Shown here piece by piece: positions 1 to 27,211 of a stretch of 27,211 bases of DNA. How positions within the stretch are numbered: position 1 is the first letter of the stretch; each line of letters opens with the position of its first letter. The position numbers and the translations under genes are program-made. The notes beneath the pieces were generated by a model that did not search any database, was not told the origin of the DNA, and was given only the letters and a program-made list of their open reading frames with translations. Origin of the DNA: a virus; the IMG/VR virus record IMGVR_UViG_3300030104_002009, positions 1 to 27,211 of that record; one strand, given 5' to 3'.

Positions 1-27
1 AGGAATTTCATTACTTTTTAACCATTT

Positions 28-531
28 GTGTCTAATGTAGGCATGTTTACTTGTTTTTCTATGGAAGCCAAGGAAAAAGTTAAAAACCAAGCCAAGCCAA
101 AAGAAATTGAAAAAGTATTAGATGATGATGACAAGCCTGAGTATCAAGAAAAAATTGTTTTTCTGACTTCTACAATTTTTCAGTCAATTATTGTCACCTG
201 GTGCTTGCTAGTCCTGAGCATGGGATACATTAAGCTTCCAACAAGGATGTTTGGAATGGATATTCCAGACCAGCCTAGAATTGATAGTACATTTGCGGCT
301 GGATTGCTTGGAAATATTTTAGCTGGATGGGGAATTAGCGTAGGAGCTAATGGTGGTAATAAGAAAAAGAAAAGAGAAGAACAAGGGTCTTCTTCACCAC
401 AAACACCGAATGGAGACAAGGTTATTATCATTAAGCAACCAATTGAGTTCATAGCAAAACAACCGCAAGTTCTCAAGGTTGACGAAATAACTCAAAGACC
501 TATTGATCCTGAAACAGGCAAGCTTACATGA
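28..531 (+). CDS. Two-TM small membrane protein (unknown; holin-like topology)
   Basis: I do not recognise the family. With the GTG at 28 as start the protein has 167 residues. It has a charged N-terminus rich in K, E and D (about 13-40), a strong hydrophobic segment at about 43-68, a second moderately hydrophobic, glycine-rich segment at about 87-109, then a KKKKREE cluster and a polar tail. Two membrane segments plus a basic tail are compatible with a holin, but no lysin lies beside it, so this is only a possibility. ATGs at 43 and 61 are alternative starts and none has a clear Shine-Dalgarno; the ATG at 61 gives a more ordinary N-terminus. The stop overlaps the next start as ATGA, implying translational coupling with the secreted-protein genes that follow. 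Confidence 0.6.
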   Translation: MSNVGMFTCFSMEAKEKVKNQAKPKEIEKVLDDDDKPEYQEKIVFLTSTIFQSIIVTWCLLVLSMGYIKLPTRMFGMDIPDQPRIDSTFAAGLLGNILAGWGISVGANGGNKKKKREEQGSSSPQTPNGDKVIIIKQPIEFIAKQPQVLKVDEITQRPIDPETGKLT

Positions 532-1025
532 AGCATTTTCTTTTCCTACTGCTATTAGCAGCTCCAGCTAACGCAGACATATCTATCAAACACACAGCCA
601 GCACAAGTCTGAAGGTTGATGGTGCAGCAGTTCAAGCTATCAGAGTTCCATCTACTTACGCTGTCTCTGGTAACAACATGAAAGTTACTACTGGAGAACA
701 TTTTGGAAAGATAACAGCAGGATCAGCTACAGCAGCTCCAACACTTGATGTTGGTGTCTATGAGATGCACACAAGTGGATCAAATTTCACATTTCAAGAA
801 AGCTGGCTTCAGGGCGATGCCATACCTGCGATAGGTTCAGGCGTAGATGTTTCTGCTGGAGTTGTAGCTGACATGCCAGCCTTCGGTAACACTGTAGTCA
901 CAAGCGGTGGCGTAGCAGGCAACCTTGCTGGAACAGTAGTTAGCTCAGGAATTGCAACTACAGTGGCGGGAGGTGCTGGAACTACTGGAACGGCTCAAGT
1001 TTCTTCAGAAATTACTGTTAAATAG
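528..1025 (+). CDS. Secreted protein, paralogue of its downstream neighbour
   Basis: A 165-residue protein with a textbook signal peptide: MKH, a run of F and L, then AAPANA with likely cleavage after residue 16. The mature part is rich in S, T, G, A and V with no long helices predicted by eye, suggesting a beta-rich extracellular or virion protein. It shares a pattern with the next gene: YAVSGNNM here against YVVSGHNI there, and FTFQES here against FSFTES there. The start is fixed by the ATGA overlap with the gene upstream, and its TAG stop shares one base with the next GTG start. The function is unknown; a secreted or virion surface component is inferred from the signal peptide only. Confidence 0.75.
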   Translation: MKHFLFLLLLAAPANADISIKHTASTSLKVDGAAVQAIRVPSTYAVSGNNMKVTTGEHFGKITAGSATAAPTLDVGVYEMHTSGSNFTFQESWLQGDAIPAIGSGVDVSAGVVADMPAFGNTVVTSGGVAGNLAGTVVSSGIATTVAGGAGTTGTAQVSSEITVK

Positions 1026-1471
1026 TGAATAAAATATATAAGTTATTGCTGCTTATATCCTTTACAGGAACTAGCGTTTCTGCTGTTCCCGTGGTCCCCA
1101 CATTTTCTACGGGGACTCTTAACTCTCGGCAAGAAACTAAAACTGTAGTAGCTGAAACTATAACATCAGTTGATTATCGAAGTGGGTATGAATACGTGGT
1201 TTCTGGTCATAATATCGAACCACTAAATACAAATACTATTTCACCTAAAGCTGTATTAAGTACACCTCAAACAATTGATAACATTACATTCACATGGACA
1301 TCAGTAGATGTAACACCAGCAAACAAACCCGATTGGGGAATAAAAACGGCTGGCAACGCTTTCAGTTTTACAGAATCACTAGCCCAACCTGGACTCCAAA
1401 ATGTAACAACAATAAACCGAACCACAACAACAGACTCTATTGTGGAATCGGTATCTGTCTTTACTCAATAA
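1025..1471 (+). CDS. Secreted protein, second paralogue
   Basis: A 148-residue protein starting at a GTG that overlaps the previous stop by one base. Residues 1-20 form a signal peptide (K-Y-K, then LLLLI, ending SVSA). The mature chain is Thr/Ser/Val rich. YVVSGHNI in the middle and FSFTES near residue 114 match equivalent positions of the previous protein, so the two look like tandem duplicates that diverged strongly. From 1294 on, its coding sequence is overlapped in another frame by the next gene. Its own C-terminus is supported by the FSFTES match, which lies inside the overlap. Function unknown. Confidence 0.7.
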   Translation: MNKIYKLLLLISFTGTSVSAVPVVPTFSTGTLNSRQETKTVVAETITSVDYRSGYEYVVSGHNIEPLNTNTISPKAVLSTPQTIDNITFTWTSVDVTPANKPDWGIKTAGNAFSFTESLAQPGLQNVTTINRTTTTDSIVESVSVFTQ

Positions 1472-2154
1472 CATTTAGTCAACCAGTATTTGCAAACTCA
1501 ACAACTATAGCTTCTCCAAGTGCAACATCTCAAGGCAGTGTTATTAACCAAGGAATACAGGTTCAAAGTGGTAGCTTTATGTTTCAAGAAGTAGGTGATG
1601 GAATCCGTTGCAGTGGAACGACTCTTACTATTAATCCCTTCATTTCAAAAGTCAATACTTGGAAAGATCCGTTTGAACCAACGTACCTTGAAAATGTGTA
1701 TGACGATAGTACAGATGATGATGGTAATTTAATCAATCCTGGTGGAGTTTTATATACAAAACCAATCAGAACTGGACAAGCTGAAAATAACTTAAGTTTT
1801 AACTATGGCATTACAGCTACGATTGCCGTTCCATTAGATAGACGCATGACTAATAACTGCGTGGCTGCTATGAATAGCCGTGTTAAATATTTAGAACAAG
1901 CGTACAAAGCTAAGAAGTTAGATTATGCTTTGGGGCGTTTAAAAGTATGTGCTGAGCAACTAAAACTTGGGGTAATGTATTCAAAAGATAGCCCTAGCTA
2001 CGTTGTCTGTGAAGATGTCCGTTTGGTAAACAGACCTAATACCTTGCCAGATCACACGCATAGTATTGAGGTTATTGAATCTACTGTCGAGAAGCCCTCT
2101 GATCCCTTCGCCTTTGAGATAAACTCTTCACAAGAGGCTTCTTCCCCCGAATAG
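1294..2154 (+). CDS. Secreted or membrane-anchored protein with uncertain start
   Basis: The frame is open from an ATG at 1294 (286 residues). A hydrophobic segment at about 48-61 followed by QPVFA (residues 63-67) looks like a signal peptide, and a mature part follows with FMFQEVGDG, resembling the FxFxE motif of the two upstream genes. The C-terminal third has a Cys-containing helical region (NNCVAAMNSR, RLKVCAEQLKLG, YVVCEDVR) of a kind I associate with cyanophage proteins of unknown role. The true start is unclear: 1294 gives an implausibly long n-region, a TTG at 1333 is possible, and no ATG, GTG or TTG lies immediately before the hydrophobic segment. A frameshift from the previous gene is an alternative. 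It ends 74 nt inside the convergent minus-strand gene. Confidence 0.6.
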   Translation: MDISRCNTSKQTRLGNKNGWQRFQFYRITSPTWTPKCNNNKPNHNNRLYCGIGICLYSITFSQPVFANSTTIASPSATSQGSVINQGIQVQSGSFMFQEVGDGIRCSGTTLTINPFISKVNTWKDPFEPTYLENVYDDSTDDDGNLINPGGVLYTKPIRTGQAENNLSFNYGITATIAVPLDRRMTNNCVAAMNSRVKYLEQAYKAKKLDYALGRLKVCAEQLKLGVMYSKDSPSYVVCEDVRLVNRPNTLPDHTHSIEVIESTVEKPSDPFAFEINSSQEASSPE

Positions 2155-2905
2155 CTAGCAATTTTTTAGTCAATTTTTTACTAAAACTTTTGACCTTTCC
2201 TTTGAGCTGCTTCTGAAAGAATTTGGCTAGGGGCTGTCCTACTAAAGTCACACCAACAACAGATGAAATTGCAATAACTGACGTGTTAATTATTACGGTC
2301 GGTTCTGGACTGTAGTTTCCAGCTATATCAACCGCACTAAGACCTTCCCAAACAGTTTCACATTTACCTGTAAGTTCATCTCTTTTATATCCTTTTACAA
2401 GTGCTAAGCCTCCTTTGCCCATGCTTCCTATAGGGCTGTTTTGCATTTGATTAACAGACGGGCATGGAAGTATATCTGCAATAAACTGTCCATCAACATC
2501 TGGAATTTCAAACTCTTGTTGCCCTACATCGGTATCTCCCTTCTCGTCATTTTTGCTATCCTCTTTTTCCACTTCCTTTCTCTTATTCCCTTTTGAATTA
2601 ATTTTGGGAAGAGGTGGAACTATTTCTGGCTCTTCTGCTTTTACAGGTCCAACAGCAGATAATCCGTCCCAGTCAACAGCCATGCTTTCAAGTGTTGGTA
2701 CGTTTCCGTCGCATACATAGAAATTTCCAGCAGGATCTGTAGTAACTAAATTCTTATTTTTTAACGTCCTAGCCCTTACACAGCCAGGCATTTGAATAAC
2801 TGGAAAACCGATATTGCTAGGTATTTGTGGATTTGATGTGCGGATTATTGTTGTATCAATTGAAGCGTCAGGTATCTCCCTGATTCCAATTTCTTCTATT
2901 TCCAT
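2081..2905 (-). CDS. Two-repeat, basic-tailed membrane protein (unknown)
   Basis: A 274-residue protein of unknown family. It appears to contain two copies of a Cys-containing unit, each ending in W[D/E]GLSAV: residues about 41-85 (C42, C65, DWDGLSAV) and about 148-193 (C148, C182, VWEGLSAV). A low-complexity K/E/D linker at about 101-130 separates them. One membrane segment lies at about 203-225, followed by a very basic C-terminus (residues 231-274, many K and R). The start shares one base with the stop of the oxygenase gene upstream (TAATG). The last 74 nt overlap the end of a convergent plus-strand gene. A virion or host-envelope protein is possible; I cannot name a function. Confidence 0.65.
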   Translation of the reverse strand: MEIEEIGIREIPDASIDTTIIRTSNPQIPSNIGFPVIQMPGCVRARTLKNKNLVTTDPAGNFYVCDGNVPTLESMAVDWDGLSAVGPVKAEEPEIVPPLPKINSKGNKRKEVEKEDSKNDEKGDTDVGQQEFEIPDVDGQFIADILPCPSVNQMQNSPIGSMGKGGLALVKGYKRDELTGKCETVWEGLSAVDIAGNYSPEPTVIINTSVIAISSVVGVTLVGQPLAKFFQKQLKGKVKSFSKKLTKKLLAIRGKKPLVKSLSQRRRDQRASRQ

Positions 2906-3528
2906 TATTTTACATAAACATTAAAAGTATAAGTAATTCTGGCTTGGTCATGCTCGCATGATTGAGGAACAGAATGTGCTGCATGTGGCGGGAACAATAC
3001 CAATGTTCCTTCTTTTACATTTAATTGATTTGGATAAGTATGTGAATTAAGAAAGTGATTATTTAACTGTATTTTTTTTTCACAACCTATTGTCCATGCT
3101 CCAATTTCATATTCTGCTGGATTTACAAAGTTAGCAGGAAAATCTTTATTCTCATCAAATTGAAGATAATAAACACCACAAACAATTGCACCAGGATGAG
3201 CATGTTGCTCTTGATGCATACTTGAAGTGTGAATGTTTACCCAGGAAAAAAAATCTAGATCTAATCTTTTTTCTTCATTAGCTATAAAAGATATATATTC
3301 ATTAATTTTACTTTTTACTTGAGCATCTATAACATTCATGATTTTTTCTGCATGAAACATAGTCCATGTATTATCAGCAATAGCCCATTTAGCTTTTTGA
3401 TTAGGGTTCTTTCTTTTTTCTTCTAACAATAACGGTACATATTTAGCTTTATATTCTTGATGCCTTTCAACATCAAAAGTCATTATAGGAGTGGGGAAAA
3501 GTAAATGAATAATTCCATTTGTATTCAT
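2905..3528 (-). CDS. Putative 2OG-Fe(II) oxygenase (TIGR02466/PF13759-like)
   Basis: A predicted Fe(II)- and 2-oxoglutarate-dependent dioxygenase of 207 residues; the family's substrate is unknown. The cupin core is visible: VNIHTSSMHQEQHAHPGA then GVYYLQ (residues 98-123), with H109/H111 as likely metal ligands, then GTLVLFPPHAAHSVP (174-188) with H185, and R197 in RITYTFN as the candidate 2OG-binding Arg. The opening LFPTPIMTF is typical of this family. I chose the start at 3528 because it forms an ATGA overlap with the gene upstream; an in-frame ATG four codons earlier is the alternative. It is one of five oxygenase-like genes in this block. The fold is convincing and the substrate is unknown. 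Confidence 0.8.
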   Translation of the reverse strand: MNTNGIIHLLFPTPIMTFDVERHQEYKAKYVPLLLEEKRKNPNQKAKWAIADNTWTMFHAEKIMNVIDAQVKSKINEYISFIANEEKRLDLDFFSWVNIHTSSMHQEQHAHPGAIVCGVYYLQFDENKDFPANFVNPAEYEIGAWTIGCEKKIQLNNHFLNSHTYPNQLNVKEGTLVLFPPHAAHSVPQSCEHDQARITYTFNVYVK

Positions 3529-4088
3529 AATCCACCCCAAATAACAATTGAAGCTCTTTCTCCTCTTGTGATTTGACTAACTCGATGAATAAATAAAGAA
3601 GGAAAAACAATCATCATACCTTGCTCTTCTTCTATTTCTATATCGCCGTCAGGCATTTTAAAACCAAGTTTTCCATTATCGTAATCACGGGAATCTGAAA
3701 GAATTAAAGAGGCTGATAAATCTCTATTTACTTCTGAAAATTGATCTAACGAGTCAAAATGCCAATAGAAAAAATCTTTTTCTGTATAAAATGTAAATTG
3801 GGGATCTTCTATAAAACGAATAGGTTGCTTATAAAATTCAAAAGCAACATCTTTATATGTTTTTAATATTTTTTCTCGGAATAGTTGTCTTAATGCAAAA
3901 GAATTATGTTCTTTATTTGGTTTATATACACTCGATTTAGATGATCTTGTTTGTTTATTAACTACACCATTTTTTTGATCCGTAGCATTAACCTCAGAAT
4001 CATACATCTTTTGTTTTCCCTTGTGAATAAGATAATCACATTCTTCTTTAGTTACAACATTTTTAACTATAAAATAATCAGCAATCAT
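3525..4088 (-). CDS. Prolyl-4-hydroxylase-like 2OG-Fe(II) oxygenase
   Basis: A 187-residue predicted dioxygenase of the PHD/P4H type (PiuC-like architecture). The complete facial triad is visible: H110-x-D112 in YWHFDSLD and H168 in FPSLFIHRV, with R178 in GERASIVIW as the 2OG carboxylate-binding residue. The N-terminal part (FIVKNVVTKEECDYLI) is the helix that usually precedes the core in this family. Known relatives hydroxylate proline or other side chains; the substrate here is unknown. I placed the start at 4088, giving an 11-nt overlap with the upstream gene; an in-frame ATG at 4118 would add ten residues and a longer overlap. The stop overlaps the next start as ATGA. Confidence 0.83.
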   Translation of the reverse strand: MIADYFIVKNVVTKEECDYLIHKGKQKMYDSEVNATDQKNGVVNKQTRSSKSSVYKPNKEHNSFALRQLFREKILKTYKDVAFEFYKQPIRFIEDPQFTFYTEKDFFYWHFDSLDQFSEVNRDLSASLILSDSRDYDNGKLGFKMPDGDIEIEEEQGMMIVFPSLFIHRVSQITRGERASIVIWGGL

Positions 4089-4635
4089 TCCAGTCTCCTG
4101 CAATTGAACTAGCAGCATTACCTACTTGTTTTCTAGCTTGTCCAAAGAAGATACCTGCGAGGACGGGGCCAACTATCGGTACGCTCGCTATGGCAGGTGT
4201 AACTTGAACACTTGCGCTATCCGCAATTAGTTGTCCATTGCTGCGACCTTGAGCCATCTTTTCTATACATTCAATTTGCTTATCTGTAAGTTTTCCGTTT
4301 GAACCTTGAGGATAAATTGCAAACTGAGCAACAGATTCTTTATGCGTATGTCTAGTCTTTACACCGCCAGAAAACGTAGGAGATTCTGTCGATTCATACT
4401 GAAGCATCGTTTTAGGGTCATGTTGGCGTGAAGAAAAGCTCCACTCCTCCCCACCATCAGATTTTGTTTCACTCCTTATTTGAAGGCTGCTATAAGGAGT
4501 ACTTGAAAGCTTGGCAATATCAGGGATGCCAGAATCTTTACGAGCCAAAAGATTAAGACTCATAAAATTCGTAGCAATCAAACCACCGCCTAAGACAAGA
4601 GAAGTTAGGCCGTTAAATGACTTGAATTGAATCAT
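4078..4635 (-). CDS. Small membrane protein with two hydrophobic segments (unknown)
   Basis: 185 residues, not recognised. A hydrophobic N-terminal segment (about 8-30) may be an uncleaved signal anchor. A polar, Ser/Thr/Gln-rich middle (about 40-125) follows, then a second hydrophobic glycine/proline segment at about 148-165 (IASVPIVGPVLAGIFFGQ). The start codon overlaps the stop of the 41-residue gene upstream as ATGA, so it belongs to the translationally coupled small-gene cassette 5139-4078. A role in the envelope (lysis, exclusion or virion assembly) is possible but not shown. Its end overlaps the start of the prolyl-hydroxylase-like gene. Confidence 0.65.
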   Translation of the reverse strand: MIQFKSFNGLTSLVLGGGLIATNFMSLNLLARKDSGIPDIAKLSSTPYSSLQIRSETKSDGGEEWSFSSRQHDPKTMLQYESTESPTFSGGVKTRHTHKESVAQFAIYPQGSNGKLTDKQIECIEKMAQGRSNGQLIADSASVQVTPAIASVPIVGPVLAGIFFGQARKQVGNAASSIAGDWNDC

Positions 4636-4757
4636 CTTTTAGGAATGGGTTCGTTAACAATTTCACGACCGCCATAACTAAAAACCTTTGGAAACAATAG
4701 ATCCAAATCTTTTTCAAGATCTAGCTTTTGTTGAGCAGTTAATAGATTCTTTTTCAT
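4632..4757 (-). CDS. 41-residue ORF coupled by ATGA at both ends
   Basis: A very short gene supported by its position. Its ATG (4757-4755) overlaps the stop of the upstream gene as ATGA, and its TGA (4634-4632) overlaps the next start, again as ATGA. The product begins MKKNLLTAQQKLDLEKDLDL and is a charged amphipathic helix for about 20 residues, followed by LFPKVFSYGG and a polar tail ending IPKR. There is no membrane segment or known motif. Without it there would be a gap of 118 nt in an otherwise gap-free cassette. Function unknown. Confidence 0.6.
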   Translation of the reverse strand: MKKNLLTAQQKLDLEKDLDLLFPKVFSYGGREIVNEPIPKR

Positions 4758-4960
4758 TTCCCAAAAGGAAGCACAGAGCCAGTTGATGATGGAACGCTTG
4801 GTATTGATGGCATAGCTTCTCCAACTAAAGCAGGAAGTTCTTTTTTAACGCCATCTAATACAGCATCAAAGATTTTTGATCTAAAAAGAAACGCTCCACC
4901 TAACCCTGCTACTCCCAAAATAAAAGCAGCAAAGTTAATCCAAGTGATAATTTTCATCAT
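4754..4960 (-). CDS. 68-residue single-TM protein (unknown)
   Basis: A small membrane protein: MMKIITW, then a hydrophobic segment of about 20 residues (INFAAFILGVAGLGGAFLF), then a short helix with K and E, and a Pro/Ser-rich C-terminus (PSIPSVPSSTG). I chose the start at 4960 because it forms an ATGA overlap with the stop of the coiled-coil gene upstream; an ATG nine bases earlier is also in frame. A single N-terminal TM with a short soluble tail fits a pinholin-like, antiholin-like or virion-anchored protein, but nothing identifies it. The topology is visible and the role is not. Confidence 0.65.
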   Translation of the reverse strand: MMKIITWINFAAFILGVAGLGGAFLFRSKIFDAVLDGVKKELPALVGEAMPSIPSVPSSTGSVLPFGK

Positions 4961-5139
4961 GCAGGACAAGCCTCACCGCCATCTTCAGTAGTTGCCTTAT
5001 CAGCTTCTCTAGCATCATTAATAATTTGACCTTGTAACTCTTGGATCTTTACAGCAAGTGGTTGAAGTTCAGCTTTGTGTCTTGCCACGGCTGCATTGTA
5101 TTCTTCAACAACAGCATCAAGTTCAGAGATTGCAGACAT
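4957..5139 (-). CDS. 60-residue coiled-coil protein (unknown)
   Basis: The first gene of the small cassette. Residues 5-45 show heptad-like spacing of L, V, I and A with charged flanks (ELDAVVEEYNAAV, LAVKIQELQGQI), predicting a coiled coil; the acidic C-terminus ends GGEACPA with one Cys. There is no membrane segment. Its stop overlaps the next start as ATGA. Upstream are 52 nt without a gene before the oxygenase at 5192. The pairing of a coiled-coil protein and a single-TM protein could form a complex; this is inference. Confidence 0.65.
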   Translation of the reverse strand: MSAISELDAVVEEYNAAVARHKAELQPLAVKIQELQGQIINDAREADKATTEDGGEACPA

Positions 5140-5191
5140 AAATAAAGTGTATATGCCTTAAAATTATAAGCCAATTTTGCCTTTTAGCTAA
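5140..5191 (-). promoter_or_regulatory. 52-nt intergenic gap with a weak promoter-like pair
   Basis: One of the few non-coding gaps in the accessory block. Read on the minus strand it contains TTGGCT, 17 nt, then TACACT, a weak sigma-70-like pair about 8 nt before the start of the 60-residue gene. AT-rich DNA produces such pairs by chance. It is listed because the small-gene cassette begins here and no better candidate exists. No clear terminator hairpin is seen. Confidence 0.2.
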
Positions 5192-5896
5192 TCAGACATT
5201 ATCTCTAGTTAATGGATACCTCCCAAAATAATTAGATTCTTCTTCAAAAATACTCTTTACAGTTAAAGACCTAATAAAAACTCTTAGGGTATATCTAGGA
5301 TCGATACCATAATTTGTTTGGCTATGAAACATTCCCGACGGAAACAACAACATTCTGTTGGGCTTAGATTGAACTTTTATTGTTTCTGTAAACAATTCTC
5401 GATTTTCTTTTACTCGTTTTTCAAACCCTTCACCTATTTCACCTGTTTTAAAAAAATGTCTAGCTTGTTTTAAATAAGTAACATCTGCGTTCCATGAACT
5501 CCAATTTTTTTTCTCATAAAAAGTAGTTCCTGTATTAAGACAAGAAGTTGAATTTAAGTAGCAAACCCCTGTTAGTTTCCATCCTGCTTCGTCATCCCTA
5601 TGTACTAGACCTTCATTTAAAATAGATTCAACAGGAGCCATTGGCGTTATAAGTTGAAAATCTAAGTTATATTCTCCTTTCCATTTATGTAGAGTAGTAT
5701 CCCAAAAAAGATTTACAATTTTATTGATAGTAAAATTTGTTAAGACAGGATTAAAATTATTAATATAATCTTTTGATGTTACTCCTGGATAATTAGCTTC
5801 TCCAAATCTTTCATATTCTTGACTTTTAGCTAAATCTAAAACTTCTTGAACATTTGGAAAGAAATCATCAATAACAGTAACTGGAAATAAGTGCAT
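5192..5896 (-). CDS. 2OG-Fe(II) oxygenase-like protein (DUF6445-type)
   Basis: A predicted Fe(II)/2OG dioxygenase of 234 residues. The opening (MHLFPVTVIDDFFPN) is typical of SM-20/DUF6445-like proteins. Ligand candidates are H99-x-D101 (VHRDDEAGW) and H191 (FPSGMFHSQ), with R205 (RYTLRVFI) for 2OG. The motif NTGTTFYE between the two His regions also occurs, as TAGTSFYK, in the gene at 6512, so these two are probably distant paralogues. The next gene upstream stops two bases before the start. The substrate is unknown; the location beside the fibre module suggests a late role. Confidence 0.75.
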   Translation of the reverse strand: MHLFPVTVIDDFFPNVQEVLDLAKSQEYERFGEANYPGVTSKDYINNFNPVLTNFTINKIVNLFWDTTLHKWKGEYNLDFQLITPMAPVESILNEGLVHRDDEAGWKLTGVCYLNSTSCLNTGTTFYEKKNWSSWNADVTYLKQARHFFKTGEIGEGFEKRVKENRELFTETIKVQSKPNRMLLFPSGMFHSQTNYGIDPRYTLRVFIRSLTVKSIFEEESNYFGRYPLTRDNV

Positions 5897-5897
5897 C

Positions 5898-6455
5898 TTA
5901 TTGCCTCATGAAATCAATAATCAAGTTGTATCTAGGAACATCACCTTTATAAATAACTTCATGTGGCATCCTATTATTTATTTCAATCAAATCACCTTTA
6001 TCCATAGCAATTTTATTACCTGCAATTAAAAAATCCATTTTTTCATAGTCACCATCTAAACACCAATGAAGTCTATGTGCCTCTCCAAAATAAGGATGAG
6101 TATCTGAATGTGAACCTATCTTTGAATTAGGCGGCATCATTACAATCATTGCTGTAGTAACTCTAAATTGACGAGCAGTAGGGTTACTAAAATAAAAATA
6201 GGTAAAACATTCAACTATTGGATAACATAATTTTGATAATTCATCTGTATATTTAAACGTATCTAATTTAATACTAGGGTAATCGCTACGATCTGCAAAC
6301 ACAGCAGCAACACATTTTGTTTGCTCATGGAAAGGAAATCTAGTTTGTCTATCTGTAAACTCATCCCAAGCTTCTACAGGTAACGAGGAAATAAAATTCA
6401 TTATTTCAGTTGAATCGTAATTCCCCAGTTTTTTGCTCCACTCAATAATGTCCAT
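5898..6455 (-). CDS. Aspartyl/asparaginyl beta-hydroxylase-like oxygenase
   Basis: A 185-residue predicted 2OG oxygenase of the AspH (PF05118-like) type. The AspH signature is recognisable: HSDTHPYFGEAHRLHWCL (116-133), with H130 corresponding to the first AspH metal His, then KGDLIEINNRMPHEVIYKG (153-171) with H165 as the second, and R175 in PRYNLIIDF for 2OG. H116-x-D118 is an alternative ligand pair. AspH relatives hydroxylate Asp/Asn side chains of proteins or free amino-acid derivatives; the target here is unknown. A 56-nt AT-rich gap containing one arm of an inverted repeat lies upstream. Confidence 0.75.
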   Translation of the reverse strand: MDIIEWSKKLGNYDSTEIMNFISSLPVEAWDEFTDRQTRFPFHEQTKCVAAVFADRSDYPSIKLDTFKYTDELSKLCYPIVECFTYFYFSNPTARQFRVTTAMIVMMPPNSKIGSHSDTHPYFGEAHRLHWCLDGDYEKMDFLIAGNKIAMDKGDLIEINNRMPHEVIYKGDVPRYNLIIDFMRQ

Positions 6456-6480
6456 ATAAATCAGAGAATAAAATGTAAAA

Positions 6481-6523
6481 ACCTTTTTAAGTCTTGCTTA
6501 GGACTTTAATTTTATAAAAAGGT
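6481..6523. repeat. 9-bp inverted repeat with nested hairpin
   Basis: ACCTTTTTA at 6481-6489 and TAAAAAGGT at 6515-6523 are perfect inverted repeats. Nested between them is AGTC...GACT with an 8-nt loop. The right arm overlaps the last codons of the gene at 6512. Read on the minus strand the structure is followed by TTTT, so it may be a weak terminator or an RNA-processing or stability element between two oxygenase genes. AT-rich arms make chance occurrence possible. Confidence 0.35.
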
Positions 6524-7177
6524 TACTTCTGTAAATCGTGTTTTTTCTTTATAACGATTATCAATAATTTTTTGACCATGAGGCCATTGGCCAGGGAACG
6601 CTACTAGAGAATTGAATTTTGATAGAATACATAATTGTTCTTCAAATAAATAATCATTAATCCAAGGTTGTTCATGTTCATGATTTAATTGTTTTAAAGA
6701 ATCTTTTTGTTTAGCCTTGTAAAAGCTGGTTCCAGCAGTCATATTTTCCTGTGGATTTAAAAAAATTAAAACATTTAATTGAAAATCAGTATGACATATC
6801 CAATTAAGCTTTTGACCTGGATAATCTTTTAACAATCTAAATTGATTAATATGAATTTGAGGTATGATTTTAGATAAATCTAAATTATAAAAATCACATA
6901 TTTTTGCCATTAATAATCTTCTATGTTTATCATTACAATACAAATCTGGATGTAAAGTATGTTGACCATCAATAAAAGTTTGACCATTTAAGCTGTTTTT
7001 ACTATGTGGCTTATGGGAAACAATAGGAACTCTCTGTAAATAATCAAATAATTTCAAAGGATTTTTATATATATTATCTATAAATAAAATATAAGAATTG
7101 TTATAAGGTTGTATTGTAACTTCCCAATGACTATTAAATTTAAAATCTATATCTGTATAAAAATCAACATCTATCAT
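6512..7177 (-). CDS. 2OG-Fe(II) oxygenase-like protein, distant paralogue of the one at 5192
   Basis: A 221-residue predicted double-stranded beta-helix oxygenase. Candidate residues are H129-x-D131 (ICHTDFQLN) and H200 (FPGQWPHGQK), with R214 (KTRFTEVTF) for 2OG. TAGTSFYK parallels GTTFYE of the 5192 gene, and the spacing HxD, GT[T/S]FY, FP, H, R is shared. The N-terminal 90 residues are unrelated by eye. The sulfotransferase gene stops immediately before this start (7178), so the two are contiguous. It is very AT-rich, like the two genes upstream, and so differs from the fibre genes in composition. The substrate is unknown. Confidence 0.68.
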   Translation of the reverse strand: MIDVDFYTDIDFKFNSHWEVTIQPYNNSYILFIDNIYKNPLKLFDYLQRVPIVSHKPHSKNSLNGQTFIDGQHTLHPDLYCNDKHRRLLMAKICDFYNLDLSKIIPQIHINQFRLLKDYPGQKLNWICHTDFQLNVLIFLNPQENMTAGTSFYKAKQKDSLKQLNHEHEQPWINDYLFEEQLCILSKFNSLVAFPGQWPHGQKIIDNRYKEKTRFTEVTFL

Positions 7178-7972
7178 TTATGTCCATTCAGTCCAAAATT
7201 CATCTAAATCAAACTGATTAGAAAAAAGATTTAATTTTTCTAAATCTCTTTTTCCTTCTCTAACTTTTGATTCTATTTCATGAGTGGCAGCATACATTCT
7301 GTAAGAGCTATCATTTTGTTTTATTACATTTTTTATATTATTAAAATCATAATTATGAAAATTTTTTATTTCTAAAAAGTTAGAAATTCTACTTAATTGT
7401 TCTTGAGGATTATTACATAATTTATGATAATCAATGAATAACATTTGATTTCTTTTGTTTTGAATAAGAGATGCTTCCTTTATTGCTATATAAGCTTTCC
7501 CAATTGATCCATCATAAGTAAGCATTGACTTTGCTCTATTTAAAACAGTAAAACCTTTGTCTTCTGTAATTTCCTCCCATTGAGTGTAAGTTTCTGGTTC
7601 TTTCTTATAGAGCCTTTCAAATGAAGCTGCACATTCTAAAGGATTGCGAACTGTGCATAATATTTTAATTGGATAATCAACAATTTTATTTACTAAGTCA
7701 ATGTAAAATAACCATTCCCTATGTTTGTCTATGTTAATAGATATATTTTGATCATGATAAGAATTAAAAACTGATTTTAAAATAGGAATTAATTGATGTT
7801 GATTGTTATTAAATTTATTTCTAACGGAATCAGCCCAAAAAGTCCGAATATTATTTAACAACGGTAAAAGAGTAGAAGCCTCTGATACTGCGATATTTGG
7901 ATTTTGATTTAATAAACCACATAATAATGTTGAACCTGATCTTGGTAGCCCTGCAAGTAACACTATTTGCAT
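7178..7972 (-). CDS. Sulfotransferase (PAPS-dependent family)
   Basis: A 264-residue protein with the two PAPS-binding signatures of the sulfotransferase superfamily. The 5'-phosphosulfate loop is LLAGLPRSGSTLL (5-17), and the 3'-phosphate motif is ILCTVRNPLECAASF (104-118), with R109 and S117 as expected ligands. Such enzymes move sulfate from PAPS to hydroxyl or amino groups of sugars, proteins or small molecules; the acceptor cannot be read from sequence. The protein is the usual length for a single-domain bacterial or phage member. It sits between a methyltransferase gene (5-nt gap) and an oxygenase gene (0-nt gap), suggesting a shared pathway. Confidence 0.85.
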   Translation of the reverse strand: MQIVLLAGLPRSGSTLLCGLLNQNPNIAVSEASTLLPLLNNIRTFWADSVRNKFNNNQHQLIPILKSVFNSYHDQNISINIDKHREWLFYIDLVNKIVDYPIKILCTVRNPLECAASFERLYKKEPETYTQWEEITEDKGFTVLNRAKSMLTYDGSIGKAYIAIKEASLIQNKRNQMLFIDYHKLCNNPQEQLSRISNFLEIKNFHNYDFNNIKNVIKQNDSSYRMYAATHEIESKVREGKRDLEKLNLFSNQFDLDEFWTEWT

Positions 7973-7977
7973 AAAAG

Positions 7978-8550
7978 CTATCTTTTCGCTATGAAATAAG
8001 AACGGCCTACTAAATCATCATCTAAATCAATAATTGTATTAAATCCTGAGAAATTAAATTTATTTTTCACCTGAGCAGTCGTAATAATTTCCCCAGTATC
8101 GGCTGAACAAAATTCTTTAGCACAACTAAACAGAACACAATCATTGGCTAATTCACAAGCTTTTTCAATCTGAAGGAAAGGTGATTTATAAGTTAAAGTA
8201 TTAAAAAGGGCTACAACATCATACATACTTATAGATAAAGAACTATCTACTATGTCTCCAACTTCAAAAGAATATTTGTCATCCGTAAAATAATTTGCCA
8301 TAACAACTTTTGCATTGTCTATATAATTTTTTTCAATATCAACACCATGAACCTTGCTTGCTCCTTTATCTAAAAACCAAGAACAAAAGCGACCATCAGC
8401 ACAACCTAAATCTAAAACTGTTTTTTCATTTACATAAGAGGCAAAACCCTCCATTGCGGCAGTTTTCTCATTTAAAACATCTGCCTCAGAAGTTATACTT
8501 TTGTCAATGTCTTGATTAACAAAAAGATCTCTGTTGTCAAAATAAGCCAT
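7978..8550 (-). CDS. SAM-dependent class I methyltransferase
   Basis: 190 residues with the Rossmann-type motif I VLDLGCADGRF (45-55) and the acidic end of strand 2 at D71 (VHGVDIEKNYI), which bind S-adenosylmethionine. VEVGDI-like FEVGDI (about 95-100) and YDVVALFNTL (110-119) match motifs II/III and IV. The domain layout resembles generic small-molecule or protein methyltransferases rather than DNA methylases: no DPPY/NPPY or PC motif is seen. The start overlaps the upstream stop by one base (TAATG). The substrate is unknown; the neighbouring sulfotransferase and oxygenases suggest joint modification of one target. Confidence 0.83.
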   Translation of the reverse strand: MAYFDNRDLFVNQDIDKSITSEADVLNEKTAAMEGFASYVNEKTVLDLGCADGRFCSWFLDKGASKVHGVDIEKNYIDNAKVVMANYFTDDKYSFEVGDIVDSSLSISMYDVVALFNTLTYKSPFLQIEKACELANDCVLFSCAKEFCSADTGEIITTAQVKNKFNFSGFNTIIDLDDDLVGRSYFIAKR

Positions 8551-9191
8551 TAGGTTCGTTGTTTAAACTGGTAAGCAATTAATTCGTCAATATCAATTAT
8601 AGAATTAATATGCTTATATTCTTCTAAAAACGAAATTTCCAAATTTTTAATACATATTGCAGCCGTTCTTAATAAAGCTGTGCAATCTTTTGCATCAAGA
8701 AGAAACGTATTTCCATCAGCATCAAACCATTCGAAATTTTCAGGATATTCTCCTAACGGAATTAAAGAAGCTAATAATGATAAATGTGCAATATTACGAT
8801 AACGCATATCAAATCTTCTCCCATTCCATTTTATCCCATAAGACAATACATAATCTTTATGAATAAACCAATCATCAATTTTAGCTTTTAATACTTGTTG
8901 AAAACCATGATATTCATAATGATAAGTTTCAACTACTTCTGCCTTTCCATCATTTACAAATTCATATCTTGGCCCATTTCCTATAATTGAATAAGGTCTA
9001 TTAGGATATTTAGGCTTGCTTTCTTTTAGTCGTAGACATCCAATAGTAAATAAAACTTGATCTTCAGTTTCTGGAGTTACAATATATTCTCTAGGTTTGC
9101 CATTTTTATCTTTACCAAAAGTAAAAGTAACAGAATCTCCTTCATACACACCTCGAAACTGACCATTTTTATATCCAATCCATTTAGGCAT
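8550..9191 (-). CDS. DUF4376-like protein, possible fibre assembly factor
   Basis: 213 residues. The C-terminal region (about 150-210: NFEWFDADGNTFLLDAKDC, then a helical stretch with ICIKNLEISFLEEY and IDIDELIAYQF) resembles DUF4376, a domain found in tail-fibre assembly or fibre-associated proteins of many phages. The N-terminal half (MPKWIGYKNGQFRGVYEGD) is polar and Tyr-rich. It follows the glycine-rich adhesin gene by 6 nt, a usual position for a fibre chaperone, and a GGAG lies about 10 nt before the ATG. The assignment rests on a remembered domain pattern and context and is moderate at best. Confidence 0.5.
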   Translation of the reverse strand: MPKWIGYKNGQFRGVYEGDSVTFTFGKDKNGKPREYIVTPETEDQVLFTIGCLRLKESKPKYPNRPYSIIGNGPRYEFVNDGKAEVVETYHYEYHGFQQVLKAKIDDWFIHKDYVLSYGIKWNGRRFDMRYRNIAHLSLLASLIPLGEYPENFEWFDADGNTFLLDAKDCTALLRTAAICIKNLEISFLEEYKHINSIIDIDELIAYQFKQRT

Positions 9192-9197
9192 AATTAA

Positions 9198-10007
9198 TTA
9201 ACTCCATGAAACTGTAGCTTGAGCAGAATTATTATTTGCATAATTTACAGTGAAGCTATCAAAATCACCAGAACTACCACCATTACTTCCGACACTTCCT
9301 CCTAGATGTCCACCAGCAGTACCACCATTTTGTGCGGCTGCACCATAACCACCTTGACTTGACCCACCGCCGCCAGCCCCGCCACCGTAATAACAGGAGG
9401 GTGTATTAGATCCGTTACCGCCATTCCTGCCACTATTTGTCTGGTCAAAAGTTCGACCTCCTCCTGTAGATCTACTATCTCCTGAACTAGGTGCTGTTTC
9501 GTATAAACCATTTCTTTTTCGACCTGGATGATTACTTGCTAGTCCACCAGTTCCACCACCTCCTGCCGCTACCATTGATCCACCTGTCCAAGTAGCGTAA
9601 CTAGCACCACCGCCAGGATGACCTCTGTAGGGTGTTGGGCCTGTTGTTGATCCACCATTGCCACCATTTCCTGCGTAATCAGTGGCTTGACTTGTTTTAC
9701 CGTAACTTGCAGTAGTAGGCGTGTAAATATATAAACTTGCCGTTGGTATACCTCCGTTTTTTATTAATCGTGTGCCACCAGAATAAGGGCCACCACCAGC
9801 ACCATTAGCACCATTTCCTTGTCCTCCAGCACCTCTAAGATCTAATCCAACTGTTGTATATGCGCCATCAGGATCAAAAGGCTGATAACCTTGACCAGCG
9901 TAACCCATTGGATGGGTGTAAGAACCAGCAGGTTCTGGGCCTGAAGAACCTGCAAACAATCCAAAGCCCATCGCACTTGAACTTCCTCTAAATTCAATAT
10001 TAGGCAT
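9198..10007 (-). CDS. Glycine-rich adhesin-like tail-tip protein
   Basis: 269 residues, very rich in Gly, Ser, Asn and Thr, with runs such as GGAGGGGSSQGG and NGGNGS. There is no collagen Gly-x-x periodicity; the irregular GG and GGG blocks recall the polyglycine-II-helix adhesins at the distal fibres of some T-even phages (gp38-like), a comparison by composition only. The N-terminal 60 residues (MPNIEFRGSSSAMGFGLFAG, then PxGYAGQGYQPFDPDG) are distinct and the C-terminus (DSFTVNYANNNSAQATVSW) looks like a beta domain. It lies directly after the second fibre gene (6-nt gap), so it is a good candidate for the receptor-binding tip. Confidence 0.6.
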   Translation of the reverse strand: MPNIEFRGSSSAMGFGLFAGSSGPEPAGSYTHPMGYAGQGYQPFDPDGAYTTVGLDLRGAGGQGNGANGAGGGPYSGGTRLIKNGGIPTASLYIYTPTTASYGKTSQATDYAGNGGNGGSTTGPTPYRGHPGGGASYATWTGGSMVAAGGGGTGGLASNHPGRKRNGLYETAPSSGDSRSTGGGRTFDQTNSGRNGGNGSNTPSCYYGGGAGGGGSSQGGYGAAAQNGGTAGGHLGGSVGSNGGSSGDFDSFTVNYANNNSAQATVSWS

Positions 10008-10013
10008 GATGAA

Positions 10014-11273
10014 TTAAGCGAATTGGGTTTGAGCAGCTAATACTGTATAAGTAGCACTAGCTGTTTTAATAATAGTAAAAGTATAAACATCAATACTGTT
10101 TGCATTACCAGAAGAAGGTGCAGAGCCACCTTGCCATTCAGTAGTCACCTGTGAAGTAGTACCATCTATTTCAACAGAGGTGCAATAGTAAGCAGTACCA
10201 CCTTGTTGTACCAAAAAAGCAACTGTTAATGACATGTCACTAGCTGGTAAAATGTTATTCATAGTAGTACCACTAGAACCTCGGAAATTTAAAACGAAAT
10301 TTCCTGTAGCGTTACTTTTACTAAATCGAACAGATTGGTTTGTAGTGTCATAATTTATTGTGCCAGTTGCCGCCGTACTAGTTGTTACACAAACTTCTGC
10401 TGTGTTTTTAAATACAGCAGATAATTTATTGGAAGCACCATTAAATGTTTGTGTTCCAGTAAAAGTACGATTTGCTGATAAGTCAACTGATCTATCAACC
10501 CAACTTAAAGCTCCTGAACCATCTGTACTTAAAACATAACCACTAGTCCCGTCGGCGGCTGGGTAAGTATAAGTAATATTAGAGGAGACAGTTCCAGGAG
10601 CTTTAAAAGCAAGATAATTACTTGAATCTGAATCAGCTAAACGAAGTTCACTTGCTGAATTAAGAGTGACATGACTACTTGATGTAAGGCCAGCCAAAGT
10701 TCCTAAGGCTGTAATATTCGATTGGGTTGCTCCAGTTACGGTTGCAGCAGTTCCAGTTACATTTCCAGTTACATTTCCAGTTAAGTCTCCAGTTACATCT
10801 CCAGTTAAATTTGCAACAAACGCATTAGCTGACTTATCCCATAACCCATTTGAAGATGCCCCTGTAAAGGTCACATCCCCATTGAAGGTTGTTGCTCCTA
10901 AAGTTCCAACTGAAGTCAAAGAACTAGCTGTAACTCCACTTGCAAGAGTATTTCCAGTTAAGCTTGCCGCTGCAACATTTACAGCAGCAGACCATGAAAG
11001 CGTTCCAGACCCATCCGTAGTAAGCTGTTCTCCAGCATTACCATCGGCTCCAGGCAAGGTATATAAAAGATTACTTGAGACAGATGAAGGAGCTTGAAAT
11101 CCTACATAATTACTAGAATCAGCATCTGCAAAACGCACATCAGTCTGTGCATTTAAAACAATATTTCCAGTAAAAGTAGCTCCTGTCGATTGAACTAAAT
11201 TTGCAAGACTAAGTGTTTGATCCCCAGACGAATCATAAATAAAGGTGTCAGCCTTAATTGTCCCATAAGCCAT
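10014..11273 (-). CDS. Tail fibre protein (short fibre)
   Basis: 419 residues. The start MAYGTIKADTFIYDSSG is the type seen at the N-termini of cyanophage fibres. Two copies of a module of about 57 residues follow (about 41-98 and 204-260: [D/E][V/L]R[F/L]AD, SSNY, AP, VSSN, DGSG, LSW). They are separated by TG[D/N][V/L] tetrapeptide repeats (about 157-175). The C-terminal 150 residues (from about 268) are a different beta-rich domain without repeats, probably a trimerisation or receptor-binding head. It shares one base with the stop of the long fibre upstream (TAATG). Fibre identity is strong; the domain role is inferred. Confidence 0.8.
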   Translation of the reverse strand: MAYGTIKADTFIYDSSGDQTLSLANLVQSTGATFTGNIVLNAQTDVRFADADSSNYVGFQAPSSVSSNLLYTLPGADGNAGEQLTTDGSGTLSWSAAVNVAAASLTGNTLASGVTASSLTSVGTLGATTFNGDVTFTGASSNGLWDKSANAFVANLTGDVTGDLTGNVTGNVTGTAATVTGATQSNITALGTLAGLTSSSHVTLNSASELRLADSDSSNYLAFKAPGTVSSNITYTYPAADGTSGYVLSTDGSGALSWVDRSVDLSANRTFTGTQTFNGASNKLSAVFKNTAEVCVTTSTAATGTINYDTTNQSVRFSKSNATGNFVLNFRGSSGTTMNNILPASDMSLTVAFLVQQGGTAYYCTSVEIDGTTSQVTTEWQGGSAPSSGNANSIDVYTFTIIKTASATYTVLAAQTQFA

Positions 11274-14200
11274 TAGAGAATCACCCAGCGAGCGTTTGCA
11301 GGAATTGTAACCGTTACTCCTGAGTTTATAGCTAAATCCCCAACTGAGCTAGCATTTTTTGCGGATCCATTACCTATTGTGTAGTTAGTCGTAATTGTTT
11401 GAGAGTTTTCAACAAATATTTCATCAGAACCACCTCCAGTAGCACCGCCACCTGAACCACCAATAGCACCCCATCCAGTATTTCCGTATCCTTCAAATTG
11501 ATTAAGTGTTGAGTTATATCTAAATGCTCCTGTGTTAGCACCAGCAGGTCTCTCTCCAGTTGTTCCGACAGGCATGTCAACCATGCCAGTTCCTGTAAAC
11601 AATAAATTACCTGCAATAGTCAAAGAAGTAAGAGTACCTAAACTTGTAAGACTTGATCCTGTTATTCCACTAGCAAGAGTCGTTCCTGTAAGAGTTGATC
11701 CTGCTGCTGCAACTGTTATATTTGCCGATCCATCAAAGCTTGTTCCGTTAATTGTTCTTGCCGTTGCTAAAGCTGTAGCCGTCGAAGCATTTCCAGTTAA
11801 AGCACCAGTAAAACCAGTACTAGTCAACATTCCTGTTGAAGGATTATAAGTAAGTCCTGTATCTGTTTCTGCCCCTTGAGATCCTGTTGCTCCATCAACA
11901 AACAATGGATAAACAGTTTCATCTGTTGAGTTATTAGCAGTAACGGTAACTTCAGTTGATAAAGCTGCTGTTCCTGAAGTGTCTTGATTACCAGCAGCAT
12001 TAACACCAGCAAGATTTATGTTTGCTGTGCCGTCAAAACTAACTCCTCCAATTGTTCTAGCTGTTGCGAGTGCGGTAGCTGTATCTGCATTACCTGTAAC
12101 ATTACCTGTAACGTTTCCACTAAATGTTCCTGTAATTGTTCCACCGTTAGTTATATCGTTTGTTCCTAAATTGATGTCACCCGTCATGGTTCCACCAGCC
12201 AACGGGAGCTTTGTAGGGTCTGTAGCGTTATCAGAAGCCCAACCTAAATTCCCTGATCCATCAGACTTTAAGAATTGAGTTCCAGTTGAATCTGTTGCTG
12301 GAAGAATCCAAGTAATATCAGAAGTTACAGAATCAGGAGCTTTTAAAGCTAGATAATTTGCACCGTTTGAGTCTGCTTCTGTAAAACGAACTTCTTTTGC
12401 ATTATCAACAATCAGATTGCCTGTCATTGTGCCGCCAGCTTTAGGCAAGGCAGCATTGGCTGTTGTAGCAGCAGCATCAGCAGCATCTTTCGCAACTTTC
12501 ACCGCCGCAGGTGTGGCAGCCGTAGTTGTTGAACTAGAAGCGGCACTATCTGTTAATTGAACAACACCAACAACAGATGTGGTTCCAGCAACAATCTTTG
12601 ATCCAGCAATTGCAGCACTAGCATTTATATCAGCGTTAACAATTGCACCAGCAGTAATAGAAGTTAAACCTGCGTTATCTATTCCTATATCACCTGTAAC
12701 TGTTACGGCTGTTGCCTTATCACTTGCATTTCCTACAAGGATTTTCGCAGCAGTTAAATCTTCTAATTTTGTAAAAGCAATAGCAGCATTAGCAGCTAAA
12801 TTTGTATTTATTAAACTTCCGTCAACCATATCCTTGGTGACAGTATTTGTGTCTCCAGTTGTAATTACTGTTCCCGTTATATTTGGCAGAGTTATTACTT
12901 TGTCCGAAGTCGTTGGATCAGCAACTGTTAATCTTGTCTCAAATGCGTCAACAGTCGATCCTTCAAATACAAAGCTTCCAGTATTACCAATTAAAAGCTC
13001 ACCTGTAACAGTACCACCTGCAACTGCTAACTTTTCTGTTTCAAGTTCTTGCATCGCATCTTGCACGTTTGTCGAACTTAATTGACCGTAAGGTGTGAAA
13101 GTGATATTGCTTGCAACTTGACCTGCAACTGTCTGTGAAAGATCGACTTCATTCCATGACGAACCAGCACTATTTGTTACTCCTAAAATGTAATCAGGAG
13201 GAGCAAAAGCAATTACTGGAGCTGGAGCACTTGGCGTTCCAGAAGTTGAAACAACGACATACACGCCATCCGTTGTAGAAGATGGACTTGGAAGATTAGA
13301 ACCAACTGCTAAACCAGCCGCAATACCAGCCGAAGTCGTAGCCACCATCTGGCTTGTACTTGCATTAAAGGTTCCACCAAAAACAAGACTTCCTTTTGTC
13401 AGCGTGGTGATGGCTTGCCAAGCGTTTCCATCCCAGATAAACGCATCTTCAGAAACAGTATCAAACAGAATTTGGCCTGAGAACTGGGCTGTTGGATAAC
13501 CACTTTGGGCTATAGATTGGAAGACTGCTGTAGAAGTATTGCTTAGTTTTGTGCCATCAATAGAATCGTTTGCAATTCTCGCAGCATCAAAACTTCCACT
13601 TGTTATTTTGCTTGCAGCAAGATCGGGAACCAAAGCAGCCGTTAATGCTGCACCTGCTGTTGCTACACCTTTATTATTAACAGTAACCGATTGATAAGTT
13701 CCAGCACTTACTCCACTCGTTGAAGTCGTTAAATTTCCTGAGCCATCAACAGTCAAACCTCCTCCAGATGTGATTTGAACTGCACCTTTTGCACTTGTCG
13801 TTGCAACAGGAAGGTCAGTAGCTACTAAGGCGGTAGCAGCCGTAATCATGCCTTGTGCATTAAAAGTTATACCGCTAACTGTTGCTCCAGTAACACTATT
13901 AGTAAGAGATAATGCACCAGCTCCACTAACACTTAAACCCGTTCCAACAGAGACACCACCAACAGCAGATGTAGTAGCAATAGGTAAATCGCTGGCAGCA
14001 AGAGCTACCGTTCCAGTAATTAATCCTTGTGCGTTGTAACTAATTCCAGATCTAGTTGCTGCTGTAACTGTGTTATTTATCCCAAGATTTCCTGAAGCTA
14101 CATTTAACGACCTATCGATATTTCCAGTTGCTAATTTTGCTGCTGTAATTGTTCCATCAGTAATTTTGGCATTAACAACAGCGTTTGCAGCTATTTTTGC

Positions 14201-15103
14201 TTCAGTAACAGCATTGCTAGCTATCGCTCCAGCATCTACAGAATTATTTGCTAAAGCCGCTGCATCAACAGCATTTGCTGCAAGCTTCGCACTTGTTACA
14301 GCATCATCAGCAAGTTTTACTGTCGTAACAGCACCATCTGCAATAGTTCCAGCTTCAATTGTTCCTGAGAGCTTGGCAGCAGTTACAGCTCCATCTGCTA
14401 TTTGTGTTGTCCCAATAGCTCCGTTTGCTATTTGTGTTGCTGTAATCGTGTTATTAACAATATTTCCAGCAGCAATGGTTGTGCTTGCAATTTTGGCTCC
14501 AGTTATCGCAGCATTGGCAACAGCAGCAGTATCAACAGCGTTATCTGCGAGTTCTGTAGCAGTAACAGAGTTTGTTGCTAATTGAGTAGCAGTAATTCCT
14601 CCAGATGCAATTTTGGCCCCAGGTATATCTCCGTCACTAAGACTTAACTTTGCATAAGTAACATTGGCATCTGTAATCTTTGCAGTTGTTACAGCGTTTG
14701 CAGCAATAGCAGCAGTATCTACAGCATCATCAGCTAATTCAGAAGCAGTTATCGCATTAGCGGCTATCTGTGTTGCAGTAACAGTATCGTTAACTAACTT
14801 CGCTCCAGTTATCGTTGCGTCTGTTATCTGAGTTGCAGTTATCGCTCCGTTAGCAATCTTGGCAGTTGTGACCGCTAAATTTTGAATTGTTGCTGTCGCT
14901 ACGGCATCAGTAGCAAAAGGCGTTGCAACCTTGGCAGCAGGAATATCTCCCGAATCAATAAGAGCCGCACCAGCAGCTATTAAATCTTTTACAGTTACCT
15001 TTTTTGTCTCAGTTGCACTTAAATCTGCAAGTGCAAGCACGTCAGTCGCTTGAATACCAGCTTCACCAAGGGCAGGTAAAGCACTTATCTGAAGATCAGC
15101 CAT
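11273..15103 (-). CDS. Long repetitive tail fibre
   Basis: 1276 residues. Residues 1-55 (MADLQISALPALGEAGIQAT, TVKDLIAAGAALID) form an attachment-like domain. About 60-330 is an array of about 10-residue repeats of the type [A]-V/I-T-x-x-[K/Q]-[L/I]-A-[D/N], predicted to form a long beta-solenoid or triple-stranded shaft. Then come GxxVSGxxxNAQGxITA units (about 335-460), a knob region (SLVFGGTFNASTSQ to WNEVDLSQT, about 585-685), another copy of the AP/VTSD/DGSG/W module, TGNVTG repeats, and the C-terminal EIFVENSQTITTNYTIGNG...VTVTIPANARWVIL, a fibre ending I know from cyanophages. The length and modular make-up fit a side or central tail fibre. It comes 31 nt after the tube-like gene at 15135. 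Confidence 0.85.
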   Translation of the reverse strand: MADLQISALPALGEAGIQATDVLALADLSATETKKVTVKDLIAAGAALIDSGDIPAAKVATPFATDAVATATIQNLAVTTAKIANGAITATQITDATITGAKLVNDTVTATQIAANAITASELADDAVDTAAIAANAVTTAKITDANVTYAKLSLSDGDIPGAKIASGGITATQLATNSVTATELADNAVDTAAVANAAITGAKIASTTIAAGNIVNNTITATQIANGAIGTTQIADGAVTAAKLSGTIEAGTIADGAVTTVKLADDAVTSAKLAANAVDAAALANNSVDAGAIASNAVTEAKIAANAVVNAKITDGTITAAKLATGNIDRSLNVASGNLGINNTVTAATRSGISYNAQGLITGTVALAASDLPIATTSAVGGVSVGTGLSVSGAGALSLTNSVTGATVSGITFNAQGMITAATALVATDLPVATTSAKGAVQITSGGGLTVDGSGNLTTSTSGVSAGTYQSVTVNNKGVATAGAALTAALVPDLAASKITSGSFDAARIANDSIDGTKLSNTSTAVFQSIAQSGYPTAQFSGQILFDTVSEDAFIWDGNAWQAITTLTKGSLVFGGTFNASTSQMVATTSAGIAAGLAVGSNLPSPSSTTDGVYVVVSTSGTPSAPAPVIAFAPPDYILGVTNSAGSSWNEVDLSQTVAGQVASNITFTPYGQLSSTNVQDAMQELETEKLAVAGGTVTGELLIGNTGSFVFEGSTVDAFETRLTVADPTTSDKVITLPNITGTVITTGDTNTVTKDMVDGSLINTNLAANAAIAFTKLEDLTAAKILVGNASDKATAVTVTGDIGIDNAGLTSITAGAIVNADINASAAIAGSKIVAGTTSVVGVVQLTDSAASSSTTTAATPAAVKVAKDAADAAATTANAALPKAGGTMTGNLIVDNAKEVRFTEADSNGANYLALKAPDSVTSDITWILPATDSTGTQFLKSDGSGNLGWASDNATDPTKLPLAGGTMTGDINLGTNDITNGGTITGTFSGNVTGNVTGNADTATALATARTIGGVSFDGTANINLAGVNAAGNQDTSGTAALSTEVTVTANNSTDETVYPLFVDGATGSQGAETDTGLTYNPSTGMLTSTGFTGALTGNASTATALATARTINGTSFDGSANITVAAAGSTLTGTTLASGITGSSLTSLGTLTSLTIAGNLLFTGTGMVDMPVGTTGERPAGANTGAFRYNSTLNQFEGYGNTGWGAIGGSGGGATGGGSDEIFVENSQTITTNYTIGNGSAKNASSVGDLAINSGVTVTIPANARWVIL
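12225..12410 (-). repeat. Third copy of the AP/DGSG/W fibre module
   Basis: Encodes EVRFTEADSNGANYLALKAP, a D-I-T-W segment and KSDGSGNLGWAS, matching the two modules in the neighbouring short fibre (about 10494-10664 and 10980-11153). All three share the order [E/D]xR[F/L], NY, AP, VxS[N/D]xxxxxP, DGSGxLxW. It may be an intramolecular folding or trimerisation unit reused between fibres, as in other phages with modular fibres. Confidence 0.65.
14110..14930 (-). repeat. Array of ~30-nt coding repeats (fibre shaft)
   Basis: Within the long fibre, about 25 degenerate units of about ten codons follow each other, reading AxTxTQIA, AVTTAKIAD, ELADDAVDTAAIA and similar. The DNA copies have drifted, but short identical stretches recur, offering sites for slippage or recombination that would lengthen or shorten the fibre shaft in steps. 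The boundaries are approximate. Confidence 0.7.
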
Positions 15104-15134
15104 TGACTACTATCTAAAAACCATTAGCAATAGT

Positions 15135-16001
15135 TTAAACCTGTTCCTGCAATATGGGACTTTCATTTTCTTGAAGAATCTTATCGTTATCTTCTTGAAG
15201 GATGTATCCAACAGTATCACCAGTTTTTAAACGAATAACTCCATTAGTTACAAATTCAATTCTTGTGTCTATAACTTCGGCAGCGTTAACACTTACAGCA
15301 ACATTAGTAATAATGCAATTTGCTTCATAGTAAACATTATTTTTTTTATTATTTGAATCTCTATAGATGTAAAACAACCCATCAAAATCAGAACCTTGTT
15401 GAGTTCTAACAATTAATTGAGCTAAATAAAATGCAAACTCAGACTCAGCTCCATATTCATTTTGTCTATCTCCTGTGTCATAACTATGCTCCCAAATACA
15501 ATTCATTGTTCCTTGACCGCTAATTAGTCCAGCTTCATATTGGTTCCTAAATTCATCTCCAAGATTTGTTAAATCAACTTGCTCCCTACTCGTTGTCATC
15601 TCAAAATCTCGAACATTGGCAACGTGCCTATATCTTTCATTTCGAGTTTTAATCGTAATATCTTTTGCAGCACTAGGAGCAACAAGAGTTAGAGCATTAC
15701 TAGTTAATCCTTCTATTGCTTTTGAAAAAGAATCAAATAATCTAATACCTCCAACAGGATCTACATTTAAAAACCATTTACCATCTGGATAATTATGACC
15801 GCTAACAAGTTCAAGATTTGAACCGTCAACCGTTCCTATCTCTACTTCATCTCCTGTAAGTAACGAACCTGAACTATGGTCAACACTAAATCTCTTTGTT
15901 GAAGTGTTTACATCAAAAGGATCTAACTTCGTCTGCAAAGCAGCTTGAAGTGCATCTCTTTTAAGAGCTATTTCACCCGATTGTCCAAAATAGACACCCA
16001 T
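15135..16001 (-). CDS. Tail-tube-like structural protein with inserted domain
   Basis: 288 residues. It begins YFGQSGEIALKRDA, matching the first strand of the tube-like protein at 16005 (YSGKDGQLFIDG). The central VANVRDFEMTTSREQVDLTNLGDEF corresponds to VQSWSFSSSQAVLETTSLED of that protein, so the fold is probably that of a lambda gpV-like tube protein. Between these parts is an insertion of about 90 residues (LLTGDEVEIGTVDG to ALTLVAP). The C-terminus carries three ILQE units (YILQEDNDK, ILQENESP, ILQEQV). It lies between the tip protein and the fibres, so a tip or collar ring that receives the fibres is plausible. Confidence 0.6.
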   Translation of the reverse strand: MGVYFGQSGEIALKRDALQAALQTKLDPFDVNTSTKRFSVDHSSGSLLTGDEVEIGTVDGSNLELVSGHNYPDGKWFLNVDPVGGIRLFDSFSKAIEGLTSNALTLVAPSAAKDITIKTRNERYRHVANVRDFEMTTSREQVDLTNLGDEFRNQYEAGLISGQGTMNCIWEHSYDTGDRQNEYGAESEFAFYLAQLIVRTQQGSDFDGLFYIYRDSNNKKNNVYYEANCIITNVAVSVNAAEVIDTRIEFVTNGVIRLKTGDTVGYILQEDNDKILQENESPILQEQV

Positions 16002-16004
16002 GAT

Positions 16005-16451
16005 TTAGATAGATACTTCTGTAGGTGCTCCGTTTGATTCCCAACTAATATCAGCACTTAACACTTCACCAACGGCACTATTCATTGATATTCCAGTAAT
16101 TAAAGTCGAGAAAGTAATAAAACGACCATTAGCAGAACCATCAACAATTTTAAGTTTTAAAGTTGCAGCAGTAGAGGCATCAGCCGTTCCGTCACCAGCT
16201 CCACTTCCAGCTTTAATACATTTACCAATTAAGTCTGTAACATCTCCACCAGCACCAGCAGAAGCTTGATAGTAAAACAGTCTTGCGCTACCGCTATAAC
16301 TTCTAATTCCTTGAACAATCGTTCTATCGGTGTCTTCTAAAGAAGTTGTTTCAAGAACAGCTTGTGAACTAGAAAAAGACCAAGATTGAACTTTTGCGGC
16401 TTTATCGCCGTCAATAAAAAGTTGTCCATCCTTTCCGCTATAAAAAGCCAC
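16005..16451 (-). CDS. Minimal tail-tube-like protein (paralogue of major tail protein)
   Basis: 148 residues. AKVQSWSFSSSQAVLETTSL matches GQVQSWSFEVSRAEIDVTTI of the major tail protein at 24549. The second half also matches (GEVLSADISWESNGAPTEVS against DAQMVEISFRPTGAPVFDLS), so the two are paralogues. It lacks the insertion of about 90 residues present in the major tail protein, giving the bare tube fold. The stop is three bases before the start of the 15135 gene. Located after the J-like gene, it probably forms a ring at the tip rather than the shaft. The paralogy is visible; the position in the virion is inferred. Confidence 0.65.
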   Translation of the reverse strand: MAFYSGKDGQLFIDGDKAAKVQSWSFSSSQAVLETTSLEDTDRTIVQGIRSYSGSARLFYYQASAGAGGDVTDLIGKCIKAGSGAGDGTADASTAATLKLKIVDGSANGRFITFSTLITGISMNSAVGEVLSADISWESNGAPTEVSI

Positions 16452-16481
16452 GACCTAAAAAATCAATACGTTGTGTTTATT

Positions 16482-16919
16482 CTACGGTGAATCGAGACAA
16501 GCAACAAAACTACAACTTACATTACTCATACCTTTAAAAGTACTTGTTACAGAAGGAGGCCCAGAATAACGCCATTTTAACCCTAATCTTGTTTCTCCCG
16601 TACCAGCATCATTATGTATCTCTTTCCTTAAAAAATATCCTGAACCAGCCCCTTCTATTCCAGCCGAACCATTAGCATCTGTAAATTTTACAAAATTATA
16701 AGTAGCCATAACATCATCATAATTATCTAAAATCAAACCAACTTGACCGTCAGTAATATTTGAAAAGCCAAGAGTCAAAGTTGCATTAACTCTTTTGTTT
16801 CCATAACGAATATGTGTTTTTGTGCCATCTAATGACTCAAAATCTGTACTTGGATACGTGCCAGGTGAAAAACTTCTAGAAGTTGGTTTAATACTTGGAA
16901 ATGGTTGAGCAGTTGCCAT
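16482..16919 (-). CDS. Putative lambda gpM-like minor tail protein
   Basis: 145 residues. It opens with FPSIKPTSRSFSPGTYPSTDF and continues with IRYGNKRVNATLTLGFSNITDGQVGLILDNYD, FVKFTDA, and LKWRYSGPPSVTS...VSCSFVACLD. The order (an [R]xG-type turn, a beta pair, a helix, a hydrophobic patch, then a final beta pair that ends in a 'w.y..pP.v' and 'v.csf.a' pattern) resembles lambda gpM-type tail proteins, which join the tape measure to the tip. In lambda, M lies before L; here the gene lies after J. The start ATG is 3 nt downstream of the J stop. The assignment is tentative; it may be an unrelated tail protein. Confidence 0.4.
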   Translation of the reverse strand: MATAQPFPSIKPTSRSFSPGTYPSTDFESLDGTKTHIRYGNKRVNATLTLGFSNITDGQVGLILDNYDDVMATYNFVKFTDANGSAGIEGAGSGYFLRKEIHNDAGTGETRLGLKWRYSGPPSVTSTFKGMSNVSCSFVACLDSP

Positions 16920-16922
16920 TAA

Positions 16923-19900
16923 TTAATCCTCTTGAACGCTAAATTGAGTATCCCAATTCTGCAAGACAGAAAGGACTCCAGTAGTTGCTTCAGTAGGAGC
17001 ATAGCTACCAGACACTTCAATTAACCCATCTTCTGAATAAGAAATAGTTTCACATTTGTAAACTTTATTTTCTGTCGTTGCATTTTTAACAGTAAACAAA
17101 GAACCATTTGGAACTTGAGACAATGTAACTGTTCCATTATCTACAGGTTTTATTCCTTCTGTACCTGGCTCCCAATAATAAACAGATTCAGATCCAGTCA
17201 TATCATCCTTGCTAACAATTGTTCCATCTTCTAATTTTGCTCCGTTTCTAAATCGACTTGTATGAGTTACTTCTGAAACTAAACGGAAATAATCACCAGG
17301 TCCAAGATGCTGAATATATTGAGGAGCTGTTTTAAAACTAATTCCATGATCTGATAAGCGTCTTAAATTGATAGCGTATTTAGCAAAGGTAATTGCTTGC
17401 TTTGAGCTAGTGCAAAAACCAGACATATCAAAGGTTTCTATAGGATCTGTAACTGTTCCAAAATAAGATTGAACTAACACAGATTTTGTTTCAGGAAATC
17501 CGTTTTCTGTTTCTTTCCTAAATAAAACAGCAGCTCTAAATAATTGTCTCTCTTCTGGACTTAAAAAACTAACTTGTAAATCACTAATATTGCCATCAGT
17601 AAATAAGCATTTTACATCTGGTTTTTGCGTCTTATCAATTTCATTATTACCGTTAATAGGGACGGAAGGTTTAAGGCTGAATTTACCTCCAATAATTGTA
17701 AAATCAAGTAAACAATATCCAGCGTGTTCAAATATAAAATCTCTTAAATTCAACTTTGATGAAATAACACCATCCCAGAAGAAGTCATTAGCCTTGCAGA
17801 ATCTAGCTGCATCCTCCATCGAATCTTTATCAACGGAAACAGTTCCAACTAATTTACCTGCGCCTATGTTTGAGCTTGTTAACAACGCATAAGCAATTTC
17901 AGGGAACAAATTAGACGCACCAGTTCCAGATGTAATCAGTCTTTCTATTTCTATACCTTGTTTAAAGTAAGCAGAAAATTGACTAAAGTTTGTCCATTCT
18001 TTTGAGCTATTAATAACTAAACCTGCATAAGCTAAATCTGTATATTTTGCTTCTCCGTTAGGTTCTGCATTAACAATCTCATTTACATAACAGATTTGAT
18101 GCTCTGGTTCGTTTTTGTTACTGTTTACGTCACCTTCATAAATATTCCAATCTTTTATAACATCAAAACGATTTAAATCTTTGCCAGGAACATCAAGCTC
18201 AACAGAACCAACTGTTAAAACAACTTGAATTTTATCAGGCAAGATTTGAGTTCCTGAAGTCCCATTGCTGTATTTTGGAATATATAACCCTTCTATTGAA
18301 TGGGCTTGATCGTATCCAACACCTCTGTTATTTGGATCTATGCTCCATAAAACATGGTATTTGTCACCATCTTTATAAACAGTTAAGTTTACTTTTAACG
18401 TGCCAGCTTGACCTCTTCCTACATAACCATCGTGAATAATATCTACGACCCCACTAAAGAAAGGAGTTGGGGCTATTAATTGTTTATTGTATTGTTCAAC
18501 ATAAAATTTATAATATAAATTATCAGGATGCCCACCTTGAGCATTTTGAGCAGGTTTATATGCAATATTGTTATGTATAAAAAATACTTTCTGCCAATTC
18601 CCTACCCCAGGGCCAGGGTCGCCTCCAGGTGTTTGTCTTGCATCTATTCCACCATTAATAGGATAAAGTTCCCATTTATAATTACCATCTGGCATATAAA
18701 TAGTTGTTGTTGGATCCCAATAGACAATTCTATAATTAGCGTTGTTAATTATTCCTTGTGAAACCCAATCTAAAGTAGAAGCTCTTCCATCAAAATTAGG
18801 ATCACTTTTCCATTCTGTTGCAAAAGTATTTGGTAAACTTACAGCACTAACTAATCCATCTTTTATTCTTGTTGAAGCCTCTATATTCCATTCAGTATTA
18901 CTAATATAAACATCGTCTTCATTTATAGTTTGTGCTTCACTTCCTGAGAATAAAACATTAAACGACCCAACGCCTGAAATGATAGAAGAATAATGTTGTA
19001 AAGTTCTATGCTGATCATCAGTAGAAGGCATTAAGACGTTTACTTGTTTCCCAAAGTTATTACCTCTAGTAAAATAATTACCAGGATAAGGTTTAAATCT
19101 ATATTCAAATTGTCCGTTTTGTTGTTGAATAGCAATTGAATTGTATTGAAATTCAGGCGAATTACCTCTAATAGCAAACAATCCTGTATGGCTAGTTGTA
19201 ACTCCATTTTTCATGTCATACCAAGTAGTTTGACCAATCTTTCTTACTTGCAACATAAAGAAAGACATACGAGGTAAGTATCTATCAACTTGCCCTAATT
19301 GAATATGTGTTCTGTCATCATACGCACGATCTAATGCTTTTTGCCCAGGTTGACTATTTACATTAGAAAAACGCATTTGTTTAAATACTTTTGACTTAAT
19401 TCCTATTTCAGTAACATCACAATTTCTATTATTAGAAACAGTTGCAAACGCTATTCTTTGACATGTATAAATATCATGTCCATGATATAAATCATTTTGA
19501 CCTCTTCCATAATTTTCAATACCACTAAGTTTTTGTTTATAAAGAATAGGAGTTGTGTCACTTAAACTATATCTTTCTGTTTTATTTTGTCCTGAACCTG
19601 GATCATACCAATCAGGATTATTGCAATGAGTTCCTAAACTTGCGCCTGAAACAGGAATATCTATTTTTCCAGCTTCTATTATTTTAAATTTATAGTTTTT
19701 CCCAAACTCAATTCTAAAAGGAATTGGATCAGAGATTTCAATACATTGCATTAAAGCTGTTCCAAATAAATATTGTTCTCCTTTAGCAAATAAAGCATCA
19801 ACATTTTCTCTAATTGATGTTGTCATGCTGTCTATATCATCAACTCCATGAGGCTTATAACCCCAAGCATCAAAGTTATGAACAGAAGGATCTTCTTGAT

Positions 19901-21047
19901 AACCTTCTTCGTTTGGGTTTGTATCATATTTTCTCTGTAAAGCGTTTGCTATCCCACTAGGACTAATTCCTACTATTTGATAAACAACAATATCTCCTAC
20001 AGCTCCATCAATAGCATTTGTAGTTGTTCGAGGTTGTCTTGATCCATTTCTTATTACTTCTATAACTCCACATCTTGCAGGCCAATGTGCATATTCAATC
20101 TTTTTTCTTTTTCTTGCATTATCCCAACCTGCTTCTTTAGATGCACCTCTAACAGAAACAACTAATTCATAAGGTAATTTAACTATTTGAGCATTAGGAA
20201 CAGGAGCAAAAACACCAAAGGCAACTTGTGTTGTAGGGTTCCTTGCACCACTAAAAGCTTGATTTAAATCAGATGCACCAGATGTTCCTCCTTGTGTATC
20301 AGGGACATGAAGAATAAACGGATCACTATGAGAAGCTACTAAATCAGATTCGCTATATCTTTCATTTGTAGAAAACCTTCCACCATTATCTTTAAAATAA
20401 ACTCCTACTTTATGAGAATTATAAGTATTTAAAAGCGTGTCACCTATTGCCATTCCTGCATATTCTGGTTTTAAACCTAACTTGCCTAAAGAAAATAACG
20501 CTAAGACTTTTAATTGTTGATATTTACCCATGCTTAGGAACTGCGACCAAAGCAATTGACTATTAACTCTTATTCCTCCAAAACCTGCTTTTTCTGATGT
20601 GTTAGTAAAAATCAAAGGTATAGCAGAACCTAATACTGCTAATTCTTGGATTGAATCAAAAGAAGCTTGTGGAGCAAATCTTTTATTACCAACAGAGTCA
20701 GCAGTTCGTCTTGATCCACCTTGCTTTTGTTCCTTTGGTTTCGGCGTTAATAAGTAAGAAACAGTTGCAGCAGCAACAGCAATTCCTAATTGAACTAAAG
20801 CTGCTTTTGTAAAAAGAACCGCACTAATAGCTTCATTTCTTATATCAGGAATTAATTCATATCCTTCAGGTCTTGTTCCGTTGTAAGCAGCAGTTGTATC
20901 TACAAAATCCCAATATTCATCTTCAGTACATTTTAATAATTCACAAAATTCTACTTCTGCTGGTAATAACAGCCTTCGACCATGAGGGCGTTTAGGGGCA
21001 ACCAAATCACCACCTGGCCTCCTAATGTCTTTTGATAACTTAGCCAT
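16923..21047 (-). CDS. J: Tip attachment protein J with gpI-like N-terminus
   Basis: A giant tail-tip protein of 1374 residues. The first about 105 residues (KRPHGRRLLLPAEVEF, a D-E-Y-W-D segment, then AALVQLGIAVAAATVSYLLTPKP) resemble lambda gpI, whose hydrophobic segment is followed by L-x-P-K. They are fused to a J-like part beginning SVGNKRFAPQAS...LAVLGSAIPLIFTN, the usual start of J. Domain signs are the hub (about 130-700), long beta-rich middle regions, and a C-terminus ending WDTQFSVQED. The start at 21047 is supported by GAGG four bases before the ATG; an ATG 16 codons upstream is less likely. The gene overlaps the NlpC-like gene by 97 nt in another frame. J-like proteins bind the receptor and cap the tail tip. 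Confidence 0.85.
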   Translation of the reverse strand: MAKLSKDIRRPGGDLVAPKRPHGRRLLLPAEVEFCELLKCTEDEYWDFVDTTAAYNGTRPEGYELIPDIRNEAISAVLFTKAALVQLGIAVAAATVSYLLTPKPKEQKQGGSRRTADSVGNKRFAPQASFDSIQELAVLGSAIPLIFTNTSEKAGFGGIRVNSQLLWSQFLSMGKYQQLKVLALFSLGKLGLKPEYAGMAIGDTLLNTYNSHKVGVYFKDNGGRFSTNERYSESDLVASHSDPFILHVPDTQGGTSGASDLNQAFSGARNPTTQVAFGVFAPVPNAQIVKLPYELVVSVRGASKEAGWDNARKRKKIEYAHWPARCGVIEVIRNGSRQPRTTTNAIDGAVGDIVVYQIVGISPSGIANALQRKYDTNPNEEGYQEDPSVHNFDAWGYKPHGVDDIDSMTTSIRENVDALFAKGEQYLFGTALMQCIEISDPIPFRIEFGKNYKFKIIEAGKIDIPVSGASLGTHCNNPDWYDPGSGQNKTERYSLSDTTPILYKQKLSGIENYGRGQNDLYHGHDIYTCQRIAFATVSNNRNCDVTEIGIKSKVFKQMRFSNVNSQPGQKALDRAYDDRTHIQLGQVDRYLPRMSFFMLQVRKIGQTTWYDMKNGVTTSHTGLFAIRGNSPEFQYNSIAIQQQNGQFEYRFKPYPGNYFTRGNNFGKQVNVLMPSTDDQHRTLQHYSSIISGVGSFNVLFSGSEAQTINEDDVYISNTEWNIEASTRIKDGLVSAVSLPNTFATEWKSDPNFDGRASTLDWVSQGIINNANYRIVYWDPTTTIYMPDGNYKWELYPINGGIDARQTPGGDPGPGVGNWQKVFFIHNNIAYKPAQNAQGGHPDNLYYKFYVEQYNKQLIAPTPFFSGVVDIIHDGYVGRGQAGTLKVNLTVYKDGDKYHVLWSIDPNNRGVGYDQAHSIEGLYIPKYSNGTSGTQILPDKIQVVLTVGSVELDVPGKDLNRFDVIKDWNIYEGDVNSNKNEPEHQICYVNEIVNAEPNGEAKYTDLAYAGLVINSSKEWTNFSQFSAYFKQGIEIERLITSGTGASNLFPEIAYALLTSSNIGAGKLVGTVSVDKDSMEDAARFCKANDFFWDGVISSKLNLRDFIFEHAGYCLLDFTIIGGKFSLKPSVPINGNNEIDKTQKPDVKCLFTDGNISDLQVSFLSPEERQLFRAAVLFRKETENGFPETKSVLVQSYFGTVTDPIETFDMSGFCTSSKQAITFAKYAINLRRLSDHGISFKTAPQYIQHLGPGDYFRLVSEVTHTSRFRNGAKLEDGTIVSKDDMTGSESVYYWEPGTEGIKPVDNGTVTLSQVPNGSLFTVKNATTENKVYKCETISYSEDGLIEVSGSYAPTEATTGVLSVLQNWDTQFSVQED

Positions 21048-21331
21048 CCGTCCTCGTAAAACGCAGCCATGCCATAACCATCTTCTGATTTGCAAAGACC
21101 AATTGTTCCTAGTTTAGGGGGTGATTCAACTCCCCACCTATTTAATTCTTCAAAAAAGATACTATAGTCTTTTTTCCTTAATCTTCGATACCAATTACGC
21201 TGTCCTTGAGGAACAGTAAAACCATAATTTGCCAAGACTGTACGAACCAAAGATAAACAATCACCAGTTTTATGTTTTATAGGATCAGCACCTAAACGAT
21301 AAGGAAGACCAATTAATTGATGTGGTTTCAC
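20951..21331 (-). CDS. K: NlpC/P60-like tail protein (gpK-like), catalytic His not seen
   Basis: 126 residues with a GTG start that overlaps the upstream stop as GTGA. KTGDCLSLVRTVLANYG (21-37) is the Cys motif of phage NlpC/P60 proteins (C25). The expected H-x-G-I-Y segment would fall in GYGMAAFYEDGWLSY (85-99), but no His is present there. The enzyme may be inactive, use another residue, or serve only structurally. It lies between the gpL-like and J-like genes as lambda K does, and is short for the family (only the C-terminal peptidase-like domain, no JAB domain). The last 97 nt overlap J in a different frame. Confidence 0.65.
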   Translation of the reverse strand: MKPHQLIGLPYRLGADPIKHKTGDCLSLVRTVLANYGFTVPQGQRNWYRRLRKKDYSIFFEELNRWGVESPPKLGTIGLCKSEDGYGMAAFYEDGWLSYQKTLGGQVVIWLPLNALMVEGCYYQQK

Positions 21332-21810
21332 CTGTTTTGTAATGAACCAGTAACAGGTAAATGACCAACAATTTCTTGAGTTAGGACACGATCAGGAGAT
21401 GAAGCACCTACAGCGTCAATAGCAGAAGAAAGAATAACTTCAATTGATTCTGGATCGTATGACAAAGAAGAAGCCAACCATTGCTCCTCTGTTAATTTTG
21501 TTTGCTGTGCAAAAGCATCTGTCATAAGCCAAGTTTCAACTTTAATGTGATATTTCTCTTGCACTGCTTCAATCGCAAAATTCATACTTATCTCGCTGTT
21601 AGCAAGAATTAAAGAGGAGGTCATATTGTCACCTGATCTATTTCTAGCAGCTCCTTGATAAATAAAGGAAAGATAATTATGTGAACTAACTAGACCGTGT
21701 TTACCATTTTGAAATTTGTTGTAAGGGCTAAAAGCTGTTCCTGTTTTATTTGGATTTGTACCGTCAAATTTAGTAACAGTAATAAAATTAGTTAATGCTA
21801 CAAAACTCAT
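21328..21810 (-). CDS. gpL-like minor tail protein (DUF1833-like)
   Basis: 160 residues. The pattern (LSFIYQGAARN, TSSLILANSEISMNFAIEAV, IKVETWLMT, then SYDPESIEVILSSAI and RVLTQEIVGHLPVTG) fits the DUF1833/lambda gpL type that links the tape measure to the tip. There are no Cys residues for the iron-sulfur cluster known in lambda gpL, so it is at best a relative without the metal domain. Its ATG overlaps the tape measure stop (ATGA) and its stop overlaps the next start. Position (H, L, K, J) supports the call. Confidence 0.55.
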   Translation of the reverse strand: MSFVALTNFITVTKFDGTNPNKTGTAFSPYNKFQNGKHGLVSSHNYLSFIYQGAARNRSGDNMTSSLILANSEISMNFAIEAVQEKYHIKVETWLMTDAFAQQTKLTEEQWLASSLSYDPESIEVILSSAIDAVGASSPDRVLTQEIVGHLPVTGSLQNR

Positions 21811-23912
21811 AAACCTATCCCTTGTCTTCTACTACGTGAATTTTGAAGGCTCGATAATGTCCTAGCTTCTCCAGCTTTTGCACCTCTAGAAGCTGCACTA
21901 TTAATAATTTGACCGATAGCAGATTTAGGAACAAATTCTTCAGAGTTAAAGTTCAATATTGGGCCAGAGTAGTTAACAGTTGTTTGTGCATCAGCTCCAC
22001 CTCCTGCGGATGATTGACCAGTACCAGGGATAACAGATTCACCCCTAGCCCCTGCTGAGTACCGTTGCATTGACTGAGCCATCTTAGAGGCTGGAATTAT
22101 ATACTCATCCTCTCCAGCTTCTCCTACAAGCCCTAAAGTTGGCTTCGTTGCCATACCACCAGCAGCGAAAGGTCTAATGCCATTAGCCATATACCCTCCT
22201 TCTGCTTTGGTGTTAAGCAACCCACCAAAGAAACCACTAGACCCAAGTGCCTTGTTTAAGAAAGTGCTAGCAAGTTGTTTTGCTATCCCTGCAAGTGTTT
22301 GACCTAAAGTTTTAGTGCCATCTATTAATCCCATAATTGCGTTTGTTGTCTCATTAGCAAGCATGTCTGCAATTTTTTTCCTTTGTTCTAATTCTTCTTT
22401 TGCTGCGTCTTTTGCTTTTTTTGCATTAGCTTCTGTTATTTGACCTTCAATCCTCTTAAGTTCATTTGTTTTGACTTGCATTGCTTCTTTAATTGCGGCT
22501 GCTTGCTTGTCTTTATCTTCTATCTTTAAAATATCTTTTAATATGTCTTCATATTCATGTCCTGCAATAAGTTTAGATTGTTCAAATTCATCAGCAGCAG
22601 TTAATAATTCATTCTTTCTTTCCAATGTTGTCATCATTGATTCATACAGTTCTTTTTGCTCTGTAATATGTTTAACTCTTTTTTCAAGTTCACTTGTTAA
22701 TTTATTCATATCTACACCATCTCCTCCTCCCATCATTCCTTTATATTTATTAATTTGATCTTGAGAATAACCTGTTGTTCCTGTTCCTGTTCCTGTTGCG
22801 TCAGGTGCTCCTGCAACTGATGGAGCTGTAGCTGTTATTCCTGCTGCTTGATAATTCATAGCTGTAAATCTTTCTAGTTCTGATTTGAAAAATTCTTTTG
22901 CTTCTTTACTATTAAATGTTCCAACACCTGACTGACCAAATTTTTCTTGTGTCGAATCAATAGCACTAAATCTTGCTTGTGCATCAGCAGCAAATCCTTC
23001 CCGACCTCTTGAAATCCTGCTAAATACTTTTTCAGCAAAATTTAAAATAGTTGTCAAAGTATCAAGGAACCATTTAAAAACAGGTTCAAATGCTTTTCCT
23101 AAAGCTGCTGCTGCATTAAAAAAAGCATCTTTCATATTACTTAATTTTGTATCTAAAGAATCTGCTGTATTAGCAAAAGCGTCCTTAAATTTTCCTTGTT
23201 CACCAGTAAGATTTTTTATAGCTTCTGTTAATAATTCAGAACTGATCTGTCCTTTCCTCATTGCATCATCAAACCCTTCCCCTGTTATTCCTAACATTTT
23301 TTCTAATTCTTCTCTAACTGGTACACCTCTTTCCATGAATTGCCTCATCTCTTCTCCCATTAACTTGCCTTTTGCTAATGCTTGACCGTAAGCCAAGCTG
23401 ATTCCACCTATATCCGATCCAGTACCAGCAGAAATTTTTCCAAGCCGTTCTGTTATATCAACCAAGTCTTCTGTAGCAACTCCATAAGCTGAAAGCCTTG
23501 TTGAAGCATTAACAAGATCTGGTAATTCAAAAGGAGCTGTTTTATTTAATTCTTTTAAATCACTCATTATCTTATTAGCTGCTGCTGCCGAACCTGTTAA
23601 TGTTTTCAGCTTTAAAGTCATCCTTTCTAAAGACGCTGCTGCCCCAAATATTTCTTTGATAAATATTCCAACGCCTAAACTAACTAAAGCTCCTTTTAAT
23701 GAAAAAAGGGCTTTCTTCATTTTGCCTACATTTTTTTGAACAACGTTTGCTGTTTTCTTTGCTTTTTCTGCAAACTTTTCCCACGCTCTATTAGATAATC
23801 TTTGAAACTTACTCATGGCCTTCGACAAATCTTGCGTCTTTCTTTGCAACTTCTGAGCAGCTTGTACGGCTGGCCCTGTTATAAATTCAAGTTTTACTGA
23901 AGCAAGAGCCAC
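21807..23912 (-). CDS. H: Tape measure protein (H-like)
   Basis: 701 residues, starting at a GTG that lies 26 nt after the frameshift product's stop. The N-terminus is a long helix (about 15-70), then a hydrophobic segment (71-90). Then comes a region with AASLERMTLKLKTLTGSA and APFELPDLVNASTRLSAYG, typical of the tape measure N-terminal domain (TIGR02675-like). The C-terminal region has coiled coils (about 385-520) and ends with the usual Gly-rich part, GGYMANGIRPFAAGGMATK, then GLVGEAGEDEYIIP. Tape measure length sets tail length; at about 0.15 nm per residue 701 residues suggests up to roughly 105 nm. Confidence 0.92.
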   Translation of the reverse strand: MALASVKLEFITGPAVQAAQKLQRKTQDLSKAMSKFQRLSNRAWEKFAEKAKKTANVVQKNVGKMKKALFSLKGALVSLGVGIFIKEIFGAAASLERMTLKLKTLTGSAAAANKIMSDLKELNKTAPFELPDLVNASTRLSAYGVATEDLVDITERLGKISAGTGSDIGGISLAYGQALAKGKLMGEEMRQFMERGVPVREELEKMLGITGEGFDDAMRKGQISSELLTEAIKNLTGEQGKFKDAFANTADSLDTKLSNMKDAFFNAAAALGKAFEPVFKWFLDTLTTILNFAEKVFSRISRGREGFAADAQARFSAIDSTQEKFGQSGVGTFNSKEAKEFFKSELERFTAMNYQAAGITATAPSVAGAPDATGTGTGTTGYSQDQINKYKGMMGGGDGVDMNKLTSELEKRVKHITEQKELYESMMTTLERKNELLTAADEFEQSKLIAGHEYEDILKDILKIEDKDKQAAAIKEAMQVKTNELKRIEGQITEANAKKAKDAAKEELEQRKKIADMLANETTNAIMGLIDGTKTLGQTLAGIAKQLASTFLNKALGSSGFFGGLLNTKAEGGYMANGIRPFAAGGMATKPTLGLVGEAGEDEYIIPASKMAQSMQRYSAGARGESVIPGTGQSSAGGGADAQTTVNYSGPILNFNSEEFVPKSAIGQIINSAASRGAKAGEARTLSSLQNSRSRRQGIGL

Positions 23913-23938
23913 TTTGTTGTTTCTATTTTTTCTTTATT

Positions 23939-24471
23939 CTAACGATACCTTGACTTTTTAATTGAAGCAGCCTGTTCATCATTGTAAATATCGAAATATA
24001 TAGACCATAAAATCAACTCCTCAAATGAAATACATTTGTTTAATTCAGACAGCGTATATCCTAATTCACGAGCCACACTCATATTAAGCATTAACCAGTC
24101 ATCTTTTTTTAATGACTCTTTTATCCTTTTGGGTCAATAGGCTCCTTATCTTCTTCAATAACTGCAAGCATTAAAGCTTGTAAATCAGTATCTCTAACAT
24201 CATGTTTTAATTCTGCAATCTGACCTGCTGAAAATAATCTTTGTCCATTTTCATCTTGAGCCTTTTGAACAAACAAACGCAAAGCAAAAGCATTTACATC
24301 ATCTTTCGTTCCTTTTTGGGCTTGCTCTCTTTCGGCCATTGTTAAAGGCGTTGTCCAAAATTCAAAGACATCTCCATTTGAAAGCGTTACTTCTTTTCTA
24401 GATGGAATTAAATTTGCAGCCTTTTTTAGTTTTTCTAACGGACTAAAAGATCTTGATTTGGCTGTTGCCAT
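23939..24471 (-). CDS. GT: Tail assembly chaperone G-T (-1 frameshift product)
   Basis: Produced by a -1 slip on CCCAAAA (24127-24133). Ribosomes read through Lys of the G frame, then continue with RIKESLKKDDWLMLNMS, VARELGYTLSELNKCISFEEL, ILWSIYFDIYN and a basic end, stopping at TAG 23941-23939. The T part is 62 residues; total length is about 177 from the 24471 start. The T part has the features of gpT-like domains (helical, W-x-[M/L], GYTLSEL, FEELxxWxxY), and without it a 182-nt gap would sit before the tape measure. This frame has no plausible start of its own, which supports frameshifting. Confidence 0.85.
24121..24471 (-). CDS. G: Tail assembly chaperone G
   Basis: A 116-residue chaperone upstream of the tape measure. 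It opens MATAKSRSFSPLEKLKKAANL, then LSNGDVFEFWTTPLTMAEREQA, typical of lambda G-like proteins, and ends acidic (EEDKEPIDPKG). It binds the tape measure and tube proteins during tail assembly. I chose the ATG at 24471: the frame is open up to an ATG at 24525, but that start lies inside the terminator hairpin, and a third ATG at 24507 sits on its U-tract. No clear Shine-Dalgarno precedes any of these. A slippery CCCAAAA lies two codons before the stop. Confidence 0.8.
   Translation of the reverse strand: MATAKSRSFSPLEKLKKAANLIPSRKEVTLSNGDVFEFWTTPLTMAEREQAQKGTKDDVNAFALRLFVQKAQDENGQRLFSAGQIAELKHDVRDTDLQALMLAVIEEDKEPIDPKG
24127..24133 (-). other. Programmed -1 ribosomal frameshift site CCCAAAA
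   Basis: In the G frame the codons are GAC CCA AAA GGA TAA, giving the canonical X XXY YYZ heptamer C CCA AAA. A stem of six perfect pairs (AGTCAT/ATGACT, 24112-24117 and 24097-24102, 9-nt A-rich loop) begins nine bases downstream, a suitable distance for a stimulator. The extension frame is open for 62 codons and leads into a T-like domain. Confidence 0.85.
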
Positions 24472-24507
24472 AAAAGGTAGTTCTGTTTGCTTTATAACTG
24501 TACGCAT

Positions 24508-24538
24508 AAAAAAACCCCTCGGCAACTAGACCAAGGGG
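24508..24538 (-). terminator. Rho-independent terminator after major tail protein
   Basis: On the minus strand CCCCTTGG pairs with CCGAGGGG (8 pairs, one of them U-G) around an 8-nt loop, followed by seven T (24514-24508). It starts 10 nt after the major tail protein stop. The wobble pair would be a C-A mismatch on the other strand, so the element is directed toward minus-strand transcripts. It probably lowers expression of the chaperone and tape measure relative to the abundant tube protein. Confidence 0.88.
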
Positions 24539-24548
24539 TATAAACCGA

Positions 24549-25307
24549 CTATGAAGATGAACTTAAATCAAAAACAGGTGCTCCTGTTGGTCTGAATGAA
24601 ATTTCAACCATTTGTGCATCATCTGGGTTGATGTTGAAACTAGCTGTAAGCAAAGCAGCATCCATTGAAATACTTCTGCTTAATGCTTCAGTTGATTGCT
24701 TATCTGTGTAAAGCCTAAATGCAGCTCCAACTTGCTGACGTTGTAAAACGTCTTCAACCATACGGTTTGATAATGCAGCATCTTCATCTGTAACGTAGAC
24801 ACTTGCTGTGCCAGAACCGTCAGCAAAACCAGGAATATAAGCTTTAAATGGTGCTGTCTGCCCTACGGTTTGACCAATAGTTGTTACGTCAATCTCAGCT
24901 CTTGATACTTCAAAAGACCAAGATTGAACTTGCCCAATAGCAGCATAATCGTTGTAATAAACCTCGAACTCATTAGGAGCTGCTGCTGTCCCAACATCAG
25001 TTAGGTTTACATCAGAACCACCATTAGTAGCAGAAACTTTCAAAGCCCCAGTACTTGCGGTGTAAGCACTAACGTAATAAGTTGTTCCAGCAGTTAATCC
25101 AGCAGGTAAAGTTCCTGTCCCTGATCCTCCAGAAGAAGAATCAACTACTTGAAATTTAACTGGATCTCCTATCTTGAGGTTTAAGTAGGATTGAACAACC
25201 ATAGTTTCAGTTCCTATGGTTACGTCTGAAGGAGAGAATGTCCCTGTTGTACCAGCAGGTTTGTAGTACAAGGCTCCAGACGTACCTGATAAAACAGTGA
25301 CAGCCAT
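24549..25307 (-). CDS. V: Major tail tube protein with inserted beta domain
   Basis: 252 residues, the shaft protein of the tail. The tube fold is split. LSGTSGALYYKPAGTTG opens it, an insertion at about residues 27-118 (IGDPVKFQVVDSS, LPAGLTAGTTYYVSAYTAS, VSATNGGSDVNLTDVGT) follows, and then the fold resumes with AIGQVQSWSFEVSRAEIDVTTI and ends FNINPDDAQMVEISFRPTGAP. The inserted part matches a small beta domain known from many phage tail and fibre proteins (LPaGLxaGTxYYV), probably displayed on the tail surface. Position after the gpU-like gene, the terminator behind it, and its paralogue at 16005 fit the assignment. Confidence 0.85.
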   Translation of the reverse strand: MAVTVLSGTSGALYYKPAGTTGTFSPSDVTIGTETMVVQSYLNLKIGDPVKFQVVDSSSGGSGTGTLPAGLTAGTTYYVSAYTASTGALKVSATNGGSDVNLTDVGTAAAPNEFEVYYNDYAAIGQVQSWSFEVSRAEIDVTTIGQTVGQTAPFKAYIPGFADGSGTASVYVTDEDAALSNRMVEDVLQRQQVGAAFRLYTDKQSTEALSRSISMDAALLTASFNINPDDAQMVEISFRPTGAPVFDLSSSS

Positions 25308-25316
25308 TGGATTAAA

Positions 25317-25742
25317 TTAGTCTAAGTATGCATCAAATGTAGCCGAAAATTGCGTTTGAAAAAACGCTTCTTGCTCGGCTGGTCTTATTGTAGCTGGACC
25401 TTGAGAAGGGTCAAAGATAATACTACTAAATTTGGCTCTGTCAAACTTATCTTTTATACGTTCTGCAATGGTGTAATTAGCTCCAGCACCTACTCCAGCA
25501 GGTGTAAAAACATCAATAGTTAAAGTTCCTGTTTGTCTATTAAATGATTTGCCAGTAGCAGGTGCTTCTAAAGTTGCATAATTATTAGACCCAAACAAAA
25601 GATAAACAGCAATCCAAGGTGTGTTGTTAGGTGGGGTAAAAGGTGCGTTTTGGTAGCTAACAGGATACGCAGGACTTAATGCCATCTCTGTTGCAATACG
25701 GCCTTCGATGGCTGCTCTGACATCGTTGAAAGTGCTGCTCAT
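25317..25742 (-). CDS. U: Tail terminator protein (gpU-like, DUF4128)
   Basis: 141 residues. AAIEGRIATEMAL, then PVSYQNAPFTPPNNTPWIAVYLLFG, TGTLTIDVFTPAGVGAGANYTIAERIKDKF and the closing FFQTQFSATFDAYLD fit the tail-terminator fold (DUF4128/lambda gpU). Terminators cap the tube and join it to the head. Order (gpZ-like, gpU-like, tube) is as in lambda. Start and upstream stop are directly adjacent (TAAATG). Good confidence from pattern and position. Confidence 0.8.
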   Translation of the reverse strand: MSSTFNDVRAAIEGRIATEMALSPAYPVSYQNAPFTPPNNTPWIAVYLLFGSNNYATLEAPATGKSFNRQTGTLTIDVFTPAGVGAGANYTIAERIKDKFDRAKFSSIIFDPSQGPATIRPAEQEAFFQTQFSATFDAYLD

Positions 25743-26171
25743 TTAACCTCTGAATTTGAAAGACTTAGCAAAATCAGCAACTTCTTTTGCTGTTTGCTGA
25801 AACCAACCTTTTTGTACTTGGTTATTTTTACTTCTAAATTGACCACCCCATGACTTGGGAAGGTTAGTTCCTAAAACATTTGGTTCAGCATAAGGAAGGT
25901 TATTTAAAATAAAATAATTTTTTCCTATTTTTTCTTTTATGTAATTAACTTTTTTAATAGGTGGTGTTGAAGGATATTTACCAGGTAGCAAACTAGATGT
26001 ACCAGATTCAGATGTTTCTGCAACTTGCCAATTAGCTCTTAATCGACCTGAATCAACTGGTGTTCCTACTTTAATTTTTTCATCGGCAACTAAAATAACC
26101 GCTTCAAGCATTGTATTAAAAGCTTCTTCAGCAAAGTCTCCTATTTCATCGAGTCTAATTTTTTTTGTCAT
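25743..26171 (-). CDS. Tail completion protein (HK97 gp10/lambda gpZ-like)
   Basis: 142 residues. The family signature GTPVDSGRLRANW (36-48) is present, followed by FILNNLPYAEPNVLGT, which corresponds to the 'i.n..pYa...e.G' motif. The N-terminal helix (EEAFNTMLEAVILVADEKIK) is also typical. These proteins form a ring at the neck or top of the tail and join tube and head. Start and upstream stop share one base (TAATG). Confidence 0.85.
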   Translation of the reverse strand: MTKKIRLDEIGDFAEEAFNTMLEAVILVADEKIKVGTPVDSGRLRANWQVAETSESGTSSLLPGKYPSTPPIKKVNYIKEKIGKNYFILNNLPYAEPNVLGTNLPKSWGGQFRSKNNQVQKGWFQQTAKEVADFAKSFKFRG

Positions 26172-26530
26172 TACGACCTCAGAATTAATTCATAACTAAT
26201 AGCAGTATTACCTTGTTCTGTTGTCTCAATCCTAATAATTTGATGCACTGTAGAACTAATTACAACTCGATCTGCAACCGTTGGAGTGTAACTTAAATCA
26301 GATGCAGCAATTGTTAACCGTTTATCAGTTGCTTTTATTAATTCTCCTACTTCTCTTTTAGAAACACCTTCAACAAAACCTTTAACAGTTGTGTCTGCGG
26401 TTGTCTCTCCCATTGCACCTGTAGTGGTGTTATAAGCACTTCCTGTAACTTTACGAATCGTAACATTACCACCTACAGCCTTAAGGACTTTGCTTGCTGC
26501 TTTTCTAAAGCCTTTAGGTTTTACTGGCAT
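26171..26530 (-). CDS. Head-closure/head-tail joining protein
   Basis: 119 residues, basic N-terminus (KPKGFRKAASKVLKA). VTIRKVTGSAYNTTTGAMGET, VKGFVEGVSKREVG, RLTIAASDLSYTPTVADRVVIS and IIRIETTEQGNTAISYELILR form the beta pattern of SPP1 gp16/lambda FII-like stoppers. It precedes the gp10-like gene, and both are translationally coupled (TAATG). The call is a pattern and position match. Confidence 0.65.
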   Translation of the reverse strand: MPVKPKGFRKAASKVLKAVGGNVTIRKVTGSAYNTTTGAMGETTADTTVKGFVEGVSKREVGELIKATDKRLTIAASDLSYTPTVADRVVISSTVHQIIRIETTEQGNTAISYELILRS

Positions 26531-26766
26531 TAGATCCTATAAGCAATAACTGATCCTGCACTTGTTTGAGTAATGCTGGTGAAAACTCCTTCAATTTCTG
26601 TGCTTGCTTTTAGATCAATTCCAGAAACAGTTGAAGAACCATTCTTGGTGACATTTGGAGAAACCAAAGTAACAGTCGAATCTGTTAAGCAAGTAATTTT
26701 TCCAAACCTCCCTGTATGGGCGTTTGTATCTGTGATGATGAGTGCAGCAGGATAAGACATTCCCAT
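26530..26766 (-). CDS. Small phage structural protein, possible head decoration or fibre
   Basis: 78 residues. NAHTGRFGKITCLTDSTVT, then ASTEIEGVFTSITQTSAGSVIAYRI, follow a pattern common to small phage proteins encoded among head genes (TGxFxxI near the start, GxFTxITLxSGxVIAY at the end). I know no proven role; decoration or capsid-fibre function is one suggestion. The alternative ATG two codons downstream (MSYPAAL) is equally likely. One-base overlaps join it to both neighbours. Confidence 0.55.
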   Translation of the reverse strand: MGMSYPAALIITDTNAHTGRFGKITCLTDSTVTLVSPNVTKNGSSTVSGIDLKASTEIEGVFTSITQTSAGSVIAYRI

Positions 26767-27211
26767 TAGCTTCGTTTTACAGCGATGTTGCCAGGTCCAC
26801 TAATTCTAATGCCTGTGAAGTATCTTTCAAACATTGGTGGTACACGATCAGCACCAACAGCACCGTAAGAATTAGGAGTTGCATCCAAAGATCCAACCTT
26901 GATGTTTTTATAATCTTCTAACCCACTAAGTCCAAGACCGTCTTTATTGTTATTCAAATAAGCAGCTAATACGGCCTGTGCTTTCTTTAATTGGTCAGGT
27001 ATTTCTGTGTCTGTAAAATAATCTGTTGTAATACGGAAAGGAAAACCAGTTGCATAAGTATTGATATAAGTATCAGGTTTTCTTACTCCAGTTCTAGGCC
27101 ATTGCATTGCTTGTGTGTCTGTGGCTCTAGCACCTAAAAATCTTTCACGATCAATTCTTTGTGCTGCTGTATATAAAGCACGATTTCTGTAGTCGTCACT
27201 TGTTGAACCAG
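26766..27211 (-). CDS. Neck/head-tail connector (DnaT-like family), 5' end outside window
   Basis: The reading frame is open from the window edge; codons upstream of the internal ATG at 27107 encode GSTSDDYRNRALYTAAQRIDR and then FLGARATDTQAMQWPRTGVR. This layout (a Tyr-Arg-Asn stretch, AxxxIDxxxFxGxxxxxxQ, WPR) is that of phage proteins annotated as DnaT-like ssDNA-binding or head-tail adaptor, and the gene therefore begins beyond base 27211. In the visible 148 codons the end (RISGPGNIAVKRS) is complete. Given the neighbours, a neck role is more likely than DNA binding. Confidence 0.75.
   Translation of the reverse strand, partial: GSTSDDYRNRALYTAAQRIDRERFLGARATDTQAMQWPRTGVRKPDTYINTYATGFPFRITTDYFTDTEIPDQLKKAQAVLAAYLNNNKDGLGLSGLEDYKNIKVGSLDATPNSYGAVGADRVPPMFERYFTGIRISGPGNIAVKRS

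Follow-up and report, generated by a model that had tools for sequence, protein, structure and literature searches.

A variable cassette of predicted 2OG oxygenases, a sulfotransferase and a methyltransferase behind the tail-adhesin gene of a probable marine cyanobacterial siphophage

To our knowledge, guesses at the function of the many 2OG oxygenases of marine phages have mostly pointed to DNA repair or metabolism. Cyanophage genomes encode 2OG-Fe(II) oxygenases of PHROG families 61, 81 and 1644, the copy number reaching nine in S-SZBM1 (PMC9146016). The locus described here shares these families, their fold motifs and the presence of multiple copies per genome, but whereas the copies in that study are described as scattered or near DNA-repair genes, the five present ones flank fibre genes and differ with the type of adhesin. 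The prolyl 4-hydroxylase of chlorella virus PBCV-1, cited in PMC9301287, is a precedent for a hydroxylase that a virus encodes and that is believed to target viral proteins; that is a single enzyme of a eukaryotic virus, whereas several enzymes make up the tailed-phage cassette described here. According to PMC10580990, no role is known for the sulfotransferases of phages. In S-SKS1 (Llyrvirus), a sulfotransferase lies between Kelch fibres and P4H-like oxygenases follow a few genes further; identity is 32%, and the DUF6445, AspH-like and methyltransferase partners were not seen there.

The fibres themselves provide a second comparison. The Gly-rich domains of cyanophage fibres are described as receptor-binding tips that are handled by a chaperone (Pam3, PMC9608196). 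The gene order here agrees with that of Pam3 gp24/gp25 (PMC9608196) and S16 gp38, in that a small, putatively chaperone-like gene comes after the one for a Gly-rich, probably distal protein. Modifying enzymes behind the adhesin are not reported for those systems in the passages concerned, which is one difference; another is that the window adhesin is not matched by the Pfam model Gly_rich_2.

The window, by which we mean the whole stretch of DNA analysed, is a virus record of 27,211 nt (IMGVR_UViG_3300030104_002009, positions 1 to 27,211). Its sequence suggests that it derives from an uncultured marine siphophage, probably one with a cyanobacterial host. Tail proteins are related to those of the Synechococcus siphophages S-CBS1, S-CBS3 and S-LBS1 (28–32% identity, over part of a 1390-aa tail protein), and the tape measure protein is 38% identical to that of S-H1. 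A search of bacterial genomes with a core gene, intended to name the host, gave no match, and no DNA-level match of the window was found in phage records. The enzyme stretch has a GC content of 26–31%, against 37–44% for most of the structural region. Within the island, predicted promoters and terminators did not exceed the level found in shuffled sequence.

The first-pass annotation had described an island of five 2OG oxygenases with a PAPS-type sulfotransferase and a SAM methyltransferase at 2905–8550, all on one strand, behind the tail fibres. All seven ORFs are present at that place on the minus strand and are matched by Pfam, PHROG or fold comparisons; the methyltransferase is of class I. 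Because three backbone genes (4078–5139), conserved throughout the phage lineage, split the stretch, however, the island is better regarded as two insertion slots. Slot 1, with the order DUF6445/AspH/DUF6445/sulfotransferase/methyltransferase, does follow the genes for fibre, Gly-rich adhesin and chaperone-like protein; slot 2, with the PF13759-type and P4H-like enzymes, is set apart by P605, c71 and c60 and lies between phrog_605 and phrog_570. P605 is 77–95% identical across 80 contigs and 25–30% identical to its counterparts in T4-like cyanophages. The gene immediately before the island is the chaperone-like or tail-fibre gene, which is itself preceded by the adhesin, and the start codon of the methyltransferase overlaps the stop of the preceding gene (TAATG). 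The ORF at 3525..4118 has an alternative start at a later ATG (MIADYF...).

Table 1. Genes of the two slots and their flanks in the window
Feature	Coordinates	Strand	Position and evidence
Backbone gene P570 (phrog_570)	2081..2905	-	Outer border of slot 2; PHROG 1.3e-32
2OG oxygenase, PF13759 type (PHROG 81)	2905..3540	-	Slot 2; Pfam 1.3e-13, PHROG 5.5e-24
2OG oxygenase, PF13640 / PKHD-PiuC-like, "prolyl-hydroxylase-like" (PHROG 61)	3525..4118	-	Slot 2; Pfam 7e-11, PHROG 1e-28
Backbone gene P605 (phrog_605)	4078..4635	-	Conserved in lineage; separates the slots
Backbone small membrane protein c71	4754..4969	-	Adjoins P605 in most relatives
Backbone small protein c60	4957..5139	-	Inner border of slot 1
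2OG oxygenase, DUF6445 (PF20043)	5192..5896	-	Slot 1; Pfam 3e-14
2OG oxygenase, Asp/Asn beta-hydroxylase-like, Asp_Arg_Hydrox (PF05118)	5898..6455	-	Slot 1; Pfam 6e-9
2OG oxygenase, DUF6445-like / PHROG 1644	6512..7177	-	Slot 1; PHROG 3.6e-33
PAPS-dependent sulfotransferase	7178..7972	-	Slot 1; Sulfotransfer_1 9e-17, Sulfotransfer_3 1e-14
Class-I SAM methyltransferase	7978..8550	-	Slot 1; Methyltransf_31 4e-11
Tail-fibre assembly chaperone-like / fibre protein (DUF4376-like)	8550..9191	-	PHROG tail fibre 8e-5; PF14301 0.025 (weak)
Gly-rich tail adhesin, candidate substrate	9198..10007	-	Sequence; position as in relatives' Gly-rich adhesins
Accessory tail-fibre protein	10014..11273	-	PHROG 5906 8e-22; virion structural protein 6e-4
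Main tail-fibre protein	11273..15103	-	Outer border of slot 1; relatives have it at a conserved place following t15135

By sequence, the five ORFs are 2OG oxygenases with intact metal- and 2OG-binding residues, and activity is predicted. Four score above the Pfam cut-off; the fifth (6512–7177), for which the DUF6445 match in Pfam is weak (0.014), is assigned through its PHROG and its fold. Its AF2 model (pLDDT 69) matches 2OG oxygenases in the PDB by Foldseek (GriE, OGFOD1, PHD2 and the mimivirus lysyl hydroxylase). The facial-triad residues that had been proposed for each enzyme, HxD/HxH...H...R, are found in all five alignments. They are invariant in the DUF6445 protein (H99, D101, H191, R201), in the AspH-like protein as aligned with those of L032 and L212 (H116, D118, H165, R175) and in the DUF6445-like protein (H129, D131, H200, R214). 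Conservation is at least 85% among 51–60 relatives in the other two, with HxD...H...R in at least 52 of 60 P4H-like rows and H113, H115, H189 and R201 of the PF13759-type HxH...H...R kept in at least 50 of 51 relatives. The second motif position of the PF13759 family is a His.

Assignment within the superfamily is less specific for some of these proteins. The AspH-like protein exceeds the curated cut-off of PF05118 (36.3 bits against 22.6), and a sequence search of the PDB with it returned no match. The P4H-like protein matches PiuC in the PDB (1e-8) and NCBIfam PRK05467 (1.6e-18), but at 67 bits against an equivalog cut-off of 143 it is related to PiuC/YbiX rather than equivalent. Single-protein scans with the AspH-like and second DUF6445-like proteins gave no close relatives; profile scans gave 3 and 39 loci, respectively. 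Two window proteins searched against named phages showed about 24–31% identity.

The sulfotransferase is closest, in sequence and in predicted fold, to the tyrosylprotein sulfotransferases (TPSTs). Its best PDB match in a profile search is TPST1 (3.5e-13), and the top 13 Foldseek matches of the AF2 model (pLDDT 91.7) are all TPSTs, with carbohydrate sulfotransferases next. Because of this resemblance to protein-tyrosine sulfotransferases, a protein substrate is plausible. The PAPS loop, PRSGST, is shared with TPST1/TPST2, and Glu31 aligns with the conserved GEE of the TPSTs; identity is only 18–20%, however, and the phage protein has no visible membrane anchor. The 5'-PSB loop is conserved among the phage relatives. 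Glu31 is not: among seven aligned rows, the window protein alone has an acidic residue there. For the methyltransferase, searches gave generic matches only and found no relative.

The candidate substrate contains up to 40% Gly within 60 aa. The adhesins at the same position in four relatives (L031, L035, L039 and L089) match the Pfam family Gly_rich_2 (PF21722), which the window adhesin itself does not. The small gene at 8550–9191, with a DUF4376 score of only 0.025, occupies the position of the Phage_tail_APC genes of relatives.

Across some 80 contigs from this phage lineage the two slots are hypervariable. Most contigs carry no oxygenase, and the enzyme set differs freely between contigs; the slots also take unrelated genes, a redoxin in L035 and a beta-barrel outer-membrane protein in L077. 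After dereplication, a Gly-rich adhesin is present in all 10 fully visible oxygenase carriers and in 6 of 43 contigs without an oxygenase (p=4e-7), at a threshold of 30% Gly that was chosen after inspection; thresholds of 35% and 40% likewise yield small p values. Among contigs with any accessory adhesin the counts are 11/11 and 8/30 (p=2e-5). A P605 tree implies at least nine changes of oxygenase state, and its 58 rows reduce to 6 independent pairs, of which about 5 point in the same direction and none in the opposite one (median p=0.06). Of the lineage contigs, the three with a sulfotransferase all have oxygenases, compared with 11 of the remaining 88 (p=0.003). Since Gly-rich adhesins do occur without oxygenases, in the 6 of 43 dereplicated contigs, modification would not be required for the adhesin fold. 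The adhesins of carriers show no clear enrichment of any residue (Pro 4.4 vs 3.2%, p=0.08).

In L032 and L284 a Gly-rich adhesin, a Phage_tail_APC chaperone, an AspH-like oxygenase and a sulfotransferase form a row, and in L091 a Gly-rich adhesin is followed by a 145-aa gene, a TPR-sulfotransferase and two oxygenases. In L028 and L247 a block comprising two DUF6445 oxygenases, a fibre protein, the Gly-rich adhesin and the chaperone-like gene is inverted with respect to the backbone. Recombination sites were considered as the cause of this inversion and rejected, no convincing inverted repeat being present in the flanks.

The genes thus stand in tight order with intact active-site motifs, and the cassette is exchanged between relatives and co-occurs with Gly-rich adhesins. 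We consider it narrowly probable that the distal tail adhesin is the substrate of this exchangeable cassette, for hydroxylation, sulfation and perhaps methylation. The enzymes would be made late, in one tight row with a Gly-rich (gp38/gp24-like) adhesin and its chaperone-like partner. The oxygenases may hydroxylate side chains of the folding adhesin or fibre; the TPST-like enzyme may add sulfate, on Tyr or on a new hydroxyl, and the methyltransferase may cap a group. Such changes could adjust how negatively charged, hydrogen-bonded or stable the receptor-binding loops are, and would diversify receptor contact with no change in the fibre gene. The co-variation with the Gly-rich adhesin provides a testable candidate substrate for phage sulfotransferases and 2OG oxygenases.

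The main rival, which we regard as unlikely, is that during infection the enzymes alter the host envelope (O-antigen, capsule, S-layer or an outer-membrane protein) and so block superinfection or the sticking of progeny to debris. Co-occurrence with an adhesin type would also follow if the enzymes altered the host receptor of that adhesin, since enzymes and adhesin must match the same receptor. Capsule decoration has been proposed for cyanophage clusters with 2OG enzymes (PMC7824862), and carbohydrate sulfotransferases rank next in the fold matches. Some sulfotransferase loci do carry sugar genes: that of S-SRM01 has an epimerase and a glycosyltransferase, and that of AG-345-O18 has starts resembling a nucleotidyltransferase, a sugar kinase and an epimerase, families assigned from sequence. 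The window cassette, however, has no glycosyltransferase, sugar-nucleotide or membrane enzyme, and the protein-tyrosine enzymes occupy the first 13 fold matches. The late structural row with its stop–start overlap, and the relatives in which adhesin and chaperone-like gene share a single inverted block with the enzymes, also argue against an envelope target.

It is less probable still that the genes form a small biosynthetic cluster for a modified amino acid, peptide or small molecule (a signal, toxin or metabolite), the fibre site being a tolerant slot for late accessory genes. GriE and other amino-acid hydroxylases are among the fold matches of DUF6445, PMC7824862 suggests that S-SSM6a has a secondary-metabolite cluster containing 2OG enzymes, and the slots do accept unrelated genes. 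Yet no scaffold maker (NRPS, carbamoyltransferase, ligase or precursor peptide) was seen, the enzyme set varies between contigs as a fixed pathway would not, and the enzymes track adhesin type, which is unexpected of a metabolic cluster. A generic role in host takeover or on nucleic acid, unrelated to fibres, is very improbable: cyanomyovirus 2OG genes are scattered (about 19 sites in S-SCSM1), some of them beside uvsX and clamp-loader genes, and a DNA-repair proposal for those near uvsX is cited in PMC9146016, but the window enzymes match AspH, PKHD/PiuC, DUF6445 and PF13759 rather than AlkB or TET/JBP types, have no DNA genes as neighbours and co-vary with the adhesin in the lineage.

Both the linkage to fibre genes and that between oxygenases and sulfotransferase recur in unrelated phages: a sulfotransferase and a PF13759 enzyme, often with a P4H-like one, lie behind repeat fibres in L002–L013, S-SKS1 has the Kelch-fibre arrangement described above, and L280 has six oxygenases behind one Gly-rich adhesin, the largest such set. 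Close families of the window oxygenases are, on the other hand, also encoded at sites distant from fibre genes in the cyanomyoviruses P-TIM40, S-SCSM1 and S-WAM1. Scatter of the kind that would speak against a fibre role therefore applies to the families, which are not fibre-specific, and not to the window cassette, which is. A universal pairing of sulfotransferase with 2OG oxygenase was likewise rejected: most members have a nearby oxygenase in only 4 of 13 sulfotransferase clusters and lack one in the other 9. When each lineage contributes a single record, 2OG oxygenases are enriched only 1.9-fold around sulfotransferases (p=0.05). The sulfotransferase of S-SCSM1 adjoins recombination genes. 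A P-loop kinase in L005 is at most a possible APS kinase, its score being barely above the PF01583 cut-off and lower than that for AAA_33.

More tentatively, many marine phages might carry out modular hydroxylation and sulfation, with or without methylation, of Gly-rich or Kelch receptor-binding proteins in the infected cell, giving the tip a chemistry beyond the genetic code. If so, marine-phage receptor-binding proteins would be post-translationally modified, which would affect the reading of host range from fibre sequences, and enzymes of protein sulfation and hydroxylation that work in bacteria would be added to those described.

The window carries a real, low-GC, exchangeable enzyme cassette that is tied to Gly-rich tail adhesins. 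This contig of 27,211 bases comes from an uncultured virus whose host is likely to be a cyanobacterium, since its tail genes resemble those of the Synechococcus siphophages S-CBS1, S-CBS3, S-LBS1 and S-H1. The seven enzyme ORFs listed in the first-pass annotation are genuine, and the oxygenase signatures that it saw stand: metal- and 2OG-binding residues are preserved in all five oxygenase families (PF13759; PF13640/PiuC-like; DUF6445; AspH-like, PF05118; and a second DUF6445-like protein, best recognised by PHROG 1644 and by fold). The first motif of the PF13759 family is HxH, not HxD. GC content of the enzyme stretch is lower than that of most of its surroundings.

Relatives collected with two queries, the neighbouring gene P605 and the tail protein, share a fixed backbone order: tail protein, three small tail genes, main fibre, insertion slot 1, c60, c71, P605, insertion slot 2, P570. 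The window's slot 1 is occupied by genes for an accessory fibre, a Gly-rich adhesin and a chaperone-like protein, followed by the methyltransferase, the sulfotransferase and three of the oxygenases; the other two oxygenases are in slot 2. Most relatives have an empty slot 2, and slot 1 in many contains a single adhesin only, or nothing; slot 2 of one relative (L077) holds a cyanophage outer-membrane-like beta barrel (PF24653). Few or no bases separate the window cassette genes, and the methyltransferase start overlaps the chaperone-like gene stop (TAATG), so that late expression coupled with the fibre genes would be expected.

Coordinates of features in the window and in related loci
Locus	Feature	Positions	Strand
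Window	P570	2081-2905	-
Window	P605	4078-4635	-
Window	c71	4754-4969	-
Window	c60	4957-5139	-
Window	Seven enzyme ORFs	within 2905-8550	
Window	Chaperone-like gene	8550-9191	
Window	Gly-rich adhesin	9198-10007	
Window	Convergent module	28-2905 and 4078-5139	
Window	Signal-peptide-like starts	528; 1025	
Window	Overlapping ORFs	1025-1471; 1294-2154	
L028	Inverted block	5771-8943	
L247	Inverted block	6001-9168	
L077	Beta barrel	3327-3698	
L280	Oxygenase array	3440-7656	
L281	Oxygenase array	1364-5023	

Each contig of the lineage was given two scores: whether either slot contains an oxygenase, and whether any 60-residue stretch of an accessory adhesin reaches 30% Gly. Slot 1 is completely visible in 53 dereplicated contigs. 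Of these, the 10 that carry an oxygenase all have such an adhesin, whereas it is present in 6 of the remaining 43 (p=4e-7; raising the threshold to 35% or 40% gives p=1e-5 or 1e-4, respectively). Among contigs with any accessory adhesin, it is Gly-rich in 11/11 carriers versus 8/30 (p=2e-5). On the P605 tree, which includes the window, oxygenase presence has switched nine times or more; of six independent pairs, about five show the adhesin trait changing in the same direction and none in the opposite direction (median p=0.06, near the best attainable with six pairs). L028 and L247 have, between main fibre and c60, a block inverted relative to the backbone; it comprises a chaperone-like gene, the Gly-rich adhesin, a small fibre protein and two oxygenases, and no clear inverted repeats flank it. 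The adhesin, or the receptor that it uses, is therefore the most likely purpose of the enzymes. Fibre linkage holds in part: related oxygenases are scattered in cyanomyoviruses, but in this lineage the cassette is tied to Gly-rich adhesins. No residue enrichment naming a modification target was found in the adhesins of oxygenase carriers.

Starting from the observed genes, motifs, exchange and adhesin co-occurrence, we suggest that the enzymes, made late along with the fibre genes as their packing implies, would hydroxylate and sulfate the adhesin, with methylation perhaps as the last step. The modified adhesin might, speculatively, alter receptor contact; the part that Gly-rich tips are known to play in Pam3 supports this (PMC9608196). 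The strongest rival is modification of the host envelope matched to the receptor, which predicts the same enzyme-adhesin co-variation. Proposals in the literature assign cyanophage oxygenases to DNA repair (PMC9146016) or to capsule decoration or secondary metabolites (PMC7824862).

The predicted structure of the sulfotransferase (AF2, pLDDT 91.7) favours a protein acceptor: its best 13 PDB fold matches are all tyrosylprotein sulfotransferases, with heparan-sulfate and small-molecule enzymes behind, and sequence profiles agree. Identity to those enzymes is just 18-20%, so this likeness falls short of proof.

Sulfotransferase and oxygenases also often occur together. Oxygenases occur in all three sulfotransferase contigs of the lineage (window, L032, L091) versus 11 of 88 others (p=0.003). 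L032 and L284 carry, in a row, a Gly-rich adhesin, a chaperone, an AspH-like oxygenase and a sulfotransferase different from that of the window. Outside the lineage, the first relatives of the sulfotransferase (L002-L013) have a PF13759 oxygenase within five genes in 12/12, behind repeat fibres and adjoining a P-loop kinase and a HIGH nucleotidyltransferase, which might supply PAPS; in L003-L013 the kinase matches APS_kinase just over the cut-off and AAA_33 better. S-SKS1-like phages make up most of a wider set of 80 loci, and their sulfotransferase lies amid large, mostly Kelch-like fibres; a P4H is near in 46/56 of that cluster and 14/14 of the next. PF13640/PF13759 density within 10 kb of the sulfotransferase, relative to elsewhere in the same records, is 8.1-fold without S-SCSM1, 3.5-fold with it, and 1.9-fold (p=0.05) with one record per lineage. 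The pairing recurs beside fibres inside and outside the lineage, but most small sulfotransferase clusters lack oxygenases; it is thus common, not universal. In the S-SCSM1 genome (NC_070962.1), 2OG oxygenases are matched at about 19 sites.

The cassette parts are members of known families. In the open literature searched, outside which most subscription journals fall, no description of the enzyme combination or its adhesin link was found.

In the podophage-like contigs L280 and L281, a Gly-rich adhesin is immediately followed by 2OG oxygenases of several types, five to six of them or more. In the window, three ORFs (w28, w528, w1294) converge on P570, P605 and c71, and the T4-like cyanophages S-CAM4 and P-TIM40 (L160, L161) have the same layout, mostly of hypothetical proteins; the module is possibly a gene set common to siphoviruses and cyanomyoviruses. 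Window ORFs 1025-1471 and 1294-2154 share 178 nt in different frames, perhaps through a later start or a frameshift, and S-CAM4 has a similar overlap.
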